Source: a virus. From it: DNA of 64,000 nt. Under the pieces are notes generated by a model. That model did not search any database. It was given only the letters and a program-made list of their open reading frames with translations, and was not told the origin of the DNA. Within the stretch, counting starts at the first letter, position 1. Each line of letters starts with the position of its first letter. Below, piece after piece: positions 1-64,000 of this stretch. Position numbers and translations under genes: made by a program. Where the stretch lies: IMG/VR virus record IMGVR_UViG_3300021130_000224, positions 44,422-108,421 of that record. One strand, given 5' to 3'.

Positions 1-2784
1 TCTACTGTTGGTATTGATATAAATATAAGTAACTCTGCAACGGTTGGAACTACTACTGATACAACTACTACTGTAGATATCCGACCAACATTTAATCCTC
101 AAAACTTCTTCCCGACATATAATAATATGTTGGACATACTGGATAAATTGTCTCCATACTACAATTATGGATGGCAATATAATGCAGTAGGGTATTATAC
201 AAACTCTGTTCCTATTCCTCAAAACGTAGGTAATAAAGTTAGATTTATTAACTATGGTGGTTACATTACACCTGGTCTACAAGGAACATTTGGAGATGTT
301 CATCCTATCAATAATACAGGAAGAGAATCTTCTGTATATGTTTCTATAGCCGGTAGTATGTTATATCCTCATCAGCAAGTTAATACCAATGGACAGAATC
401 TTGGTGTACCTATAGATACATCAAGGAAGATTGCATCGCAAGTTGGCATGCGTGAAAGTTCAACACCTTTCTATGAACCAATATCAGCATACTATGGTTC
501 AATTAAAGCAATACGTCCTGGTCAATACGGTCAAGTGTTTTCATACAGGCCAATTGACACCGGTACATTTGGTGCATTCTTTGACACTCAAGGTAATCCT
601 ATAAATGACCACCCAATTGTTTATGGTGGCGATTGCTTTATTAACTTGTTTGCACTCAAGATAAAACATCCATTCTATTTAAAGTCAACAGTTGATAAGC
701 CAGATGGTTTTGATATTGATTACAACCAAGATGCTGATCCAAACAATACTTCTCAGGCCTACACAAATACAGGCAATGTAGGTTATCCTATATGGTATTA
801 TTCTACTAGCAACCTTCCATTTGTAGCAGATCCATTGTTGCATGGAGGCTTAGTAAATCTAAATAATAGTCTGAACTGGTTAAATGGTTTATATAACAAT
901 ATAGGAGCACCCGGCAACAATCTATTTACAAATTTCTTTGATGTATTAGGAGCAATGGTTGGAACTGTAGTAATTATACCTGTACTTGTCTTAGAGATAT
1001 TGGAAATATTTGTAGGACTGATTACAGGCCACCTGCTCACTACTGTTGGCCTCAAGGTAACTAATCTTGATTACTACCAATATGATGACATCTATGAAAA
1101 GGGTATGGCATATTTATACGCATATGGTATCCCCTATTACTTCTGTGAGTCTCAGGTAAACGTAGATATGCGACAAGCATATAATGACAGAGAAGGTAAC
1201 TTCTATCCTAATGTGGCTACCGATATTCCAGATGAGTGGGTACAGGAAACCAATGTGCCTATTGCATTTGACAACACTTATACATATAATAAAACTTACA
1301 GTAAACAAAATCATGAAACTGCTTTTACTGTCCTTAGACCTGATTGGGAACCTGGACAACAATGTTACATCACTTATAATAACAGAGCTGTATGGAGTGA
1401 AGCATCTGACATGGAGGATACAAGAAATAACTGGCTCGTATATAAGCCGGCAAATACCTTTGACTTCCCGAAATCGTTTGGATCTTTAGTTGCAATGGAT
1501 AGACTGGAATCCAGAGCTGTAATGGTAAGATATGTAAACCATACACAGTTATATAACGCCCAGGCTACTATTGAAACTACGGCTATAAATGCAGCTCTTG
1601 GTACCGGTGCACTATTCTCCGGTACTCAACCAATTGACTTCAATATGTCTGATTCTGGTTATGCAGGTACTCAGCACAAGTTCTTATTGCAAACAGAGCA
1701 TGGTCACATCTTTGCTGATGCAATGAGAGGTCAGATAATCTTAGTTAGAGGTACAGCAATCGAAGAGCTTTCAAATGAAAAATACCACAATGCAAAATGG
1801 TTCCAAAATAATTTACCATTTAACATTATAAAATATTTTCCAACGTATCCTATTGATAATCATTTTAATGGCTGTGGTTTACATGGTGTGTATGATGATT
1901 ACTATAAGAGGTTAATGTTAACCAAAATTGACTATACTCCATATGACGGAGTTATGTACGATGGTACTAACTTTTACATAGAGGAACTAGTTACACAAAA
2001 CGTAAAATTACACTCGCAAACTACCCTACAAAAAGTAATTGTACAGCTTGGTGACCCAGAGTATTTCTGCAACAAAAGTTGGACAATGAGTTTCTCTTTC
2101 TTATCTAATAGCTGGATAAGTTGGCATTCTTACATCCCGAATTTCTATGTTCAGAACAGTGTCTCTTTTCAATCAGGTAAGAATGATGACACTTGTACTG
2201 TATGGAATCACAACCAGACATTTACATTGTTCAATAACTTTTATGGTCAGGATTATCCTTACATCATAGAGTATCCATTCAGTTATCAATACCTTGATCA
2301 GCTATTGCAATATGTAGAGGAGTACATGACTGTATTAAAATACAATGATGAGGGTATCTATATTGAGCCGAATGAAACAGTTTATTACACGCAGACAATT
2401 GTCTACAATAAACAAGCATCTACTGGGTTACTTAACCTTATACCAAAAGATATTAATAACAGGGCTCAGTATTTTAGCTACCCTAAATACAACCCAGATT
2501 CTATAGATATTCTTGTAACAAAGGTAGATCATATGTATTCATACAATATGTTGTGGAATAATCTGAAGAGTCCTAACCTTACACAATGGACAAATAACTG
2601 TACACCAGAATTAGGTAATAAAACATTAAATCAGGTTAACTTTGATTACTCAACAAAGAGTTTTCAGAAGTATCCTCTCAGGGCCAAAGACACCTTGATC
2701 AGGCAAATGTCAAATAGAGTGTCAATGGCTTACAAAATGATTAGTAAATTTATAGTCGCTAAGACTCAAAATATGATCAGCTAA
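1..2784 (+). CDS. Large virion structural protein (5' truncated by window edge)
   Basis: The reading frame is open from base 1, so the ATG at 127 is probably internal and the true start lies left of the window. The visible part is about 927 residues, rich in Tyr, Asn, Thr and aromatic residues, with no catalytic motif I recognise. A hydrophobic stretch encoded at about 934-1060 could be a buried or membrane-interacting helix. The C-terminus is more basic. The stop overlaps the next start (TAATG at 2782-2786), so it is co-translated with the 818-aa gene. In crAss-like phages the genes just before the RNA polymerase polyprotein encode tail, muzzle and cargo proteins. A tail/muzzle component is my inference from position; the virion role is likely, the exact part unknown. 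Confidence 0.65.
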   Translation, partial: STVGIDINISNSATVGTTTDTTTTVDIRPTFNPQNFFPTYNNMLDILDKLSPYYNYGWQYNAVGYYTNSVPIPQNVGNKVRFINYGGYITPGLQGTFGDVHPINNTGRESSVYVSIAGSMLYPHQQVNTNGQNLGVPIDTSRKIASQVGMRESSTPFYEPISAYYGSIKAIRPGQYGQVFSYRPIDTGTFGAFFDTQGNPINDHPIVYGGDCFINLFALKIKHPFYLKSTVDKPDGFDIDYNQDADPNNTSQAYTNTGNVGYPIWYYSTSNLPFVADPLLHGGLVNLNNSLNWLNGLYNNIGAPGNNLFTNFFDVLGAMVGTVVIIPVLVLEILEIFVGLITGHLLTTVGLKVTNLDYYQYDDIYEKGMAYLYAYGIPYYFCESQVNVDMRQAYNDREGNFYPNVATDIPDEWVQETNVPIAFDNTYTYNKTYSKQNHETAFTVLRPDWEPGQQCYITYNNRAVWSEASDMEDTRNNWLVYKPANTFDFPKSFGSLVAMDRLESRAVMVRYVNHTQLYNAQATIETTAINAALGTGALFSGTQPIDFNMSDSGYAGTQHKFLLQTEHGHIFADAMRGQIILVRGTAIEELSNEKYHNAKWFQNNLPFNIIKYFPTYPIDNHFNGCGLHGVYDDYYKRLMLTKIDYTPYDGVMYDGTNFYIEELVTQNVKLHSQTTLQKVIVQLGDPEYFCNKSWTMSFSFLSNSWISWHSYIPNFYVQNSVSFQSGKNDDTCTVWNHNQTFTLFNNFYGQDYPYIIEYPFSYQYLDQLLQYVEEYMTVLKYNDEGIYIEPNETVYYTQTIVYNKQASTGLLNLIPKDINNRAQYFSYPKYNPDSIDILVTKVDHMYSYNMLWNNLKSPNLTQWTNNCTPELGNKTLNQVNFDYSTKSFQKYPLRAKDTLIRQMSNRVSMAYKMISKFIVAKTQNMIS

Positions 2785-5240
2785 TGAAAAAGAACTGGTT
2801 AAAGCAATATGCACAGGAGGGTAAAGTAGATTATTGGAATGAACTTGCCAAGGCTAAGTATGGTCAGAATATGCCAAATATGACTGATGAACAAATAGCT
2901 ATAGTAAGAGATACTAATCGTGTTACCGATGACCCTTTGATGATACCTGGTTCACCAAGAGTAAAGGCTCAATCAGGAACTAAGGTATCAAGCAAGGGTT
3001 ATAAGAAGAACTCTCCAGATAAGAATGAGCCGATGCTTACTATCCCAAGCAACAGGATAACTATGCAGGATGTAGAGCATCCTGTAATGGCATACCCTTC
3101 TGCCGGTAATCCTACTTTCATGCATCCAGGTGGTGAGTACTACTTTCCTCATGCTGATTATGTAACAGAAGTACCTGCTATGGCTCAAGGTGGAATGATT
3201 AAAAGAGCAGATGGTCATTACTCTAAAAGAGGTTTGTGGGATAATATTAGAGCAAATGCTGGCTCTGGTAAAAAGCCTACTAAAGAAATGCTTAAACAGG
3301 AAAAGAAAATAAAAGCTTCTGAAAAAGCACAAGATGGAAAAAAACTTAGTGCATCTGATCTTGCTAAATTAAGACAAGCAGTAGCTAACTATAATCCTTC
3401 TCCTTATCAAGATATGGACCCTGCTATGTTGCAGCAATATAGAGAGAATCAACGTGTAATGCAACTTGCTGCTACACCTCAAGGTAAAGTACAACTTAAA
3501 AAAGAAGCAGAAGATAAAAAGTATGCAAACAAGAAAAAACAAGAAGTAGCAAAAGATAAAGAAACAAGAAAAGAGCTACAAGAACAATATGCAAGACAAA
3601 GGTTTGCAGATGACCCATCTGTTATAAACCCTGCATACTGGCAAACAGATCCTCAGACAGGTAGGACTCCTCAACAACGTCTTGATGACATGGGTACAGA
3701 CTTGCAAACCCGGGTATTTCGTGGTGGCACTGATGTAATTGACAACTTGAATCCTGGTGTATGGGTTGCAGGAATGGCAGGTAACCTTGCAAAAGCACCA
3801 TTAAAAGCACAACAAGAAAACTCTTACACGCCATATCTATCTGCTCTTGGTGAACCACTTGCATGGGGGATAGGTGAGGAATTAATAGCACCTTATGTAA
3901 ATAAAGCAGTTGGTAAAGCATCTCAAAAAATAAAAGATGCGTACTCTAAACTAAATGATGCTGTAAAACCACCAAGGTATAGTCTTCCAATGATGACAGA
4001 TATTGTGCCTCAAGTATCACAAAATATAAAAGCAAATTATAAAGATATATTAAAAGCAAGACAAATTTTTTCACCTACATTAACCGAAGGTTATGAGTAT
4101 ATAGATGAATTAGCTGATGCTTACTCAGTACAAGATAAACTTGATGTTTTTGGACAGTATAAAAATTATCCTTTTTCAGAACAACGTCTTTGGAATCCAT
4201 ATGATCCAAATTCTATTAAACCTTTATCAAAAAGTGAATTTGCTAAAAAGGTAAAAGGTAATTTAAAATCATTAGCATTTCAACCAGAAAAAATAGATGC
4301 TGGATATAAAAAAGGAATAGAAGAAGCAAATACTTTTGTTAGAGGAGTTTCTACCAATTGGGATGCTATTAAAAAATCTAATCCAGAAGGATTTAAAAAT
4401 ATAACTCAAACATTAGAAAAGGTAGGAATAGATTGGAAAAATAATCCAGATCAAGCTGCTGTATATATGGCAACACATATTCCAGGTGATACAGGTTATG
4501 GTAGAGCAGGTTTAAATCCAAACGAACATGCATTATATACTTCTAATTCTGAAGGAACTGCAGAAGGGTATACATATGGAGATGGCTATATTGTAAAAGG
4601 AAGAAAACCTATTAATTTTAAAGGAAACAATAGAAGAGAATGGTTAAAAGAATTACCAACTGTTATTGATGAAGATATAATAAATGCTCATGAATTAGGC
4701 GTTAAAGAAAACCCAGCTAAATTTGATTTTCGTAACATGATGGATTTCGGTAATGATAATTTTGAATTTTCTAAAACAAAAAAATTAAATAATAATTTAG
4801 TTGATAAATGGGAAAATGATTACGCAGCTTTTTTAGAAACGCAAAATTTAGAACACCCTGATCCTATTGTAGGTTACGGTTTTTACGATTTTGATGATGT
4901 TCCAGGCATTGAAGTGAAGGGATTAGAAGATCTTAAAAAAATACATAATTTTAAAGAAGATTGGTTTAATAAACACAAAGACAAAATTAAAGAATTTGAT
5001 ATACCTGAGTTACCAAGTTCCTATATTAAAAAAACAGACCATATTAAATTTAATGATTATGCTCATTATTTACATGTAGGAGAACCTGGGCAAAAAGTAT
5101 TAGAACCAATAAATGTAAAACAAATAACTCCTGAAATTTGGAAAAAAACGAATAGGGGACATTATGGGACACCATCAAATGGGTTATCAAAACAAAAATA
5201 CGGTGGTAAATTAACAAAGAACTGGTTACAAAATTATTAA
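2784..5240 (+). CDS. Virion/cargo-type protein with a possible ART-like C-terminal region
   Basis: This 818-aa protein begins MKKNWLKQYAQ and ends with a related LTKNWLQNY, so a KNWLxxY tag sits at both ends. An N-terminal part carries MAQGGMIKRADG and a LWDNIRAN...GSGKKPT segment of a kind I associate with large phage virion proteins. Residues about 150-260 are Lys/Glu/Gln-rich and probably helical. Residues about 330-400 contain Ala/Gly-rich segments. The C-terminal 400 residues look like a separate globular domain: FVRGVST (R520), HALYTSNSEGTAEGY (582-596) and a late GEPGQKVLEPI. This spacing loosely resembles ADP-ribosyltransferase folds (R ... STS ... E), but no clear ExE motif is seen. 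The DNA coding this domain looks more A/T-rich than the first half. The gene lies in a + strand virion operon, between two other probable virion genes. Confidence 0.6.
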   Translation: MKKNWLKQYAQEGKVDYWNELAKAKYGQNMPNMTDEQIAIVRDTNRVTDDPLMIPGSPRVKAQSGTKVSSKGYKKNSPDKNEPMLTIPSNRITMQDVEHPVMAYPSAGNPTFMHPGGEYYFPHADYVTEVPAMAQGGMIKRADGHYSKRGLWDNIRANAGSGKKPTKEMLKQEKKIKASEKAQDGKKLSASDLAKLRQAVANYNPSPYQDMDPAMLQQYRENQRVMQLAATPQGKVQLKKEAEDKKYANKKKQEVAKDKETRKELQEQYARQRFADDPSVINPAYWQTDPQTGRTPQQRLDDMGTDLQTRVFRGGTDVIDNLNPGVWVAGMAGNLAKAPLKAQQENSYTPYLSALGEPLAWGIGEELIAPYVNKAVGKASQKIKDAYSKLNDAVKPPRYSLPMMTDIVPQVSQNIKANYKDILKARQIFSPTLTEGYEYIDELADAYSVQDKLDVFGQYKNYPFSEQRLWNPYDPNSIKPLSKSEFAKKVKGNLKSLAFQPEKIDAGYKKGIEEANTFVRGVSTNWDAIKKSNPEGFKNITQTLEKVGIDWKNNPDQAAVYMATHIPGDTGYGRAGLNPNEHALYTSNSEGTAEGYTYGDGYIVKGRKPINFKGNNRREWLKELPTVIDEDIINAHELGVKENPAKFDFRNMMDFGNDNFEFSKTKKLNNNLVDKWENDYAAFLETQNLEHPDPIVGYGFYDFDDVPGIEVKGLEDLKKIHNFKEDWFNKHKDKIKEFDIPELPSSYIKKTDHIKFNDYAHYLHVGEPGQKVLEPINVKQITPEIWKKTNRGHYGTPSNGLSKQKYGGKLTKNWLQNY

Positions 5241-5241
5241 T

Positions 5242-8200
5242 ATGAAAAAGAAAGCAACATTACACCCATTTCTTAAAATGGCAGGAGTTAAATCTGAAAA
5301 GGAACTATATGATAAGTATCCTACAGATGAGCACTTCTTTAAAGCTTATCCTCAAGCTAAATATGGAATGATGATGGCACAAGATGGTGCAATGACATTA
5401 CCCAATGCTAAACCAAATGTAGCATGGCAACCATCTGGTCAAGGATTAAGTCCTGCAGATAATGTGGCAGGTCTAAATGCTGCAGGTCCAATGCCACAAC
5501 AGGGTGGATATCAAGCTGCTCAAGGTCCTGTATTTGAAGGACAAATGCCTGAACAAGAACAGCAAAAACAGGAACAACCTGAAGTCAAAGAAAATAAAAA
5601 GGGTAATAATAAAAATAAACTAAAAATAAGTGCAGGTAAAAAAACTTGGGACCCATTTGCAAAAGATAATGCATGGAATACAGGTAAAGGTGTTGCTACT
5701 ACAGATGTAATAGCAGGTGGGCTTGCTATGACCGCAGGGGCAATACCTTTTCAGCCGGCCAAGAAAAATCAGGATATTTTACCACCAGCAATTACTACCG
5801 GCAATTATGGTTATGGTAGCCAGGCATCCTTTGAAAATGGTGGTAACATCTCTCCGACAAAAGCTCGTGAGATGCTACACAATCCTCCTCATGGTAAACC
5901 TCTAAGCGAGAAACAACGTAAGTACTTTGGTGCAATAGCTTCTGGTTATGCAGATGATGGTGCTAAAATGGCAATAGGTCAGCTTGGTCAAATAGAGCAT
6001 AAACTGAATGAACTAAAAAAAGTAGTTACTCCTGATTCAGAAATAGAACCATGGGTAGCAAGCAAAGTAACATTAGCTGCAGACTATCTAAATAATGTAG
6101 GTAACTACATGCAGTTTAACCCTGATGCACAACCTCAAGGTCAGCAACAAATGCAACAACCAGGTATGTACATGGGTGGTTATTTACGTGCAGATGGTGG
6201 CCCTATGATTACACATGTAAAACCTTCTCCGTATACTTACTACCGTCCAATGACAAAAACAAATCGTCAGAAGATGGACATGCCTGATTACATGCCTGGT
6301 CAAAGTACTCCTGATTTACCTTTTGCTGCTAATGGTATTAATATACCTGGAGTAGGAGGTTATCAGGCACCAGTTACAGATCAAGAAAGGGAACAGTGGA
6401 ATCAGTATCAATCTACAATGTCTCACCAACCCGGAACATATGTAAGAAACTGGCAGCACAATCAGGATTTCCAAAAACAAATGGCACAGCAAACTGGTTT
6501 TGATTACAATAGAGCCGGTGCAATACAAGCCGATATGCAAGCTCGTAGCCAACAGTATCCTGGCTCAGTAAGTGGTATAAAACCCGGTGCAACTGAAAAC
6601 CAGAACTGGGGAGGTGATGCTAATTGGGTAGGTGATAGAGAAAGACAAAAGGCTTATGGTAAATATGAGTATTTGCATTATGATCCTAAAGGTAATTTAT
6701 ATCCAGGAGAAGCTGGTCATAAAGAAGCAAGTTTTACTCCTATGACCAAAGAGCAAATGGGAAATTGGGAAAACTCTGCTTATACTAAAGGTCCTAATCA
6801 ATGGGTAACTAATAATCAAGGTATTGGAATGAATGCTCCTCAATCTGAGATAGATAAACTTTATCAACCTGGAGCACAAGGTAGTGCTCCTTCAGCCGGA
6901 GGCTTTGGTTCAAATACTCCTGTAGCAAGTTCTACTCAACCTCGTACAAAAGCTTTTCCTACAATGGATCAAGCCAAAGCTGCTTATGCTAAAAAGAAAG
7001 AAGGTGTTGAAACAAAATGGAATGCTACTAGTGGAGAATATGAAGAAGTAGGTAAAGGAAGTAAAGCAGTTGCAAATACCGATAATTCAGGCCCAGGTCA
7101 AGAAGCTTATTCAGTTGATGCCACAAGACGTACAGGAAAAGGTTCAGATGAAGCAAAATATGGTAAGCAAATGATACCTGGAATGTATCACCCTGACCAC
7201 GATATGGAAATGCTTGATCAATATCCTCACAAGATGGGTGGTATGTACAAACCGTATTCCCATACATACACAATGGCTCAAGGTGGACCTATTCCATTTG
7301 CAAATGGTGGCAATACGGGTACAGATGTACATGTAGAAGATAGTAAATTTAAAATGCTTTCTCCGCATACAGCCGAAATTGGAGGAGATTATCATTCTAA
7401 TGGTGGTACAGATATACAAGCCAACGGACAAAAAGTAGAGGCAGAAAAAGGAGAAACCCTTCACATACAACCTGACGGAAGTACTATTGTTGGTGGTAAT
7501 CTTATTTTTCCAGGTACCAATACTAAAATAAAAAATGTTTACAAAAAAATAGCTAAAAATTTGGAGGCACCTCTTGCTAAGATGCAAAAGAAAAATGATA
7601 AGATAAAAGATAAAGCTAGTTATTTTTTAAATGAATATGGTAAAGCTGGAGATGGTCCTACTAATCAATTCAGAGCCCCTGCTTTCAATTATGGTAAAGT
7701 ACTTGCTGACATGAATGAGCAGAACCAAAGAAGCATAGAAGATAAACAACAAGAAATTGTAGCAATAAAAGGTAAGGTAACTGATGTACAAAATAAAATG
7801 CTGGAACTTGGTGGGATGATTGATCCTGAACATGGTGCCAAAAAGGTATCTCAAATGTTTAAAGGTAAGGATCAATTTACAGCAAAGTGGGGTACGAGAA
7901 TGGCACAAAAAGGTATTACATTAAAACAAGGAGCAGTTGATACATTTGATCCTAATATGGACCCAGGTATTACAGGTGAGCAACCTAAGTCAACACCTTA
8001 TGAATTTGACCCATCTAAATCAGGTGTTGTTCCTGAATCTGAACCTAAACATCCAGATTGGGCTTACAAGCCAGATGGAAGTAAGATGACTCCTGAAGAA
8101 ATGCAGAAAAATCTTATGGATAGAAAAAAACCAGAAGGTAAAGGCAAAGGTAAAGGCATAAGAGAAAAGCATGTAATTAATCCAAATGCAATTAGGGATA

Positions 8201-8994
8201 TATTTGAACAAGCCGATCCTTATCAGTCAATGCAGGTACAACCCTACCTTGAGCCAGAGTATAACGTATCTTTCCAACAAAAGAAGAATGCTATACAATC
8301 TGCTTTTGCCCCGGCAATGAAAGCTGCTAAAACTTCTGGACAACAAGCAGCAATAGCTGCTCAGATGGCAGAACAACTTGGAGCAGTTGATAGTGAAGAG
8401 TTTAACTTTAATCAGCAGAATAGAGGTCAGATACTTGGAAGGAATCTTGGTGAGATGAGAGGTGTTCGTGATACAAACATGAAACTTGGAATGGATGCTT
8501 ATGAGAAAGGTTTAGGTGCAAAAGAAGCAGCACGTCAGATAAGAAGACATGGTGGTGAAAAAGTATTTTCTGACTGGAGAACTGTTGATGCCGAGAATAA
8601 AAGACTTGGTACATATGAAGATTTTGCAGGATGGTTCCAAGATCCTGCTACAAGAGATTATATAAGAACTCTTCCTCCTGAAAAATTAACTGAAGCTATT
8701 GCAAGTATTGTTGATCCTAATAAAAAGGAAATTGTCACTTCTACTGAAGAAGATGGACCAAAAGGTAAAAAGAAAAAGGTTCAGACAAAACAAGAAGAAG
8801 CATACTTTGGTACATATTTCCCAGGTATACAAAGAACATACTTTGGAGGTGGTGCAGTAGGTGGTGGAATGGGACATGGTGGTGGAGGTATGCATGGAAT
8901 GCCAGGACATGCCGGCTCAATGGCCTCAAGGTATTCTCCGGGAGGTGATGCATCTTACTATGAAAAGAAAAAGAAGAAGAAAAAGACTACCTAA
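5242..8994 (+). CDS. Large virion/cargo-type protein, Gly/Gln-rich
   Basis: This 1250-aa protein starts one base after the previous stop. It is rich in Gln, Gly, Pro, Tyr and Met, with repeated AQDG/MAQGG-type segments. It has a HGKPLSEKQRKYFGAIASG stretch (about 218-236) and a YHSNGGTDI...VEAEKGE stretch (about 713-735), both of a kind found in large phage virion proteins. Lys-rich helical segments follow. The C-terminus is low complexity: a Gly/His/Met-rich tract and then a run of lysines. I see no catalytic motif. By position and composition it is probably a tail or ejected cargo protein. A strong hairpin terminator lies just downstream. Confidence 0.6.
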   Translation: MKKKATLHPFLKMAGVKSEKELYDKYPTDEHFFKAYPQAKYGMMMAQDGAMTLPNAKPNVAWQPSGQGLSPADNVAGLNAAGPMPQQGGYQAAQGPVFEGQMPEQEQQKQEQPEVKENKKGNNKNKLKISAGKKTWDPFAKDNAWNTGKGVATTDVIAGGLAMTAGAIPFQPAKKNQDILPPAITTGNYGYGSQASFENGGNISPTKAREMLHNPPHGKPLSEKQRKYFGAIASGYADDGAKMAIGQLGQIEHKLNELKKVVTPDSEIEPWVASKVTLAADYLNNVGNYMQFNPDAQPQGQQQMQQPGMYMGGYLRADGGPMITHVKPSPYTYYRPMTKTNRQKMDMPDYMPGQSTPDLPFAANGINIPGVGGYQAPVTDQEREQWNQYQSTMSHQPGTYVRNWQHNQDFQKQMAQQTGFDYNRAGAIQADMQARSQQYPGSVSGIKPGATENQNWGGDANWVGDRERQKAYGKYEYLHYDPKGNLYPGEAGHKEASFTPMTKEQMGNWENSAYTKGPNQWVTNNQGIGMNAPQSEIDKLYQPGAQGSAPSAGGFGSNTPVASSTQPRTKAFPTMDQAKAAYAKKKEGVETKWNATSGEYEEVGKGSKAVANTDNSGPGQEAYSVDATRRTGKGSDEAKYGKQMIPGMYHPDHDMEMLDQYPHKMGGMYKPYSHTYTMAQGGPIPFANGGNTGTDVHVEDSKFKMLSPHTAEIGGDYHSNGGTDIQANGQKVEAEKGETLHIQPDGSTIVGGNLIFPGTNTKIKNVYKKIAKNLEAPLAKMQKKNDKIKDKASYFLNEYGKAGDGPTNQFRAPAFNYGKVLADMNEQNQRSIEDKQQEIVAIKGKVTDVQNKMLELGGMIDPEHGAKKVSQMFKGKDQFTAKWGTRMAQKGITLKQGAVDTFDPNMDPGITGEQPKSTPYEFDPSKSGVVPESEPKHPDWAYKPDGSKMTPEEMQKNLMDRKKPEGKGKGKGIREKHVINPNAIRDIFEQADPYQSMQVQPYLEPEYNVSFQQKKNAIQSAFAPAMKAAKTSGQQAAIAAQMAEQLGAVDSEEFNFNQQNRGQILGRNLGEMRGVRDTNMKLGMDAYEKGLGAKEAARQIRRHGGEKVFSDWRTVDAENKRLGTYEDFAGWFQDPATRDYIRTLPPEKLTEAIASIVDPNKKEIVTSTEEDGPKGKKKKVQTKQEEAYFGTYFPGIQRTYFGGGAVGGGMGHGGGGMHGMPGHAGSMASRYSPGGDASYYEKKKKKKKTT

Positions 8995-9056
8995 CCAAAT
9001 CTGATAGTATTTATCTTTTGTAAACGTAAAACTAATCAGGAACATTAATTAACTTT

Positions 9057-9089
9057 ACGGAGCTAATCAGACAGGTTAGCTCCGTTTTA
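9057..9089 (+). terminator. Rho-independent terminator after the 1250-aa gene
   Basis: A perfect 10-bp stem ACGGAGCTAA (9057-9066) and TTAGCTCCGT (9076-9085), with loop TCAGACAGG, is followed by TTTT. It lies between two co-directional virion genes, so it either ends the upstream transcript or attenuates it. The 60 bases before it (8995-9056) are AT-rich and hold no gene. The spacer to the next ATG is only about 14 bases, so any new promoter for the 899-aa gene would have to overlap this hairpin. Confidence 0.8.
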
Positions 9090-9102
9090 AAATATAAAAA
9101 AG

Positions 9103-11802
9103 ATGGCAAGTTATTTGTCAAAGCCTACTGAATATGCACCGTACCAACCTACAATTGATGCAGAGTTGTACGGAAAAATGCTTATGAAGAAAGAAGCTGA
9201 CTATCAAGAGGGAATCAAAAAAACTCAATCTGATATAAACTATCTTGGATCATTACCGGTAGGCAATGATGCAGATAGACAATATCTGCAAGGTATTATA
9301 CATGGCATTACTACTGAGATAAATAATAATGTAAATACCAACTGGTCAGATCAAAGTATCCAAAATATTACACATGATCACATAAGCAAACTTGCCAACG
9401 ATTATATTGTACAAACAGCTACAAAATCAGCTTTGCAATGGAAATCAGATAAACAAAAGGCAATAAAGAGTCAGGAAGAAAATGAAGGTAAGGATATTGC
9501 TAATCAGTACAATTTAGCTAAGACAAGTAATCCCTATTTGAATGCTGAAAAAGCAGGTACTGCTTATAAAGGTTCTTGGATACCGTTTGTGGATATTAGT
9601 GAAGCTCGTACTAAAGTTGCAAAAGATGTACCAGTTGAAGAATGGACACAAAGCGATACAAAAGGTTTAGGTACTATGCAATATGCTGATATTGTAAACC
9701 AAAATTTTAAAGCAAGAAAACCTGATAAAATAAGAGATTCGCTTATTGGTTACATTGATACAAATCCTGGTGCTAAAACACAACTTGTTTTAGAGGCAGA
9801 CTATGCATATAAAGATTACGATAAAGCAGCTACAGTAAATGAATTATATAATGCCAAGTTAAAAAACTTATCGCATTATCAATTACAGTTAAATCAAAAT
9901 AATAAAGATTTGACTTCTTTAGGTGATTTGAGCAATCCGGCTGTTGTTAAGAAAAGAGCTCAGTTAGAAAAAGAGCGTAAAATATTAGAAGGTAATTATA
10001 AAAAAGAGGCTTTAGATATTTACCAAAATGTAAATAATGAGGTTGAGTCAATTTGGGAAGATGAAAATAAACGAAGTGGTTTGTTCAATAATCTCTATAA
10101 AGAAAAATGGATACAGCAAGCTATAGATAATTATAGTTTCAATGATTCTCAAGGTATAACTATACAAGGACAAACAGCTTTCCAAAAACAAACGGCCTTT
10201 GCTCAAGGTAGCAGAGATCAACAAAAACTTGATTTAGAATTAAAAAAAGCTTTAGCTGAAAAAACAGCAAGCAAGGAAAATGAATACGGTATAATAGTTC
10301 CTCAAGGTATTGCTTCAGATAAAGCAAACAGTTCATACGCAAAAGCAACTGATATAGTTCAGAAAAAAGATGAGCAGATAAGTAGAAACTCGTTGAATTT
10401 ATTATACAATGTATTTAGTGTAAATGGTGGTTTTGAAGGTTTAGAAAAAGATTATGATGGTAAAACTATTAAAATAACTAGACCGTATACTGCAGTCAAT
10501 GTACCTGGAGTAGGTATACAAAATTTACCAACTCAGGTTTTTCTTGTAGGAGGTGAATACACTGACTCAAAAGGTAAAAAACGTACCTATGATGGTATGT
10601 TAAATCAGTTTATAAACTCTTACAGAAACGGCGAATACAAAAACACAAATAAATTAAGTGCTCAAGGTGGGGCTTTTACAATAGGAGATGCTAACATAAA
10701 AGATATCCAAAAAATATCAGAAGATTTATACAACCAAGCAGATAAAAAACATCTTATTGCCACTACAGAAAAAGAAGTTTATAAAAAATTAAATATTCCA
10801 AATTTAGTCGATAACTTAAATAGTAATCCTATAAATGGAGTAAGTGGCAAGGATCTCATAAAGTATAATAGTTTACCCCAAAGTATTTTAGATGACTATC
10901 ACGAGGCTTATGAAAAAGGCGTATATGACCCTAAAGATAGAAGTGAATATGAACTTAAAAATAAACTAAAAGAACAGGTTTCAAAATCATTAATAGAATA
11001 TGGTTTAGATCCAAGCAAAATTTACAATATTAAGTATGCAAAAAGTGGTATTATAAAAGAAATAAAAGATAAAACAAAAGATGCAGCAGTTGAATTAAAT
11101 AGAGCTTTTGAACAAAAAAATCTTATAACTACTCCCTTGATTAGAGAATGGACTGGCGATAAAGATGAGTTACATAAATTAAGTAGGGAAGATGTACAAA
11201 ATTCAAGAGCAAGAGCTATAAAAACTTTTGCACAAACTTTTGTAAGTCAACCTGGAGCAGATGCCAAATTAATAGGAGATGCCCAAAAAATTGTTAGTTT
11301 TTATGAAGATAAACAAAAAGGTAAAGTAGATGATTATCCTACTTTACATTATACTCAAGATCCTGATACCAAAGAATATATTTTGACTGTAGAAAAAGGT
11401 GGTGAACAGGTTAACTTACCTGTAAAACAAGATCAGGCAAAACTATGGAAATGGGATCCTACTATAGGTGAAGTCAGTGATCTTGAACAAACAATAAGAT
11501 GGAATAGATATGGCTCAACTATTCCTACAAATCCTTCAAGTGGTAAACCGGAAGTAATGAGTTTTGAGAATGCAAGACACATCGGTACATTAGGAAATAA
11601 GGAATTAAGATACCATGTTGTTCCAAGAAATAGTTATAGTGGTGAAACAGAATATACTGTTTATTTTTATGACAAGGAAGTAGATAGTTCAAAAGAACCT
11701 GAAGTAAAAGTACAACCTGTACCAGATAATGATTTGAACAGATTGGGACAATCTATTGAATTACACAAAGAACAAATTCAACAACAAAACAAAAGAAAAT
11801 AA
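9103..11802 (+). CDS. Virion/cargo-type protein of 899 aa
   Basis: The protein is hydrophilic, Lys/Gln/Asp-rich and mostly predicted helical by eye, with long coiled-coil-like stretches. The N-terminus MASYLSKPTEYAPYQPTIDAELYGKMLMKKEADYQ leads into helical repeats. I recognise no enzymatic motif. It starts shortly after a terminator hairpin and ends 2 bases before the giant RNA polymerase polyprotein, so the two are probably co-expressed. In crAss-like phages the gene just upstream of the RNAP polyprotein often encodes a virion cargo protein. That role is inferred from position only. Confidence 0.6.
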   Translation: MASYLSKPTEYAPYQPTIDAELYGKMLMKKEADYQEGIKKTQSDINYLGSLPVGNDADRQYLQGIIHGITTEINNNVNTNWSDQSIQNITHDHISKLANDYIVQTATKSALQWKSDKQKAIKSQEENEGKDIANQYNLAKTSNPYLNAEKAGTAYKGSWIPFVDISEARTKVAKDVPVEEWTQSDTKGLGTMQYADIVNQNFKARKPDKIRDSLIGYIDTNPGAKTQLVLEADYAYKDYDKAATVNELYNAKLKNLSHYQLQLNQNNKDLTSLGDLSNPAVVKKRAQLEKERKILEGNYKKEALDIYQNVNNEVESIWEDENKRSGLFNNLYKEKWIQQAIDNYSFNDSQGITIQGQTAFQKQTAFAQGSRDQQKLDLELKKALAEKTASKENEYGIIVPQGIASDKANSSYAKATDIVQKKDEQISRNSLNLLYNVFSVNGGFEGLEKDYDGKTIKITRPYTAVNVPGVGIQNLPTQVFLVGGEYTDSKGKKRTYDGMLNQFINSYRNGEYKNTNKLSAQGGAFTIGDANIKDIQKISEDLYNQADKKHLIATTEKEVYKKLNIPNLVDNLNSNPINGVSGKDLIKYNSLPQSILDDYHEAYEKGVYDPKDRSEYELKNKLKEQVSKSLIEYGLDPSKIYNIKYAKSGIIKEIKDKTKDAAVELNRAFEQKNLITTPLIREWTGDKDELHKLSREDVQNSRARAIKTFAQTFVSQPGADAKLIGDAQKIVSFYEDKQKGKVDDYPTLHYTQDPDTKEYILTVEKGGEQVNLPVKQDQAKLWKWDPTIGEVSDLEQTIRWNRYGSTIPTNPSSGKPEVMSFENARHIGTLGNKELRYHVVPRNSYSGETEYTVYFYDKEVDSSKEPEVKVQPVPDNDLNRLGQSIELHKEQIQQQNKRK

Positions 11803-11804
11803 TT

Positions 11805-14800
11805 ATGCCAGGTACAGATCAGTTTGGATTTCCAACTTTGCCTAATATGGATAATTCTCAGAAAGATGCAAATCAAACACTTTCTGAAAACCAAAATAAT
11901 GTAGTAAACCCTGCGTTTGTCTTACCTTCTCTTACAAGGGAGTCAAAAAACTTGATACCGAATAAAAGTTCTGCAAGTGGGGTTTTTGATGACATAATGA
12001 AAACTGCAGAAACCCTTACAAGTAAAGGGCCTTCATTAACTGAGCTTACTACTAAAACTGCACAGGATGTTCCAAAAGAATACCGTACAGGTAAATTTCC
12101 TATGTATTATGGTCCAGAAACTGAAGATTTTTATGGTAAGTCTCAGGGTACCGGAGAAAAGTTATTGTATGGTGTAGGCAGAGGTATATCTTCAGGTTCA
12201 CGAGCATTTCTTCAATCTACAGTAGGACTGGTAAATGACATAGCATCTGTATCTACTGGTGGAAGCTTTACTGACAATAACTTAAACAAATGGTTTGATA
12301 CATGGCAAAAAGCAGATGATCTTGATATGCCTCTGTATCAAACAAAAGAAGAAAGAGATAGATCAGGTTGGGATCCAAGAGGTTGGGTAACTGGTAATAA
12401 TGTTGCTCACTTTATAGAAAGTTTGGGCTTTATGGCAGGTATGGCAGGTGGTGCATATGTTACTGCCGGTGCTGGAGAATTTGCCATAGGGGCAAGAGTA
12501 ACTGGATCCATAATGGCAGCATATGATGAAGCTATTGCTAGTTTCTCAGAATTAGCTGCTAAACAAGCTATATTAGTAGGAGTAGAGGATGGCGAAGTTG
12601 TAGCAAAGGCTTTGTCTCAACAGTTAATGAATGATGTAAAAGCTATTCAAGCAGAAGCTACAAGCGGTGCAGTAAAGCTTGATAAAGTAAATAAACTACT
12701 CAATGCAAGTAAAGCTGACCTTGATGCAAAATATGCAGCAAAGTTATTAGGTGCAGAAAAAATAAAGCAAACTATTTATGGTGGTATAGGTAATTTAGGT
12801 ATAGCATCTTCAGCAGGTTTTGAGGCAAAAGAACAGTTCAAACAGAACTACATTGACTCAATGCGTGAAAGAGGTTTTGAACTAACACCTGAAGAACTTC
12901 AAAAGCTTGAAGGTGTTTCTACAAGTGTTGCAAGATGGACAGCTACTGTTACAGGTGCACTGGGAGCTATTTCTTTTGGTCATGCATTTAAAGGAATTGT
13001 TGCAAAAGGAGAAGCCGAAACAGCAGTAAGAGAAGAAATAAATAATCTTGTAAACAAAGAAATACTTACTTCTGAAGAAATAGCTGCAAATAAAATAGCT
13101 AAAACTGCTACAGGGCCTCATATAGAAGGTAAAACAGAATACGTTGATCCTACACAAGCAACAAAGAAAGCAGATAACTTTATAGGAAAGGTTACTCAGA
13201 GTGCACGTAGAGTAGGTAAAGTTGCTGGACAAAATATTGGAAAAATATATGATCCATTTGGTGCTATTACAATGGCTGAGTTTTCAATGGTGTCACCTGC
13301 TATAGAAAACTATTTTTCAAAGCAATACCAAACAGGTGATGCTGACGTATGGGCAGATGCAATAGGTCCTAATCTTGAAAGAGTATTTGGTACAAAAGAA
13401 GGCATAGGAGAACTTATATCAGGTGGCCTTGCAAGTGGATTTTTCCAGGTGGGTGAAAACATAAAAACATCTGGAAAAAGGAAGAGTGCAACGGAAGCTG
13501 CAGCAAATGGAATGAATAAAACTTACATGGGCACTTACCTTAAAGATCTTACTCAGTCCATCAAGGTAGGTAGAGCATTTGATGAAGAAGAAAAAGATGC
13601 TATAATGTCCGGTGACAAAAAGAAACAGTATGACTCAAGAATGTCAAAACTGTTTGCATACATGTTACCAAGAGTAAAGCATGGTAAGTTAGAATACATT
13701 AAATCCGATATAAGAGGTTATCGTGAGCTTCTTGCTACTGATGAGGGCCGTAAACAATTACGTGCAAGTGGAGAATTGCCGGCAGAAGGTGATCTGGTAA
13801 AACAAGCAGAAGAGCTTAATCAACATCTTAATAAGATAGAAGCTTATGCTGAGAATGCAGATAAGACTTATAAAGCTCTTCGTTTAAACCATGGTTCCGA
13901 CCCAAGATTTAAAGATGAAGTTTTTGAAAAGTTGTTATATGCTTCTTCAATGATTGATAACGCATCCGAAAGAATCGTTAATATTTCAAAAGAACTTGAT
14001 ACCAATAAAGATATTACTCCTCAGATAAGAACTCAACTTGTTGAACTTCAAAAGTTAATGAGCAGACCTCTTACTGCAGAAGAATCATTTGAACTTCTTA
14101 AAAATCTTGGTGAATCAAGAGAAGAAATTATTAATAAACTTTCAGGTAGAAAGAATATTAGTGATCTTAGAAATAAGATAGTTTCTAACATAAAAGGTTT
14201 AAGTATTAATGAGACTAAGCAACAAGAGCTTATTGGTAAGATGGGTGATATGCTTAAATTAACCAATAGTAAAACTGGTTATTTAAAAGATTATCAGACA
14301 ATGATACTTAACCCTGAAATGGCTCATGATTTTAGTAGGAACAGCTTACCTGGTTTCCATGAAGAAATGCCCATGGGTAAAGGAGAAGGAGAAGAAGGTG
14401 GTCCGGAGAAACTTACAAAGACCATAAAAGTAAAACATGCAGGTAGTCCTTTTATACTAGGATCAGATGGTAAAAAGATATTTACCCCTTCTGACCTTGA
14501 GGTAGGTGAGGAGTATATAGGTGGTGTAAGAGAACTTTATGATGAATATAAAGGTGAGCCTACCAAAATGAAAAACTTCCCTAAATTCAGATTAGAAGGG
14601 GAGGTTGAAAAAGAAAGACAGACAAGTAAAGGTATTCTTAAAGAAAAGAAGATATTAATAAGTGTACCAGTAGGAGAGAATGGTGATAGAAGATACATGG
14701 AAATTGATCCCAAAGTATTTGAAAAGTATAAACTTACAAAACTTAAAGATCTTCAAAAAAATGAAGAGGCAATGTTCTATGTAAATCATGCAAATGATGT

Positions 14801-17800
14801 ATTTACATATGAATTTCAGAAAGGTAACTCTGATGCAATAAAAGATGGCATTATAACTTTTGATAAGGATAAAAATGTTTTAGCCTTCCGTTACAGAAGC
14901 AATGATGGCAAGGTAAGAGATCATGTTATTGATTTACAAAGAGCACTTGAAGAAGACAGACTAAAGTTTAAAGACAGTAAAAAAGAAATAAGTAAAGAAG
15001 AATATGATAGAATTAAAAACTATCGTGATCCTAACTATACAATGAAAGCTGCTCGTCAAATAGAAATAATTGATGAAGCTACTAAAGAGTACAGAACAGA
15101 ACTGGAAGAAGTTAAAGGTAGAATAAAAGAACGTGAAGATTTGCTTGGTCAACTTCAGGATACCATTGCTGGTATTCAGGAGAAAATGAAAAAACAAGGT
15201 ACTACTAAAAAATCTTTAACTCAGTACACAAAAGAACTTGTGTACATGCAGGAATTACATGATTCTTTACATGATGACCTTGAGCCATTGCTTGCAAGAA
15301 GGGAAGAACTGCAATCTCATTCTGACATAGTAGAAGGTTTAAAAAGTAATATACTTAACCATCCTAACGGTGTTGAGTTTATTGAATACTTGAAAAAATC
15401 TCAAGAGAACATAAAAGCTGAGAAAGAGAAAAACGATACTGCAATTGAGCATCTGAAAGGTCTTATTTCAAAAGCAAAAGATTTTATTGTCACTCTGAAA
15501 GATTCATTACTCAAGAGAATAGCAAAGTTTGAAGCAAGGTATCCGAGTGAAACACCAGGACGTATAGGAGAAATGTCTCAAAGTGAAGCTAATACTTTGT
15601 TGACAATACTAAGAGCTAATGAGTATGATTTCCCTAAAAAACAAGGTATTACCTATGACGATAGTTCTCTTTGGAAAGAAGAACAAATAGGTACTCAGAA
15701 TCCATCAAGGTTGACAGAGCAAACAAGAGCACTTAAAGAGTTCTTAGAAACAAACAGAGACTTCTTTAAAGATCGAGATGAAATACTAAAGGATACTAAT
15801 ATACTTGATGTTAAAGAAAATGAAATAGAAGCTAATGAAAAAGCTATTGCTGAATTATTAGCTGATAATAAGGAACTTGAAAAAGTCTTTAATATTCTCG
15901 ACAAGATAACTAAACAGTTTGAAGAAGAGTATAAGAGATGGAAAGAAGATGTTGTACTTACTCAAGCATACCGGGAATCACCAAGTGCACAAAGGGTTCT
16001 TAGAGAAATGCAAGCAGCAATGAATGCAAACTCTTTACCTATTGTCCCTACATCTTTACTTGATAAAGCTGTAAGGGCCGTGTTAAGAAAAATACCGTTT
16101 TTTAAAATGAAGGGTTTACAACGAAATCCTTTTGCTGATAGTATTATAGTTGATAGTACAAATAAAAATACTTCTTTTTATCAGCAACACAATAACTGGC
16201 CTGATAGAGAAAGAGATTTTACAGCTAATCTTACTAAATGGTCATTTAAGTTAAATGGCAGTAAGTTTGGTTTAGGTAGTGCTATAGAGCCTGATAATGT
16301 AAAGGTAATGGTAGTTAATACCGGCAACCAATCTGCTTTTGGTTTTGAAGGTTTTGTACCTGAGAGTTATCAGAGTTATGATAAATCAGAAACTATTTTC
16401 AACAAAGGAGAAAATAGAGATAACTCAAGAGCACAGGTAGCACTTGTTTATACATATCAAGATGAATCAGGTAGGACATTTACTATAGATAAAGATGGTA
16501 ATCTTTTATCTGAAATAAAACCGGGTGCAGAACAACATGATTTTGACAACATGGTGTTTACCTACCTTGATCACTCAAACCTTAAAAGAACAGGTGCATA
16601 TAGAGCAGGAGAGAGTAAATTTTATGATGCTGAAAGTTTTAGTCAAGATGAACTAAATGCTATTCAAGCAAGTGCTACATCAATGCGTAAAAAGCTTCTT
16701 GATCTAAATGGTCAATTGTTGCTTGATTTTGATGTAATGGGAGGTTTTATTAATAAACCTAAAGAACTGGATGAGGAAATTTCTGATGGTACGGAAGGTG
16801 ATGAAGAACCAAAGAAGAAGCCGGTAATTAACAGAAGTGTTACAGAAGTAGGTTTAATGTCTGATTCAGATCTAAGTAAGCCAAATATTCTTGCTGTAGC
16901 AACTGACGTAGATCCTGAAAACAATAAAGTAGCCAGAGTAGATGGAGAACTTATACCTACTGCTTTACCATTTTTAAGATTGAAATCTGGTAAACCGGTA
17001 ATACTTACAACTAATAGGTTTACAAAAGAGCAGGCTGAGAACATTTATAATGTTCTGAAAAAGATTGCTAATTCAATGTTCAGAGCATATGGTAAATCAG
17101 AAGGTTCTGCTGAAGAAGGTGCAGTTGATAGATTGAGAAATGTTTCTACTGGTAAAGAAATAAGTGCTATGTGGAGATACCTTTCTACAATATCTTATTT
17201 CCGTAGACCAGAAGAAGGAGAGACTCTTGACAGAAATCAATTCTACCTTGATGGAAAAGGTAATATTGTAATGGGTAAAACGTCATGGAAATTTGATCCT
17301 AAGACACTTAATGATCCCGAAGTAAAAGAAAAGATAATTACAATTATTGCCGGCTCTGACAAAATACCAGGCCTATTCCATAATGTGGATAGTCTTTCTT
17401 TACGTGAAAGAGGTACTGAACCTTTTGAAGAATACATTGTTGATGATAATGGTAATGTAAAAGAGGTTAGAACCTGGGAAACTTTAAATCATTGGTATCT
17501 ATCAGATAAATATCCTGATGGTACGGCAAGAAATAAATCAGAGAATGATAATAACATTCCTGTGACTATCAATGCAAATGTACCTTCTTCTACCGGTGAT
17601 GTTGCCATAGAAGGTCGTTACATTAAGGTAAGAGGTATTGGTGAAGAATACAAGCCTAAGATAAAGGAAAAGAAAACAGAACAGACTCACCCGAGTGCTG
17701 CACCCAAGCCAAAGGCTCCTGAACCTCAATCTGCTCAAGGTAAAACTGAACCAATAGAAGAGTTTTCTTTTGAACTAAATGGTAATAAATATCCAATAAC

Positions 17801-20800
17801 AGATGGTAAAATTGAAATAGTTCAAGATTATACTACTTATACTATTATCCCTAAAATAGAAGGCAATAATATAAAAATTGAAAATGCTCAATGGTCAATT
17901 AAAGATCCTAAAACAGGAGAAGTTAAAACAGCAGAAGCTAAAACAGCTTTAAAAGACGTATTTGAACAAAAACTTAAAGAGCAATATGCTGATCATTTAG
18001 CTAAACAAGCTGAAGCAAATAAACCTGCAGAACCTGTAGTTACTACTGATGTACCTGTATCGGATATAGAAGCTAGAAGAGCTGAGATAGAAATAAAAAT
18101 ACAGGAAAAATTAAAACAACTTGATGAAAGTGATAAAAGGTCATTAGAGGCAATAATGCCTAATAATCCTAATCATCCTACATTTAAAGTAGGCATGAGA
18201 TATAATGATGGCATGAGAGTAATTATTCAAAATGCTAAACCTTCAGATAATTTTGATGGTAGAGAAGATAGTTATATTGCAATTACTAAAATAATTGAAC
18301 CTGCTGAATATAGAGCTGATGGTAAAATGACTAAAGCTGCTAAAATTGAAACTACAATATTCAATACTAAAGAAGAAGCTGATAAAGCTATTGCAGATAC
18401 CTATGCCAAAATTCAAGCACAGGTAAAAGAAGGTAAACGTCAAAAAGATGCAAATGCTAAATTTGATACAGAACTTGCTGCTTTAGATAAAGAAGGTACA
18501 AGTACTACAGAAGAACCTCAAGTAATACCTGCTGAACCTCAAATAGAAACTAAATCAGGTAAGCCTGAAACTACAAGTAATGTTGTAGAAAGTGTTAGAG
18601 AAAAAGCACAAAGACTAAAAGACCAACTTAATGGCAATCCTCCTAATACAAGGATTGTACAACCTGGAGAAGTAGCTGTTAGTGATCACAAAGGACACGA
18701 AGAATTTATTACTTGGTTGAAAGATAAATTACCGGGTGTTAAGTATAATGAACTGCACGATGTTGTAAGAATAACAGGTGCTAAATCTGCATGGGGTATA
18801 GCGAAAGATCACATTATTAGTGTATTTAAAGATGCACCACTTAGTGCAAAATATCACGAAGCATTTCACCCTGTATTTGATGTGTTTCTTACTGACAGAG
18901 AAAAAGCTAATGTGATCAGAGAGTTTAAGAATAGACAAGGTAAGTTCTTTGATTTAGGTTCAGGTAAGTATATAAACTTTGCAGATGCTACTGTATATCA
19001 AATTGCAGATAGACTTGCTGAAGAGTTTGGTATATATAAGACTACCGGTAAAATGCCGGAATATACCCCTAAACAGCAGAATTTCTTTAAAAGATTGTGG
19101 GCAGCATTAACGAACATCTTCCGTACACCAACAACTATAGATAGTATCTTTAAAAAAGTAGATGAAGGTGGTTTTAGAAATACAGAACCATTACGTGAAA
19201 TAGGTATTAATAACTACAGTACTGTACAAGGATTAAGAAATAGATTTACTGAGCAGGAAATATCTGCCAATGTAAAAGGTATAGCACTTGAGATATACAG
19301 AAATCTTAGATTAGATACTGGTAAAATGCTTAAAACTCTTGAAGGTAAAACTACATTCAAGGAGTTAATTGATCCCATAAAAGAACTATTTAACTGGAGA
19401 TTTCATCTTGAAGATTCTGAAGCTAAATTTATGGAGAACGGTGTATTTACAATACATGCACCTGATTCTCCATTTGGTGATGTACAGAAAGATAGTTTAA
19501 CTCAAAATTGGCAAAATGTTCTTGATAACTGGGATGATTACATGTCAGAAGTAAAGTCTTTCCTTAAAACAAAGGGTATTGATTTTGTCAAGAAAGAAAT
19601 ATCAGGTGACCTTGAGGAAGGTGAATCTATTAAGGAATCTGCAGGTGAAGAAAGTAATAATAGAGATTATGCAGGTGACATATTTCAATCAGATGCAAAG
19701 AATAATTCTCCAAAAGAAATAAAGCTGATATTTGGTTTTGTTACTGAGGATGATTACGATAATGACCTTATAGCAAAAAGTAATTTCCGCTTACAGGAAA
19801 ATCCAAAACCTAAAATGAATGCTATTTCAGGTATGGATCAAATGTCAACCGATACTGATTACTTCTATGTTGTAATGAAGGAAATGGCAAATGTATCCGG
19901 CCTTGATGAGATGAAAAATAAATTCTTATCTCTTGCACAAAAAATACCTTCATTAGTAAGGCCTTACAAAGCTATATTTGGTGAACCTACTGCAAATAAT
20001 CAACCTACGGCAGAAATGCTTAGACTGCAGCACTTATTTGAAAAAACATTTAATAAGCAGGTTGTTACACCTTTCATGCAGAAGATCTCAGGCAAAGAAA
20101 GTAGTGCTACTATAAATTCAGATAGTGAACGTGATACACGTCAGATAGTAAATGATTTCTTGTCAAACATGACAGGTCTTCATATGAATACCGATATAGT
20201 ATCTATGGATCAACATGGTAACTATACCTTTAATACCAAAGTATTAAAAGATCCTACTCATAAAGATTTTATTCCTAATCCAAGAAATGGTCAGTTCCCT
20301 GAACAGAAAGAACAAATGTCTCTTGAGTTTTTGAATAAGATAGGTTTTAATTTTCCTAAAGAAGTATTTAATAAACTAAGTAAACAAGATAAAGAAAAGC
20401 TTACTAAAGAATCAATGAGACTTTATGATGAGCTTTATAGAGTAACTGCAAAAGGTTCAGGTGCACTTATATCAAGGTCAGGTATAACTACACCAGCAGT
20501 AGATAAAATAGCAGACATTTATCTTAAAGCTGAACGTGGTTTTAGATCAACTCAAAGATTTACAATAGATGGAGAACCTGCTCAAAGGTATGTTCTGCAT
20601 AATAATTTATCCCAAAATTTATCTGAGATCAATCAAGTTGAATCAAGGGAAAAACTTCTACAGGTTAAACCTTATTATGGTACAGATCCTTTCTGCCAAG
20701 AATCACTTCTTTTGAAAGAGAATGGTATGTGGTTTGCTGAAACTGAAACCAAAGGTGATACAAGGTATACACCATGGAAAGATAACTCTAAAATGCAGGT

Positions 20801-23800
20801 TACTGTAACAGAAGGTATTGATTCAAATGGTAAAAAGGTTGCAAATAAAAAAATGAATGCAGTTACCAGGTTCATGCAAGCAATGAATATGAACCTTTCA
20901 GGTAATTTCTACTTTGTAACATCTGCAGATAGTTCACAAGATTGGGGGGCAAGAACAGGTGAGACTGGTAAGTTTTATATTCCACCTTCTGTCTACAACA
21001 ACACTAAATACGTTGGTGATATTTTTGCCGGCTATTTAAGAGCTGAGATAGAAACAATCAAGGATTTTAATGTAAATCCTGAAAAGCAAAAGTGGGAGCA
21101 GCTTAATAAAAAAGTAGGTGGTAGTAAAATAGGAGAGCAACTTCGTTTCTTCAAAGGTCTTCTTTCTAAAGATGCTGTAAAAAAGGTAGAAGAATATGCA
21201 AATGGCAAAGGTCCAGATGCAGAGTTAAGTACTTCTGAATTTGTTAAAAAGATTCAGTCTGATGTAAATGAAGGCTTGAATAAATACATAAGTCAGCAAG
21301 TTGAAGATGCTAAAAAGATGTTGCAAAAAGCATCTATAATAGAGAAAGGTACTCAAGGTTATAGATGGTATGGTTTAAGCGAGAGAGTAAGAGATTTACT
21401 TAGTGCTGACCTTGAAAATAAGCTTGGTAGAAAAGAAAGACCCACCGGTGATTACAAGAAGGATAGAGATCTTCGTATTGTTTATAATGAGAAAGAAATA
21501 AACGATATTATTAAGTTTAGAACACTTAATCATCTTGCTCATGGTATTGAGATGAACAAAGTATTCTTTGGAGATCCTGCTATGTATAAAGATCCTTTTA
21601 AAAGAATGAAGCTGTTTATGTCAGGTAAAGACTTTACTCATACCGATAAAGGTATAGGTGTAAGTAATCTTGTGTTAGCTGATAAGTACAATAAAGTAGG
21701 TGCTCATACTTTAAAGAAAGGACAAGTAGGTTATCATGATTTTACTGATACTCTGAAAATATTTACTTATGACTTTGGTGATAGCCCAAGTACTAAAATT
21801 GCATCTGCAAACTGGAAAGAATTACCTGAAGCATATCAAAGTAATAATTCTATTGATGGTCAGTCTCATATAATGTTACCTTTCTACCGTGAACACAAGT
21901 TAAAGGAGGGTACATGGCCGGATGATAGAGAAGCTCAGTATCAGTATGATCTTGCTTTATTTAGAAGAGAGGCAACCAAGAGGTTTAATGCAGGGGAGAA
22001 GAAATTTGAGAAGTTTGCTTACAAAAATAATGAAGATGACAAAGCCCTAAAAGCTGAGGATGATAAACTGCTTGCTCAAGGTAATCCTAAGGTAGCAAAT
22101 GCATTTTATATTGATAAGCCACTTGCTGTAGGTATGTACCAATCACAATCAAGAATGGTACCATATGCACTTAAAACATCAACTCTTCCACTTTCTTGGG
22201 AACTTGTAAGAGGTAAGGCACTTGAAGATAAATACTTGATGATGCTGGAATCAGGTACTGCTTATAGTGGTCCTAAATCTCAGCAAAAATTTGGTATACC
22301 AGAAGGTGCACCTGAATTGTATAGTAAAGTAACAGGAAAGCTTGCTCTTACTGGTGAAATAATAAAAGCAAAACAATTACCTGTTAGTTGGTCAGACTGG
22401 GGTAAAATATTAGAAACATCAGGTGAGAAAGAAAAGATTACTCTTGGTTCTCAGGGTACTAAACTTGATCATCTCCATTTGTTTACAAGAGGTATACCTA
22501 ATGACTTTATGACAAATCTTTCTTATAAAGAAAGAAATGATCAATGGTCTAAACTTTCTCCAAAGGCCAAAATTGAAAAGAGCGAGTTTTATAAACTTTA
22601 TGACAATAAGAATAAAGCGTTAAGTGCACTTGCTTCTCATGGTCTTGAAGTAATAAAGGATGAAATAGGTATAAGTAAAAATGATGCCGGTGAATATGAA
22701 TTGATGGATGCTTCTAAACTTGTACATTTTCTTAACCAGGAAATTACCAGAAGAGAGTTACCTCAGAATATGAAGGATGCTTTAGGTGTATATTTAAACC
22801 CTAAGTCTGGTAAAATTGAGTTGACAAATGCTCTTGAAACACTTGCTAATTTCAATCAGATACGTTCTATCATAAACTCTCTTATCGACAAACATATTAA
22901 CTCACCTAAAGTGAATGGTAAAGCATTAATACTTGCTTCATCTGCAATGTTTGAAGATGCTTCAAAAGGACTAAGAGTTGAAAAAATAAATGGTAAAGAT
23001 GTACTTGTATCAGATCATCTTGAATTTTACCGTATAGGTAAAGATGGTAAACCTACTAGGAGAATGCAAGTAATGATGACCAACTTTATGTATAATGAGT
23101 TAAAGAAGAAATCTAAGCTTTCTGATGCTGAATTGATGAAATATCTGATGACAGAAGAAGGTAAAGAACTTTTGTATGGTATAGGTTTCCGTATTCCTAC
23201 TCAAGGTCTAAACTCTATAGATTCATTTGAAATAGTACCTTTTGATTTAAGGTATGATAAAGATGGACAAATAGATTACGAGAACAGTAAAATGTTTGTT
23301 CCTAATACATATGGTGACATGATGGTTGTTCCTGCAGAACTTACTACAAAAGCAGGTTCCGACTTTGACGTGGATAAATTGTTTAGTTATCTGAAGAACT
23401 TCTATATTGATGGTAAGGGTTACCCAAGACTTGTAAAGTTCTTAGATGAAAATAACTCTACTCCAGAAGAAAGATATGTTCGTTACGTTAAAGATAGTGC
23501 TGATAAGAAAACAAAAATTGCTATTAGTGCAGAACGTACTGAAGAAGATGACTATGAAAAAGAACAGTTCTTTGGTAAGTTAAAAGATGAAGTAAAACAA
23601 GCAAGAGAACTTGGTGTAAAGGATATTAAAGCTAATATCAAAGAACAAATCAATGACATTAGAAAACAGGCAATAGAGCAATCAGATAGTGTATTTGCAG
23701 AGCTTAGAGAGGTAGGTAAAAAACTGTATAGCAATTTAAGTGAGGAAGTACTTACTGAGTTTAAAGCTCTTGCTGCAGAAAACAAAACTAATAGTGTAAA

Positions 23801-26800
23801 AGGCCCGGCAGAGATAACTTCTTATTTTACTCTATCTTCTGTTCTACTTGAAAGAAGTGACCTTGATGAGAATGATAGAAATAGTCTTTTAAACATGAAC
23901 CATCTCTATCAGAAAGAACTTGAGCAATTAGGTTACAATCAGGAATGGATAGATGAAAGAAAGAAAGAGGTTATTGAAAAATATAAAGCAAGCAAAGAGC
24001 TTATTAATGCTAAAATAGGTGAGATCAGACAAGGTGAAGTTTCAGCATTCTTTGAAGCATTAAATAAGCTAAACAAAGAAGGTGAGTTTGACTTACATAA
24101 AAAGATAGCAGAAGCATCAGGTATTATGTCTTTTGAAGAATTTAATACAAAAAATATCTTTGAACAGAATACCAAAGAAGCTATTGAGAATAAGTATCAG
24201 CAAAACATACATGATATTGTAAGCCATCCTTATAATTTTGATAAGCTTGTTGAGCCCAATAGTGCAGAAGAGCTTAAATCTTTTGAAGCTAAACTTGAAG
24301 AAACTCGTAATTCTAAAAAGTCACAGAAAGAAAAAGATCTACTTGCTGAGGAAAAAGCACGTAAGAAATCAGGTAACGTAGATTACCTGGATACTATTGA
24401 CCCTATCAAGGTGTCAGAACAAAGGCAGGTAATGCTTACTGCAAAAAATCAAATAGGTATTGCTGCTCAGGCAAATACAGGTAACTCACTTGCACATAGT
24501 GCACCAGAGCCAATTGTTATTGATTCAAATGTACCATTGTCTTCACAGGATCTTAAAGAAATACCTGTAGATGCAAATGGTAATAAAGATTATTCAATAA
24601 AGCTTGCACACAATAGTGTAGAAAAAGATGGTAGAAAATTACCTACTATATCTGGAGGAGAAGTTAATCTTGGTAAGATATCCGGATTGATTTCACAAAT
24701 AATAGATGGTTCAGTGGATGCTGCAAATGATCCTTATTTGATGAGAGTATTCCCATCAAAGGATGCTGTATCAACTGCTGTTATGTTGACAAGGCTTGGT
24801 TGTGATATAGGTGATATAGTAATGTTCTTGAACCAACCTATTCTTAAAGAATTGTATTCTAAACAAGAAGCACTTGCAGCAAGAAGATTATTTGATCCTA
24901 CTTATAGGAAATCAAATGATACAATGCTTCAGAATGTTAAAGCACAATTTGGCAAAGGTAAACCTGTGTTTGTAGATAAAGTATTGTCTTTTGATATGTT
25001 ATCTGATATGATTGCTGAGTATGAAGTAAATCCTACCTTGAGAGGTAAAGATGAGTATTCTGCATATCAACGACTGATACTTGATGAATACAAGAAGTAT
25101 AAGCTTTACTCAGACCATCTGTTCCAATTCCAAATGGGTACTACCTGGGACGGTTTGGATAATCCTTCTCCTGCTTCTGTTTATTTAAAAAACAGAATAT
25201 TGGAGCAAACTAAATGGGGTAATGTATTTGGTGACGGTAATCAAATACTTAAAGATAGCTTTGTAAAGACCAGAAAAGAGACTGTGGAAGAAGGTGCTAA
25301 AGCACTTGAAAAAGTATACAAAAATACTTTTCCTTACATAAAGTCTATATGGGATGCATTTAGTAAACGTACCATTCGCATAGGCAATGATGCTAAGAGA
25401 GCAGCAATGGATAAAGCCAATATTTCATTTATTGATTACCTTACTCAGATAACTACATTACCAGGTGGTAAAACAATGAATGCATATATTGGTGAATTGT
25501 TCTTTAAAGATGATGTGTTTGCACAAGAGTTTAATAAAGCAAAAAGAGAAAATGCTAAAAAGAAAGGAACTCCTGAGTACAACATGGCTTTGAACATGCT
25601 AAGGTTAGATAGACAGATCTTCTCAAGGGATAGCAGAACACTTTCATTGAGAGAGAAATCTAAAGATGCTTCTATACAAAATATTCTTACTGACAGTTTC
25701 AGAGAACTGAAGCAAAGTAACCCCGCACTTTATGAGAAAATAGTTTTATTTGGCCATCTGCAGTCAGGTGTTACTGATACTAAACTGTCTTTCAATAAAT
25801 TTATACCTCACGAAGATTATAGTAAAGCTTTGATAAGAGGTATTGAACAACTTGATGGAGGTGATAAAACTATTCTTGAACAGTTTACTAAAACTAACCA
25901 GTTTTATAAAAACAACTGGATAAATGATGAGATAGTACCTTCTGTAGGTAGTTATCTTGAAGGTGAATATAGAGCAGATAATGTTTCTAATTCAGTAATT
26001 GTACTTCAGAAAGGTAAGTATGGATCTGAAAATCCTGCTGTCAAGGTAATGAGTAGACTGAACCCTACAACCGGCAAGTACTATACAGAAGCTGAAGAAG
26101 CTGATCTTGAAGGAAAAGGTTTTAGATTTAAACAAACACCTAAGCTATTCCGTAGAATAGAAACAGACAATGAACCATATACAGTTACTGATTCTAAAGG
26201 TAATGAGTACTATGTATTCAAACAGATAAATGCTTTAGGTGATGGTAATAATGTTCAGGAATACTATACCACAAATGAACCGTCAAAAAGAGATCTTCAT
26301 TTTAAAATAACAGAAGACTCAGATGATACGGTAATAGATGCTGTTGATAAGAGATACTCTGGTGGCAAGGTAACTAATGAGGAAGAAGATATGGATGATA
26401 CATTTGAATCAACATCTACTGTTGCAACACCTATAAATAGAGAGTTGTCAAACATAAAATTTGAAGAACATCCATCTACAAACTATGCAGACAGAACAAA
26501 AATAAATGCTTCTTCTGATGCAACTATAGCACTTGCTACAGACTTTACTTCTGCTGGAGAAAAAGCTACTAAAAATTCAGTAGAACAGCAAGGTAAAAAA
26601 TACATACCAATTGATTTGAATAAAGGTTTAGACGTTACTCAAGAAAGAGTTAACAAATTAGTACAGATGCTTAATGAGTCTGCAGGGAAAGATTTATTTG
26701 CTAAAAAAGAAATATCTCTAAACATTGCAGGTAATGGTATATATACTATGAAAGGTAGATATACACAAGAGCAAGTAGATGATTTTACATATCAATTACT

Positions 26801-27560
26801 CAAAAAAGCTATTGAATCCCCTGATCTTAAAGTTAAAATATCAAGTATTAATACAGGTGGTCAAACAGGTTTAGATGAAGCTGGTGCAAAAGCCGGATTA
26901 AAATTAGGAATACCAACAAAAATACTTGCACCAAAAGGTTGGAAATTCAGAGATATAAATGGTAATGATATTTCTGATGAAAAAAGATTTAAGGATAGAT
27001 TTAAAATGAGTATACCTGTATCTACAGAACGTACTACAGTAAAACCAAATACAAAAGGTGAGTATAATATTTATGCAGGTACCGGAGAAAATGTAGTTTT
27101 ATCAAATATGACACCAAGAAAGTTTATTTATAATGGTGGAGAATTTAATTCAGTAGAACAAGCATTTCAGGAAGCTAAACTTCAGTTTACAAAAGGTACT
27201 GAAAAAGATATTGCCACTCATAAAAAAATCAGTGAAGCAAAATCAGCTTTTGAGGCTAAAAAATATGGCAGAGAATACAGTACATTAGATGCAAAAGCTT
27301 GGGATGAAAATAGTAGTAAATTTATGAAGATGTTTATTAAATCATCTTTTGAACAAAATCCACAAGCACTTAAAGAATTGCTTGCTACTGGTGATGCTAA
27401 ACTTACACATAATCAAGATGCTGGTAAATGGGGTACTGAATTTCCAAAAATCCTTATGGAAGTAAGAGATGAATTTAAAGGTAAAACAACTGCAGAACCA
27501 GCAGTAGATGCAAGAGCAAAAAATAATGAAGAAGGTAATAAACCAAATCCAGCATGTTAG
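11805..27560 (+). CDS. Giant virion RNA polymerase polyprotein (RNAP + zincin + SLOG-like + NADAR)
   Basis: This 5251-aa protein is the largest in the window. N-terminal hydrophobic Gly/Ala-rich segments lie at about 195-240 and 380-405, and Lys/Glu-rich coiled-coil-like regions at about 590-800 and 1050-1400. HEAFH (H2351, E2352, H2355) followed by a Glu pair at 2406-2407 is a zincin-type metallopeptidase signature, perhaps for self-processing. GSDFDVDKL places the DxDxD metal-binding Asp triad (D3853, D3855, D3857), the hallmark of the single-chain double-psi beta-barrel RNAP of crAss-like phages. That enzyme is known to be packaged and ejected to transcribe early genes. At the C-terminus, residues about 4890-5050 look like a YpsA/molybdenum-carrier-type SLOG domain with motifs in permuted order (RT 4897-4898, DAT 4905, NIAG 4973, GGQTG 5018, PKG 5043). 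About 5087-5225 is a NADAR domain (LSN 5099-5101, SVEQAFQEAK 5116-5125, WG 5209-5210, LMEVR 5217-5221). The 3' end overlaps the peptidase gene by 7 bases. Confidence 0.85.
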   Translation: MPGTDQFGFPTLPNMDNSQKDANQTLSENQNNVVNPAFVLPSLTRESKNLIPNKSSASGVFDDIMKTAETLTSKGPSLTELTTKTAQDVPKEYRTGKFPMYYGPETEDFYGKSQGTGEKLLYGVGRGISSGSRAFLQSTVGLVNDIASVSTGGSFTDNNLNKWFDTWQKADDLDMPLYQTKEERDRSGWDPRGWVTGNNVAHFIESLGFMAGMAGGAYVTAGAGEFAIGARVTGSIMAAYDEAIASFSELAAKQAILVGVEDGEVVAKALSQQLMNDVKAIQAEATSGAVKLDKVNKLLNASKADLDAKYAAKLLGAEKIKQTIYGGIGNLGIASSAGFEAKEQFKQNYIDSMRERGFELTPEELQKLEGVSTSVARWTATVTGALGAISFGHAFKGIVAKGEAETAVREEINNLVNKEILTSEEIAANKIAKTATGPHIEGKTEYVDPTQATKKADNFIGKVTQSARRVGKVAGQNIGKIYDPFGAITMAEFSMVSPAIENYFSKQYQTGDADVWADAIGPNLERVFGTKEGIGELISGGLASGFFQVGENIKTSGKRKSATEAAANGMNKTYMGTYLKDLTQSIKVGRAFDEEEKDAIMSGDKKKQYDSRMSKLFAYMLPRVKHGKLEYIKSDIRGYRELLATDEGRKQLRASGELPAEGDLVKQAEELNQHLNKIEAYAENADKTYKALRLNHGSDPRFKDEVFEKLLYASSMIDNASERIVNISKELDTNKDITPQIRTQLVELQKLMSRPLTAEESFELLKNLGESREEIINKLSGRKNISDLRNKIVSNIKGLSINETKQQELIGKMGDMLKLTNSKTGYLKDYQTMILNPEMAHDFSRNSLPGFHEEMPMGKGEGEEGGPEKLTKTIKVKHAGSPFILGSDGKKIFTPSDLEVGEEYIGGVRELYDEYKGEPTKMKNFPKFRLEGEVEKERQTSKGILKEKKILISVPVGENGDRRYMEIDPKVFEKYKLTKLKDLQKNEEAMFYVNHANDVFTYEFQKGNSDAIKDGIITFDKDKNVLAFRYRSNDGKVRDHVIDLQRALEEDRLKFKDSKKEISKEEYDRIKNYRDPNYTMKAARQIEIIDEATKEYRTELEEVKGRIKEREDLLGQLQDTIAGIQEKMKKQGTTKKSLTQYTKELVYMQELHDSLHDDLEPLLARREELQSHSDIVEGLKSNILNHPNGVEFIEYLKKSQENIKAEKEKNDTAIEHLKGLISKAKDFIVTLKDSLLKRIAKFEARYPSETPGRIGEMSQSEANTLLTILRANEYDFPKKQGITYDDSSLWKEEQIGTQNPSRLTEQTRALKEFLETNRDFFKDRDEILKDTNILDVKENEIEANEKAIAELLADNKELEKVFNILDKITKQFEEEYKRWKEDVVLTQAYRESPSAQRVLREMQAAMNANSLPIVPTSLLDKAVRAVLRKIPFFKMKGLQRNPFADSIIVDSTNKNTSFYQQHNNWPDRERDFTANLTKWSFKLNGSKFGLGSAIEPDNVKVMVVNTGNQSAFGFEGFVPESYQSYDKSETIFNKGENRDNSRAQVALVYTYQDESGRTFTIDKDGNLLSEIKPGAEQHDFDNMVFTYLDHSNLKRTGAYRAGESKFYDAESFSQDELNAIQASATSMRKKLLDLNGQLLLDFDVMGGFINKPKELDEEISDGTEGDEEPKKKPVINRSVTEVGLMSDSDLSKPNILAVATDVDPENNKVARVDGELIPTALPFLRLKSGKPVILTTNRFTKEQAENIYNVLKKIANSMFRAYGKSEGSAEEGAVDRLRNVSTGKEISAMWRYLSTISYFRRPEEGETLDRNQFYLDGKGNIVMGKTSWKFDPKTLNDPEVKEKIITIIAGSDKIPGLFHNVDSLSLRERGTEPFEEYIVDDNGNVKEVRTWETLNHWYLSDKYPDGTARNKSENDNNIPVTINANVPSSTGDVAIEGRYIKVRGIGEEYKPKIKEKKTEQTHPSAAPKPKAPEPQSAQGKTEPIEEFSFELNGNKYPITDGKIEIVQDYTTYTIIPKIEGNNIKIENAQWSIKDPKTGEVKTAEAKTALKDVFEQKLKEQYADHLAKQAEANKPAEPVVTTDVPVSDIEARRAEIEIKIQEKLKQLDESDKRSLEAIMPNNPNHPTFKVGMRYNDGMRVIIQNAKPSDNFDGREDSYIAITKIIEPAEYRADGKMTKAAKIETTIFNTKEEADKAIADTYAKIQAQVKEGKRQKDANAKFDTELAALDKEGTSTTEEPQVIPAEPQIETKSGKPETTSNVVESVREKAQRLKDQLNGNPPNTRIVQPGEVAVSDHKGHEEFITWLKDKLPGVKYNELHDVVRITGAKSAWGIAKDHIISVFKDAPLSAKYHEAFHPVFDVFLTDREKANVIREFKNRQGKFFDLGSGKYINFADATVYQIADRLAEEFGIYKTTGKMPEYTPKQQNFFKRLWAALTNIFRTPTTIDSIFKKVDEGGFRNTEPLREIGINNYSTVQGLRNRFTEQEISANVKGIALEIYRNLRLDTGKMLKTLEGKTTFKELIDPIKELFNWRFHLEDSEAKFMENGVFTIHAPDSPFGDVQKDSLTQNWQNVLDNWDDYMSEVKSFLKTKGIDFVKKEISGDLEEGESIKESAGEESNNRDYAGDIFQSDAKNNSPKEIKLIFGFVTEDDYDNDLIAKSNFRLQENPKPKMNAISGMDQMSTDTDYFYVVMKEMANVSGLDEMKNKFLSLAQKIPSLVRPYKAIFGEPTANNQPTAEMLRLQHLFEKTFNKQVVTPFMQKISGKESSATINSDSERDTRQIVNDFLSNMTGLHMNTDIVSMDQHGNYTFNTKVLKDPTHKDFIPNPRNGQFPEQKEQMSLEFLNKIGFNFPKEVFNKLSKQDKEKLTKESMRLYDELYRVTAKGSGALISRSGITTPAVDKIADIYLKAERGFRSTQRFTIDGEPAQRYVLHNNLSQNLSEINQVESREKLLQVKPYYGTDPFCQESLLLKENGMWFAETETKGDTRYTPWKDNSKMQVTVTEGIDSNGKKVANKKMNAVTRFMQAMNMNLSGNFYFVTSADSSQDWGARTGETGKFYIPPSVYNNTKYVGDIFAGYLRAEIETIKDFNVNPEKQKWEQLNKKVGGSKIGEQLRFFKGLLSKDAVKKVEEYANGKGPDAELSTSEFVKKIQSDVNEGLNKYISQQVEDAKKMLQKASIIEKGTQGYRWYGLSERVRDLLSADLENKLGRKERPTGDYKKDRDLRIVYNEKEINDIIKFRTLNHLAHGIEMNKVFFGDPAMYKDPFKRMKLFMSGKDFTHTDKGIGVSNLVLADKYNKVGAHTLKKGQVGYHDFTDTLKIFTYDFGDSPSTKIASANWKELPEAYQSNNSIDGQSHIMLPFYREHKLKEGTWPDDREAQYQYDLALFRREATKRFNAGEKKFEKFAYKNNEDDKALKAEDDKLLAQGNPKVANAFYIDKPLAVGMYQSQSRMVPYALKTSTLPLSWELVRGKALEDKYLMMLESGTAYSGPKSQQKFGIPEGAPELYSKVTGKLALTGEIIKAKQLPVSWSDWGKILETSGEKEKITLGSQGTKLDHLHLFTRGIPNDFMTNLSYKERNDQWSKLSPKAKIEKSEFYKLYDNKNKALSALASHGLEVIKDEIGISKNDAGEYELMDASKLVHFLNQEITRRELPQNMKDALGVYLNPKSGKIELTNALETLANFNQIRSIINSLIDKHINSPKVNGKALILASSAMFEDASKGLRVEKINGKDVLVSDHLEFYRIGKDGKPTRRMQVMMTNFMYNELKKKSKLSDAELMKYLMTEEGKELLYGIGFRIPTQGLNSIDSFEIVPFDLRYDKDGQIDYENSKMFVPNTYGDMMVVPAELTTKAGSDFDVDKLFSYLKNFYIDGKGYPRLVKFLDENNSTPEERYVRYVKDSADKKTKIAISAERTEEDDYEKEQFFGKLKDEVKQARELGVKDIKANIKEQINDIRKQAIEQSDSVFAELREVGKKLYSNLSEEVLTEFKALAAENKTNSVKGPAEITSYFTLSSVLLERSDLDENDRNSLLNMNHLYQKELEQLGYNQEWIDERKKEVIEKYKASKELINAKIGEIRQGEVSAFFEALNKLNKEGEFDLHKKIAEASGIMSFEEFNTKNIFEQNTKEAIENKYQQNIHDIVSHPYNFDKLVEPNSAEELKSFEAKLEETRNSKKSQKEKDLLAEEKARKKSGNVDYLDTIDPIKVSEQRQVMLTAKNQIGIAAQANTGNSLAHSAPEPIVIDSNVPLSSQDLKEIPVDANGNKDYSIKLAHNSVEKDGRKLPTISGGEVNLGKISGLISQIIDGSVDAANDPYLMRVFPSKDAVSTAVMLTRLGCDIGDIVMFLNQPILKELYSKQEALAARRLFDPTYRKSNDTMLQNVKAQFGKGKPVFVDKVLSFDMLSDMIAEYEVNPTLRGKDEYSAYQRLILDEYKKYKLYSDHLFQFQMGTTWDGLDNPSPASVYLKNRILEQTKWGNVFGDGNQILKDSFVKTRKETVEEGAKALEKVYKNTFPYIKSIWDAFSKRTIRIGNDAKRAAMDKANISFIDYLTQITTLPGGKTMNAYIGELFFKDDVFAQEFNKAKRENAKKKGTPEYNMALNMLRLDRQIFSRDSRTLSLREKSKDASIQNILTDSFRELKQSNPALYEKIVLFGHLQSGVTDTKLSFNKFIPHEDYSKALIRGIEQLDGGDKTILEQFTKTNQFYKNNWINDEIVPSVGSYLEGEYRADNVSNSVIVLQKGKYGSENPAVKVMSRLNPTTGKYYTEAEEADLEGKGFRFKQTPKLFRRIETDNEPYTVTDSKGNEYYVFKQINALGDGNNVQEYYTTNEPSKRDLHFKITEDSDDTVIDAVDKRYSGGKVTNEEEDMDDTFESTSTVATPINRELSNIKFEEHPSTNYADRTKINASSDATIALATDFTSAGEKATKNSVEQQGKKYIPIDLNKGLDVTQERVNKLVQMLNESAGKDLFAKKEISLNIAGNGIYTMKGRYTQEQVDDFTYQLLKKAIESPDLKVKISSINTGGQTGLDEAGAKAGLKLGIPTKILAPKGWKFRDINGNDISDEKRFKDRFKMSIPVSTERTTVKPNTKGEYNIYAGTGENVVLSNMTPRKFIYNGGEFNSVEQAFQEAKLQFTKGTEKDIATHKKISEAKSAFEAKKYGREYSTLDAKAWDENSSKFMKMFIKSSFEQNPQALKELLATGDAKLTHNQDAGKWGTEFPKILMEVRDEFKGKTTAEPAVDARAKNNEEGNKPNPAC

Positions 27561-28117
27561 TATTATCAGCTCACACGGATGTTGTAAGACATGACATCCC
27601 ACTTACAAATGACAAAGGCACTATGGTCGGGTTACTTGATAACCTGGCCGGTGTCATTTGTATGTACAATGCTATTTACTCTAATCCTTCGATTCAACAT
27701 GCTCTTGCTCAAGGTGATATTAAAATTTTTCACAACAGACATGAGGAGTTTGCGTATGCTGTAAACTTTCCCGACCTTGATCCAGAGAAAGATTTTGTTA
27801 TCAATATTGATGTGTGTGCCGGCGAAAGATATCAGGGTATGGATGCCGGCATTGAGAACTTGTATGGCAAGAAAATAGCTGAAGTATTAAACGCTCTTGA
27901 ATGGGAAGGATTTAAGTTCTACTTTTGTGAGTACACTGGAGACCCGGAAGAAGCTGACGAAATGGATCAGTGGGTTGAAAAGAAAATACCAGGTCTTTCT
28001 TTTATTATTCCTATTGATTGCCCGAATGATAACTGGCATGGTGAGGCCCAGCTTCCAATGGAAAGAATGACCAAAGCAATACTTATGTTACAAAGATTAA
28101 TCTGTTATTTATTATAA
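27554..28117 (+). CDS. Short M20/M28-like zinc metallopeptidase
   Basis: The 187 residues carry a spaced set of likely zinc ligands and catalytic residues in the order typical of M20/M28-type exopeptidases: H7-x-D9, D29 in LLDNLAG, the Glu pair E64-E65 in RHEEF, D86 in INIDVCAG and H162 in NWHGE. It is about half the length of cellular family members and lacks a dimerisation domain, which is common for minimal forms. It overlaps the end of the polyprotein gene by 7 bases, and its stop is 1 base before the ATP-grasp gene, so the three form one operon. Substrate unknown; a peptide or amide bond is expected from the family. With the adjoining ATP-grasp ligase it may form a make/break pair. Confidence 0.65.
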   Translation: MLVLSAHTDVVRHDIPLTNDKGTMVGLLDNLAGVICMYNAIYSNPSIQHALAQGDIKIFHNRHEEFAYAVNFPDLDPEKDFVINIDVCAGERYQGMDAGIENLYGKKIAEVLNALEWEGFKFYFCEYTGDPEEADEMDQWVEKKIPGLSFIIPIDCPNDNWHGEAQLPMERMTKAILMLQRLICYLL

Positions 28118-28118
28118 A

Positions 28119-29399
28119 ATGGCAAATACAAAGAACAAAACGATACTGGTCCACGATAGTGGTGCATTTTTTGAAATCGCCCTGGCACTTGCAGATCACT
28201 ATAAGCAAGTGCTTTATTATGTTCCATGGGAAAGTGGATTCCCAAGTCCTGATAAGGCCCGGGTGGGCACAGAATGGGTCAATGGTAAACAACTTGATAC
28301 ATTTGATGGAAAAACATTCAAACGTGTGCCAGAGTTTTTTGAGGCATTAAAAGAAGCAGATATTGTATTCTTTACCGATTGTTATAATGGTGACCTGATG
28401 GAACATCTCAGAGAGATGGGTTATCCTGTCTGTGGTTCTGGCCGGGGCCAAATCCTGGAACTTGACCGTTGGCTATGCAAGCAGACTTTCAAAGCTGCCG
28501 GCATGGATGTAAATCCAATGAAGCGAGTTACAGGAATGACAGCATTGCGTGAGTTGTTGAAGAAAGAGGAAGATCGTTATATTAAAATATCTCGATATAG
28601 GAAACTGGTTGAAACATTCCACCATGAGACCTACCAGCTCTCTGAGGCAATCCTTGACAAAATGCAGCACGAATTGGGCCCAATGGCAGAAACCATTGAG
28701 TTCATTATTGAAGAGCCAATTGAGGCCATTGTAGAGGAAGGAATCGACTGTTATACAGTTGATGGTAAATACCCAAAGAATACTTTGGCCGGCACTGAGG
28801 TAAAAGACAGGGCTTATTATGGTGAGATAATGGATTACGATAAATTATCTCCCGGGGTACAGAGGACTACTAACCAGATATCACCAATGCTGAAGAAGTA
28901 TGGATATAAAGGCTTTTTCAGTACAGAAGTAAGAACAACTAAACATGATGAAAATTTTTTATCTGATTTCACGGCAAGGCAACCTATGCCGCCTAGTCCT
29001 CTGTACACAATTATGTTCGAGAACCTGGGTGAAATCATTTGGGGTATAGCTAATGGTGAGATTGTTGATATCAAACCAAAGTACAAATGCGGTTTGTATG
29101 TTACACTGTATAGTGACTTCTTCGATAGTGACCACCAGCCGGTATGGTTTCCGAAAGAGTACCGGGATAACGTCAAGATATCTTACCCTATCAAGGTAGA
29201 TGGTAAATATACCGCTATTAATATCAATGGTTTTCCTGAAGTAGGTAGCGTAGTTGTGGGTGGTAACTCTTTTGAGGAATGTTACAAGCTGATGGAAAAG
29301 ATTGCTCCGGAAGTAAAAGGCTATGGACTCAAGATTGAAGTCAAAGATTGTGAAGTAGCTAAGGGTGAGTTTGATAAAATGATGGGTAAAAAATCATAA
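28119..29399 (+). CDS. ATP-grasp enzyme, PurD/carboxylate-amine ligase-like
   Basis: This 426-aa protein has the layout of ATP-grasp ligases. An N-terminal Rossmann-like preATP region (ILVHDSGAFFEIALALADH) leads to a central part: GSGRGQILELDR at about 107-118, IKISRYRK at about 150-157, then FIIEEPIEAIVEEGIDCY, which matches the acidic strand that contacts ATP. A late E-x-R...F..DFTARQPMPP segment (about 269-289) resembles the metal/phosphate-binding part of phosphoribosylamine-glycine ligase-type enzymes, and the C-terminal end is small and beta-rich. ATP-grasp enzymes join a carboxylate to an amine or thiol using ATP; the substrate cannot be read here. Neighbours are a metallopeptidase and a 129-aa protein. 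Alternative: a peptide ligase acting on a small phage or host peptide. Confidence 0.7.
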   Translation: MANTKNKTILVHDSGAFFEIALALADHYKQVLYYVPWESGFPSPDKARVGTEWVNGKQLDTFDGKTFKRVPEFFEALKEADIVFFTDCYNGDLMEHLREMGYPVCGSGRGQILELDRWLCKQTFKAAGMDVNPMKRVTGMTALRELLKKEEDRYIKISRYRKLVETFHHETYQLSEAILDKMQHELGPMAETIEFIIEEPIEAIVEEGIDCYTVDGKYPKNTLAGTEVKDRAYYGEIMDYDKLSPGVQRTTNQISPMLKKYGYKGFFSTEVRTTKHDENFLSDFTARQPMPPSPLYTIMFENLGEIIWGIANGEIVDIKPKYKCGLYVTLYSDFFDSDHQPVWFPKEYRDNVKISYPIKVDGKYTAININGFPEVGSVVVGGNSFEECYKLMEKIAPEVKGYGLKIEVKDCEVAKGEFDKMMGKKS

Positions 29400-29400
29400 T

Positions 29401-29790
29401 ATGGCAAAATTAGCAACTGCTGCAGAAAATGCTTCTAGGTTTGTACCCACCTCGATGGAGAGTGAAGGTATGGGAAAGAAGTGGTTATTAAAGGAAATGA
29501 TGCATACAGAGTATCTCTGTGTTGAACATCCACATGTAGCACTCAAGTTTCTGCCTGGGGGAATCCTTCAGGTATTTGGTGAGCAGAAACAACCAATCAT
29601 TCACCGATATTCTATTTCTCACCAGGTTGATGAGGATGAATACTATATGGAGGTAATACCTAACCTGACTGATGAGCCAGGTAAACTGAAAATGGACATA
29701 ATGAAGAATCATCTAACTTTGACTAATAAAAATGGTGAGGTCCTTCATCTGAATAAACTTAATTTAAGAGCTTACGACAACGCTAAATAA
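29401..29790 (+). CDS. Hypothetical protein of the ATP-grasp cassette
   Basis: I do not recognise this 129-aa protein. It is mixed alpha/beta by eye with a basic C-terminus and no signal peptide or membrane segment. It sits 1 base after the ATP-grasp stop and 1 base before the start of the 1835-aa gene, so it is translated as part of the same operon. It could be a structural accessory, or the target or partner of the ligase/peptidase pair. Its presence in the cassette is the only clue. Confidence 0.6.
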   Translation: MAKLATAAENASRFVPTSMESEGMGKKWLLKEMMHTEYLCVEHPHVALKFLPGGILQVFGEQKQPIIHRYSISHQVDEDEYYMEVIPNLTDEPGKLKMDIMKNHLTLTNKNGEVLHLNKLNLRAYDNAK

Positions 29791-29791
29791 T

Positions 29792-32700
29792 ATGGCAATC
29801 TGGGGTACTGACTGTGGCCGGGTAAAACTTTCCGGTAAAATGATCAAATCTGTTTCTGCTAAAAACGGAAATGAATCAAAATTGTATAAAGATATATTAG
29901 AACAGCTTGATACTTTACCAAAAGAAGAAGTTGATCAGCTCAGAAAATCTTTTAAAGATTGGGAAGGGGATATTGTAGGAGATGTTGATAACAAGCGACA
30001 TCTGGCTTTAGCATTATATGCTAAAACAAATAGTCCAAATTTTAAAAATGAGTTCAAAGGACAATTTGATAACAACAATGAACCTGTGTCAAAAGATGCA
30101 TTAGATATTCTTTTAAAGAAAAATGAAGAACTACAAGAACAAAAAGTAGAATCAGAGGATATATATAAACAACTGCCTACAGAAAAGGAGGAAACAAAAC
30201 CATCAAAAGCATCTGAAGTAACAGTTGATGAGTTTAAAGAATTTTTGAAACGTGCAGGTATACCATTGAATGAAATGGTTAAAGGTAGGGTTGATGAAAA
30301 TGGTAATCCTATTACTCCTGAAAATGCTGCTTATATTTCGGAAAGACTTGTAAATGTTATTGATGGTGAACAAGCAACAGCATTACCAGAAGAGGCATCT
30401 CACCATGCTGTTCAGTATATAAAAATACATGACCCTAAGTTATTCAAAGCAATGATGAATAAGGTGGGTAATTATAATTTATATGGAGAGATTGCTGAAC
30501 AGTACAAAAATGATTCTGCTTATAAATTAGAAGATGGTAAACCAAATATTCCAAAAATCAAGGAAGAAACCTTAACAAGGTTATTTGTTGAGAATGTTAT
30601 TAAAATTAAAGAAGGTAGTACTGAAAAACCGGAACTTGTTGCACAAACTCAAACTTGGTGGAAACAAGTAATTGAATCATTACGTAGCTTCTTTAATACC
30701 GGTTCTTTTGATCCGTTCAGAAAAGCAGCAAAACAATTTGTTGAAAAAGAAGGTGCTTTTTCAGATGAGAATGTAAAAAACAAAGTTGATCAATTAAAAG
30801 ATTGGAAATCAAGTGAAAACTTTAAAGACTTTTCTACAAACACAATAGAAAACTTTAAGGGTGTTGTTGAACAAGTACCTGATCATACTGCTATTGTTAC
30901 TCATGGTACTGTAATATCATTACTTAAAACCTGGAAGGATAATAAATACCAGGATGGAGAAGTATCAATGGATGTTTTCCAAAAACAAGAAATTAACAAT
31001 GGTCACATTGAAGAGATAGATTATAACGGTAAAAAGATATTTCTTGTTCGTCATGGTGAATCAGAAGCAAATGTTGATGATGTAGAATCAACTGATAATA
31101 CCCCTCTTACCCAAAAAGGTAAAGAAGATGCAATGAAGGTTGCTCAAGAGCTTCGTGATAAAGGTATTGTCAAAATTGTATCTACTGAAACAGACAGGAC
31201 AAAAGGAACTGCAGAAATTATCAGAAAAGAATTAGGACTCTCTGACAAGTTTGCTCAGGTAGATAAACAGAAAGCTACTTTTGATGCTATTGTTGCAACT
31301 CTTAATAAGATCAAAAAAGAAGTTACTGCTGATGAGAACTACTACTTAAATGTAGAAAAGAATAAAAAGGTTCAGAATAGAATAACCGATAGAGCACAAC
31401 GTATAGTAGATGCTGCTTTTGGCGACAGAGAAATAAGTGAAGAACAGCGTAAAGAATGGGATCAAAAAGCTGCTACAGGTAGTGCAGGTCATGATGATAT
31501 TGCTAATATCTTCTCAAGGTATATTGATAAAACAACCGGTTTTGTAAGAAAGAAAAATGGTCAGTTTGCACCATTAGATATGGAGGGTTACGTTTCTAAA
31601 ATAAACCCAGATAACGATGATTATTATAGCATGCTTGAAAAGATGATGCGAGATGTCATTAGTGAATACCCTGAAAATACCAGGTTTATATGGGAAACAC
31701 CTATTTATAATGAACTTACTGATGAAGCAGGTACTCCTGACTTTCTTGCTATTCTTCCTGATGGTACTGTAGACAATCTTGACTGGAAGTTTCTTGATAT
31801 TAAGGATAATGTAAAGGATATAGCCAAATATAAAAAGAAAGCATTCAATGTTCAAATGAAAGGCTATGCCGAAATACTTCGTAATTCTTATGGTGTAGAA
31901 AAAATAGGTAGAAGCAGAATCATGCCTATACAAGCAAAGTACAAATTTGATGACATTACAGGTCAAAAAATATTTGCCGGCATAGAGATTGCCAATAGTG
32001 AAGACAACTATAAAGGGGAAAAAAGAGACTATCTTATTCCTCTCCCATCTGAAGTAGAAACAGTAAGAGAAAACTCAGAAATACAAGATCAAGTTGAGAA
32101 AATGAATAAACTTCTTGATCAGCTTTCTAAACAGAAAAAAGAAGAAATTAGCGAAGACAAAAAAAGAACTTATGAGCAAAGAATTGCAGAGGTTATGAAA
32201 GCAATTCGTTATGCTCAGGTAAAAAAAGATGCAACATCTGCAGTAGAATCTATTAGTGGTTACCTAAATGAAATAGGCCCTAAGTTTAAAGAATACATGA
32301 AGATATTTGAAGAAGGTAAGGAGTCTCAATATACACTTAGTGACTTAAATAGAATGGCAGATGAAGTGTACCGTTCTTATGAATATCTTGCTCCTTTTTA
32401 CAACCTTGAGCACGTATATAAAGATCCGGAAACAAAAGCAATGCTTTATGATCTATCTTACAGAATAAGTGAGGCAGGTAAATATATGGATAAACTAAGT
32501 GCTTTACTTATAGAAAAAGGTGTAGCAAATAGATTTAATCTTTTTGGTGTAGCAGGTACTGATCCTATGACAGGTAAACCATTTGCTGACCAATTAGTAA
32601 GTTGGGGTAAAAAGCTTTGGACTACAAGTGCTAATGCAAAAACAAGAGCCGGTCAATTATTTCATCATGTAAGAGATTTGGTTTATCAAAAATCAACTTT

Positions 32701-35299
32701 TAAAAATATGGAAGTGCAAGATGGATACGATAAAATTGCACAACCTGTTTTAGAATGGGTAAAGAAAAGGTCCAGAAAAGAACTTGACAAATTACTATTA
32801 AAGCAAGGTAAAGATCAATGGGGGCTTCATGATAAATACTCAAAAGAGTTTGATACTAAACTTCAGAAAGCCCAGAAAGATGGAGACCTTAATTGGATAG
32901 TTGACAACATAAAGTTAAAAGACTACATGATTGATTATGAAGAAAGGTTTAATAAATACATGAAATGGGCTACTGAGTATTTTTCTAACTATACTGATAA
33001 TACCAGTAGAAATGAACAACTTCTTGAAGAAGCTAAAACAGACTTTCAAAAGAAGTATGATATCAAAGCTTATCCTAAAACTGCTATTGCTATATCCAAT
33101 GATAGATTAAAGCGATTTCCTACAGATACTTGGTTTTCAAATGAGTACAAGGAACTAAATAAATCTGAAAATGCACCTCTTCTTGAAATGTATAATTACA
33201 TGCAAAAAAGGTTTAAAGAAGCTCATGATATAGGTATATTGGATCATAACTATATGCATTTTATACCAATGGCACCAAATTCATTTGTTGAAACTGTAAC
33301 ATGGGGAGATAATAAATTTAAGAATATTATTAGAAACATAGGCTCATCTGTTACATTGCGACCATTTGATGCCGGTTATACTAATCCTATTACAAAAGAA
33401 CCTGAAGACAAGCTGCTTGCAAGATATGTATCTGATTTGTCATCAAGAGATGCTGAAGGCAAAAAAGACTATTCTAATTTATCAAGAGATGTACTTTCCT
33501 TAATGCCATTATTTAACCTTGAGATGGTAAAGTATGAGTATGCTAAAGACATAGAAGGCATCGTTAAACTTCTGCTCAAGGTAGAAAAGAATAAACCTGT
33601 TCTACGTACTAACTCTTGGGGAGAACCTGTAGTAAAAGAAGGAAGAGTGCAAATGATGGATAGTCCTGAAAATTATGAGCACCTAAGAAAAATGATAGAC
33701 TCTCATTTTTATGGAAAATCAGGTTCAGATGATCAGAAAGGATGGGGCTTTAAGTTTGATTATAACGGTATGGCTAATAAAGTAAATAAATTTATGGGTT
33801 CTGATGTAATGCCTTTATCTGAAGATGAAAAGGTATTTGTTTCTTTTCCAAAACTTATTGAAACAGTAAATAGAAATCTTACAATTAAAGCACTGGGCGT
33901 TAATCCATTTAGTGCATTATCTAACTATTTTGGTGGTAATTTCCAGGCATGGATAAATACAGGAGAAGTAGAAAGAGATGATTTTGATTTTGCAAAAGTT
34001 CTAATTGGAAAAAATAACTTTTTAGCTACTGAAGAAACTAAAGTCATAGGTGGTCTCATGCAGTATTTTTCCCCTTTTACTGCTGAAGAAACAAATGAAA
34101 ATGCAAGAAAATATAGCCTTAATGATTGGAATAAATGGTTATCTACTCATACATTAATGACCATGATGAGAGGCAGTGATCATTCGGTTGAAATGGTGAC
34201 ATCTTTGGCACTTATGAAAAACCTTATGGTTGTAGATGGTAAGTTAGTTAATATATGGTCTCATTTAAAAGAGAAATATAACTACTCATCTATTTACAGC
34301 ATGGAGTCACCACAAGCAAGAAAAGCTATTATTGATAAAATGAAAGCAGAGTATAAAGATCTAAAAGAAAAAAATTCCATTGTAAAAACTTCTAAAATAG
34401 TAGATGGTAAAATAGAAATACCCGGTCTTATCAAAAACGATACATCTATATTCACTGCAAGAGCCAAAATGCAGAAAATGGTAATGGATGCATTAGGTAA
34501 TAGAACTCCTTATCAGAAAATGCAAATTGATCAAAACATTTTTGGTGCATCACTTATGGTATTTCATCACTGGATACCACCATTAGTAAACACCAGGTTT
34601 GATAATTTACAATATGTTGCAAGTGCTCAAACTTACAAGTGGGGGAGATGGAAAATGTTAGGTGCAGCATTGCATGAAAAAGGCATAGGTGCATTTGGTC
34701 ATCTTATTTCACATCTTAGTAATAGTGATGAAGATATTATCGCAACTGCAAAAGCTTTGTATCAAAAGAAAAGGCAAGAATTTTTACAAACCGGTGAAAT
34801 AAGCAATTTTGATAAAAACATGACAGAAGCTGATTTTATAGACATGTATAAGAAAAACATGGAAGCCAATTTTATTGATGCATTGTCTACACTTTCTCTT
34901 ATATCAGCATATTATGCAGCAACTGCAATGGCACCTGATAAAGATAAAAAAGGAAGAGGTTGGTACAAAGCATCTTTAAAAATGTTAGACAAGTTTTCAG
35001 ATGAGCTTGCATTCTTCTATTCACCTGCTTCGTTTTATAGACTTGTAGGTAATGCAAAGTTACCAATAGTAAATACTGCTCTTAATACTTATAAGTTTTT
35101 AAAAGCTGCAGGTAAAGAACTTTATTATGATGCAAAAGGTGATAAAGAAGCTGCTGAGAAAAATAAAGTTTTAAACCGTGTAATAAACGAAGTACCTCTT
35201 ATAAATCAAGTAGTTAACTTTTGGACAATGTTTGATGACGATCTGTCAGTAGAAATAAAAGGTAAAGTTACTCCTGATGATCCTAACAAACCATTATAA
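29792..35299 (+). CDS. 1835-aa virion polyprotein with permuted histidine phosphatase and PD-(D/E)XK nuclease
   Basis: Residues about 205-215 carry LPEEASHHAV, a motif of unknown role. Residues 340-372 read like the C-terminal half of a histidine phosphatase (ENFKDF 342-347, VTHG with H371). After about 45 residues comes the N-terminal half: FLVRHGESEAN (R420, H421, G422, E423), a LTxxG turn and STETDRTKGTAEII (R469, T470). The normal order is the reverse. Residues about 590-710 look like a RecB/Cas4-type PD-(D/E)XK nuclease: GTPDFLAIL (D650), LDWKF (D664, K666) and QMKGYAEIL (Q688, Y692). The remaining 1100 residues are mainly helical and unassigned; several hydrophobic segments near the C-terminus (for example LSLISAYYAATAM) suggest membrane contact. 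Position downstream of the RNAP polyprotein fits a virion/ejected protein. I infer delivery into the host together with the polymerase. Confidence 0.75.
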   Translation: MAIWGTDCGRVKLSGKMIKSVSAKNGNESKLYKDILEQLDTLPKEEVDQLRKSFKDWEGDIVGDVDNKRHLALALYAKTNSPNFKNEFKGQFDNNNEPVSKDALDILLKKNEELQEQKVESEDIYKQLPTEKEETKPSKASEVTVDEFKEFLKRAGIPLNEMVKGRVDENGNPITPENAAYISERLVNVIDGEQATALPEEASHHAVQYIKIHDPKLFKAMMNKVGNYNLYGEIAEQYKNDSAYKLEDGKPNIPKIKEETLTRLFVENVIKIKEGSTEKPELVAQTQTWWKQVIESLRSFFNTGSFDPFRKAAKQFVEKEGAFSDENVKNKVDQLKDWKSSENFKDFSTNTIENFKGVVEQVPDHTAIVTHGTVISLLKTWKDNKYQDGEVSMDVFQKQEINNGHIEEIDYNGKKIFLVRHGESEANVDDVESTDNTPLTQKGKEDAMKVAQELRDKGIVKIVSTETDRTKGTAEIIRKELGLSDKFAQVDKQKATFDAIVATLNKIKKEVTADENYYLNVEKNKKVQNRITDRAQRIVDAAFGDREISEEQRKEWDQKAATGSAGHDDIANIFSRYIDKTTGFVRKKNGQFAPLDMEGYVSKINPDNDDYYSMLEKMMRDVISEYPENTRFIWETPIYNELTDEAGTPDFLAILPDGTVDNLDWKFLDIKDNVKDIAKYKKKAFNVQMKGYAEILRNSYGVEKIGRSRIMPIQAKYKFDDITGQKIFAGIEIANSEDNYKGEKRDYLIPLPSEVETVRENSEIQDQVEKMNKLLDQLSKQKKEEISEDKKRTYEQRIAEVMKAIRYAQVKKDATSAVESISGYLNEIGPKFKEYMKIFEEGKESQYTLSDLNRMADEVYRSYEYLAPFYNLEHVYKDPETKAMLYDLSYRISEAGKYMDKLSALLIEKGVANRFNLFGVAGTDPMTGKPFADQLVSWGKKLWTTSANAKTRAGQLFHHVRDLVYQKSTFKNMEVQDGYDKIAQPVLEWVKKRSRKELDKLLLKQGKDQWGLHDKYSKEFDTKLQKAQKDGDLNWIVDNIKLKDYMIDYEERFNKYMKWATEYFSNYTDNTSRNEQLLEEAKTDFQKKYDIKAYPKTAIAISNDRLKRFPTDTWFSNEYKELNKSENAPLLEMYNYMQKRFKEAHDIGILDHNYMHFIPMAPNSFVETVTWGDNKFKNIIRNIGSSVTLRPFDAGYTNPITKEPEDKLLARYVSDLSSRDAEGKKDYSNLSRDVLSLMPLFNLEMVKYEYAKDIEGIVKLLLKVEKNKPVLRTNSWGEPVVKEGRVQMMDSPENYEHLRKMIDSHFYGKSGSDDQKGWGFKFDYNGMANKVNKFMGSDVMPLSEDEKVFVSFPKLIETVNRNLTIKALGVNPFSALSNYFGGNFQAWINTGEVERDDFDFAKVLIGKNNFLATEETKVIGGLMQYFSPFTAEETNENARKYSLNDWNKWLSTHTLMTMMRGSDHSVEMVTSLALMKNLMVVDGKLVNIWSHLKEKYNYSSIYSMESPQARKAIIDKMKAEYKDLKEKNSIVKTSKIVDGKIEIPGLIKNDTSIFTARAKMQKMVMDALGNRTPYQKMQIDQNIFGASLMVFHHWIPPLVNTRFDNLQYVASAQTYKWGRWKMLGAALHEKGIGAFGHLISHLSNSDEDIIATAKALYQKKRQEFLQTGEISNFDKNMTEADFIDMYKKNMEANFIDALSTLSLISAYYAATAMAPDKDKKGRGWYKASLKMLDKFSDELAFFYSPASFYRLVGNAKLPIVNTALNTYKFLKAAGKELYYDAKGDKEAAEKNKVLNRVINEVPLINQVVNFWTMFDDDLSVEIKGKVTPDDPNKPL

Positions 35300-35328
35300 A
35301 CGGCATATAGAAATCGAATTATTTTAAA

Positions 35329-35383
35329 TTACCTATTGTTTGCATCAAGGTAGCCATTACTTTTACACTGCGGTTACCTATTG
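35329..35383 (+). repeat. Short direct repeat TTACCTATTG in the gap before the tail-like genes
   Basis: TTACCTATTG occurs at 35329-35338 and 35374-35383 in the 112-bp non-coding gap between the 1835-aa gene and the next ORF. The 45-bp spacing could reflect a promoter or regulator site for the downstream structural genes, but two copies are weak evidence. No hairpin terminator is obvious here. Confidence 0.3.
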
Positions 35384-35411
35384 AAGACGATAGTTTTCTT
35401 TACCTCTTAAA

Positions 35412-35798
35412 ATGTTAAATTGTATGGACTACGGACCAATACAACCAGGAACCAAATCTACCCTTAATGGGATGAGACCAACTCTCAGATCCTCTGAAGA
35501 GTCAAAGTTCCTCTGGTTACTTATCGAAGAAGTTAAAAGGCTCAATGGGGCTCTACATAACGTATTCACATCTGCTCCGGCAGCGTTTACAGTAGGTACA
35601 ACCACAGGTGCTCCAACAAACGGTGTATCGTCTTGGACAATTACTACAATTAATGTGATTGGAAAGAATCCTGTATTCTTACTTAATGGTACTCCGAAAG
35701 CAGCAGGTGTAGATTATACTTTTAATAATGCAACAGGAATCATGACCTTGAGCAGTGGTACATTTGCTACGGCCCAGGTATGGACAGTAATATATTAA
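35412..35798 (+). CDS. Small beta-rich structural protein (128 aa)
   Basis: The N-terminal 50 residues look helical (SSEESKFLWLLIEEVKRLN). The rest is Thr/Ala/Gly-rich beta sequence (GVDYTFNNATGIMTLSSG) of the sort seen in phage fibre, head-decoration or adaptor proteins. A second in-frame ATG at 35424 (MDYGPIQPG) could be the real start, since neither has a clear ribosome binding site. I cannot name the family. It begins a run of four small structural-looking genes interrupted by a glycosyltransferase. Confidence 0.55.
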   Translation: MLNCMDYGPIQPGTKSTLNGMRPTLRSSEESKFLWLLIEEVKRLNGALHNVFTSAPAAFTVGTTTGAPTNGVSSWTITTINVIGKNPVFLLNGTPKAAGVDYTFNNATGIMTLSSGTFATAQVWTVIY

Positions 35799-35819
35799 TA
35801 ACTTTTAAAAAATAAAGCA

Positions 35820-36221
35820 ATGACAAACCAATTTAGTAACAATGATCTTTACCTGAAGTCAACAGGTCCGATTACGTCAAATAATCCTGTAGCAGGTGTA
35901 GGTTATGCAACAGGTGCAGGTGCTGCAAACGCAGGGGTAGCAAGAACAGGTACAACTGCAATTTCAAATACCTTAACGGGTTCAATTACTTTAGCAGCCG
36001 GTGCAGGAAGTGCGACTCCTGCAACTATTACACTGACCAATACTGCAATTGCAGCTACTGATGTGATAGTAGTTAACCAAAAGTCAGGCTCAAATCTGTA
36101 TGAAACATTTGTAACAGCAGTAGGTACAGGTACATTTAACCTTACTTTCTTTACTACAGGTGGTACAACTTCAGATAGCCCTGTATTTAACTTTGCTGTA
36201 ATTAAGGGTGTTACTTCATAG
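35820..36221 (+). CDS. Small Ala/Thr/Gly-rich structural protein (133 aa)
   Basis: Composition is dominated by Ala, Thr, Gly, Ser and Val, with hardly any charge. Alternating beta-type patterns such as ATPATITLTNTAIAATDVIVVNQ and a terminal FNFAVIKGVTS resemble phage head-fibre or decoration domains. I see no signal peptide and no catalytic motif. It follows the 128-aa gene by 21 bases. Function inferred only from composition and place. Confidence 0.55.
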   Translation: MTNQFSNNDLYLKSTGPITSNNPVAGVGYATGAGAANAGVARTGTTAISNTLTGSITLAAGAGSATPATITLTNTAIAATDVIVVNQKSGSNLYETFVTAVGTGTFNLTFFTTGGTTSDSPVFNFAVIKGVTS

Positions 36222-36256
36222 TAACTTCAGCAATTCGATTTTAAAACAACTACATA

Positions 36257-37285
36257 TTGAAAAAGGTAACGATACTTATCTCAGTACCCTTTGACCTGTA
36301 TTTTGCCTCGGAAATAGAAGTACAGTGTCACAACTTTAGAAAGTTTGGGTACAGTTCAGCTCTCCAGGTCATTGTTTATGAAACCGGTGAGAATACATAC
36401 AGGGAATACTGGGATAGATTGGCAGAAAGGTATAAGGAGGTTAAGTTCTTCTTCTACAGCGATGATAGCATTCAACATATAGTGAAAGCATATCCTCCTT
36501 ATATCCGGCCATTCTGCTTTCAAAAGCATTGGATGGCACATCCGGAACTTAAAGATTATACCATAATCTACCTTGATGGTGATGTAATATTTAGCAAGCA
36601 CTTGGATTTTTCAAAGTATATTAACGATGACATTTGTTATATGTCAAGGACAAAATATATTGATGCTAATTATTTTGCCGATAAGCGAAAAGATGTACTA
36701 CCATTCAGACTTGCTGATTACGATAAAGTTGATGTGCTTGGAAACATGGCAGCAATTGCAGGTATAAGTAAACAAACTGTAATTGACAATATCGAGAACA
36801 CAGGAGGCTGTCAGTATATTCTAAAAGATATAACTGCTGATTTCTGGGCCGAGCTTGGTGATATGTGCATACAAATAAGTATGTACGCAAAAGACATCAA
36901 CAGACAGTTTTTTTCGAGCGAAGATAAAGGCTTTCAATCCTGGGCTCTTGGTGATATGTGTGGACTACTGTGGCTTCTTTGGAAGCAAGGTAAAGAAACA
37001 CGATGTCCGGAAGAACTTGGTTTTAGTTGGTCAAGCAATCCAATAGCAGAGTATGACAAGTATGCATTCTTTCACAACGCCGGTGTAATTAAAAACTACA
37101 TGGAGTTACATGGTGAAAAACGAAAGTTGTTTAACAAGAATGATTTACGTTTTAGATCAAATACTCTTACCTTTTTCGATTTGGAATATGAGGGTATATC
37201 CGAAGATTACTGTAGCATCATGTATGTAAAAGCAATCAAGGAAGTTAAAAACCCAATTTGCAAAACAAACAAATTATTATACTAA
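36257..37285 (+). CDS. GT-A-type glycosyltransferase
   Basis: This 342-aa protein opens with a short beta strand (MKKVTILISVPFDLYF) and contains TIIYLDGDVIF, whose D107-G-D109 is the DxD motif that binds the metal and sugar nucleotide in GT-A glycosyltransferases. FFHNAGV near residue 275 resembles a C-terminal acceptor/metal loop of that fold. The start is TTG at 36257, because no suitable in-frame ATG lies nearby and the strand-1 sequence begins right there. It is embedded among structural genes, so modification of virion proteins or of the host surface is possible. The sugar and acceptor cannot be told from the sequence. Confidence 0.7.
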   Translation: MKKVTILISVPFDLYFASEIEVQCHNFRKFGYSSALQVIVYETGENTYREYWDRLAERYKEVKFFFYSDDSIQHIVKAYPPYIRPFCFQKHWMAHPELKDYTIIYLDGDVIFSKHLDFSKYINDDICYMSRTKYIDANYFADKRKDVLPFRLADYDKVDVLGNMAAIAGISKQTVIDNIENTGGCQYILKDITADFWAELGDMCIQISMYAKDINRQFFSSEDKGFQSWALGDMCGLLWLLWKQGKETRCPEELGFSWSSNPIAEYDKYAFFHNAGVIKNYMELHGEKRKLFNKNDLRFRSNTLTFFDLEYEGISEDYCSIMYVKAIKEVKNPICKTNKLLY

Positions 37286-37300
37286 CAAAATTTTAATATC

Positions 37301-37783
37301 ATGAACTATTCAGATAGAACCAAACTGAGACTTTGGGTCAGATTGGATGCCAATGGAGATGTAATTCCGGGCAGTGAACAATACCGTCCTATTGGAGTAA
37401 CTCCTAAGAATGGTAAATGGAGAATGGTGAAAGGTAGTTATTGTTGCGGAGCAGGTGATGCTATCATAATATTTACCAATACTACTGCAAGTGCAAATAT
37501 TACAGCTATCTCTACTGCAGATAATGTAATTAACTGGACTGGTACATTGGCAAATAATGGAATGATTGCTTTTGTTATACCTAATGGATATGATGAAACA
37601 TTTACTGTTACAACAAGTGCTTATTCAGGTAGAACATTTACTACTTCTGTTTCACAACAGAATGTAGAAGGAACTGCTACAATATCTCCACCAACTGCTT
37701 CTCCGTATTCACTAATAGGATTAACAACTGTAATTACTACAAACGTAGCACCTGGTGCACAATTCTCAGTTATACTTTCATAA
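37301..37783 (+). CDS. Structural beta-sandwich-like protein (160 aa)
   Basis: The first 50 residues carry LRLWVRLDANGDVIPGSEQYRP and a YCCGAG pair of cysteines. The remainder is Thr/Ala/Ser/Asn-rich beta sequence ending SVILS, resembling phage head-fibre or tail-adhesin domains. No enzymatic motif is visible. It follows the glycosyltransferase by 15 bases and precedes the membrane-protein pair, so it may be the last structural gene of the late operon. Confidence 0.55.
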   Translation: MNYSDRTKLRLWVRLDANGDVIPGSEQYRPIGVTPKNGKWRMVKGSYCCGAGDAIIIFTNTTASANITAISTADNVINWTGTLANNGMIAFVIPNGYDETFTVTTSAYSGRTFTTSVSQQNVEGTATISPPTASPYSLIGLTTVITTNVAPGAQFSVILS

Positions 37784-37794
37784 TTATTCAAACG

Positions 37795-38103
37795 ATGCCT
37801 ACACTTAAAACAAGTATTGACTACAGTAAGGCGTTTACATGGTTATTGGGTATTACCCTTGCTTTCTTTTCATGGTTTGGAAAAGTTGCCTATGAGAAAC
37901 TCAATTCTATAGATGCCAAAGTTGAAACACTATTGGTTCAGAATGGAATCCAGAAGACCGAAATAGATAACTTGAAAGAACAGATCAAAGAAATAAATCC
38001 TTACAAGAATAACAATGACAAAACCGTTGCTGTTATTCATCAAGAAGCAATATTACCAGATCAAACAGAGCTAAAGAAAAAGTATTCTTTAGTATCTAAA
38101 TAA
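37795..38103 (+). CDS. Small membrane protein with coiled coil (lysis-type candidate)
   Basis: These 102 aa contain one hydrophobic helix near the N-terminus (FTWLLGITLAFFSWFG, about 14-29). A coiled-coil-like segment follows (LNSIDAKVETLLVQNGIQKTEIDNLKEQIKEI), then a hydrophilic tail. A single TM helix followed by a coil is the layout of phage i-spanin or holin-associated proteins, and of haemolysin XhlA-like proteins. The next gene is also a membrane protein with a spanin-like layout, and the pair closes the late operon. A lysis role is inferred. Confidence 0.6.
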   Translation: MPTLKTSIDYSKAFTWLLGITLAFFSWFGKVAYEKLNSIDAKVETLLVQNGIQKTEIDNLKEQIKEINPYKNNNDKTVAVIHQEAILPDQTELKKKYSLVSK

Positions 38104-38115
38104 AATAAATTACAT

Positions 38116-38820
38116 ATGGTAGCATTACAATGGTTGAAAAAATACCTTAAAGACTTTACATGGAAAGACTTTGGATATGTTGCAATTATTGTAGTGCTAT
38201 TTATTTGTAGTATAAGAAGCTGTCATTCTGACCCCGGGCCAATCCCGGTAGTCCCACCGGCTTACAAGCCAACTAAGCAGAAAACAGACAAAAAGGGAAC
38301 AGAGTACACTCAAGTAACTGGGACTCTTTACACACCTGAGCAAATGAAACACATGGTGGATTCTATTGCAAAGGCCCTAGGGGTTAAACCTGGGGGTGTC
38401 ACTGGGGTTACAGGTACAACAACTATTATTGATACACATGCCCACACTACGAAAACTGTCTACGTTGATACGTTCACTCACACAATTGCTGACAGTATCT
38501 CTACGAAAGATTACTTTTTATCTTACCACGGGAATTATGCAACACGAGTTGGTGATTTCCATATGCAGCTTTCTCCTGATACTGCTACTTATGTTAGTGT
38601 TGTTACTAAGCAATTGCTCCGGCCCGACAAATACGAAGTCAAGATCTACCATACCAACAAACTATTTGAGCCACAACAAGGATACAGTTATACCAGTACC
38701 GCACCGAAGACGATTGCAGTCATCGGTCCCCTTTTAGGAATGGGATATAATGGTAAAATTTTACCGGTAATTGGTATAGGTATCACATTTAATTTAGTAG
38801 GAATCAAGAAAAAGAAATAA
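38116..38820 (+). CDS. Membrane-anchored spanin-like protein (DUF6808-like)
   Basis: The 234 residues hold a short basic N-terminus and one TM helix (about 20-33, YVAIIVVLFICSI) with Cys 31 and 36 near its end. A Pro-rich linker (DPGPIPVVPPAYKP) and a Thr/Asp-rich beta region follow, then a hydrophobic C-terminal strand segment (TIAVIGPLLGMGYNGKILPVIGIGITFNLVGIKKKK). The arrangement resembles DUF6808 proteins common in Bacteroidota phages. An envelope or lysis role is inferred from topology and from the preceding membrane gene. Its stop overlaps the next start (TAATG). Confidence 0.6.
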   Translation: MVALQWLKKYLKDFTWKDFGYVAIIVVLFICSIRSCHSDPGPIPVVPPAYKPTKQKTDKKGTEYTQVTGTLYTPEQMKHMVDSIAKALGVKPGGVTGVTGTTTIIDTHAHTTKTVYVDTFTHTIADSISTKDYFLSYHGNYATRVGDFHMQLSPDTATYVSVVTKQLLRPDKYEVKIYHTNKLFEPQQGYSYTSTAPKTIAVIGPLLGMGYNGKILPVIGIGITFNLVGIKKKK

Positions 38821-39134
38821 TGTCGGCAGTCGAATACATAGGGGAGCACATGCTCACTGATAACGAGCTTGAGATATTTAATCTTATGTTCTCGATCCTC
38901 TATTATTCTGATCCTGCATATAAGGCAACTATTTTTAAGAAAGATGACGAGATTATTGGGCACATCACTCCATCAAGGTCGGAAAATAAACAGGCTATTA
39001 TAGACAATCTGTTATTCTTTAATAGAGTAATTAAATTAAGAGTTAGATATAGTTCATCATTAGCAATTAGTAAAAAAGTTTCTTTTAGGATACCTTTGGA
39101 AAAATCCAAATCTTCAGTACCTTTACACTCTTAA
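38820..39134 (+). CDS. Hypothetical protein (104 aa)
   Basis: The ATG shares a base with the stop of the spanin-like gene, supporting translation. The first half looks helical (LTDNELEIFNLMFSILYYS); the second half is basic and strand-like (VIKLRVRYSSSLAISKKVSFRIPL). I do not recognise the family. Confidence 0.5.
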   Translation: MSAVEYIGEHMLTDNELEIFNLMFSILYYSDPAYKATIFKKDDEIIGHITPSRSENKQAIIDNLLFFNRVIKLRVRYSSSLAISKKVSFRIPLEKSKSSVPLHS

Positions 39135-39143
39135 AAACTACAT

Positions 39144-39416
39144 ATGTTGAAAAACGGAGCACAGTACAAATGGCCATCAGATGCCACATTTACTTTAACC
39201 AACGAACAGTTTGGTCTTTTGTATAGCAGTCTGAGCACAATGGTAAACACACCACAGTTCCAGTCTAAAATTGTTGAGGCACAGCAAACACTGGGCATTG
39301 CACAATTGCAGCAGACAATGAACGATGTTCTTGAAAAAGCTGTTACAGATGGTGTTGCCACTGAAATTATGCCTGAAGACGGTACATCTAGTGAGAGTGC
39401 ACCGGAAGAGCAGTAA
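39144..39416 (+). CDS. Hypothetical protein (90 aa), last gene of the + strand block
   Basis: Predicted helical throughout, with an acidic Ser/Glu-rich C-terminus (EIMPEDGTSSESAPEEQ). The last 29 bases overlap the end of the converging exonuclease gene on the other strand. I recognise no domain. No separate bidirectional terminator fits between the two genes. Confidence 0.55.
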   Translation: MLKNGAQYKWPSDATFTLTNEQFGLLYSSLSTMVNTPQFQSKIVEAQQTLGIAQLQQTMNDVLEKAVTDGVATEIMPEDGTSSESAPEEQ

Positions 39417-40152
39417 GGATAGAAATTACTTCCTTCTCAAGGTAAGGAACAACAATGGGGGTTATGGATTCATGTTCATAATCCCCATTTTTATCTTTAG
39501 CAATAATAGGGTATCCATTACTATCCTGGCCGGTTACCTTAAACTTGATATGATAAATGGTCATAACACCTGGAGACAACAAAGGGTTATGCTGCAAGAT
39601 CATCCACATGTAAATGCTCATTTGCAGGGCATAGTGACTTAAATGGCAGTCATCCAGGTGTTGTATAGGAGCTAACATCTTCTTCCCCCGGAAACCGGCT
39701 GTTTCCAGCTTCTTATTTGTTTTGTAGTCACCTATGTTCACGGTATCTTGAGGTGTGCATTCTACTCTATCCGCTTGTCCACAAATACTGTATTTAGCAT
39801 TATAGATAAAATGCTCTGGGTATACTCCTGGTTCTAATATTTGGTTACCTGCATATTTCCAGCCTTCTTTAATATGATAAGTAGATTTAGGGTTTACTTC
39901 AGCATCTTCCATTTTCTTATGAAAATGTGAACCTACTGTAGTACTTCTATTTTTTTCATTTTCCCAAATACGCAAAACCTCAATAGGGTTCATTCCGTAC
40001 CATTTTGAGGTAGGATTTGCTACATTTTTGTAGACAATAGATGAATCAAATGGTACTTTATAATGAGAAATTAGAGTAGTCACACCCAACCACTTTCGTC
40101 CATCGGGTGTGACTGACTCATATTTGTGACCTGTTTCAAGAAATTTTAACAT
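39388..40152 (-). CDS. PD-(D/E)XK nuclease, Cas4/RecB-like
   Basis: The 254 residues show a GSHFHKKME segment (about 74-82, the upstream H/E motif). YSICGQADRVE then carries the first acidic metal ligand, NIGDYKTNK carries the D-x-K core, and a late HYALQMSIYMWML provides the Q-x-x-x-Y helix. This is the order of Cas4/RecB-family exonucleases. I see no Fe-S cysteine cluster. It is the last gene of the - strand block and ends inside the 3' end of the + strand block. A role in replication, recombination or end processing fits its place with RecA and a second exonuclease. Confidence 0.75.
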   Translation of the reverse strand: MLKFLETGHKYESVTPDGRKWLGVTTLISHYKVPFDSSIVYKNVANPTSKWYGMNPIEVLRIWENEKNRSTTVGSHFHKKMEDAEVNPKSTYHIKEGWKYAGNQILEPGVYPEHFIYNAKYSICGQADRVECTPQDTVNIGDYKTNKKLETAGFRGKKMLAPIQHLDDCHLSHYALQMSIYMWMILQHNPLLSPGVMTIYHIKFKVTGQDSNGYPIIAKDKNGDYEHESITPIVVPYLEKEVISILTALPVHSH

Positions 40153-40185
40153 GTATCAAAGATACAAATTAAATACTTATGTGTT

Positions 40186-40410
40186 TTATTCTTTTGTAAC
40201 TAAGTCTTTTAAAGTTACATATCCTTCTTTCTCAAGGTCGTAAACATCAAAAGTAAATACAGGACCATCGTCACAAGTTTTTACTTTAATACCAGTAACA
40301 ATATCTCCTTTTTCTGTTGGAACATTTGCTTGAAATACTTTACCTTTTGGAAAAGTGAAATGTTCATCTACTACTTGGTCTTTTATCCAAGTTACTTCTA
40401 CTTTTTTCAT
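40186..40410 (-). CDS. Hypothetical protein (74 aa)
   Basis: A small acidic, mostly beta-like protein (KVEVTWIKDQVVDEHFTFPKG...). No known motif seen. It is co-directional with its neighbours and separated from them by 6 and 33 bases. Confidence 0.55.
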   Translation of the reverse strand: MKKVEVTWIKDQVVDEHFTFPKGKVFQANVPTEKGDIVTGIKVKTCDDGPVFTFDVYDLEKEGYVTLKDLVTKE

Positions 40411-40416
40411 ATGTTT

Positions 40417-40749
40417 TTATTTCTTTTCTAACCTATTAAATGCTTCAGTAAATGCTATTATTTCTGCCTCTTTTCTACTTGCTGTAGAACTTTCTATAGG
40501 AAAACCATCCGCAACTCTGTACTTCCAACCTTGGCCGGGATTCCATACTGAAACTACAATACCTTGAGCATCAAAGAAGTCATACAAATCTCGTGACCAG
40601 TTGGCTAACGACAGAGTTATCATATTGTCATTAACAATATTATCCATTAATTCACCAGGTATCTGTTTTGAGCTTACTATTGCAGCTTTTGTTTTTACAT
40701 ATGCTTTGAAAAGTTCAAAGCTTTTTGGGTGTGACGTTTTTGTTATCAT
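40417..40749 (-). CDS. Hypothetical protein (110 aa)
   Basis: Mixed alpha/beta with a central YDFFDAQGIVVSVWNPGQGWKYRV stretch and a C-terminal helix RKEAEIIAFTEAFNRLEKK of a type common in small phage proteins. No catalytic motif. It overlaps the end of the HNH gene by 4 bases (ATGA), which indicates coupled translation. Confidence 0.55.
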   Translation of the reverse strand: MITKTSHPKSFELFKAYVKTKAAIVSSKQIPGELMDNIVNDNMITLSLANWSRDLYDFFDAQGIVVSVWNPGQGWKYRVADGFPIESSTASRKEAEIIAFTEAFNRLEKK

Positions 40750-41114
40750 GTTAGAAATTTTGCTTTTGCAATATTAATCAATTCTTGGTGTTTCGGTTTA
40801 GGAAATTTATTTGTCTTACAACCATGGTCATCCATGCAAACAATTGCAATGTTTTCTTCTTCGTACCTGAGCTCTGGGTAAATTGCTTTATCGAGCAAAT
40901 GGTCCATATAAGCTGTTCGCATCTCACTACCAAGACTGACATTGCAAACCACACATCTGTGTGGTCTGCTCTGCCAAATCTTATTGTAGAACTCTCTGTC
41001 TTTTTCACTTTGCTTCCTATCAGCTTCCAACTTTTCTGCAGTTGGTGGTTTTCTTTTTATTTTATTTGGTTTACCTATTGGTCCCGGCTTACGTTTTAAA
41101 GGTGTTCGTTTCAT
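40746..41114 (-). CDS. HNH-type / NinG-like nuclease
   Basis: The 122-aa protein has a basic N-terminus (MKRTPLKRKPG). Residues 39-58 read DREFYNKIWQSRPHRCVVCN, with C54-x2-C57. D71-H72 and a second zinc-type cluster CMDDHGC (93-99) follow, which is the pattern of HNH/treble-clef nucleases related to recombination endonuclease NinG. The catalytic His is probably H72. It lies in the replication/recombination block and overlaps the OB/J-domain gene by 4 bases. It could cut Holliday-junction or branched intermediates; homing is less likely because there is no NUMOD segment. Confidence 0.7.
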   Translation of the reverse strand: MKRTPLKRKPGPIGKPNKIKRKPPTAEKLEADRKQSEKDREFYNKIWQSRPHRCVVCNVSLGSEMRTAYMDHLLDKAIYPELRYEEENIAIVCMDDHGCKTNKFPKPKHQELINIAKAKFLT

Positions 41115-41611
41115 TTGTGTAGTTTACTAAACATGTCATAATATTTATTAATTTCTTGCATTTTTTCATGACTACCACCTGGTACATCAGGATGATGTTT
41201 TTTACACAATTCTCTATAAATTCTTTTACCTGCTTCTTTAGAGGTAAATAATGGAAAGTAAGGATTTTTTAAACTGGCATTTTTTGCGTTTGCTTTACTT
41301 CTCCAATTATTTGAATTGTTATTGCTACTATTGTTATTGCTATTAGAATTATTTGTTATTTTCTCAACTTTAATAGGATAACAATTTGTAACCCATGATC
41401 CAGAAAACTCTAATGATTTTACATTAAATGTTACTTTTACTTGATCTCCTATTTCCAGAGGTTTAAGAATTGTGTAAATTGAATCATCAAATAGAACAAA
41501 TGCAATTTTCTTAGTACCGTCTTCAACAATAAATGTGCACTTTTCTTTAAACTTACCTGTAACATTTACAATAGGTGTTACTTTGATTATTTTTCCGGTA
41601 AACTCATACAT
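41111..41611 (-). CDS. OB-fold (DUF3127-like) protein fused to a J domain
   Basis: Residues 1-85 look like a small OB-fold: YEFTGKIIKVTPI..., LEIGDQVKVTFNVKSLEFSGSWVTN. This resembles DUF3127, a single-stranded DNA-binding-like domain of Bacteroidota and their phages. An Asn/Ser tract at about 87-102 is a flexible linker. Residues 121-166 are a short J domain with the diagnostic HPD tripeptide (H140-P141-D142) inside LCKKHHPDVPGG and a following helix. J domains recruit DnaK/Hsp70. The combination suggests recruitment of host chaperone to phage DNA or replisome. I have not seen this fusion described, but cannot check. Confidence 0.75.
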   Translation of the reverse strand: MYEFTGKIIKVTPIVNVTGKFKEKCTFIVEDGTKKIAFVLFDDSIYTILKPLEIGDQVKVTFNVKSLEFSGSWVTNCYPIKVEKITNNSNSNNNSSNNNSNNWRSKANAKNASLKNPYFPLFTSKEAGKRIYRELCKKHHPDVPGGSHEKMQEINKYYDMFSKLHK

Positions 41612-41629
41612 ATTTTGATTTATTAATGT

Positions 41630-42073
41630 CTACCATTTCTTGATTTTTTTCATATTGACTCTAGTACGTTGTGTTTTATTTTCTTTTGTCTCATTTCGAT
41701 AAATTGTAATCAATTTATTATCCTCAACTCTTACCATAAATTCCTCTACCGGATACGTGCCATTACCCAGTGTACGGATCATATTCAAAAGCTGTGGGGT
41801 CAAAATACGCTCTCTCATTTCATCTTCAGTCGCCGGTCCTATTCGTTGTGTATACCTGGCAATAAAGTGAGTTGTCAACAAAATCTCTCTTCCCTCAAGG
41901 TATTCTATGCCCTTGTTAACTCCTACAAGCTTTTCATTTGTATTCTTAATCTCAGACTCGATTTTATCTTTGTCCTTACCCAACTTCACAAGTCTTTCAT
42001 TCAATTTATGTCGTTGAGCATAGAGACCACTGAGTCTTGACTCCTTCTTTTTCTTCTCATGCTCTTCTGCCAT
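41630..42073 (-). CDS. Coiled-coil protein with a possible RNase-like C-terminal segment
   Basis: The first 65 residues form a strong Lys/Glu coiled coil. The second part has LLTTHFIARYTQRIG...EERIL...LITIYRNET, which weakly recalls the H/R/Y pattern of DUF4258-type, RelE-like RNases. That reading is a guess. The start ATG shares a base with the RecA stop region, so it is co-translated with RecA. Confidence 0.55.
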   Translation of the reverse strand: MAEEHEKKKKESRLSGLYAQRHKLNERLVKLGKDKDKIESEIKNTNEKLVGVNKGIEYLEGREILLTTHFIARYTQRIGPATEDEMRERILTPQLLNMIRTLGNGTYPVEEFMVRVEDNKLITIYRNETKENKTQRTRVNMKKIKKW

Positions 42074-43062
42074 TACTTGCCTCCTTTTATTTTTTCCATT
42101 ACTTGTGTTTCAAGATCTGTAGCATAATCAGGATTATCTATTAAGAACTGTTTTACTTTATCCATACCTTGGAATTTAGTTTCACCTACAGTAAACCATG
42201 AACCACCTACCTTTATAAGATCAAATTCACATGCAAAGTCAATTAGTTCTTTTTGACGATCTACACCGGTACCCCAGTTGATATTGAACTCAGCCTTACC
42301 AAATGGGCAAGAACATTTATTTTTTATAACATCTACTGTAGTTTTATTCATTTCTTTTTCTATGTCATTACTTTTCCATACCTTATAACGAATATCACTA
42401 TAGAATTTCCATGCATTTCCACCTGATGGCTTATCTCCACCATGTTGACTACCAATAGCAGATCTGAGTTGTGATACACCTACCATTGTACAACGGTTTG
42501 GTTTTAGTAATGGTTTAATTTTACCAAGTGCAACACTATTAATACGAGCTTGTGCAGCAACTGTTGCATCTCCTACTTCACCTGCAATAACTACTTTTGG
42601 TAAACCTGCAGTATGCGAATCAATAATTACAAATCTTACCTTACCTGTTCTAATCAAAGTCTCAATGATATTATAACCATCTTCCATACAATCTGGCTGT
42701 ATAATGGTAAGTCTATCTACATCTACACCAAGTGCCGTAGCATATGTTTTATCATATGAATGTTCATAATCTACTAATAAACACTCACCATCTAATTTTT
42801 GAAAACCTGAAGTCATGTGCAAACATAAAGTTGATTTTCCCGAACTCTCTGGACCAAATATCTCAATTAATTTACCAACTGGATTACCACCAAGACCTGT
42901 AGCAATATCAAGACTTATTGAACCAGTTGTTACTACTTCAAGATCTTCTTTTACATCTTTACCATGAATGATAGTCCCAATTCCATATCGAGCTTCTAAT
43001 TTTTTAATTGTTTCTGCATACTTATCCTGTTCAGGATTTTCTTGCTTAGTTGCTTTTGCCAT
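42073..43062 (-). CDS. RecA-family recombinase
   Basis: The 329-aa protein has Walker A GPESSGKST (70-78), a GECLLVDYEHSYD segment, Walker B VRFVIIDSHTAG and the loop-2 region MVGVSQLRSAIG...GGNAWKFYSDIRYKV, as in RecA and T4 UvsX. The length fits the family. It catalyses ATP-dependent strand exchange in recombination-dependent replication and repair. Neighbours (exonuclease, HNH nuclease, OB/J-domain protein) fit a recombination module. A terminator hairpin just upstream separates it from the previous gene, so it probably has its own promoter. Confidence 0.9.
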   Translation of the reverse strand: MAKATKQENPEQDKYAETIKKLEARYGIGTIIHGKDVKEDLEVVTTGSISLDIATGLGGNPVGKLIEIFGPESSGKSTLCLHMTSGFQKLDGECLLVDYEHSYDKTYATALGVDVDRLTIIQPDCMEDGYNIIETLIRTGKVRFVIIDSHTAGLPKVVIAGEVGDATVAAQARINSVALGKIKPLLKPNRCTMVGVSQLRSAIGSQHGGDKPSGGNAWKFYSDIRYKVWKSNDIEKEMNKTTVDVIKNKCSCPFGKAEFNINWGTGVDRQKELIDFACEFDLIKVGGSWFTVGETKFQGMDKVKQFLIDNPDYATDLETQVMEKIKGGK

Positions 43063-43076
43063 TGTTTTTAAAATTT

Positions 43077-43114
43077 AAAAGGGACATCTAAGTTACCTTA
43101 AAATGTCCCTTTTT
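43077..43114 (-). terminator. Hairpin terminator downstream of the 361-aa exonuclease gene
   Basis: Read on the - strand, stem AAAAGGGACAT pairs with ATGTCCCTTTT around a 15-base loop; a T-rich run follows. It lies 16 bases after the stop at 43131. The stem spans + strand positions 43077-43087 and 43103-43113. It marks the end of the transcript that carries RepL-like and exonuclease genes and isolates recA. Confidence 0.75.
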
Positions 43115-43130
43115 CCAAGTTATTTAATAT

Positions 43131-44216
43131 CTATTTCTCTTCGTAATTTAATGCTAATTGTATATAACCTTTAGCATCATAAATTGTCTTTGAAGTTGCC
43201 CAATTGCCCGTATCAACGTGCCAGGCAATGTCACTCATCAACTCTTTCAAACCTCTGTATTCATAGCCCCTAAGTTTGAAACCATTCCAGCCGGCAATCA
43301 GATCATCTTGAGATAATCCAAGAACTACAGGATCAGCAAAACCTGATGTATCACAGAAAATGTACTTCATTGGTACAATTGTGTAATTTTCCAGGCCATG
43401 TTCTTTTGCCCATTGACTTAATGCATAGTCATACAATGGAGCTTGCAGATAATATCCAAATTTCAGATATGCTCTTTGTGGCTCCTCATTGTCCCATGAT
43501 GTCTTCCAGTCAAGTAATTCAATAGTTTTTGCATCATGGTTAACAATTACCTTGTCAAGCATTGACTTGTACGGTACACTATCTATCTCGAAAAGAATAG
43601 TTAGTTCATTAAATACATCAATACCTTGAGCACTACGAGCATTTGCATACTGGTACGTATAGGAATGTCCCTGTAGCTTTTGTACTATCTGCTCTGCTTT
43701 TGTAACAAGGTTTACAGTTACTACTGATTTACCTATAGTCTGCAGTAACTCTTTATAATAAATCTCAGCATCACCCTCAAACATACCTACTATCTTATCA
43801 AGGTCTTTGCCTTTAAATGCTACTTCTTTACCGGTAACATCATACTTTACTTCTTGCACTGCATCTGTAAACAATATCTCAAACTTCTCAGTAACTACAC
43901 CATCAACCATACTTTTAAGAGTACGTCTAAACAATGCATCAACCAACTCTTTTAGTTGACCTTTAGGTTCGACCACGCTGATCATATGAAATTTTTCATC
44001 AAATGGTTGCCCTGCCAATAAACAATGCACCAGACTACCCATCAAGGTAGATGCTGATTCTGTTTCTTTTCTTGGTTCTCCAAGAATAGCTTCGTGAAAA
44101 AATCTTTTTCTATCATTATCAAATAGCTTTATAGAACTATATGACAATCTATCTTTTAAACCACGATATTGTTTCTCAGATAACTGTGTACTCTCTACTC
44201 TTGCTTGTAGTTCCAT
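43131..44216 (-). CDS. PD-(D/E)XK exonuclease (RecE/RecB-type)
   Basis: The 361 residues follow the pattern of phage RecB-type exonucleases. YSSIKLFDND...F at the N-terminus leads to TLMGSLVHCLL (about 58-68, motif with His). KSMLDKV supplies the first Asp, IELLDWKTS the D-x-K core, and YYLQAPLYDYAL the Q-x-x-x-Y helix. It overlaps the stop of the upstream RepL-like gene by one base. The family digests double-stranded DNA to give 3' single strands for annealing or RecA loading. It is the second of two independent nucleases of this fold in the block. Confidence 0.8.
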   Translation of the reverse strand: MELQARVESTQLSEKQYRGLKDRLSYSSIKLFDNDRKRFFHEAILGEPRKETESASTLMGSLVHCLLAGQPFDEKFHMISVVEPKGQLKELVDALFRRTLKSMVDGVVTEKFEILFTDAVQEVKYDVTGKEVAFKGKDLDKIVGMFEGDAEIYYKELLQTIGKSVVTVNLVTKAEQIVQKLQGHSYTYQYANARSAQGIDVFNELTILFEIDSVPYKSMLDKVIVNHDAKTIELLDWKTSWDNEEPQRAYLKFGYYLQAPLYDYALSQWAKEHGLENYTIVPMKYIFCDTSGFADPVVLGLSQDDLIAGWNGFKLRGYEYRGLKELMSDIAWHVDTGNWATSKTIYDAKGYIQLALNYEEK

Positions 44217-44755
44217 TATTTACTTTTTTGTTGGTTTTTGTAATGTTCAGATGCTCTTTCTATGTCATCTAATATTTCTTGTTCTCTATCTGGAAGATCT
44301 TGGTATTGCATTAGTTCCAATACAAATTTTAATTTACCATCTCTTACAGCTTTATCTCCATACCATATATAAGATGGGTTTACATGATACCTTGCACATC
44401 TTTTGCAGTTGTGCTTAACTAAAAACCCTTTTGCTGTTAAAGAACTAATTGATTTTTCAACTGCTGAATAGCTAAATCCTACATACTCTGCTGCTTTCTG
44501 TTTATAGTACTTATCTAGCATTATGATACTGTCATTGTAATTCATATTGTCAGATATCCAATTCATTAGTTTAACATCAACAAGACTATCTAAACCATTC
44601 ATGAATGCTGATATATGGTGAAACATCAGTAAAAATTTAGCATTGTCTTCCTCTACTATTTGAAACTTTTTTTGTGCTGTATAATGTTCACCATGTTTAG
44701 TTATTGCATCTACATTATCCACTCTTATTTGTTTTAAAAACGGTTTCCTGTCCAT
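44216..44755 (-). CDS. RepL-like winged-helix replication protein, copy 2
   Basis: The 179-aa protein carries a winged-helix core (AAEYVGFSYSAVEKSISSLTAKGFLVKH) followed by CARYHVNPSYIWYGDKAVRDGKLKFVLELMQ. The YxVNPxYxxxGD segment is the signature of RepL-type plasmid replication initiators, a family reported in crAss-like phages. The region just upstream of its start (44756-45010) has spaced AACTAT-N8-ATAGTT palindromes, a plausible binding array. It may act as replication initiator or as its own repressor. Confidence 0.7.
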   Translation of the reverse strand: MDRKPFLKQIRVDNVDAITKHGEHYTAQKKFQIVEEDNAKFLLMFHHISAFMNGLDSLVDVKLMNWISDNMNYNDSIIMLDKYYKQKAAEYVGFSYSAVEKSISSLTAKGFLVKHNCKRCARYHVNPSYIWYGDKAVRDGKLKFVLELMQYQDLPDREQEILDDIERASEHYKNQQKSK

Positions 44756-44842
44756 TAGTGTATATATTTTACGCTAAGGTACTAATTTATATTCTTATTA
44801 GCACATTTTATTTACGGTACTACACTATTATTTTTATGTTTG

Positions 44843-44946
44843 TACTATTTTGAGAGATGGTAAAAATAAAATAACTATCCCTGAAAATAGTTAAGAATGT
44901 ACCTAACTATTCTGTAGACACCCTTTAACTATTTTGAGAGATAGTT
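44843..44946. repeat. AACTAT-N8-ATAGTT palindrome array, candidate operator or origin
   Basis: Two perfect palindromes, AACTAT-CCCTGAAA-ATAGTT (44873-44892) and AACTAT-TTTGAGAG-ATAGTT (44927-44946), are accompanied by an imperfect site ACTAT-TTTGAGAG-ATGGT (44844-44861) and a half site AACTAT (44905-44910). Sites 1 and 3 also share the same spacer. They fill a 255-bp gene-free region directly upstream of the RepL-like gene. A small hairpin AGTGG/CCACT at 44969-44984 follows. Possible uses are binding by the RepL-like protein, an iteron-type origin, or repression. Confidence 0.6.
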
Positions 44947-45010
44947 ATTTAGTACTCAAAGCCTTACCAGTGGCTTATTCCACTATATCTATTCTATAAC
45001 TTTACCACCT

Positions 45011-45391
45011 TTATAAGAAAAGAGGTTTAAGATCTACCTTTACATAAGTAGGAGGCTTTATTATTTTACCGTCCTCCCTACGAATAGGTCTTCCATTCTC
45101 GTCCAGTTTACTCATGTTAGATGCGTGTACCAGATCCCACATCTCTTCCATTTTGTCTATAAGACCGTATTCACATGCCGTACCTAACAGTACATACATG
45201 ATATCAATCAAAGCATCTGCTACTTCTACAATATCACCATCAATATTTGCTACTTTTAATTCATCAAGCTCTTCTTGTAGTAGTCTTTCACGAAGATGTT
45301 GAATTGGTTTTGCCGGCATTGTTGGTACCGGGAGCACATTGCATTCAAATGCTGTTTGAAATGCTTTGATGTCTGCTATCTGTTTTTTCAT
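45011..45391 (-). CDS. MazG-like nucleotide pyrophosphohydrolase
   Basis: From the ATG at 45391 the protein is 126 aa. It shows LLQEELDEL (E40, E41, E44) and IVEVADALIDIMYVLLG (E56, D59, D63), the EExxE...(E/D)xxD metal-binding layout of all-alpha NTP pyrophosphohydrolases. WDLVHASNMSKLDENGRPI...GKIIKP then follows, common to the phage form. I chose 45391 because the stop of the upstream gene overlaps it as TAATG. Such enzymes clean up dUTP or other NTPs, or alarmones. Confidence 0.8.
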   Translation of the reverse strand: MKKQIADIKAFQTAFECNVLPVPTMPAKPIQHLRERLLQEELDELKVANIDGDIVEVADALIDIMYVLLGTACEYGLIDKMEEMWDLVHASNMSKLDENGRPIRREDGKIIKPPTYVKVDLKPLFL

Positions 45392-45999
45392 TATTGATTT
45401 GTTAAAGTGTCTAAATATTCTTCTAATGTTCTCACCTTCCAATGAATTACTCTTTGCTTACCGGTAGCAGTTTTTAAATAAGCAGTTGGAGTGAATGTTT
45501 CCTCAAAAAGTTTATGAGGTTGTACCAGATTTACAAATTTACTGTGCTCTTGATACATCCACTTTTGGTTAATCTTAAACAACCTTGTCATATTGTGATG
45601 ATCAAAGTTTGGTTTTACTTCTATGTAAGAGGTTAAATTATCTAAATCAGAATAGTTTCCCATAAAAGGCTGGGTAATTTTTGTATTGTATTGTCCCATG
45701 TTAGTCATAAGAATATACAATGCTTTTTCTGTCCAATTAACTTTAAACTCAGGAGTATAAACATGTTCTTCAAGAAGTACCTGATTCTTTTCAACTTGTT
45801 TGATTTTTGTTTTCATTTCTACTAACTGAGTGTATTTATTTTGCACTTTTTCAGATAATAAAAATGTCTCAGCTCTTTCTATACTTTTTACATATCCAGC
45901 TTCTATAAGCTCCTCAAAGTACATAACAGCCATTTGTTCCTCAATACTATCAATTTGTATTCCGTTATAATACTGCTGTTCTTTTTTAGCTTTGCTCAC
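45391..45999 (-). CDS. DUF1064-like PD-(D/E)XK nuclease candidate
   Basis: The 202 residues contain IQIDSIEEQMAVMYFEELIEAGYVKSIERAETFLL (14-48), like the DSxxE...L..AG.I..ie motif of DUF1064 nucleases. YTPEFKVNWTEK (81-92) and YIEVKP (E127-x-K129) complete the E-x-K core. The usual Asp before the core appears as Glu 84. The start is GTG at 45999, inside the end of the upstream gene; no ATG lies nearby. Possible role: Holliday-junction resolution. Moderate certainty. Confidence 0.6.
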   Translation of the reverse strand: MSKAKKEQQYYNGIQIDSIEEQMAVMYFEELIEAGYVKSIERAETFLLSEKVQNKYTQLVEMKTKIKQVEKNQVLLEEHVYTPEFKVNWTEKALYILMTNMGQYNTKITQPFMGNYSDLDNLTSYIEVKPNFDHHNMTRLFKINQKWMYQEHSKFVNLVQPHKLFEETFTPTAYLKTATGKQRVIHWKVRTLEEYLDTLTNQ

Positions 46000-46237
46000 T
46001 CTCTGTTGTTTTTTCTGCTGTTAACAATTTAAGAAAGTTATCTGCTCCTGTGTTTGCAATTTGTATTATATCGTAGTGAGATACTTCTTCTAAAGATTTT
46101 GGTATCTCTTTTACATATTGATCATAAATACACATTGCAATATTTGCTTTCCATGATTCCCAATATCCCGGGTCTTCTTTCAGAGCTTTTGATAGATACT
46201 CTACAGCAATAGCTGTTGTTATTTTGTTCTGTTGCAT
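45986..46237 (-). CDS. Hypothetical helical protein (83 aa)
   Basis: All-helical by eye, acidic, without a recognised motif. Its 3' end overlaps the GTG start of the nuclease-like gene by 14 bases, suggesting coupled translation. Confidence 0.55.
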   Translation of the reverse strand: MQQNKITTAIAVEYLSKALKEDPGYWESWKANIAMCIYDQYVKEIPKSLEEVSHYDIIQIANTGADNFLKLLTAEKTTESEQS

Positions 46238-46270
46238 TTTAATTAAGTCTATTTATCATTTGTAAATTCT

Positions 46271-46537
46271 TTACCATCCTTTATATTTTTCATAATCAGG
46301 GTGTGATTTTATTTCCTCTATGCTATCCTCAAGATCAATTTGCTTAGGATTACTTTGTACTATAGGTTGATACTGTCTCTTTAAAGAGACCATTATAGCT
46401 TCTGCCATATTTGCCAGGTGTATCTCATCAACTTCTTCACCTCTTGCTTCTCCTACAAAAGTAACTAAAGCATCAAATAGAACTCCCTTTGTTTCAGGGA
46501 GTTCTAATAATGCTAACTTCTTTTTATTGCTTATCAT
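46271..46537 (-). CDS. Hypothetical helical protein (88 aa)
   Basis: Acidic and helical (TKGVLFDALVTFVGEARGEEVDEIHLANMAEAIMVSLKRQY...). I recognise no domain. It sits 5 bases after the stop of the first RepL-like gene and belongs to its transcript. Confidence 0.55.
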   Translation of the reverse strand: MISNKKKLALLELPETKGVLFDALVTFVGEARGEEVDEIHLANMAEAIMVSLKRQYQPIVQSNPKQIDLEDSIEEIKSHPDYEKYKGW

Positions 46538-46542
46538 TAGCT

Positions 46543-47088
46543 TTAATCTTTTATGTTTTTAACTTTTACTTTAGTAGGATACTTTTTTATTCTACTGCCG
46601 GCAAACATTAGTATTGGATTTACCCAATAAGTATACTTGTAAATAGTGGGAGTAATGTAACCCTGTGTTATCAACTCATCAATAGCTCTTTTGTACGTAT
46701 TTCTACTACCCTTCTCTGACTTCTTTTGGTATGTCTCTGGTGTTACCCTTAACCAGTCTTTAGATCCCTCCATTGTGTATGCCATGTATACAAGCATTCT
46801 AAGTGCACCAGATGACAACTCCATTGCTTTTTCCTTGCTTCCTGGATAGTGGTATAACTTTGTAGCTTTTTGTCTTTCTACAAAATGGTGAGCAGGTAGC
46901 ATTACACCATCCTCATCTTTTATTAGGATCCCTTCATCCATTACTTTAGTAGCTTCTACTATCAGTTCTTGTGCAAAAGGATTGGTAACTAACTTACTCT
47001 CATCTATTGGTGGTAATTTCCTACTCATTTCTGTCAGATTTTGTACAAATTTACCACATTCTTCTATATTAACCAACTTTTCATCCAT
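46543..47088 (-). CDS. RepL-like winged-helix replication protein, copy 1
   Basis: The 181 residues end in a winged-helix region (SSGALRMLVYMAYTM..., SRNTYKRAIDELITQGYI). KYTYWVNPILMFAGSRIKKYP follows, where YWVNPxxxFxGxR matches the conserved end of RepL-type initiators. A TGTACA repeat lies in its first codons and two more lie upstream, and a structured 214-bp region precedes it. It probably binds these sites for origin recognition or autoregulation. It is paralogous in design to the 179-aa protein at 44216-44755. Confidence 0.7.
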   Translation of the reverse strand: MDEKLVNIEECGKFVQNLTEMSRKLPPIDESKLVTNPFAQELIVEATKVMDEGILIKDEDGVMLPAHHFVERQKATKLYHYPGSKEKAMELSSGALRMLVYMAYTMEGSKDWLRVTPETYQKKSEKGSRNTYKRAIDELITQGYITPTIYKYTYWVNPILMFAGSRIKKYPTKVKVKNIKD

Positions 47089-47122
47089 TTTTGTACATAT
47101 TTATGTTCTGTATTTTTGTACA
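47039..47122. repeat. Three TTTTGTACA repeats at the start of RepL-like copy 1
   Basis: TTTTGTACA occurs at 47039-47047 (inside the gene start), 47089-47097 and 47114-47122, with spacings of 50 and 25 bases. Each contains the palindrome TGTACA. Placement across the start codon is typical of autoregulatory operators or iterons. Confidence 0.5.
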
Positions 47123-47143
47123 TTTTCTGACATACTATAAATC

Positions 47144-47273
47144 CTTTGAAACCCTTGTCTGTATTGGTTTTCAGGCTATTGGTGTACTAAACACTCTTGC
47201 GGTAGGTAGTGCTACCAATATAGTGTAGTATACGTTTTTAGTCTGAAACCCTTTGTGGGTATAGGTTTCAAAG
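47144..47273. repeat. Two tandem TGAAACC inverted-repeat elements in a gene-free region
   Basis: Element A is CTTTGAAACC-N12-GGTTTTCAGG (47144-47175). Element B is CTGAAACC-N13-GGTTTCAAAG (47243-47273). Each can fold into a hairpin, and the arms of A and B are also direct repeats of each other (TGAAACCCTT.GT). Between them a hairpin GGTAG-GTAGTG-CTACC (47201-47216) is enclosed by ATTGGT (47178-47183) and ACCAAT (47214-47219). The block lies upstream of RepL-like copy 1 with no ORF, and could be an origin, a promoter region with operators, or a structured RNA leader. Confidence 0.5.
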
Positions 47274-47302
47274 AATTTATAAGCAGTCAGTTTTTGAACA
47301 GA

Positions 47303-48307
47303 TTACCAGTTAATCCACTCAAGACTTCTAGCCATGTTATGTACCTCATCCATCTTAATGGTGTGACAACCCACTTTGATATGTTCCTCAGTTATCTCTG
47401 TTACATTGTACGTATCAAGCAGTTTATAGTTACAGCATTCTTCTGAGTTACATCCACCTTTAGCAAGAATTACCTGTATGTATCTGTAGAATTTCTTAGC
47501 TGCTTCTACCGGTATCTCAACTCTTTGTGATGTTTGCACCCTTTCTTTCATAGGGTCGTATCTAAGAAGATCTGGTAGGTTTCTGTATGTACTGCTCCAT
47601 CTCATTCTTTTACTTACTTCCAGGTAAGGGGAATTAACTTCAAAGTTTCTCCACTTTACTATTTGTTCTGCATTTTTCTTGAGTTCAGCTTTTTCCCTTG
47701 CTAACCTTGCTTTTTCCCTTTTCTCTTCTATAAAAGGATCAGCTTCTTTCTCTGCTTTCTTCTTGTTGTACTCCTCTATTTCTCTCTGCCATTTATCATC
47801 TAAAGCATCAGCTACAACTTTCTTTATTTCTTTATCTGCTTTAAGTTTAAAGAACTCCATGTACTTCTGTAACTTTTGTACATGACCATGTGCTTCAGAT
47901 ATTATCCAACTTTTATTTTCTCTTGCTTTAGATGCTTTTTGTAGACACTCTTTTATCTTACCTATCCAATAGCTAATGTTATTACCATGATTAGTTTCAT
48001 CATATCTAGGTACATTATACATATACAGTCTATCAAGCTGTATAGTAGCAGCACTTACATTTCTAATATGCTTTGCAGTTGTGTTACTATAAGTATCTAA
48101 TGTAAAGAAGATAGTTACCTTACCTTTCTTATCTATATATCTTTTAGCTATAGGAAAGTGATAATTATAACTATATATAACATCATTTTCTACAAACCCA
48201 TTACCAAACTTACAATCTCTACCTGGTTCATTAGCAAAGATGTGTGCAATATCATACATGTTGCTAAATACCTTCTTTACTCTTTTTGTTTTTGTTTCTG
48301 TGCCCAT
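47303..48307 (-). CDS. Hypothetical protein (334 aa) with a charged coiled coil
   Basis: The first third is mixed alpha/beta with a FTLDTYSNTTAKHI segment and the middle (about 160-215) is a long Lys/Glu coiled coil. The C-terminus has a Cys cluster (CNSEECC) and VGCHTIKMDEVHNMARSLEW. I recognise a phage family of this look but no function. The start overlaps the end of the 237-aa gene. Confidence 0.55.
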   Translation of the reverse strand: MGTETKTKRVKKVFSNMYDIAHIFANEPGRDCKFGNGFVENDVIYSYNYHFPIAKRYIDKKGKVTIFFTLDTYSNTTAKHIRNVSAATIQLDRLYMYNVPRYDETNHGNNISYWIGKIKECLQKASKARENKSWIISEAHGHVQKLQKYMEFFKLKADKEIKKVVADALDDKWQREIEEYNKKKAEKEADPFIEEKREKARLAREKAELKKNAEQIVKWRNFEVNSPYLEVSKRMRWSSTYRNLPDLLRYDPMKERVQTSQRVEIPVEAAKKFYRYIQVILAKGGCNSEECCNYKLLDTYNVTEITEEHIKVGCHTIKMDEVHNMARSLEWINW

Positions 48308-48990
48308 AATGCTAATTCTATTTGAATGCCTAACAATAAATCTCTCTTATGTTTCTTTTCTGCTTGATGATCAATTATGCTTTTACACTCTTTGATCATG
48401 TCTTCTTTTCCATCATCCCCATACCAACCAGAGCAAGATTCTATTTCATTGCCATCTGAATCTTCAATTTCAAATCTATACACTTCACCTGTAAGATAGT
48501 TGTCATAAACTTCTACCTCACCTTCCATGTATTTCATTGCTTGTTCAGGTGTCCATCCTTCTTTCTCGATACTTTCTTTGGTCATGTATATATAACCAAT
48601 CTGGCCAGAATCCCACGGACAACCAAAAGAACCCATAGAGATAGTAATACCACTATGATCATAGAGATAGAGGGAACTTATAATTGTTCCCTTTTCTTCT
48701 ATTAATTTAAAAAGCTGATCTCTAGTCATATCATCCCATGTACCAGTTTTCTCATGCTCCTGCTCTTGGTATTCATTTCTATCAACACCTGCCAACTCAT
48801 ATAACAAATCAATTGACTCTTCGTACTTATTGCTTATGGGACGGCTATTTTGCAAATCACCAAGATTATACCTTCTATGCCAACATACCATTACAGCAGC
48901 ATTATCGCAATCAATACGTGGATTCATTGGATCTTCATCATAATCTATGTTGATTGTATATCCTTTGTACTCTTCTGTATCCTGGCTCAT
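48277..48990 (-). CDS. Acidic hypothetical protein (237 aa)
   Basis: Rich in Asp, Glu, Tyr and Trp, with GYIYMTKESI and EVEVYDNYLTGEVYRFEIEDSDGNEIESCSGWYGDDG. This segment occurs in many phage proteins of unknown function as far as I recall. No catalytic motif. A DNA-mimic or anti-restriction role is conceivable from the charge, but nothing shows it. It overlaps the next gene by 31 bases. Confidence 0.5.
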   Translation of the reverse strand: MSQDTEEYKGYTINIDYDEDPMNPRIDCDNAAVMVCWHRRYNLGDLQNSRPISNKYEESIDLLYELAGVDRNEYQEQEHEKTGTWDDMTRDQLFKLIEEKGTIISSLYLYDHSGITISMGSFGCPWDSGQIGYIYMTKESIEKEGWTPEQAMKYMEGEVEVYDNYLTGEVYRFEIEDSDGNEIESCSGWYGDDGKEDMIKECKSIIDHQAEKKHKRDLLLGIQIELALWAQKQKQKE

Positions 48991-48992
48991 AA

Positions 48993-49154
48993 CTATTTTA
49001 TTAATGTTAAGATCTCTTCGTAAACTGCTAATCTTTCTTGTATCTTGATTACCTGATCTCTGGTAGATCTTTTGTTATCTTGTATAAACAACTTCATAAA
49101 CTTTCTTTCTTGTGCTGTCCAATACTTGATCTTCTTTTCGATTTCTTGTTTCAT
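48993..49154 (-). CDS. Small basic/helical protein (53 aa)
   Basis: An open frame of 54 codons fills the gap between two packed genes. The ATG shares a base with the stop of the 152-aa gene, and the stop lies 2 bases before the 237-aa gene start. The protein is a Lys-rich amphipathic helix pair (MKQEIEKKIKYWTAQERKF...). No domain recognised. Confidence 0.55.
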   Translation of the reverse strand: MKQEIEKKIKYWTAQERKFMKLFIQDNKRSTRDQVIKIQERLAVYEEILTLIK

Positions 49155-49612
49155 TATTTATCGGTTTTAAATTTTTCCATAATTTCTTCTTTCTCATCAA
49201 CACAGTTGTCATGCCATGCATCTTCAAGCTGATCCTCAAGGTCTTTGCAATCATCTATTTTTAAATCAGGAAACAAACTTTTCTGCTCTTCTACACTAAG
49301 ATCAAAAAACCAATCATTTACTGGTCCTTCATTAGATATAACATATTCTTCACTATCATCCATCCAACTTTCTTCGGTAATTAAATATCCTAAACGATTT
49401 ACCCAGTGATAACCTGCTGTTATACCATACCAACCACTACAATCAATAACTGTCCATACTTTATTTCCTTTTACTTGTTCAAGTACATACTCAAGTTCTT
49501 CACCATGTGTCTCAAACATACACCCATCAAAAGATGCATGCTTATCAAGGTGGTTTTTTACCAGTGTATACTTCTTTTCAAAGTCATCAATGATCATTTT
49601 TTTCTGTTCCAT
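49154..49612 (-). CDS. Acidic hypothetical protein (152 aa)
   Basis: Strongly acidic (Asp/Glu-rich) with several Trp residues (WTVIDCSGWYGITAGYHWVNRLGYLI). No catalytic motif. It overlaps both neighbours by one base (start and stop), typical of this compact cluster. Function unknown. Confidence 0.5.
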   Translation of the reverse strand: MEQKKMIIDDFEKKYTLVKNHLDKHASFDGCMFETHGEELEYVLEQVKGNKVWTVIDCSGWYGITAGYHWVNRLGYLITEESWMDDSEEYVISNEGPVNDWFFDLSVEEQKSLFPDLKIDDCKDLEDQLEDAWHDNCVDEKEEIMEKFKTDK

Positions 49613-49827
49613 TATGGATAAATTGTTTCTTCAATAAATATTCTCTCTGTTTCGTAGTTTTCAGAAAGTTTTTCTTCCAGCATATCTGCATAAGAACTAT
49701 CGTCTGGTTCATCTTGAGAATAAATTTCTTCCCATGTAGATTTTACAACATCTTCATCTGCTGTTGTATAAATTAATCCCATTGGTTCACCATCTGGATC
49801 TACAATTTGATACAATTTTTTACTCAT
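49612..49827 (-). CDS. Acidic small protein (71 aa)
   Basis: Highly acidic (EEIYSQDEPDDSSYADMLEEK) with a short beta start (YQIVDPDGEPMGLIY). The ATG overlaps the upstream 67-aa gene by 8 bases. Function unknown. Confidence 0.5.
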   Translation of the reverse strand: MSKKLYQIVDPDGEPMGLIYTTADEDVVKSTWEEIYSQDEPDDSSYADMLEEKLSENYETERIFIEETIYP

Positions 49828-50023
49828 TTTCTGTTGATTTTTTAATGTTATTAAGTTCTAATAGAAAAACCCTATAATCCTTGATAGTCATATAGGGTTC
49901 TTCTTTTATTAGTTTATCTAACTGTTTCTCCGGAAGATGTTCTAATCCTTCCAAGGTAATTGCAACTCCTCTGCACTTTTCAGTGGTTCCTTGTTTGTGT
50001 TCAATAATTTTGGTTTTTCGCAT
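49820..50023 (-). CDS. Small protein overlapping the UDG 3' end (67 aa)
   Basis: The frame overlaps the last 82 bases of the UDG gene in another phase, which is long for this genome. It continues about 120 bases beyond the UDG stop with plausible helical sequence (EKQLDKLIKEEPYMTIKDYRVFLLELNNI). An in-frame ATG further downstream (at MTIKDYRVF) is an alternative start. No function recognised. Confidence 0.4.
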   Translation of the reverse strand: MRKTKIIEHKQGTTEKCRGVAITLEGLEHLPEKQLDKLIKEEPYMTIKDYRVFLLELNNIKKSTENE

Positions 50024-50787
50024 TGTGTTTTACATTCTTCTACAGTTCTGTACCAACGGATAACATAATCTGCACCATTATTGGCTGATAAAATATTGTT
50101 AATCCATTTAAATACACTTTGATGATCCCATACTCTATTGCTGTAACTGGCAGCTACCGGGTGCTCAATCTTTTTTACATAGTGTAACATTGGATTGATA
50201 AACTTTTCCAGCTTCTGTGCTTGTGCACCACACAATACTATAGGTAAACCTTTATAGTAATTACTCACTATTTCCTCAATAAAGAATTTCATAAAAGGTG
50301 TCCATAATTCGACATGTGAGCCAGGTTTATTTAACTCACAAGTTAAACAACTGTTTAATAATAGTACACCTTCTTCAGTAAGCAGGAAATCAATATCACC
50401 GCTTCTATCCATATCTGGGATAAAACCTATAACTGATTCACCTGTACCGCCACAATCTTCTTCTATGCCACCATACCACTGTTCCAGTGTTGGTTGTAAT
50501 CTGCTCTTACCTTTACAAGACATTGGTACACCATCTGCTATAATTTCTCCTTCTTTTGTAGTAGAAGGATACGGATCCATGAGTATGATTACAGCTTTCA
50601 CTTTATGTCTATCACATAACTCAAAAGACTTAAACACGTCCGATGACTTTGGGATAACTATCCTCTTGTTCATGCTCAAGGTCTTCAACGTAGTAAAGAT
50701 TTTATCCCATTGTTCTGATTGAATAAATGGTGTAAAAAGTTCAACCCAAGAACCCATTTGTGACCGAATCTTATCTGTTACTTGCAT
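49942..50787 (-). CDS. ung: Uracil-DNA glycosylase, family 1-like
   Basis: The 281 residues show IILMDPYPSTTKEGEIIADGVPMSCK (D71 in MDPYP), which corresponds to the GQDPYH water-activating loop of UDG, with Met in place of Gln and Pro in place of His. VLLLNSCLTCELNKPGSH matches the LLLNxxLTV...SH strand. HPVAASYSNRVWDHQSVFKWINNIL corresponds to the HPSPLS leucine loop and the HF...N end. It removes uracil from DNA. UDG-like proteins are known from crAss-like phages. It is the first gene after a terminator, so it likely starts a new transcript. Confidence 0.8.
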   Translation of the reverse strand: MQVTDKIRSQMGSWVELFTPFIQSEQWDKIFTTLKTLSMNKRIVIPKSSDVFKSFELCDRHKVKAVIILMDPYPSTTKEGEIIADGVPMSCKGKSRLQPTLEQWYGGIEEDCGGTGESVIGFIPDMDRSGDIDFLLTEEGVLLLNSCLTCELNKPGSHVELWTPFMKFFIEEIVSNYYKGLPIVLCGAQAQKLEKFINPMLHYVKKIEHPVAASYSNRVWDHQSVFKWINNILSANNGADYVIRWYRTVEECKTQCEKPKLLNTNKEPLKSAEELQLPWKD

Positions 50788-50901
50788 AATATTTATAATT
50801 TATCTACACATTTGTTTTCATTAGTAATCAGACAATTTACCTTATCTACTATAGGTTGTATCTGAACTACGAGCTCCCGGGTATTCTGCTTTGTTTTAAA
50901 T

Positions 50902-50933
50902 AAAATAGGGGAACAATTAATTCCCCTATTTAT
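50902..50933 (-). terminator. Rho-independent terminator after the DUF932-like gene
   Basis: On the - strand a perfect 10-bp stem AATAGGGGAA/TTCCCCTATT with loop TTAATTG is followed by TTATTT. The stem occupies 50904-50913 and 50921-50930. It ends the transcript of the intron-containing gene and separates it from the UDG gene. The 114 bases between it and the UDG start (50788-50901) hold no gene. Confidence 0.85.
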
Positions 50934-50946
50934 AAGTTAATAATAA

Positions 50947-51989
50947 TTATACTGTTTCTGCTATACCATATTCCTGTGTAAAGAATTGGTGGTTATCAAT
51001 TTGCTGCTGTAACCAAAATGTAGGATTTGCACTCTTAAGCGAGAAAGTTGTATAATTATACAACTCCCACAAACTATCAGGATGACCATAATTAAAAGTA
51101 GGAGTTTTTAACTCATTCTTAATTATATTCAACTGTGTACTGGTAATGATACCTTCTTCAATATACATCCTTCCCAATAGCTCTGCAGTAGTCTTCTTGC
51201 TTACTTCTATCTCCATCATCCTCTTCTTCTCTATAACCATCTTCTCAAAAGTCTCTCCTGCATTGCAGATATACTCAGTAAGGATTTTAGGTGTTACAAC
51301 CTGTATATCTCCCTGATGTTTGCTTTTAAATGCACCAATATCCCCTTTCACCATTCCATTTTCGCAACTTTAGTTTCCTTATGTTCGTTATTCATAAGGC
51401 ATTGTGGTTTACACAATAGCTTAATATTTCTATTAAGATCGGACTATATCACGATCCATTTCTGGATCCCCTGCATTTCCACTTCACTTGAAGCGTACTC
51501 TACTCCTTTCCAACATATTTCAGTTGTAGTTTCGATAGTCTCTGAACCTTCCTTGTTATTGTACAAGGCTTGGATGCTGATTGCCATATCTCTCGATTTA
51601 GGTTTCCAGCAATTAACAGGGTTATTCAATATACATTACTGTATAAGGTCACTTGCAAATCAAATGAAAACGTGGCCCCCAATTGCAAACTTCATACTCA
51701 ATGTCTTATTATAGCTATTCTGCCATGCTATCATTATTGACATATCTGGATCATTGCCGTAATCAAGATGGTATTTACCATTAGCTTTCATACCACCTGC
51801 ATTTTGGGTATAATGCTCACTTCTTAATAAGAATCCACACTTATCTATGCTCTCTAATGTCAAGTCCATTAGTTGACTATGTGAGATTGGTTTATAGTAG
51901 CTCGTTATTGCAGGTACTGGTACTGCTTTTAAAAACTCCTTAGTTGATTGTACATCAGCTATTGCATTTATTGCTATATTGTTTTCCAT
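50947..51989 (-). CDS. DUF932-like protein, split by a group I intron (exons 51664-51989 and 50947-51367)
   Basis: Exon 1 ends ...FAIGGHVFI and exon 2 resumes ...CENGMVKGDIGAFKSKHQGDI. Joining after 51664 and resuming at 51367 restores the frame and gives a 248-aa protein (747 coding bases, divisible by 3). VFICENGMV followed by KHQGD is the conserved centre of DUF932 proteins, which are common in phages and plasmids. Their role is not well known. No catalytic residues can be named. It is upstream of UDG in transcription order and followed by a strong terminator. Without splicing only a 109-aa fragment would be made. Confidence 0.75.
51368..51663 (-). ncRNA. ORF-less group I intron in the DUF932-like gene
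   Basis: The 296-nt element starts TTGATTTGCAAGTGACC and ends ACTAAAG. The last exon bases UCAU plus intron UUG pair perfectly with CAAGUGA, giving a 7-bp P1 with the obligatory U.G pair at the splice site. The intron ends in G. Inside, GCAATCAGCATCCAAGC is a P4/Q-like element, GGTTCAGAGACTA (51536-51547 region) is the P7 5' strand/R element, and GATATAGTCCGATC (51437-51450) is the P7 3' strand/S element. Splicing restores the frame exactly. No homing endonuclease ORF is present. The core closely matches the polB intron. Confidence 0.88.
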
Positions 51990-52001
51990 ACTTTTTATTT
52001 A

Positions 52002-52223
52002 TTAAAATGAACTAATTACGCAGATACGTCCTTCAGAATCTGCTCCCAACTTCTCCATTGCCCATTTAATGGCTTCTTCTTTAGTTTTGAATGTTGCTAA
52101 ATTTGTCCATTCACCACTATCTATTCTACCTACATGAGGAATATCTACTGCAAACTTATCTTCACTATCTTCCTCAAATATTTCCATATTCTCATTGTGC
52201 TTATCATCTCCGTAAAAACTCAT
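52002..52223 (-). CDS. Acidic small protein (73 aa)
   Basis: An acidic N-terminus (MEIFEEDSEDKFAVD) is followed by a compact alpha/beta part (WTNLATFKTKEEAIKWAMEKLGADSEGRICVISSF). This small fold recurs in phage genomes, with no known function. Overlaps its upstream neighbour by 4 bases (ATGA). Confidence 0.55.
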   Translation of the reverse strand: MSFYGDDKHNENMEIFEEDSEDKFAVDIPHVGRIDSGEWTNLATFKTKEEAIKWAMEKLGADSEGRICVISSF

Positions 52224-52573
52224 AGGTCATCATCATTTTCTTCAGGAATTTCCCAATCATCGGGCAACCTTCTTTCTATATAGTAATCAAGTGTATCCCA
52301 GGTAATACCATAGTTACAATCATGATTATCTATCATCTCCTCAAGGTCAGCTTGTGCATCATCTTCCTTGTAATCAGTAAAACCGAATCTTTCTTGAGCC
52401 CTTGTAATAAAGTCCTCTGCAGACCAACAAACGCACCCCTTAAACTTCTGCTCGTACTCATCAATAATTATTTGAATGTCTTTCATAAAAAGACAGACTG
52501 ATGTAGGATCAGGTAATTCTTCTGTAAAACGAACATAAATTTCATCTATTCTCTCTTTCAAATCACTGTACAT
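52220..52573 (-). CDS. Acidic hypothetical protein (117 aa)
   Basis: Acidic, predicted helical, with several Asp/Glu runs (EDDAQADLEEMIDNHDC, EIPEENDDDL). No motif recognised. Overlaps both neighbours by 4 to 11 bases. Confidence 0.5.
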   Translation of the reverse strand: MYSDLKERIDEIYVRFTEELPDPTSVCLFMKDIQIIIDEYEQKFKGCVCWSAEDFITRAQERFGFTDYKEDDAQADLEEMIDNHDCNYGITWDTLDYYIERRLPDDWEIPEENDDDL

Positions 52574-52823
52574 CTTCTGTTTCCTCCTCTTGATTTATAT
52601 CGTCAAACCATACAGCCATTGTTCCTAAATGCTGCTCACATGTTTTTGCATCCCAGGCATCAATGGCTAAACCAAGACCATCATCTGATTGTGCAATGCA
52701 GATATCAACGCCGGTATTCTTGTCCCCTACTCTAATCCAGACTCTACCATCTTTATTCTCTATGTTAACGACTTTATTCTTCTCATCGTTAACTGTTACT
52801 CTTATCGGTAAAAACTTTCCCAT
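52563..52823 (-). CDS. Acidic hypothetical protein (86 aa)
   Basis: I use the ATG at 52823, which shares its A with the TGA of the upstream gene (TGATG); a GTG one codon earlier is the alternative. The protein is beta-rich (VWIRVGDKNTGVDICIAQSDDGLGLAIDAWD) with an acidic tail. Function unknown. Confidence 0.55.
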   Translation of the reverse strand: MGKFLPIRVTVNDEKNKVVNIENKDGRVWIRVGDKNTGVDICIAQSDDGLGLAIDAWDAKTCEQHLGTMAVWFDDINQEEETEDVQ

Positions 52824-53056
52824 CACAATTTTGTTTGAATTATTTCAGGACCTTGATCAGATGTAGCAAATTCAAAGTCTATTTCAAATTCCTGTTTTGT
52901 TTTCTGGTTTGCTACTTTCCAGAACCAATCATTACCATGTGCTTGTAAACGTGAAAAAGCCTGTTGTACAGCAGCTATCATTTTCTCTTCTTCTGAAGAA
53001 AAATTATCATCATCAACTTCTTCAGTGATACTCCAAGTAATATCATACGTTGCCAT
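52823..53056 (-). CDS. Acidic hypothetical protein (77 aa)
   Basis: Starts MATYDITWSITEEVDDDNFSS and has an amphipathic helix and a short beta end (DWFWKVANQKTKQEFEIDFEFAT). Acidic overall. No recognised family; one of a run of small co-translated genes. Confidence 0.5.
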   Translation of the reverse strand: MATYDITWSITEEVDDDNFSSEEEKMIAAVQQAFSRLQAHGNDWFWKVANQKTKQEFEIDFEFATSDQGPEIIQTKL

Positions 53057-53058
53057 AA

Positions 53059-53241
53059 CTATTCGTTTTCTGTGTGAGCTTCTCTATATTCTATAAGTAA
53101 TTGTCTTTTAGCTTCTTCTAAAGTATATGTTTCAATTACTTTCCACCAACCACCACCTCTTTCAGCATCTTGGGGAGTGCTGTAAACAATTACTTGATTC
53201 ATGTACCTGTTGTATCCAAGGTTATACTTCTTCTTTTCCAT
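53059..53241 (-). CDS. Small protein (60 aa)
   Basis: The start at 53241 (MEKKKYNLGYNRY) is preferred because it shares a base with the stop of the upstream gene (TAATG). A longer upstream start would overlap that gene by about 50 bases. The protein is short, alpha/beta, with RYMNQVIVYSTPQDAERGGGWWKVIETYTLEEAKRQLL. Function unknown. Confidence 0.55.
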   Translation of the reverse strand: MEKKKYNLGYNRYMNQVIVYSTPQDAERGGGWWKVIETYTLEEAKRQLLIEYREAHTENE

Positions 53242-53468
53242 TATAGGGTTGGTTTTAAATAAGTTATTAATGTTTGATCGTCCATATCCCACTCTTTTTT
53301 GTTAAGATAAAAGAATATCTGTTCATCAAGATGTACTGCATCATCTCTTACTTCCTCCATGTCAAGAAATTGATCTTGCAATGCAGTTGGAGCAAATGTT
53401 ACAATTCCTTCCGGTTCTCCCATATCCAACTCTCTAGTAGGATATTCTATACCTCTATATTTTATCAT
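53241..53468 (-). CDS. Hypothetical acidic protein (75 aa)
   Basis: Contains GIVTFAPTALQDQF...DDAVHLDEQIFFYLNKKEW, a small conserved-looking phage protein without known function. The ATG overlaps the primase stop by 4 bases (ATGA-type), so it is translated with the primase. Confidence 0.5.
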   Translation of the reverse strand: MIKYRGIEYPTRELDMGEPEGIVTFAPTALQDQFLDMEEVRDDAVHLDEQIFFYLNKKEWDMDDQTLITYLKPTL

Positions 53469-54445
53469 AAAAGTCCTTTTTCTTTTAATGAATTAATTAC
53501 TGCTTCTTCACCATGAGCACGAAATAAATCTGCGAAGTCCTTAATACCTTCTTCTAAATACACTTTAGGTACATTAATATACCTGTAACCAAACTCTGTT
53601 GTTATTCTTATGCAATTCTTTACACCCGCTTCATCACTATCATAATTGATCCAGACAATTCTGTCCTTCAATTTTTCTACAAACCCTGGTGTAAAGCATG
53701 ATCTCGTTTCGTTTTGTACATTAAGTACATAAGGAAAATACTTTGATAAAACCAAACGGTCCTTTTTGCTTTTTGTCAAAAGAACTACTGAAGGATTGTA
53801 TTCATCAAGAATTTTTATATTCTCCACTTTTGTCAATGGTATATTGCTAAACCATCTTTCACCTTTAGGTCTATTAGGAAAGTATATCTTAAATCCTTCT
53901 TCATATCGGTAAGCATAAAAAAGTTCATCTTTATCAGTACGTACTTTTTTACGGTTAATAAATACCTCCTTTAATGGGTATACTTCCTCAGCTTTTAATT
54001 GCTCTTTACTGATACCAAACTGTGTCCAATAAGCAGCATCATCTTTTTTCCAGGCTCTTGTACTTACCTGGATAAATGAGTGTCTTTTTTGGTCTATAAA
54101 TGGCTTAGTGTACTGAGATGTTATTCTTGCCGACTCATCCTTCCCTTCAGCTATGCCAAAATCCTTGGCAATCTTTTGTGTTGCTTTCTTTGTATCAAGG
54201 TTAAACAACTGCTGTACAAGATCAATACAATCACCTCTATACCGGTCATCTGCAAAGTCATTATGTTGCAGTTTACCATTTTTCATATAGATACTAAAAG
54301 AAGGATTATTATCTTTACGAAACGGACTCTTTCTTACTTGTCCAATAGTAAAATCACCAATGTAATATTTGTAAACATCATAATCAGAAATTCTACTAAA
54401 TAGAAACTCCTTGCTGATCAACTCCTCTTTCTTTGCTAATTCCAT
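53465..54445 (-). CDS. DNA primase, DnaG/TOPRIM-type
   Basis: I start at the ATG at 54445 (MELAKKEELISKEF); a TTG at 54469 would add 8 residues, and both overlap the upstream gene. The 326-aa protein has an N-terminal SPFRKDNNPSFSIY (40-53) that copies the CHC2 zinc-domain fold but lacks its cysteines. A TOPRIM domain follows, with VVLLTKSKKDRLVL, where the usual catalytic Glu is replaced within TKSKKD, and IVWINYDSDEAGVKN, which keeps the DxD pair. This variant occurs in several Bacteroidota phage primases as far as I recall. It makes RNA primers for the replisome with the DnaB-like helicase. Confidence 0.8.
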   Translation of the reverse strand: MELAKKEELISKEFLFSRISDYDVYKYYIGDFTIGQVRKSPFRKDNNPSFSIYMKNGKLQHNDFADDRYRGDCIDLVQQLFNLDTKKATQKIAKDFGIAEGKDESARITSQYTKPFIDQKRHSFIQVSTRAWKKDDAAYWTQFGISKEQLKAEEVYPLKEVFINRKKVRTDKDELFYAYRYEEGFKIYFPNRPKGERWFSNIPLTKVENIKILDEYNPSVVLLTKSKKDRLVLSKYFPYVLNVQNETRSCFTPGFVEKLKDRIVWINYDSDEAGVKNCIRITTEFGYRYINVPKVYLEEGIKDFADLFRAHGEEAVINSLKEKGLL

Positions 54446-54668
54446 CTTCCGGTTTTTTATACTGTGCAATTAGATAAAGATAAGTTTCCTTTAAATTAAA
54501 GAACTCATTTGCCCAAAAACCTTTTACTTCTTTCTTAACTTCACCTGAACTATCAGCAACTATGTCATACAGGTCTTCATCTGTAGTATTAGCTGTTTCT
54601 TCTTTCCATGCTTCTTCTGCAAGAATTGTGCTCAAACCATCAACATCTATTTCATGATATACTTTCAT
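54396..54668 (-). CDS. Acidic hypothetical protein (90 aa)
   Basis: Acidic and helical (TILAEEAWKEETANTTDEDLYDIVADSS...). The 3' end overlaps the primase start by up to 50 bases. The ATG overlaps the stop of the 145-aa gene by one base. Function unknown. Confidence 0.5.
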   Translation of the reverse strand: MKVYHEIDVDGLSTILAEEAWKEETANTTDEDLYDIVADSSGEVKKEVKGFWANEFFNLKETYLYLIAQYKKPEDGISKERGVDQQGVSI

Positions 54669-55105
54669 TAACCGTTATTTTTTAGTGATTGTAAATATCC
54701 ACCAATAGCCATTTCATAGATTCTTCGATGGGTTTCTTCATAGTGCTCTTTTGCTGTTACCATATTCTCATTACATTCATTGACAAAATAATTATGAGCA
54801 TCACTTTCTGACTCTGCTTCTTCGTCAATTATTTTTTGTAAATCATTAGCAAGAGCAATCAAATCACTATTGTAATAGTTAGGAAAATAAGCAGTTACAA
54901 AATCCCATACTGTTTTAATATCTTCTTTTGCAGATATCTCTCTTATTTTTCTGACATAAATACCTGAATCATCAACCCAACCCATTTCACCAAGAATAAG
55001 ACTCTCTATACTTTCCTCATACTCATTTTCTTCTCCTACATCTATGCCTTTTGATCTACGGAGTTTATCCTCATCAACTTCTACTTCAATCAGATATTTT
55101 ACCAT
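54668..55105 (-). CDS. Acidic hypothetical protein (145 aa)
   Basis: Starts MVKYLIEVEVDEDKLRRSKG and continues with Glu-rich helices, including an AHNYFVNECNENMVTAKEHYEETHRRIYEMA stretch. I recognise no domain. Overlaps the upstream 57-aa gene by 20 bases. Confidence 0.5.
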   Translation of the reverse strand: MVKYLIEVEVDEDKLRRSKGIDVGEENEYEESIESLILGEMGWVDDSGIYVRKIREISAKEDIKTVWDFVTAYFPNYYNSDLIALANDLQKIIDEEAESESDAHNYFVNECNENMVTAKEHYEETHRRIYEMAIGGYLQSLKNNG

Positions 55106-55259
55106 CTTCTTCTACATTTAAGTACTTGTCCAATATTGGCCAGAGGTCATCAAGTTTGATGCCATCTTCACAACCTAGTAGCTCATTATCCCATACAGAA
55201 ACAGAGGCCCAGGTTATTTCCCGAGCCATCTGATCATATTGTTCTTTTGTTAGCTGCAT
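55086..55259 (-). CDS. Small acidic protein (57 aa)
   Basis: A 58-codon frame (MQLTKEQYDQMAREITWASVS...) fills the gap between the 194-aa and 145-aa genes. The start is 2 bases from the upstream stop. It is acidic and partly helical. The composition and packing match the surrounding genes, so I regard it as real. Confidence 0.55.
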   Translation of the reverse strand: MQLTKEQYDQMAREITWASVSVWDNELLGCEDGIKLDDLWPILDKYLNVEEDGKISD

Positions 55260-55260
55260 A

Positions 55261-55845
55261 TTATGCCTGTTGGATCTTCTGCATGTACTTAACTACCATG
55301 GCTGCATGTTCTTTTTGGAACTCTACCATGATGTCACGGTTACCTTTAGTCATAGAGCCCGGTATTTCTGGCAGGACTACTGCATCCAGCATCCTGGCCA
55401 TCTCGATCTTTTCCTGCATTACCTTGATGAAGTCATCAGTGCTTTGAGGTTTGAACACAGGTGATTTACCATCTGTCATTCTACGTTGATAATTCTTCTT
55501 TTTAACAGGTTCTGGATTAAGAAAAGTTCCTGCCATTACTGTACTTACTTCTGTTGCTTCAGGTGTTACCTGATCTAGGTTGTTTGGGAACTGGTTGTTC
55601 TGATTTTGGTTTTCCATACTTATGTAATTGTTGATATTTTCTATAATAAACTCTCTTTCATCCTGCGTACACAATTGTTCGTCAAGAAGATATTGGTCTA
55701 TCTCAGTTATGTTTTTACCTTGATTGTACATGTTTACAACATTAGATAATACTTCAGGTGTAACATCATCACCATACATCACAACATCTCCTGTTTCTTC
55801 TTCTATTATTGAATTGTCACCAAGGATATATATTAACTTTTTCAT
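55261..55845 (-). CDS. Hypothetical protein (194 aa)
   Basis: The N-terminal part (MKKLIYILGDNSIIEEETGDVV...ERDEFIIENIN-like helices) and a Gln/Asn-rich linker (ENQNQNNQFPNN) precede a more basic domain with DGKSPVFKPQSTDDFIKVMQEKIEMARMLDAVVLPEIPGS. An internal ATG just before the linker could give a shorter form. The function is unknown. It follows the terminator of the SSB-like gene. Confidence 0.55.
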   Translation of the reverse strand: MKKLIYILGDNSIIEEETGDVVMYGDDVTPEVLSNVVNMYNQGKNITEIDQYLLDEQLCTQDEREFIIENINNYISMENQNQNNQFPNNLDQVTPEATEVSTVMAGTFLNPEPVKKKNYQRRMTDGKSPVFKPQSTDDFIKVMQEKIEMARMLDAVVLPEIPGSMTKGNRDIMVEFQKEHAAMVVKYMQKIQQA

Positions 55846-55854
55846 TTCTTTTAA

Positions 55855-55890
55855 TTTAAAATAGGAGAGGCTTTTACACCTCTCCTATGT
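55855..55890 (-). terminator. Rho-independent terminator after the SSB-like gene
   Basis: On the - strand a perfect 10-bp stem ATAGGAGAGG/CCTCTCCTAT (55861-55870 and 55879-55888) with loop TGTAAAAG is followed by TTTAAATTAA. It lies about 18 bases after the stop of the SSB-like gene. It limits read-through into the small-gene cluster. Confidence 0.8.
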
Positions 55891-55907
55891 GTTGTGAACT
55901 CTGGGAT

Positions 55908-56825
55908 TTAGAAATCTATATCATCAGCAGTTGTAGTAGTATTAACTACTTCATTACTTGCTTGTTGATAGTTATTAGGATCAAATGGTTGCAACATTGT
56001 AAGTGTAAAAGCACCATCACAACCATGCTTACCTTCAAGCTGCTCTTTCCACTTCTTTAGACCTTTGTCCAGTTCCCAGTTATTTGTAGACAAAGCAAAA
56101 CTTACTTTCTTCATCTGCCACTGCCCCAAAAACTCACCATACAGATTTTGGTACATTTTGGTTTCACCATCTTTCTCAGAAATGTAGACATAAGCAAGAG
56201 CTACTACATTAGTTGTCATTGCATCATCACCTGCCCTCAACTGAGAACGAAACTCATTATCTACAAACTTGTCAAAGTTTCTGAACATCTTATTGATGTC
56301 TAACAGTATGTTAGTTCTTTCAGAGAAGAAACTTACTTTACCAAACCATGAGCGTAGGAAGTTATAAAGATTAGCTTCACCTTGTATTGCTTCACGTACT
56401 TTCCTCTTACCAGTAAGCTCACCATCATCATCTTTAGTAATAAGACTACCATTCTTATCACGGAAGTCTGTAAACCAACTAGGTAAATTCTCTTCACTAT
56501 CTACCCATGTAGAACCTGCTACCTGGTTTACCCACTGCTTCTTGCCACTACCCTCAGACACTACAGGTTTATTTACTAAACGGAAACGAGTGTTGAATTT
56601 CTGCTTTTCTGGAGTATCTGCTTCCAACCAAAAACTAAGGGTAACAAAATCGTCACCTTTCTCTGTCTTACCTTCATAAACCTGATCTTTTGCATCTTCC
56701 TTCAGGTCATAACCTAACATTTCTGCCATCTCTTCCTTTGTAGGATTAACAGCAATAACTCTCATGCTTGCAATACCGGTATATAGATCTTTCTTGCCGG
56801 TACCTGTACTCTTGTGTAATTCCAT
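55908..56825 (-). CDS. Probable single-stranded DNA-binding protein
   Basis: The 305-aa protein ends with an acidic, aromatic-terminated tail (TTTADDIDF), the typical SSB tail that recruits partner proteins. Its core is beta-rich (VYEGKTEKGDDFVTLSFWLEAD, KFNTRFRLVN) and lies next to a Sak4-like ATPase, helicase and polymerase. The length is greater than bacterial SSB, as in other phage SSBs. No direct OB-fold signature can be proven by eye, so the assignment rests on tail, composition and neighbours. Confidence 0.65.
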   Translation of the reverse strand: MELHKSTGTGKKDLYTGIASMRVIAVNPTKEEMAEMLGYDLKEDAKDQVYEGKTEKGDDFVTLSFWLEADTPEKQKFNTRFRLVNKPVVSEGSGKKQWVNQVAGSTWVDSEENLPSWFTDFRDKNGSLITKDDDGELTGKRKVREAIQGEANLYNFLRSWFGKVSFFSERTNILLDINKMFRNFDKFVDNEFRSQLRAGDDAMTTNVVALAYVYISEKDGETKMYQNLYGEFLGQWQMKKVSFALSTNNWELDKGLKKWKEQLEGKHGCDGAFTLTMLQPFDPNNYQQASNEVVNTTTTADDIDF

Positions 56826-56861
56826 AACTTGTTTTTAATTGTTTTTGTTTCTAAAAATTGA

Positions 56862-57572
56862 TTAGACTGTATAATAAGATTTTGTACAGTCAAAAATGTA
56901 TTTACCATCATTGGGTATTTCTAAAAAGTTTTCACCATTTTTATCCGGGAACATGCCTTCAGGTACTTTTGTTGTAGTATCTTGTTCAAATGTTCGTAAG
57001 AAATACTGTGGTTTACCATCTTTTATTCTAGTACCCGTATAAAGAATTGTTGTAAAATGTTGCTCTAATTTTGACTCGAACTCCTTGCCGTGTACTGACA
57101 TCATTCTCTTTTTACCCTCACCTTCTACTTTTAACCATTCATCATGTGAGAACACAATGATATCCTTCTCAATATTCTTAAGGATCTCAATGTACTCATA
57201 CACTTGGCGATTGTAATTCCTGTAGATATCAAAGCCTGTAAAGTTTACAGACATTTCCTTATTAAGACTATTGAAAGCCATTGTTTGACTATCAATAATT
57301 ATTTGCGTAATGGTAGAATCTGCTCCATACTTTTCAAGATTAGCTTTGAATGATGACCAGTTCTTTGGCATACCCATATGCTTGAACGGTCCACCTTCTT
57401 TAAATGGAAGAGGTTTCCTCTCCATATTAATATACCCAGTAGTTTCTCTGTCTACTGTTTTAGCTAAATAACTTTTACCGGTACCACTTGGTCCAACAAT
57501 AGCTATTTTACTAAAAAATGTTCTGTTTAATGTAGATGCTTGTTTCTGCTCTACACCTTCTTTTGTACTCAT
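56862..57572 (-). CDS. Sak4-like RecA-fold ATPase
   Basis: The 236 residues have Walker A GPSGTGKS (27-34), a following YINMERKPLPF, Walker B TQIIIDSQTMAF and IIVFSHDEW, the RecA-core layout of Sak4-type phage recombinases and AAA-like ATPases. Length fits. Such proteins aid annealing of single strands together with SSB. The partner gene (SSB-like) is the next one. Confidence 0.75.
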   Translation of the reverse strand: MSTKEGVEQKQASTLNRTFFSKIAIVGPSGTGKSYLAKTVDRETTGYINMERKPLPFKEGGPFKHMGMPKNWSSFKANLEKYGADSTITQIIIDSQTMAFNSLNKEMSVNFTGFDIYRNYNRQVYEYIEILKNIEKDIIVFSHDEWLKVEGEGKKRMMSVHGKEFESKLEQHFTTILYTGTRIKDGKPQYFLRTFEQDTTTKVPEGMFPDKNGENFLEIPNDGKYIFDCTKSYYTV

Positions 57573-57589
57573 ATGAATTGATTAATTGG

Positions 57590-57751
57590 TTACGGTTGTT
57601 CTGTACCTCTAAGTACACCTATTTGGTACTCAAGGCCATCATTTAACTGATTAAGTTTTTCATTTTCTGCTTCAAGTTCTTCTACCCTATCTTTAAGCCA
57701 TTCTATTGTATCAACAGCTTCACTTACTCTTCTCTCTTCTTTGTAATCCAT
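57590..57751 (-). CDS. Small coiled-coil protein (53 aa)
   Basis: An ATG at 57751 opens a 54-codon frame in the gap between helicase and Sak4-like genes. The product is a clear Glu/Leu coiled coil (TIEWLKDRVEELEAENEKL). The ATG follows the helicase stop by 19 bases. Probably a real small gene; function unknown. Confidence 0.6.
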   Translation of the reverse strand: MDYKEERRVSEAVDTIEWLKDRVEELEAENEKLNQLNDGLEYQIGVLRGTEQP

Positions 57752-57770
57752 TTTGTTTTGTTTTTTATTG

Positions 57771-58883
57771 TTAGAGAAAATAAGCTCCTGATGTTACTTG
57801 TTCATATATAGTATCCTTAGTTTCTTTTATGCGAGGGAGTGTTGCAAATATTCCATACTCCGGATGCAATGCCATAGGAAACTGTACACCACTTGTACCA
57901 AAGGAGTTTTTTAAAATGTGTAATGATCTGTAGTAAGTTTTGAAATGTTCATCTCTAAAACCTTTTAGTGCATAACCATTTTCTTTATGCCCATCAAGGT
58001 CACCTACTATATGTCTGTACGGCTCAAATAAAGCAAGTACTACATCTGCATCATGTTGTGTCTGAGATGAATCAGCAAAGTCACTTAGTTTTGGAGCAAG
58101 ATCACCAAGTTTTAATCTTGTAACATCTGATAAACTTCTGTTTAACTGTTGTACAATAACTGGAGAGAAACCATAAACATCACGAGCTTCCCTCATTACT
58201 TTGCTGAACTTATCTATTTGACCTTTAGATTTATCTAAATCTTTCTCAGGTGAAAGTATACCAATATGGTCAACTATTACAAGGACAATATGATTAGGAT
58301 GATTTGGTACATACTGTCTACCTGCCAATATGTTTTCCATTGATTTGTCATTCTTATCCTTATCTATAATAGTTCCATGCTTTCTTGCAAACTGCTCAAG
58401 GTACATTGATATACCAGAAGGATTCTTACTACCTTCAAATGCAACAAGAAGATTATCCTTTTCCCATTCATCAAGTATTTTATAGTGTTCCTTTACCAGC
58501 ATATATTCCTGGTCGGTCATTTTAAAATTCTTATGCCTACTTAATACTTTCTTTGGAGGAATAGGAATGCCCTGTTCTGTAAATATCTTTCTTGCTAACC
58601 ACCTTGCACTATATTGGTACATTTTACGCTCCATGCCGAATAGGATAATAGACAATTTGATGTCATCATTCTTGTTCTTTAGATACCACTCAATAGGACG
58701 GATCATAAACATATCCTGGGCCAATGTAGATTTACCCGCAGAAGTCTCACCACCAACAACATAAGTAGTATTCTTGGCAATCTCAATATAATCACCAACT
58801 CTATTATACTCTACAGGTATAATACCAGCTTTGCCATTTCTGCCATTCTCAATCTCCTTATGTAATTGTTCTGATAAAGTCAT
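57771..58883 (-). CDS. Replicative DNA helicase, DnaB-like (SF4)
   Basis: From the ATG at 58883 (1 base after the upstream stop TAA; an upstream GTG adds 3 residues) the protein is 370 aa. It shows Walker A GGETSAGKST (44-53), IILFGMERKM, Walker B IVLVIVDHIG, PVIVQQLNR and DFADSSQTQHDADVVLALFEP. These are the motifs of the DnaB/T7 gp4 RecA-like helicase core. The N-terminal domain of bacterial DnaB is missing, as usual for phage forms. It unwinds the fork for the PolB enzyme encoded just upstream. Confidence 0.85.
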   Translation of the reverse strand: MTLSEQLHKEIENGRNGKAGIIPVEYNRVGDYIEIAKNTTYVVGGETSAGKSTLAQDMFMIRPIEWYLKNKNDDIKLSIILFGMERKMYQYSARWLARKIFTEQGIPIPPKKVLSRHKNFKMTDQEYMLVKEHYKILDEWEKDNLLVAFEGSKNPSGISMYLEQFARKHGTIIDKDKNDKSMENILAGRQYVPNHPNHIVLVIVDHIGILSPEKDLDKSKGQIDKFSKVMREARDVYGFSPVIVQQLNRSLSDVTRLKLGDLAPKLSDFADSSQTQHDADVVLALFEPYRHIVGDLDGHKENGYALKGFRDEHFKTYYRSLHILKNSFGTSGVQFPMALHPEYGIFATLPRIKETKDTIYEQVTSGAYFL

Positions 58884-58884
58884 A

Positions 58885-59361
58885 TTATGCACTGTTTGAT
58901 TCTATATCATCTGAAAGCTCCTTTAACTCCTCATCTTTGTAATACTTAAACTTACCACCATTAAGATAAGCAACGGTTGCTTTCATGTATTGAAAGTCAT
59001 TGTACTTAGGGTCTTTATGGTTGTAACTAGCTACTTTCCTCAACTCTATTTCTACCTTGAGGCAGTAGAGCATATCTTCGTCTGTAAATCCTGCAGCTTT
59101 CTTTGCTTCTTTATATGCTTTGAAGGTTTCTTCTTTCTTGTCTCTCAAACCTCTGGTACCGGTAAACTTCCTGCCTTTAAATAAGAAGTTCATACTTGCC
59201 GGATATGTACACCACCACTCTTGAAACGCTTCAGGGTAATCGTCTTCTGCCTTCTTCTGTCGAACTGGTCTGTATTGTTTGTGCCAGTCCTCGTAACCAC
59301 CATCAGGATTGCTCTGTAAGAACTCCTTAATGTTATTAAATTGAGGTAGTGTTACTGACAT
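58885..59361 (-). CDS. Hypothetical protein, possible helicase loader/partner
   Basis: The 158 residues contain YPEAFQEWWCTYPASMN...KKEETFKAYKEAKKAAGFTDEDMLYCLKVEIELRK...FQYMKATVAYLNGG. This resembles the C-terminal part of phage replisome organisers (fxxxWxxYP ... A...W ... L..G). The gene ends 1 base before the helicase start, so it is co-translated with it. Loader or organiser activity is an inference from both facts. Confidence 0.55.
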   Translation of the reverse strand: MSVTLPQFNNIKEFLQSNPDGGYEDWHKQYRPVRQKKAEDDYPEAFQEWWCTYPASMNFLFKGRKFTGTRGLRDKKEETFKAYKEAKKAAGFTDEDMLYCLKVEIELRKVASYNHKDPKYNDFQYMKATVAYLNGGKFKYYKDEELKELSDDIESNSA

Positions 59362-59416
59362 TTTGTGTATTTGAAAAGGGTTACGAATTTACAATAAATA
59401 ACCGGTACTTGCAAGT

Positions 59417-62400
59417 TTAAAACAAACTAAATTGACCGTTTTCTTTTGCTTTTCTTTGAATAACTTTTTCTGGCTCTATCTTGTCAATTATGACATATGC
59501 CTGGTCTATATAAAACTGATAATCAATTCCATAATCTTCCCAATTCTGTAATTTGAAAGGTCTGTTAAACAATACTTGCTGATTACTTTTTGATTCACAA
59601 GTAGATGTTTCCGGGCCAGTCTTATCAGAAGAAGCTTTCTTGATTTTATAAAGCTTTTCACCTTTACCTTTAGAGCAATAGTAACGTATCATTTTGTTTA
59701 GATCAGTTACAGTACCTATCTTTCTATCTACCTGACGATAGAAGTAATCTCTGGATGCCTTTTTTGCTATACAAAAGTCAAAGATGTTACGGTGATTTTT
59801 GATAGTATCTGCTACAACAATACCTTGAGTGAAGTACTTCTCCAATGCTATTGGAATAATACATTTGCTCTTATTCTTATACAGCTCATAACTTGTCAGG
59901 AAATCACCCTTTTTCTTTGTTCTTGCTTCAATAGATTTATTAATTGGAACAGCTTGAAACTTGTCATCTTTCCACATCCAATCAGCTTTCTTGACAGCTA
60001 TGTAATCGTTTACTGAAGTTTGAGCAAACATCTCATACTCTACGTACTCAAGGTTGCCCAATACATCATTACCAACTTCTGCTTCCCAGTCTTTACATAT
60101 CTCATAATACTCTTGTATTCTGTCTACTGGTACAAGACATTCCATACCATCTGTATTAGCAGAAGTAATCTTAAAACCAGCTATGCAAAAATCTTCAATG
60201 AGCATAAATAGATCTATCTGACCACCTATAGTAACTTTCATGCCGGCAAAAGCATCATACTGCCAATCATAAGTATCACCAAGTTTACCAAAAGAACCAT
60301 TAAGTATCAATTTATAGGTTTCTTGAAAATTGTCATATTTCTTATCACCTGTTTCTTTAAATTTCTTTTTGGCCTCAAGTCGCTTAGAGATATTCAATAC
60401 ATATGCTTCATTCCATTTAGGACCAAGATGTACTGGATAAATACCCCTTTTACGAATAATATTTGGATACATTGCATTTATGTTAGCTTACTGTCTCCAG
60501 TAAGATCGGACTATATCATAATTTCTTTTAGTTCCTGAGTCCATAAATATCCATAAGCTGTAGGTTTTTTACCTGAACAAGCTCCGTATATCGGACCTCT
60601 TTTGTATGTTGGATTTTCTGTCAATATTTCAAGCATGGTATTCCAAGTTTTAATTAAATCACCATCTTTTGATAATTGATGTATTAGGTATCTCGAACGA
60701 GATTTTGATAAATTCACACTCATTTCTTTTAATTTATTTGGATTATTTTTCCAGAAATCATGTGAACATTTCTTTCGTTCTTCAGGGTCCTGAAATCTTT
60801 TGATTTGAGCAGTTCTAAGTTTCTCACGAGTATCATTACTTACAATTAAACCTGTAGATGAATCTTCTCTTTTATTATAACCAAATTTTGGATTTAGCGA
60901 GTCTAAATGCTTCATCCAATACAGCTCCTTTTCTGCCATTACAGAAACTTCTGTATATTCTGCTACAAAATATTCAAATGAGTCTCGACCGTATTTATGC
61001 CAGGCACGTATCAGGTGATCATTCTCCCTATCTCTTAATTTCTTATTCAGAGCAGTTACATGATCATTAATTCTCCTATAGATACATAATGCCTTACCGA
61101 CATAAACTTTACCGTTTTTGGTATTCCTAATTACATATATACCCGACTTTCTTAAATCTCTGCTTCTAAATAATTTCATAATGCAAATTTAATAAAGTTA
61201 GATGGATATATCCAACACATTCAAAGAACTTTTTTGAAACTTTCCCTGTTTAGTCTCTGAACCTTCATCCGACCCTGTGGATGCTTGGCTGCTGATTGGC
61301 TAATCCTTATCTCTTTTACTATACTGTAGTCATTACTGCTACAGGGAGTGTACAAGGCTCTAAAGCTATTCCAGTCAATTTAAGGAATTTTAGTTGGGCC
61401 ATATTGTCCTTAACCCAACGTCTGCAGAAATAAGAATATGACCTTCAGGTATATGTATTTTTTTAGGCTTGTCTTGTGAATGACAGCCACCTTTAGCAAA
61501 CATAAAAGTTGTACCATTTTGAATAAGTGGAAACTCTTGTTTCTCATTAAGATTGATTTTTACATTGCCTACATCTTTGAAAAAATCTTGAAATTGCTTT
61601 GTTTGAAATTTCATGTAATCAGGGTAACAATCTTTAAAACAGAAACCAGTTTTGGTTTTTCTCTCTTTTACCTTTTTGTATAGCTGATCTTCATTTAACT
61701 TTGATAGACTGAGATAAGATTTTTTATTGAGCTCTGTACCAATTTTTACATCATTCCAGTTAATAGCTGTATGCGGTAACTTGTACTCATCAATCAGATC
61801 AAGACGAAGCTGTACTTTGTTCTTACCTTTATAATCAGGATGATCAGTATCACCAGTACATGCTTTATACAGGTTGTAAGTAGCAAATACATCATTATAA
61901 CAGTAAGCTATTACTTCATCTATCTCTTCAGAAGTTAACTCCTCTTTTCTGAAATCTATTGGTAATTCTTCAATATCACCATCCAATGAAAACTCTGTCC
62001 ACTTTAAGGACGTTCTCTTAGCATCATTATTAAAATGAAGTAGAAGGAACAAATCAATTTGCTTGAAACTAAGGTAGTATTCTTTATATTTTGGTGGTAA
62101 ATCATAGTTTCTATCATCAATTGTTTTTTGTGCAAAATAGAAGATCTCATCAAGCACTTGTCTCCAGGTATAATGTGTCCAATCTTCATGATTATCAATT
62201 ATGTGCTGTAACACTTGTCCGTCAAAGTGTACACCATTATAGGTAATCAGAAAATCTCTATCATACTCTAACAAATGCTTGACAAGACCATCTATCTCAT
62301 TCTTCCTGAAAGATATCTCAAACTCAAACTTTTTGTCTTGTTGAGGATCATAACCACAGTAAAGAAACATACAAAAATATGTTTCTATGTCACAAATTTC

Positions 62401-62424
62401 TACTTTCAGGTCGTTAGTATTCAT
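59417..62424 (-). CDS. polB: DNA polymerase, family B, split by a group I intron (exons 61413-62424 and 59417-60474)
   Basis: Exon 1 holds a 3'-5' exonuclease domain: CDIETY (Exo I, DxE), YNGVHFDG (Exo II, NxxxFD) and YCYNDVF (Exo III, YxxxD). Exon 2 holds LNGSFGKLGD (motif B, KxxxNSxYG-type) and SANTDGMECLV (motif C, DTD-type, D conserved). The intron splits motif A, where joining restores SADVGSMYPNI. The exons add up to 2070 bases, 690 codons. Joined length 689 aa. It is the replicative polymerase of the phage, encoded upstream of the helicase partner, helicase, Sak4-like and SSB-like genes. Removing the intron is required for activity, because the catalytic Asp and the YPN of motif A are on different sides. 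Confidence 0.9.
60475..61412 (-). ncRNA. Group I intron inside polB motif A
   Basis: The 938-nt element begins TAAGGACAATATGGCCC and ends AACATAAATG. The last seven exon bases GUUGGGU pair with GCCCAAC in the intron, a perfect 7-bp P1 with U.G at the splice site, and the intron ends in G. Core elements: CCAATCAGCAGCCAAGC, GGTTCAGAGACTA (R/P7, region 61251-61262) and GATATAGTCCGATC (S/P7', 60504-60517). Splicing creates DVGSMYPN in frame. It contains a GIY-YIG endonuclease gene whose stop codon lies inside the S element. Confidence 0.92.
60511..61179 (-). CDS. GIY-YIG homing endonuclease encoded in the polB intron
   Basis: The 222-aa protein starts with the GIY-YIG nuclease domain: SGIYVIRNTKNGKVYVGKA (GIY at about 13-15, YVG at about 25-27), the Arg-containing helix IYRRINDH, and the catalytic Glu in MAEKELYWMK. 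The C-terminal half (DDTREKLRTAQIKRF-like region, then YKRGPIYGACSGKKPTAYGYLW) looks like NUMOD-type DNA-recognition modules. It would cut intron-less polB alleles at the insertion site and drive intron spread. The TAG stop is embedded in the conserved intron core. Confidence 0.88.
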   Translation of the reverse strand: MKLFRSRDLRKSGIYVIRNTKNGKVYVGKALCIYRRINDHVTALNKKLRDRENDHLIRAWHKYGRDSFEYFVAEYTEVSVMAEKELYWMKHLDSLNPKFGYNKREDSSTGLIVSNDTREKLRTAQIKRFQDPEERKKCSHDFWKNNPNKLKEMSVNLSKSRSRYLIHQLSKDGDLIKTWNTMLEILTENPTYKRGPIYGACSGKKPTAYGYLWTQELKEIMI

Positions 62425-62431
62425 AAACTAT

Positions 62432-62668
62432 TTATTTAAAAGTTACATCTTCATCTTCTATAATTATCTCAGGTTTCTTTTCTTGTTTAGGGGCAGAAGT
62501 TGTTACAATTATTGCATCTGCAAAGCTATCTAAACCTACCTGTAGCTTAGTAAACATTTGCAAGTCTACAGGTTGTTGACACAGCTCCTTTAACAGTTCT
62601 TTTTCCCGGTCATTTGATGGTACTAATACCAGTTGTATCTTCCCGTTGATAATAAAATTCGTCTTCAT
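62432..62668 (-). CDS. Hypothetical protein (78 aa)
   Basis: Short beta-start (FIINGKIQLVLVPSNDREKELLKELCQQ) followed by an acidic tail (IIIEDEDVTFK). Lies 7 bases upstream of polB and overlaps the 114-aa gene by 4 bases, so part of the same operon. Function unknown. Confidence 0.55.
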   Translation of the reverse strand: MKTNFIINGKIQLVLVPSNDREKELLKELCQQPVDLQMFTKLQVGLDSFADAIIVTTSAPKQEKKPEIIIEDEDVTFK

Positions 62669-63009
62669 GCTTTACAATTTTTGCAGTCAGCTATTTGTGA
62701 CATCAGCTTCATACTATGAACAATAAGTTTTTCCTTAGCAGTAATACCTGTCACTTTAGTATTTCTGTCAATATAAAATGTTGCAGCTTTTACCCTAACA
62801 TCTCTTCTTGCATTCTGAAGATTCATAAGAATTTCTTTTTTACGAGCTTCAGATGCAATCCATCTTTGTTGGCCGGTTGGTCTTGCATAAACCTGACTAA
62901 TAAATTCCCGGCTGGCTCGAGGTTTTGGTACAGGACTATAAACTGTGCCCATAATTGCAGTACCTGCCATAACGAGGATTCCTCCTACTTTGTTTCTTTT
63001 TAGTCTCAT
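62665..63009 (-). CDS. Hypothetical protein (114 aa)
   Basis: Basic N-terminus with a short hydrophobic stretch (VGGILVMAGTAIMG, about 8-21), then PKPRASREFISQVYARP and basic helices; the C-terminus has a CKNCKA pair of cysteines. Possible small DNA-binding or membrane-associated protein; not recognised. Confidence 0.5.
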   Translation of the reverse strand: MRLKRNKVGGILVMAGTAIMGTVYSPVPKPRASREFISQVYARPTGQQRWIASEARKKEILMNLQNARRDVRVKAATFYIDRNTKVTGITAKEKLIVHSMKLMSQIADCKNCKA

Positions 63010-63039
63010 GTTTTTGAATTTTTGATTGTGAGTAAAAAT

Positions 63040-63567
63040 TTATAAACCTTTTTTGATTTTTTCTATACAGAGCATATAACCAATGCAATCAACTATCGAG
63101 TCTCTTTTTTCACAATTATCCTGGTTGGCCCGGCATATTTTTAACCAGCCCATTGCTAAACCAACTTGTTCTGATGTGATCTTTGTTTTAAAGATTACTT
63201 CCCAACCTTTAGCAATGTCAGCAAAGTTATCTGATGTCTTACCGTAGTCTTTCTCACGGTCACCATATACAAGTGATTGTGCTTCTTCTGCTACTGTTTT
63301 ACTTTGGGGAGGAGTAATATCTGCTACAGGTATTGTCACTGGTTTTACATAAGGTATAAGATCAGATTCGTTATAAAGATTACCTGTTACTCGTTTATTT
63401 GATGTATTGCAAACATAAAAACTTGAACCTATGTCTGCTATATACAAGTAGTTTTGACCTGTAGTCTGTGCAATTTCCCAAAATTCACATTGATTTAATT
63501 TAATTGTACCACTAGTCTTTGTTATTGGTACTACTTTATCTCCTATTTTATACTTTGGATTCTCCAT
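63040..63567 (-). CDS. DUF6378-like protein (MazG-related fold)
   Basis: The N-terminal 85 residues are beta-rich and unassigned. The C-terminal 85 residues read AQSLVYGDREKDYGKTSDNFADIAKGWEVIF...QVGLAMGWLKICRANQDNCEKRDSIVDCIGYMLCIEKI. This is the layout of DUF6378 (gDR..DYG..., K..R......DS..D..GY), a helical domain common in phages and probably related to nucleotide pyrophosphatases. Together with the MazG-like protein it would modulate nucleotide pools; that is inferred. Confidence 0.65.
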   Translation of the reverse strand: MENPKYKIGDKVVPITKTSGTIKLNQCEFWEIAQTTGQNYLYIADIGSSFYVCNTSNKRVTGNLYNESDLIPYVKPVTIPVADITPPQSKTVAEEAQSLVYGDREKDYGKTSDNFADIAKGWEVIFKTKITSEQVGLAMGWLKICRANQDNCEKRDSIVDCIGYMLCIEKIKKGL

Positions 63568-63579
63568 TTTTAATTTGCT

Positions 63580-63774
63580 TTAATAAGATTCAAATTCCAT
63601 TTTACGACCAAACGGTCCCGGATCATTTTGGTTGTTGTATTCTGTACACATCTTCCGGGCTTCTTCTATACTAAGATTGTTCCTTACAGGTGTCTTTCTA
63701 CCAAGAGCAGGAACTAACTTACCCTTAGCATCTTTCTTCCACCAAGTACGAATAAATGTTCTGTAGTTATTCAT
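63580..63774 (-). CDS. Small basic protein (64 aa)
   Basis: Short and basic (MNNYRTFIRTWWKKDAKGKLVPALGRK) with an EEARKMCTEYNNQNDPGPFGRKMEFE end that resembles small phage proteins with an 'eA..mC..YN..n.pG..g.K.e.e' pattern. Function unknown. Confidence 0.55.
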   Translation of the reverse strand: MNNYRTFIRTWWKKDAKGKLVPALGRKTPVRNNLSIEEARKMCTEYNNQNDPGPFGRKMEFESY

Positions 63775-63779
63775 AAGTT

Positions 63780-64000
63780 TTAATTTTCTATAGGCATGTA
63801 CAATATGTCCTCTATTCTTTCTTTCAGCTCCTTGGTTAATTCTTTCTCTCTATAAATGGATTCAAATAATTTTTTTGCTTCTTCTATCCACTTATTCTCT
63901 ACAGGTGGTACAGGTACTTCCATTAAACCTATTAATACATCATCGTTTTCTGTTACAAATTCATTAAGTTTATCTGCTACAGGTTTTGATGTTGTAGTAT
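63780..64000 (-). CDS. Partial gene running off the right edge (C-terminal 73 residues)
   Basis: A frame without stops runs from the right edge to a TAA at 63780-63782. The visible sequence contains KLNEFVTENDDVLIGLMEVPVPPVENKWIEEAKKL and then a Lys/Glu-rich helix, ending DILYMPIEN. The start lies outside the window. Too little is seen to assign a function. Confidence 0.6.
   Translation of the reverse strand, partial: TTTSKPVADKLNEFVTENDDVLIGLMEVPVPPVENKWIEEAKKLFESIYREKELTKELKERIEDILYMPIEN

Follow-up and report, generated by a model that had tools for sequence, protein, structure and literature searches.

A giant RNA polymerase polyprotein with two C-terminal accessory domains

The window analysed here is a stretch of 64,000 nucleotides of viral DNA, corresponding to positions 44422-108421 of the 108,421-bp IMG/VR record IMGVR_UViG_3300021130_000224. 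On its plus strand, a single open frame at 11805-27560 encodes the giant RNA polymerase (RNAP) polyprotein of a crAss-like phage (5,251 aa), the core of which aligns with phi14:2 g066, phiCrAss001 gp50 and other Crassvirales RNAPs around the DFDxD motif. The core alignment places the catalytic motif of the beta'-like RNAP core, DFDVD, at 23361-23375 (+; aa 3853-3857); crAss RNAPs have a DxDxD motif (PMC7886860). The genes upstream of the polyprotein encode a portal protein (phrog_6547, E = 1.4 × 10−95), a major head protein (phrog_11589, E = 3 × 10−29) and a terminase (phrog_6681, E = 2 × 10−16). With its DxDxD-containing beta'-like core, and with portal and capsid genes of crAss-like type lying upstream, the giant protein falls, by homology, among the Crassvirales virion RNAPs. 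Elsewhere in the window, a 187-aa ORF at 27554-28117 overlaps the polyprotein stop and shows a weak M20-metallopeptidase-like match (E = 0.2) with HTD and HEEF motifs, and replication genes (RecA, a PD-(D/E)XK nuclease and a DnaB-like helicase) are found on the minus strand at 42073-44216 and 57771-58892.

The alignment of relatives shows that the conserved C-terminal part of the RNAP ends at aa ~4849 and is followed by a linker (26351-26451, +), at which the accessory-module region begins. The module-free relatives L198 and L225 align to aa 4849 and 4846, respectively, and stop soon after. The nearest relative, the sister L102, which is without SLOG, matches as far as aa 4849, after which the alignment picks up again only on the NADAR side, such that the difference between its polymerase and that of the window phage is the SLOG domain.

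Two domains were identified in this region by profile search, PHROGs and a fold model: a cpYpsA-like SLOG domain at 26451-27011 (+; aa 4883-5069), and a NADAR domain with a phage-type histidine at 27063-27503 (+; aa 5087-5233). A reading of the sequence alone had proposed a NADAR and a SLOG-like domain at 26480-27545, at the polymerase C-terminus, and is borne out here to within tens of bases of the profile bounds (26451-27503). In a Pfam hmmscan of window positions 26202-27557, both families matched above their curated cut-offs, NADAR (PF08719) with E = 8.1 × 10−14 (52.6 bits against a cut-off of 35.1), and cpYpsA (PF12694) with E = 1.7 × 10−9 (38 bits against 26.2). PHROGs concurred (phrog_10774, E = 9.5 × 10−27, for SLOG; phrog_1017, E = 9 × 10−21, for NADAR), and a NADAR profile built without the window scored 165 bits on the real C-terminus compared to 9.5 bits for the best of 1,000 shuffles. 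NADAR occurs once in the whole 108,421-bp record. The AlphaFold2 model of the C-terminal modules (52 relatives) had a mean pLDDT of 87.7, with both domains mostly above 90. The top Foldseek match was an ADP-ribose-bound NADAR (8bau, E = 1.8 × 10−7), followed by YbiA (2b3w, TM 0.75 by target length), the fold of which the NADAR thus adopts in the model, and, more weakly, by a molybdenum-carrier SLOG (3imk, probability 1.00, E = 1.4 × 10−2, 116 aligned columns).

In the SLOG domain, SDAT at aa 4904 precedes the GGQTG loop at aa 5018 (26853-26885, +), which is not the GGQTG-then-SDGT order of PF12694; because the halves are permuted relative to PF12694 and the superfamily is the same, we class the domain as SLOG (cpYpsA-like) and not as a standard cpYpsA. 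The swapped order, with the SDxT half ahead of the GGQTG half, amounts to a further circular permutation (window 26451-27011; L007 19029-20711; L008 4399-5598), one that also occurs in phrog_10774 and in a SLOG protein of Vibrio phage ICP1 whose gene lies beside that of the helicase helA.

Conservation of active-site residues

Alignment with 8bau places three catalytic positions in the window NADAR. E5118 (27156-27158, +) corresponds to the catalytic Glu43 of the P. nicotianae NADAR and E88 of the E. coli C7 NADAR; K5125 (27177-27179, +) to Lys50 and K95, respectively, which coordinate phosphate; and H5202 (27408-27410, +) occupies the position of the last catalytic acid (E125 and D171, respectively). 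The domain thus has the catalytic Glu and Lys of the SxEQxFxxxK region that characterize the NADAR superfamily, and the histidine aligned with E125 of P. nicotianae places it with phage NADARs of the gp30.3 type. E88 and K95 are required in the E. coli C7 NADAR (PMC11543638), and the third catalytic position is Glu in YbiA, Asp in DarT-linked NADARs and His in phage NADARs (PMC11543638, PMC11125620). Among 69 distinct relatives, all three residues are invariant wherever covered (E in 68 of 68, K in 69 of 69, and H in 68 of 68). GGQTG is likewise kept in nearly all of 66 SLOG copies, with T in 97% and the other four positions invariant. Across nine module pairs with synonymous changes, dN/dS ranged from 0.18 to 0.71 and was below 0.35 in seven. 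The invariance of the catalytic residues, together with the low dN/dS, shows that the NADAR and SLOG modules are maintained by purifying selection, and the domains are probably active.

Frequency of the fusion among crAss-like phages

The scans for NADAR and SLOG began from RNAP-fused queries, and hence the counts give the fusion frequency within this subfamily, not among all NADARs: of the 65 distinct NADARs of the subfamily in IMG/VR, 48 share an ORF with a crAss-like RNAP core (42 C-terminal and 6 N-terminal of the core), 11 lie in ORFs of at least 1,000 aa with no core in the examined DNA, 4 are cut by a contig end and 2 are stand-alone. SLOG copies in the same survey occurred with a core in 30 cases, in large ORFs in 9, cut in 3 and stand-alone in 23. 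Both module orders, SLOG-NADAR and NADAR-SLOG, were observed. In a module-blind sample of 80 loci, found with the RNAP core alone, NADAR and/or SLOG was present in 4 and a macro-like module in 2, and 74 had none of these. The Pfam NADAR model, when run over the whole contigs of the module-blind loci, identified 5 NADARs, 3 in giant frames and 2 as small separate genes. The contigs of the module-free polymerases L198 and L249 carry a separate small NADAR gene elsewhere (G027 66255-66707; G078 21769-22158), as if the same function were carried either fused or as a separate gene; packaging is therefore not required in every case.

Most of the sequences compared are metagenomic. We rejected an assembly accident of one contig as the origin of the fusion, since dozens of independent contigs have the same architecture, as do phage genomes in GenBank. 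The sequence-only reading had treated the fusion as a feature of this phage, and it is indeed present here, but it is not limited to one phage and represents a widespread mobile architecture.

A search of 84,980 genomes yielded no cellular donor of the NADAR and only 5 relatives, 2 in large frames (one with an RNAP core), 2 in 510-aa frames, and a fifth that adjoins a SLOG and has a broken frame. On a Bacteroidales MAG contig, L256 (4082-5737) contains a SLOG-NADAR unit with the NADAR frame split over two ORFs; it may be what is left of a decayed phage. The RNAP frames of cr130_1 and cr131_1 (L017 and L018) are open only when TAG is read as an amino acid, which fits the TAG recoding known in some crAss-like phages; in cr130_1, a DprA-like match lies beside the NADAR.

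Gain, loss and domain-exact exchange of modules

On the RNAP tree (143 cores, 278 columns, FastTree), we counted at least 22 presence/absence changes of modules, of which 15 are forced by well-supported branches, the exact number of gains being uncertain because the alignment is short and divergent. Comparisons of close relatives resolve individual events to domain boundaries. Over 2,340 aa, the PhiCrAssBcn25 polymerase is 99.4% identical to that of phiCrAss001, from which it differs by ~196 extra residues, a SLOG. A 141-aa NADAR is what separates the polymerases of L052 and L055 (98.3% identical), and likewise those of L108 and L234 (~95%). The Kolpuevirus cr126_1 has an N-terminal NADAR where its relative 'frurule' (87%) has none, and 'frurule' carries a macro-like domain near the polymerase C-terminus.

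Conversely, closely similar modules were found on distant polymerases. L118 and L119 share only 471 bp, the NADAR, at 97.5% DNA identity, whereas their RNAP cores are 17% identical. L108, in which the module is N-terminal of the core, and L111, in which it is C-terminal, have 447 bp in common at 92.6% DNA identity. The macro modules of L022 and 'frurule' are 67% identical, compared to 24-29% for their polymerases. These observations show that the modules are mobile cassettes with recurrent domain-exact gain, loss and exchange. In L052 and L053, the polymerase cores are near-identical and the NADARs strongly diverged (dS 0.45, dN 0.32), which suggests, from sequence divergence, that one NADAR was replaced by another in place.

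Such turnover bears on whether the modules serve ordinary phage transcription, for example by repairing ADP-ribosylated or NAD-capped RNA or DNA, or by cleaning damaged nucleotides. Their physical fusion to the polymerase fits such housekeeping, as do the links of NADARs with damage control and RNA repair in other contexts (PMC9503650), but we consider it quite unlikely, as most relatives transcribe without modules (only 6 of the 80 have NADAR, SLOG or macro) and modules turn over between near-identical polymerases.

One slot with different fillings

In the catalytic subunit of Kehishuvirus, a conserved leader of ~60 aa is followed by a variable slot and then by the polymerase. Among 25 cultured Kehishuvirus isolates, all grown on one strain (B. 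intestinalis DSM 108646), the slot holds a SLOG in 5, is empty in 11 and holds an orphan insert in 9; these figures rest on the slot sequences of Bcn4, 9, 24 and 25 and, for the other isolates, on match length, supplemented for the orphan insert by a search of the phage collection. A macro domain fills the slot in the metagenomic relatives cr112_1 and L022 (an IMG/VR contig), the latter slot belonging to a polymerase 97% identical to phiCrAss001 gp50, and NADAR occupies a comparable slot in the Kolpuevirus cr126_1. In Steigviridae, the modules sit within the N-terminal part of the catalytic subunit, between the conserved leader and the polymerase.

The macro-like insert gave no match in Pfam or in a PDB sequence search and was identified by fold search alone. 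Its model (pLDDT 90.3) has a macro fold, with ADP-ribose-binding viral macrodomains as the best PDB matches (probability 1.00, TM ~0.6) and TARG1 also among the matches, at an identity to the PDB matches of only ~9-15%. In L022, the macro domain (2152-3039) is nested in a second, split domain (phrog_9995), and in L068 (3485-11476, aa 2172-2479) a macro-like domain is inserted within a SLOG domain. In nine isolates (L258 469-870 in PhiCrAssBcn4, and also Bcn5-12), the slot is filled by a 134-aa stretch with the orphan insert, which is apparently helical. No PHROG matched it at E ≤ 0.1, the phage collection contains no relative of it outside the nine isolates, and it is a candidate new anti-defence domain. 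Other accessory domains were observed at the C-terminal side: RecD/Dda-like SF1 helicase domains are fused to the RNAP tails of L177, L191, L199 and L241, and DUF7831 occurs in the L199 tail as well as after the NADAR in cr130_1 and cr131_1.

SLOG, NADAR and macro are different folds, the common trait of which is a known or predicted action on NAD or ADP-ribose compounds (PMC9503650). That such folds recur at the edges of one and the same protein is what argues most strongly for a function directed against ADP-ribose chemistry. It also weighs against neutral accretion, under which pieces of mobile DNA would settle, without any function under selection, where a large protein tolerates additions at its ends. 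Such a process could account for the patchy distribution and the frequent gain and loss, but it is highly improbable in view of the invariant catalytic residues, dN/dS well below 1 in most pairs, clean in-frame domain boundaries and the repeated choice of three ADP-ribose-related folds.

Packaging and proposed function

In phiCrAss001, gp47, gp49 and gp50 were detected in virions by mass spectrometry and are proposed to be stored in the capsid and ejected before the DNA (PMC10172136), and the phi14:2 genes of the RNAP block carry an MS/MS proteomics annotation. Since phiCrAss001 gp50 carries DFDVD, gp50 is the catalytic subunit that received the SLOG insert in PhiCrAssBcn25. By analogy with these orthologous subunits, the modules are likely packaged in the particle, where they could be under-represented or from which they could be missing if cleaved off. 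The polyprotein is far larger than the separate phiCrAss001 subunits, hence processing is conceivable, and our literature search found no proteomics of a module-bearing particle; both points would be compatible with modules that are split from the polymerase, or that act late (on superinfecting phages or late abortive systems, for example), without delivery by the particle. We regard this as very unlikely, because the position of the Steigviridae modules, between leader and polymerase, is internal to the catalytic subunit.

The best explanation of these observations, and in our judgement a fairly probable one, is that the domains serve counter-defence as exchangeable modules that process ADP-ribose compounds and enter the cell together with the virion polymerase. 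Under this model, the polymerase C-terminus would be an accessory-domain slot with two ADP-ribose-related modules. The SLOG would likely bind or sense an NAD- or ADP-ribose-type nucleotide, or cleave its N-glycosidic bond, and the NADAR, catalytically intact and of the phage type, would likely be a hydrolase of ribosyl N-glycosidic bonds, such as that of ADP-ribosyl-guanine. Packed into the capsid, the polyprotein would leave it before or together with the DNA and refold in the cytoplasm. The modules would thus be active within the first minutes, next to the polymerase and the incoming genome and before any phage gene expression. There they may reverse ADP-ribosylation of phage DNA or RNA, or destroy an ADP-ribose-derived alarm signal, and phages would gain, lose and exchange modules at the polymerase edges because host defences vary. 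That the slot contents as a whole represent a delivered counter-defence arsenal, comprising ADP-ribose erasers (NADAR, macro and SLOG) and further types such as the orphan insert of PhiCrAssBcn4-12, is a broader proposition to which we assign even chances.

A phage NADAR of the gp30.3 type removes ADPr from guanine in vitro, whereas cells exposed to DarT1 were not rescued by NADARs lacking a link to it, among them the phage NADAR (PMC11125620); DarT1 thus need not be the target, and another system may be. Small ADPr-derived signals have been argued for (PMC9503650). Of 198 genomes sampled from the order to which a Bacteroidales MAG belongs, 15 have DarT, and hence DNA-ADP-ribosylating systems exist in the broad host group. 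An anti-DarT NADAR, AdfN, is known in T-even phages.

An alternative to destruction is that the SLOG, and perhaps the NADAR, binds NAD or ADP-ribose derivatives made by the host's immune system and switches the behaviour of the polymerase or of ejected proteins. SLOG domains fused to nucleic-acid enzymes have been proposed as sensors (PMC9503650), and the GGQTG loop is kept in almost every SLOG copy. However, NADAR and macro folds are mainly hydrolases, the NADAR catalytic residues are invariant, and the modules, located at variable edges to either side of the core, look more like independent payloads than like an allosteric site; a sensor or regulator is therefore unlikely. A counter-defence role at the very start of infection, which the sequence-only reading had drawn from domain content, gains comparative support from the recurrent gain and loss, the domain-exact transfer, the several folds per slot and the invariant catalytic residues, while what we infer is the activity of NADAR and SLOG, the defence target and the substrate, be it a small signalling molecule or guanine-ADPr carried by DNA or RNA.

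Relation to known systems and implications

The window NADAR belongs to the same Pfam family as the T4 gp30.3-family phage NADARs and the DarT-linked NADARs (PMC11125620, PMC11543638), with the same catalytic E and K, and has the phage-type histidine at the third position in common with the gp30.3 family; unlike these proteins, it is a module of a virion RNA polymerase and not a stand-alone protein or antitoxin. The SLOG shares the profile match, the GGQTG loop and a partial fold match with the cpYpsA or 'molybdenum carrier' SLOG (PF12694; PDB 3imk), but has its halves in swapped order and is fused to a polymerase. Polyvalent proteins of phages and conjugative elements (PMC5512222) are likewise large, multidomain, thought to be injected and endowed with several conflict-related activities, whereas here a crAss-like virion RNAP is the carrier; the text of PMC5512222 was found to mention neither crAss nor NADAR nor SLOG. 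The proposed timing, delivery with the DNA, is the same as for head-packaged ADPr enzymes, namely T4 Alt and the NADAR, Macro and Nudix proteins encoded near virion genes (PMC9503650); in that survey, phage NADAR and SLOG proteins are typically stand-alone, and crAss-like phages are not mentioned. The crAss-like virion RNAPs of phi14:2 (gp66) and phiCrAss001 (gp50) have a homologous core in the same gene block (PMC10172136, PMC7886860) but none of these modules, and the presence of the modules in relatives was not found described.

A literature search for crAss with NADAR, DUF1768 or macro domain, which covered part of the literature text, with figures, supplements and preprints outside its scope, found no description of the fusion. 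The component families, phage packaging of ADPr enzymes (T4 Alt; PMC9503650) and injected polyvalent proteins (PMC5512222) are already known; we found no description of a fusion to the crAss virion polymerase or of how it recurs, nor of the slots or the domain-exact exchange.

crAss-like phages rank among the most abundant human gut viruses. Taken together, our data suggest that the virion polymerase carries interchangeable domains that disarm defences, much like a payload bay used against those of the bacterium at the very outset of infection. If this interpretation is correct, part of the strong variability of crAss RNAPs would be explained, de-ADP-ribosylating enzymes would have a delivery route ahead of gene expression, and new anti-defence domains could be discovered by reading the slots. 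Phages in culture allow a direct test, as the 25 isolates from one Bacteroides strain vary in the slot.

Follow-up and report, generated by a model that had tools for sequence, protein, structure and literature searches.

A circularly permuted SLOG domain in a third strand-block order at the C-terminus of a crAss-like phage RNA-polymerase polyprotein

Introduction

Near its C-terminus, a giant phage protein carries all the motifs of a YpsA-like SLOG domain in an unfamiliar order, raising the questions of whether these are the parts of one rearranged domain, where the rearrangement took place and what such a domain may do beside a viral RNA polymerase (RNAP). The locus lies in a 64,000-nucleotide stretch of DNA, referred to here as the window, which covers positions 44422-108421 of the 108,421-base virus record IMGVR_UViG_3300021130_000224.

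Results and discussion

The domain lies at the end of an RNA-polymerase polyprotein

The whole finding is contained in one uninterrupted open reading frame (ORF) of 5251 amino acid (AA) residues (Table 1). YADRT (residues 4894-4898), DATIAL (4905), NIAG (4973), GGQTG (5018) and PKGW (5043) each occur there once, exactly where the first-pass annotation had placed them. The patterns Y..RT..N..D.T and GGQTG.D.A were found in none of 2000 shuffles of the protein, while the short NIAG-type motif appeared in 39 of 2000. At the C-terminus, Pfam recognised a NADAR domain (PF08719) preceded by cpYpsA (PF12694), the latter matched in two stretches, and the SLOG domain was delimited to residues 4879-5065.

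Upstream, a stretch homologous to RNAP (22782-24284) includes the motif DFDVD, which would be catalytic by analogy with the known vRNAP motif. The identity of this region rests on tblastn matches of the ORF centre to the 'putative RNAP catalytic subunit' of Bacteroides phage crAss002 and to a crAssphage RNAP fusion protein (E 5e-11 to 3e-10). A sequence search of the region against the PDB gave nothing useful, and a scan of viral contigs with the RNAP motif region gave no confirmed relatives.

Table 1. Features of the polyprotein ORF, in window coordinates
Feature	Coordinates	Strand	Basis
RNA-polymerase polyprotein ORF, crAss-like, 5251 AA, SLOG domain C-terminal	11805..27560	+	open frame; RNAP homology of centre
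DFDVD (residues 3853-3857), putative catalytic DxDxD motif of the RNA polymerase	23361..23375	+	motif scan
Permuted SLOG domain, strand-block order 4-5-1-2-3	26439..26999	+	AlphaFold, rotation scan, alignments
Block 4, YADRTKIN...DATIAL; Y, R, T, N, T invariant	26484..26534	+	alignment, motif scan
GExxT loop after strand 4; domain residues G40, E41, T44 (GTxxT in conventional cpYpsA)	26556..26570	+	alignment
Strand 5, YIPIDL	26598..26615	+	DSSP of model
Block 1, strand 1 and LNIAGNG loop; N, A, G invariant	26709..26738	+	model, alignment
Block 2, strand 2 and GGQTGLD; invariant G144, D146 form the GxD/E substrate-binding signature	26835..26876	+	alignment, model; motif role PMC6459960
Block 3, strand 3 and PKGW	26916..26942	+	model, motif scan
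NADAR domain directly after SLOG; E5118, K5125 fit catalytic Glu/Lys spacing	27087..27443	+	PF08719 E 3e-14; 8bau, 2b3w matches

The strand blocks run in a third circular order

The window domain is a single YpsA-like SLOG domain, circularly permuted so that its blocks run 4-5-1-2-3, a third circular order beside those of YpsA (1-2-3-4-5) and cpYpsA (2-3-4-5-1). The order of YpsA is one that we take from the Pfam name of cpYpsA and from general knowledge rather than from an alignment. Pfam names PF12694 "circularly permutated YpsA", that is, cpYpsA is already a rotation of YpsA; the order GGQTG, PKG, YxxRTxxN/DxT, LNVAG, ascribed beforehand to YpsA-type proteins in general, thus holds for bacterial cpYpsA, where it was found (L069-L072, L153-L182 and L184-L202), and not for YpsA itself.

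PF12694 matched the window with 36-41 bits (cut-off 26.2), in two separate stretches rather than one collinear match. A profile built from 49 native-order cpYpsA proteins was then rotated stepwise through every cut point. In native order the window scored 36.0 bits. A single optimum of 59.7 bits, covering nearly the full length, came at native position 48, where the cut directly precedes the YxxRTxxN block; the same profile rotated to the YpsA order scored 32.8 bits. The relatives from Vibrio phage ICP1 and Pseudomonas gave the identical optimum, and a native cpYpsA control scored highest at zero rotation, in a comparison whose conventional cpYpsA set had been selected using the permuted profile. 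In hhalign, permuted positions 6-121 aligned to conventional positions 53-155 only. PF06908 (YpsA) had no match in the window region at E up to 1, and a search of one genome with this profile returned no canonical YpsA.

Structural modelling gave the same picture. AlphaFold, with a 76-row alignment, predicted one compact domain (mean pLDDT 96.1, pTM 0.91) with a five-strand Rossmannoid core, the strands assigned by DSSP (28-33, 54-59, 91-98, 133-139 and 160-164) following in the expected order. Both this core and the GxD/E signature of the YpsA-like SLOG group are present, G144 and D146 being invariant in 76 sequences. The best PDB match of the model was 3imk, aligned between model residues 3-126 and chain residues 49-157 (Z 8.7, rmsd 2.9, 106 residues), whereas for the model of a conventional cpYpsA (L069), which also matches DprA and ShosA, the alignment with 3imk spanned 153 residues from one end to the other (Z 23.5, rmsd 1.9). 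Such a partial versus end-to-end match is what is expected of a circular permutation with an order-dependent aligner. The protein now starts and ends between blocks 3 and 4, and a longer loop and a helix, placed between block 1 and block 2, connect what were the termini of cpYpsA.

The permuted motif order read from the sequence by the first-pass annotation is thus borne out by the rotation scan, the AlphaFold model and the native-order control alike, which, with the two-stretch PF12694 match and the partial 3imk alignment, led us to file the domain as a permuted sister of cpYpsA rather than as cpYpsA. An unpermuted full SLOG domain in another register was ruled out by the rotation scan and the structure model. 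Compared with cpYpsA (PF12694 and 3imk, a 'putative molybdenum carrier protein'), blocks 4-5-1 align in both sequence and structure, whereas blocks 2-3 are N-terminal there and C-terminal in the window domain. YpsA proper (PF06908, B. subtilis YpsA, PDB 2NX2) shares the GxD/E signature and the SLOG Rossmannoid core (PMC6459960), and differs in block order and in the absent Pfam match.

The permuted family resides largely in mobile elements

The 4-5-1-2-3 order was fixed in 85 of 85 non-redundant permuted homologues, about half of which are encoded by ORFs of <260 AA; many are stand-alone genes of ~180 AA, as in ICP1 and in Pseudomonas and Burkholderia phages. The same order was also found in the crAss-like phages cr10_1 and PhiCrAssBcn, in further Vibrio phages, in IMG/VR contigs and in some bacterial assemblies. 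The ICP1 copy, 179 AA in length, overlaps the end of helA, which encodes a Dda-like helicase, and a viral-contig scan with it as query returned only a near-identical ICP1 copy. Among Pseudomonas/Stutzerimonas plasmid records, tblastn gave any match in 108 and one match over >=80% of the query in 69, the latter likewise suggesting stand-alone genes; these copies are annotated as hypothetical or 'putative molybdenum carrier protein' (for example NZ_CP013125.1, 112907-113476).

On chromosomes, PF12694 matched 53 of 398 Pseudomonadota genomes, nearly all as full-profile matches in native order with few fragments, and a full-length permuted match was present in one of 296 Bacteroidota genomes, the seed genome, the other matches being out-of-order pieces. 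Judging by these surveys, the permuted form seems for the most part restricted to mobile elements, with chromosomes carrying the conventional order; some of the assembly matches may be phage or plasmid contigs, for which neighbouring genes were only partly informative.

The family is already clustered in PHROGs v4 as phrog_10774, of unknown function, which matches the window domain collinearly (profile 2-163 of 179, E 2.5e-26), the ICP1 protein over 1-179, and the Vibrio and Pseudomonas proteins likewise collinearly. The cluster is unnamed, and about half of its members in our set are stand-alone genes without an RNA polymerase fusion. In the openly accessible papers searched, no description of a phage YpsA/SLOG domain in 4-5-1-2-3 order was found, and the permutation is undescribed to that extent; the domain's fold and likely role, by contrast, place it in a network already known.

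Pocket residues are retained in the new order

The two orders have the pocket motifs in common, YxxRTxxN, DxT, G(E/T)xxT, NxAG and GGQTGxD, and residues R19, T20, N23, G40, T44, N95, A97, G98, G140, Q142, G144 and D146 are 94-100% conserved across the permuted and conventional sets. Others are fixed in the permuted clade specifically, namely the Glu of GExxT (E41, 98%), N99, Q110 and R171, so that GTxxT and NVAGP of cpYpsA correspond to GExxT and NIAGN here. Comparison of the window copy with that of L073 gave dN 0.20 and dS 1.8, the latter near saturation, indicating purifying selection.

NADAR and other ADP-ribose enzymes are recurrent partners

In the NADAR domain of the window, the E and K of SVEQAFQEAK are seven residues apart, as in 8bau, in keeping with the catalytic Glu/Lys pair of NADARs (PMC11543638). 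NADARs remove ADP-ribose from guanine, reversing guanine ADP-ribosylation (PMC11543638, PMC11125620). NADAR follows SLOG in the window and directly precedes it in four proteins of other phages (L075, L078, L100 and L103); Vibrio phages 1.121.O and RYC as well as L138 have it as a gene of its own close to the SLOG gene. Most stand-alone loci gave no NADAR match within the retrieved flank, a result obtained with a probably insensitive profile. The link between SLOG and NADAR is therefore recurrent, not general. In phage RYC, the gene adjoining the SLOG gene (L044, 1055-1504) is annotated as 'GTP cyclohydrolase II' and matches the NADAR profile.

DUF4326 is paired with permuted SLOG in L054. A 1024-AA protein from a Cryptobacteroides assembly (L061, 847-3918) combines ADP-ribosylglycohydrolase, DUF488 and permuted SLOG, and L117 and L123, two phage proteins of ~340 AA, join the domain to a 5'-deoxyribonucleotidase, NT5C; L119 and L124 are of similar length and group with these two in the tree.

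A possible role in handling ADP-ribose-type nucleotides

Taken as a pattern of sequence associations, both the fusion partners and the neighbouring genes suggest ADP-ribose chemistry, and the domain probably helps invading elements to deal with NAD/ADP-ribose-based bacterial defences. We propose that a cpYpsA-like ancestor was permuted once, in a stand-alone gene of mobile elements, that its nucleotide pocket was rebuilt from the same conserved residues in the new order, and that giant phage proteins acquired the permuted domain later, probably on several occasions. One of them, the crAss-like virion RNA-polymerase polyprotein of the window, carries it C-terminally together with NADAR. There its likely job would be to bind or cleave ADP-ribose-type nucleotides, the candidate ligands being NAD-derived immune signals or the products released by NADAR from ADP-ribosylated guanine. 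RNAP-associated proteins of crAss001 were identified as virion cargo by mass spectrometry (PMC10172136); by analogy, the SLOG-NADAR module may be packaged and injected together with the polymerase, reaching the cell at the start of infection.

This reading as a whole, which takes in a third-order SLOG domain permuted once as a stand-alone gene and appended later, its ADP-ribose-type ligands and its delivery with the polymerase, is our preferred one, held with somewhat better than even confidence. The wider proposal that a mobile-element SLOG topology, made once, was repeatedly fused to virion RNAPs and that SLOG-NADAR thereby pre-empts NAD-based immunity is offered as a tentative one, more apt to fail in some part than to hold entire. 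The preferred reading fits the viral SLOG and NADAR/Macro proteins which Iyer et al. 2022 (PMC9503650) predicted to process or counter ADPr signals, the window having SLOG and NADAR in one phage protein. That survey describes SLOG and NADAR of viruses as typically encoded on their own, whereas they are fused here, and in the passages searched it mentions neither a permuted topology nor crAss-like phages.

The strongest alternative is that the domain cleaves nothing and acts as a sensor or sponge, binding ADP-ribose-type ligands to regulate or protect the polymerase, a contender that we take seriously while giving it less than an even chance. YpsA-like SLOG proteins include binders, SLOG domains of bacterial immunity act as sensors (PMC9503650), and GxD/E has been described as the substrate-binding signature of the YpsA-like group (PMC6459960). 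The fusion partners, however, are mostly hydrolases, and the glutamate of GExxT, nearly fixed in the permuted clade, could be catalytic, although neither point is decisive.

A purely metabolic function with no role in immunity, namely nucleotide salvage or damage control in phages and plasmids, is unlikely. The NT5C fusion of some members and the location of stand-alone genes among replication and repair genes, such as those for a Dda-like helicase and DNA ligase, would suit such a function, but the repeated pairing with NADAR, ADP-ribosylglycohydrolase and DUF4326 speaks for ADP-ribose chemistry, and the family is nearly restricted to mobile elements.

On our preferred reading, a candidate anti-immunity domain can be named in ICP1, a phage much studied in the laboratory, and in crAss-like gut phages, and the 'putative molybdenum carrier' annotations in phages are accounted for.

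The permutation probably preceded residence in polyproteins

For phylogenetic analysis, conventional proteins were rotated in silico to the permuted register. The conventional and permuted sets separated in a tree of 134 proteins, and in one of 76 proteins the split received 100/98 support; when the conventional proteins served to root the bootstrap trees, 999 of 1000 had the permuted proteins as a monophyletic clade. Its deep branches are mostly stand-alone genes, in unrelated phages and bacteria. Parsimony, with ORF length classes as states, some IMG/VR ORFs being cut by contig ends yet already long, reconstructed a stand-alone permuted ancestor in 1000 of 1000 bootstrap trees. The polyprotein state changed at least three times on well-supported branches, where gains and losses may be mixed. 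Together, the trees and the stand-alone ancestor indicate one permutation before entry into polyproteins; residence in polyproteins was probably acquired later, several times.

The first-pass annotation had instead placed the event inside polyproteins, suggesting that during their growth the outer halves of a tandem duplicate were lost. An apparently permuted histidine phosphatase in the neighbouring polyprotein and whole-domain insertions within the SLOG domain of such polyproteins would be in its favour, but stand-alone genes of unrelated phages have the identical order and the ancestor was reconstructed as stand-alone throughout, so that an origin in polyprotein growth is not supported and we regard it as very improbable. 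Duplication and trimming as such is a plausible generic route, of which no tandem-duplicate intermediate was seen, and a possible one within a stand-alone gene. That no SLOG domain exists and short motifs fell together by chance, conceivable for any single motif given its shortness, is refuted by the shuffles, the family alignment, the structure prediction and the 3imk match, and its likelihood is negligible.

With one early permutation as the preferred reading, the family provides a clear instance of a fold that underwent permutation twice and still kept its active-site residues, and since the event is largely confined to mobile elements its evolutionary route is open to study.

Other rearranged and inserted domains

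In L115 (4668-5090) and L146, an insert of ~110 AA interrupts the permuted SLOG domain between strands 5 and 1; it is macro-like by eye, with no Pfam match. At the same loop, L112 (4332-5084, on a contig shared with L034) has an RNase H-like domain with a weak Pfam match, split over two frames, which may reflect an intron, a frameshift or an assembly error.

In the next large polyprotein of the window (ORF 29792-35299), a histidine phosphatase has its THG block (30899-30907) before its RHG block (31049-31057). The RHGES block matched positions 1-69 of the profile (E 9e-19) and stands after the THG block, whose match to the second half of the profile (positions 106-159, E 0.0095) was below the cut-off. 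Going by this block order, the phosphatase also looks permuted, and the earlier view of it as a second permuted enzyme in a neighbouring polyprotein appears right.

Follow-up and report, generated by a model that had tools for sequence, protein, structure and literature searches.

The stretch of viral DNA analyzed here (the window; 64,000 nucleotides, bases 44422–108421 of a 108-kb IMG/VR virus record) encodes an 1835-aa protein that is homologous to cr108_1 gp052 and, through cr108_1 gp052, to crAss001 gp49 (Table 1). Both sequence homology and gene position, following the RNA polymerase gene within the cargo block, place it among the gp49-type cargo proteins, and the corresponding genes of crAss001, cr108_1, and the window phage lie in the same gene block. 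Products of the neighboring genes match crassvirus-type structural proteins. The 5251-aa reading frame upstream fuses a gp47-like part (HEAFH at residue 2351) with a gp50-like RNA polymerase part (DFDVD at residue 3853), whereas gp47 and gp50 are separate proteins in crAss001. A group I intron (Rfam RF00028, 81 bits) is located on the minus strand at 51420–51673.

The window protein is collinear with crAss001 gp49 and cr108_1 gp052 in the part containing the EExxH motif and in the C-terminal part, and with cr108_1 gp052 also in a PD-(D/E)XK-like segment. This segment has no Pfam match in the window protein itself; in the homologue L146, it matches PF12705 just above that family's cut-off. The EExxH motif is present in nearly all gp49-type cargo proteins seen; it resembles the zincin HExxH motif without its first histidine and has no Pfam match. 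In contrast to the cargo proteins of crAss001, cr108_1, and most other homologues, the window protein contains a histidine phosphatase module. crAss001 gp49 is one of three RNA polymerase–associated cargo proteins detected in virions by mass spectrometry (PMC10172136), and by analogy the window protein is probably carried in the particle; no virion proteomics are available for the window phage. The first-pass annotation had described the product as a virion polyprotein, a label that did not hold: proteolytic processing has not been shown, and a large gp49-type crassvirus cargo protein is the better description.

Table 1. Coordinates of the features discussed in the text
Feature	Position in window	Strand	Basis
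C-terminal part of muzzle-type tail protein (context)	127-2784	+	match to L051 muzzle protein, E 2e-123
5251-aa gp47-like and gp50-like (RNA polymerase, DFDVD) polyprotein (upstream context)	11805-27560	+	BLAST to crAss001 gp47, gp50, cr108_1
1835-aa gp49-type crassvirus cargo protein, host of the phosphatase module	29792-35299	+	homology to cr108_1 gp052, L141, L142
EExxH motif (EEASH, residues 200-204) of conserved domain preceding the module	30389-30403	+	kept in gp49-type homologues
Histidine phosphatase module, very probably circularly permuted, residues 319-488	30746-31255	+	gap in homologues, profiles, AlphaFold model
C-type half (family C-terminal part), residues 332-411	30785-31024	+	PF00300 profile 113-158, E 0.011 when searched alone
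H371, second catalytic His (VTHG)	30902-30904	+	sequence; invariant in seven permuted copies
Turn N412-G413 linking old C- and N-terminal strands	31025-31030	+	model strands 406-411 and 414-420
N-type half (family N-terminal part), residues 416-483	31037-31240	+	PF00300 profile 1-69, E 1.7e-16
R420 and H421 (RHG; predicted phosphate ligand and nucleophile)	31049-31054	+	sequence; invariant in seven copies
R469 (predicted phosphate ligand)	31196-31198	+	sequence; invariant in seven copies
PD-(D/E)XK-like segment, residues 635-731	31694-31984	+	common to cr108_1 gp052

Two Phosphatase Halves in Reversed Order

Histidine phosphatases form a very large and well-studied superfamily. In the branch 1 family (PF00300), the RHG half is N-terminal and the half with the second catalytic histidine is C-terminal. 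The active-site residues of this branch (RHG, second arginine, and second histidine) are all present in the window domain. The family order is met neither by the window domain nor by six relatives described below, and because its halves are reversed the domain was filed as a circularly permuted variant rather than as an ordinary PF00300 member. From sequence alone, the first-pass annotation had placed ENFKDF at residues 342–347, VTHG with H371, RHGESEAN with R420 and H421, and STETDRT with R469, with the second-histidine half preceding the RHG half and no second RHG or VTHG nearby. All positions held, the 1835 residues contain no further RHG or xTHG-type motif, and the reversed order was borne out by PF00300 and a swapped-order profile. 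The extent given there, 30800–31220, was corrected from the gap in the homologues (Table 1).

PF00300 detects the RHG half with high significance and the upstream piece, searched alone, far more weakly (Table 1). A construct with the halves swapped scored 68.1 bits, compared to 55.6 bits for the RHG half. Half-domain and joined-order profiles were built from 61 canonical members found by contig scans. The C-then-N profile produced a single alignment with the window reading frame (88.9 bits, E = 3e-27); the normal N-then-C profile aligned in two pieces, in reversed order. When 224 stop-to-stop frames of the window were ranked with the C-half profile of the canonical members, this reading frame came first (E = 0.006). 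Once their halves are swapped, known members can be aligned to the window domain through the GES-helix glutamate, VxH, and the asparagine before the last strand, as well as through RHGE, N, PLTxxG, R, and T. The old termini meet in the sequence INNGHIEEIDY-NG-KKIFLVRHG. Matches to PPR proteins obtained with phmmer were dismissed as repeat-driven noise within one helix.

Comparison with branch 1 enzymes of known structure (PhoE, 1h2e; CobC, 6e4b/6nru; Alr0221, 3f2i) shows shared RHG, second-arginine, and second-histidine motifs, a common GES helix, and a common NxS/NG strand, with both window halves matching by profile and by partial structural alignment. Unlike these proteins, the window domain has its halves reversed and its old termini joined, is embedded in a giant phage cargo protein, and lacks a recognizable acid loop. 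The x[FW]DxG segment, which is located upstream in most permuted relatives, is missing from the window copy, and its acid/base therefore cannot be identified. KATFD, following the R469 helix, was considered as an acid loop and rejected, as homologue alignment assigns this region to the host protein.

Predicted Structure of the Module

AlphaFold2 predicted one compact domain for the window module (pLDDT 81.6, pTM 0.77, most core blocks above 90) and for the module of the relative L053 (pLDDT 94.6, pTM 0.90). The elements follow one another as helix, strand (VTH), helix, hairpin strand, turn, strand (RHG), helix, strand, and helix. With VIA-align, residues 96–184 of the window model superimposed on residues 0 to about 90 of phosphoglycerate mutase–type chains at 1.9–2.4 Å over 78–85 residues, with Z scores of 4.4–5.0 in most of the best rows. 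For the L053 model, the 17 best rows were all histidine phosphatases (Z up to 6.2), and the first half of the model mapped to chain residues of about 65–230. The aligner keeps sequence order and cannot show both halves at once, and Z scores of 5–6 are modest in themselves; support for the fold rests on the top rows belonging to one family and on the halves mapping to complementary parts, not on Z values alone.

A Foldseek search of the PDB with the window model gave no significant match, only macrodomains and GTPases at TM scores of about 0.35. Against BFVD, the L053 model had one match below 0.001, a histidine phosphatase family protein of Yasminevirus. A first fold alignment based on C-half fragments was discarded, since MAFFT had placed VTH on RHG. 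It is likely, as predicted by the models, that both halves pack as one usual phosphatase fold; the halves were aligned separately, and the clustering of catalytic residues is inferred.

Permuted Relatives in Viral Contigs

Profile scans identified six more permuted copies in viral contigs: L054 (also L018 and L038), L052 (L021 and L040), L051 (L042), L053 (L043), L141, and L142. The successful scan used an alignment that included swapped canonical members, followed by successor alignments; scans of viral contigs with the single window domain or the whole protein gave no match, because these search patterns were too specific. In all six relatives, the later part of PF00300 (about 65–169) precedes positions 1–70, with both parts above the curated cut-off. 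A crassvirus muzzle family gene accompanies five of the six; the sixth, L052, is a fragment contig without a muzzle match. L052 (IMGVR_UViG_2651869516_000092) reads TGA as tryptophan, and its in-frame TGA falls at a tryptophan position that all six other permuted copies keep without change. The four catalytic residues (R, H, R, and H) are invariant across the seven copies, which are otherwise 24%–58% identical; by our own count, 14 columns are invariant (E, T, H, W, R, H, G, N, L, G, A, R, T, and I).

Of the RHG frames in the fetched loci, 110 were examined; in 72, a recognizable second-histidine motif was located only downstream, which is the canonical order. The motif was found upstream of RHG in viral frames only; the remaining frames lacked a recognizable motif both before and after RHG or, like L052, were interrupted by a TGA codon. 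No classifiable cellular copy in the loci fetched from the scans was reversed, and those doubtful cellular frames that were inspected proved to be canonical or, in L064, to consist of an RHG half ending at a stop codon. Since the scan of cellular genome contigs kept the best 80 of 157 relatives, the permuted form cannot be taken as absent from cells. In the annotated phage and plasmid collections, only matches to the RHG half were obtained, and the eight loci inspected were all canonical. Two loci, L060 (JAHDHX010000001.1) and L061 (JAGQMP010000036.1), from Gracilibacteria and Patescibacteria MAGs, contain around 9000–9600 a canonical-order phosphatase domain inside an apparent valyl-type aminoacyl-tRNA synthetase, identified by eye from the sequence only.

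In a tree of de-permuted sequences, four other permuted copies group at 98/88, and the window copy joins them only at 72/34. By tree path, the nearest rows to the window copy are canonical-order phage phosphatases (L019, L039, L041, L025, and L028). The permuted copies have THN/THS and x[FW]DxG signatures in common with these phosphatases, in which RHG comes first and which are located in other phage proteins.

Insertion Sites of the Module

Scanning with the window, L141, and L142 proteins returned 39 loci, some of them near-identical, 34 of which have the EExxH motif. A histidine phosphatase is absent from 32 of these 34; the other two, the L141 and L142 contigs, contain a permuted one. When the window protein was aligned with 12 homologues, residues 319–488 remained unmatched except for a loosely placed linker of ~20 residues. 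The inserted block of ~170 residues comprises exactly one C-type half and one N-type half, and nothing else.

L141 and L142 are full-length homologues that can be aligned to the window protein across about 1370 residues (24%–27%); their module precedes the EExxH domain, whereas that of the window protein follows it. In L053, the module separates a gp47-like HExxH segment from an RNA polymerase DFDGD segment within a protein of 4038 aa, and the L051 module is a stand-alone 313-aa gene near the muzzle gene. Proteins at a similar place in other phages, phi17:2 gp36 and csAssE-Sib WOZ57323, have no phosphatase domain. Because the sites differ among the window protein, L141/L142, L053, and L051, we regard the permuted phosphatase as a likely mobile accessory module of crassvirus cargo genes, inserted at several places, a reading taken from domain positions. 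As a separate observation, the 4038-aa L053 protein (L053:5932-18048) has at its end a domain of the circularly permuted YpsA SLOG family (PF12694), and so holds two permuted enzyme-like domains.

Discussion

The data are best explained by a single branch 1 histidine phosphatase domain, very likely circularly permuted, at residues 319–488. Its old ends are, with similar confidence, joined by the two-residue turn, and the chain is newly opened between the R(T/A)xxT helix and the part with the GES helix. The first-pass annotation had offered a circular permutation with a short linker at the old ends, or two half-domains left from a tandem pair; the former is supported by the presence of one half of each type, the tight turn, six contigs with the same order, and the compact AlphaFold domain. 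For the overall explanation, a permuted phosphatase domain forming a mobile module in crassvirus cargo, we estimate a probability of about 0.8; that it is a working enzyme is inferred, without an assay, and is less certain.

Two alternatives remain possible. The permuted fold could be a pseudo-enzyme whose role in the cargo protein is binding or structural spacing. Consistent with this, the segment with the acid/base of canonical members is missing from the window copy, and presence of the module is sporadic; against it, the active-site residues are invariant in copies that otherwise diverge widely. Alternatively, the window copy may have been permuted independently of the other six. Its joint support with them is weak, the nearest rows by tree path are canonical phage copies, the acid-loop segment is missing, and the site in the protein is different. 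The cut region, however, is the same in the window and other copies, the permuted set separates from the canonical phage set at 87/76 when L141 and L142 are added, and a one-clade tree is not rejected (p-AU 0.27). One origin of the permuted copies is likely, but not shown.

The two leftover halves of a lost tandem pair of normal domains, not forming one fold, are a very unlikely explanation. In its favor, permutations usually arise when a domain is duplicated and the outer halves are then lost, and no other copy diverges as far as that of the window, which lacks the acid-loop segment. In contrast, the order is the same and no catalytic residue is lost in seven copies found at several genomic sites, the predicted domain is compact, and the insertion is clean, containing nothing else. 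A misassembly that reversed the order is all but excluded: the contig is metagenomic and there are no reads to check, but the 1835-aa frame is uninterrupted and the same order recurs in six other contigs, stand-alone and fused genes included.

The permuted phosphatase is thus very likely a genuine enzyme variant, apparently not described before, and not an error of reading. That it would be new had been proposed at first pass, and no permuted member was found in the papers searched, the classifiable cellular copies, or the annotated phage collection. In the literature searched, which excluded most subscription journals, no paper joined circular permutation with histidine phosphatases, and none joined crAss-like phages with histidine phosphatase or phosphoglycerate mutase.

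Conservation of the catalytic residues in otherwise divergent copies suggests selection for activity, and on this inference, in the absence of activity data, we lean toward a catalytically active phosphatase. By homology to crAss001, the gp49-type host protein would be packaged and ejected with the RNA polymerase, which would deliver the phosphatase before phage gene expression. The two halves are predicted to pack into the usual fold; H421 would then accept the phosphate in a pocket that also contains R420, R469, and H371, and water would release it, as judged from the conserved residues. The substrate we would favor, with no substrate data and less than even confidence, is either a host metabolite that carries a phosphate or a phosphohistidine protein, at an early stage of infection. 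NPr and Ndk are substrates of SixA, a small phosphohistidine phosphatase from this superfamily (PMC7948535, PMC12934123); SixA is cellular and of canonical order, and a substrate shared with the window domain is only a guess. A role in early host takeover or counter-defense is likewise inferred without activity data, and we consider it tentative. A bolder inference, which remains more doubtful than not, is that an active permuted phosphatase was repeatedly moved among packaged crassvirus cargo proteins and, ejected with the RNA polymerase, alters a host phosphate signal or disarms a defense at the start of infection.

More generally, automatic annotation can detect only half of such a permuted domain. 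That the domain occupies sites of several different kinds, in cargo or tail-region genes of crassviruses, and keeps its catalytic residues suggests an injected enzyme. Crassviruses are a very abundant order of gut phages, and the module offers a testable handle on the role of their unexplained giant cargo proteins.
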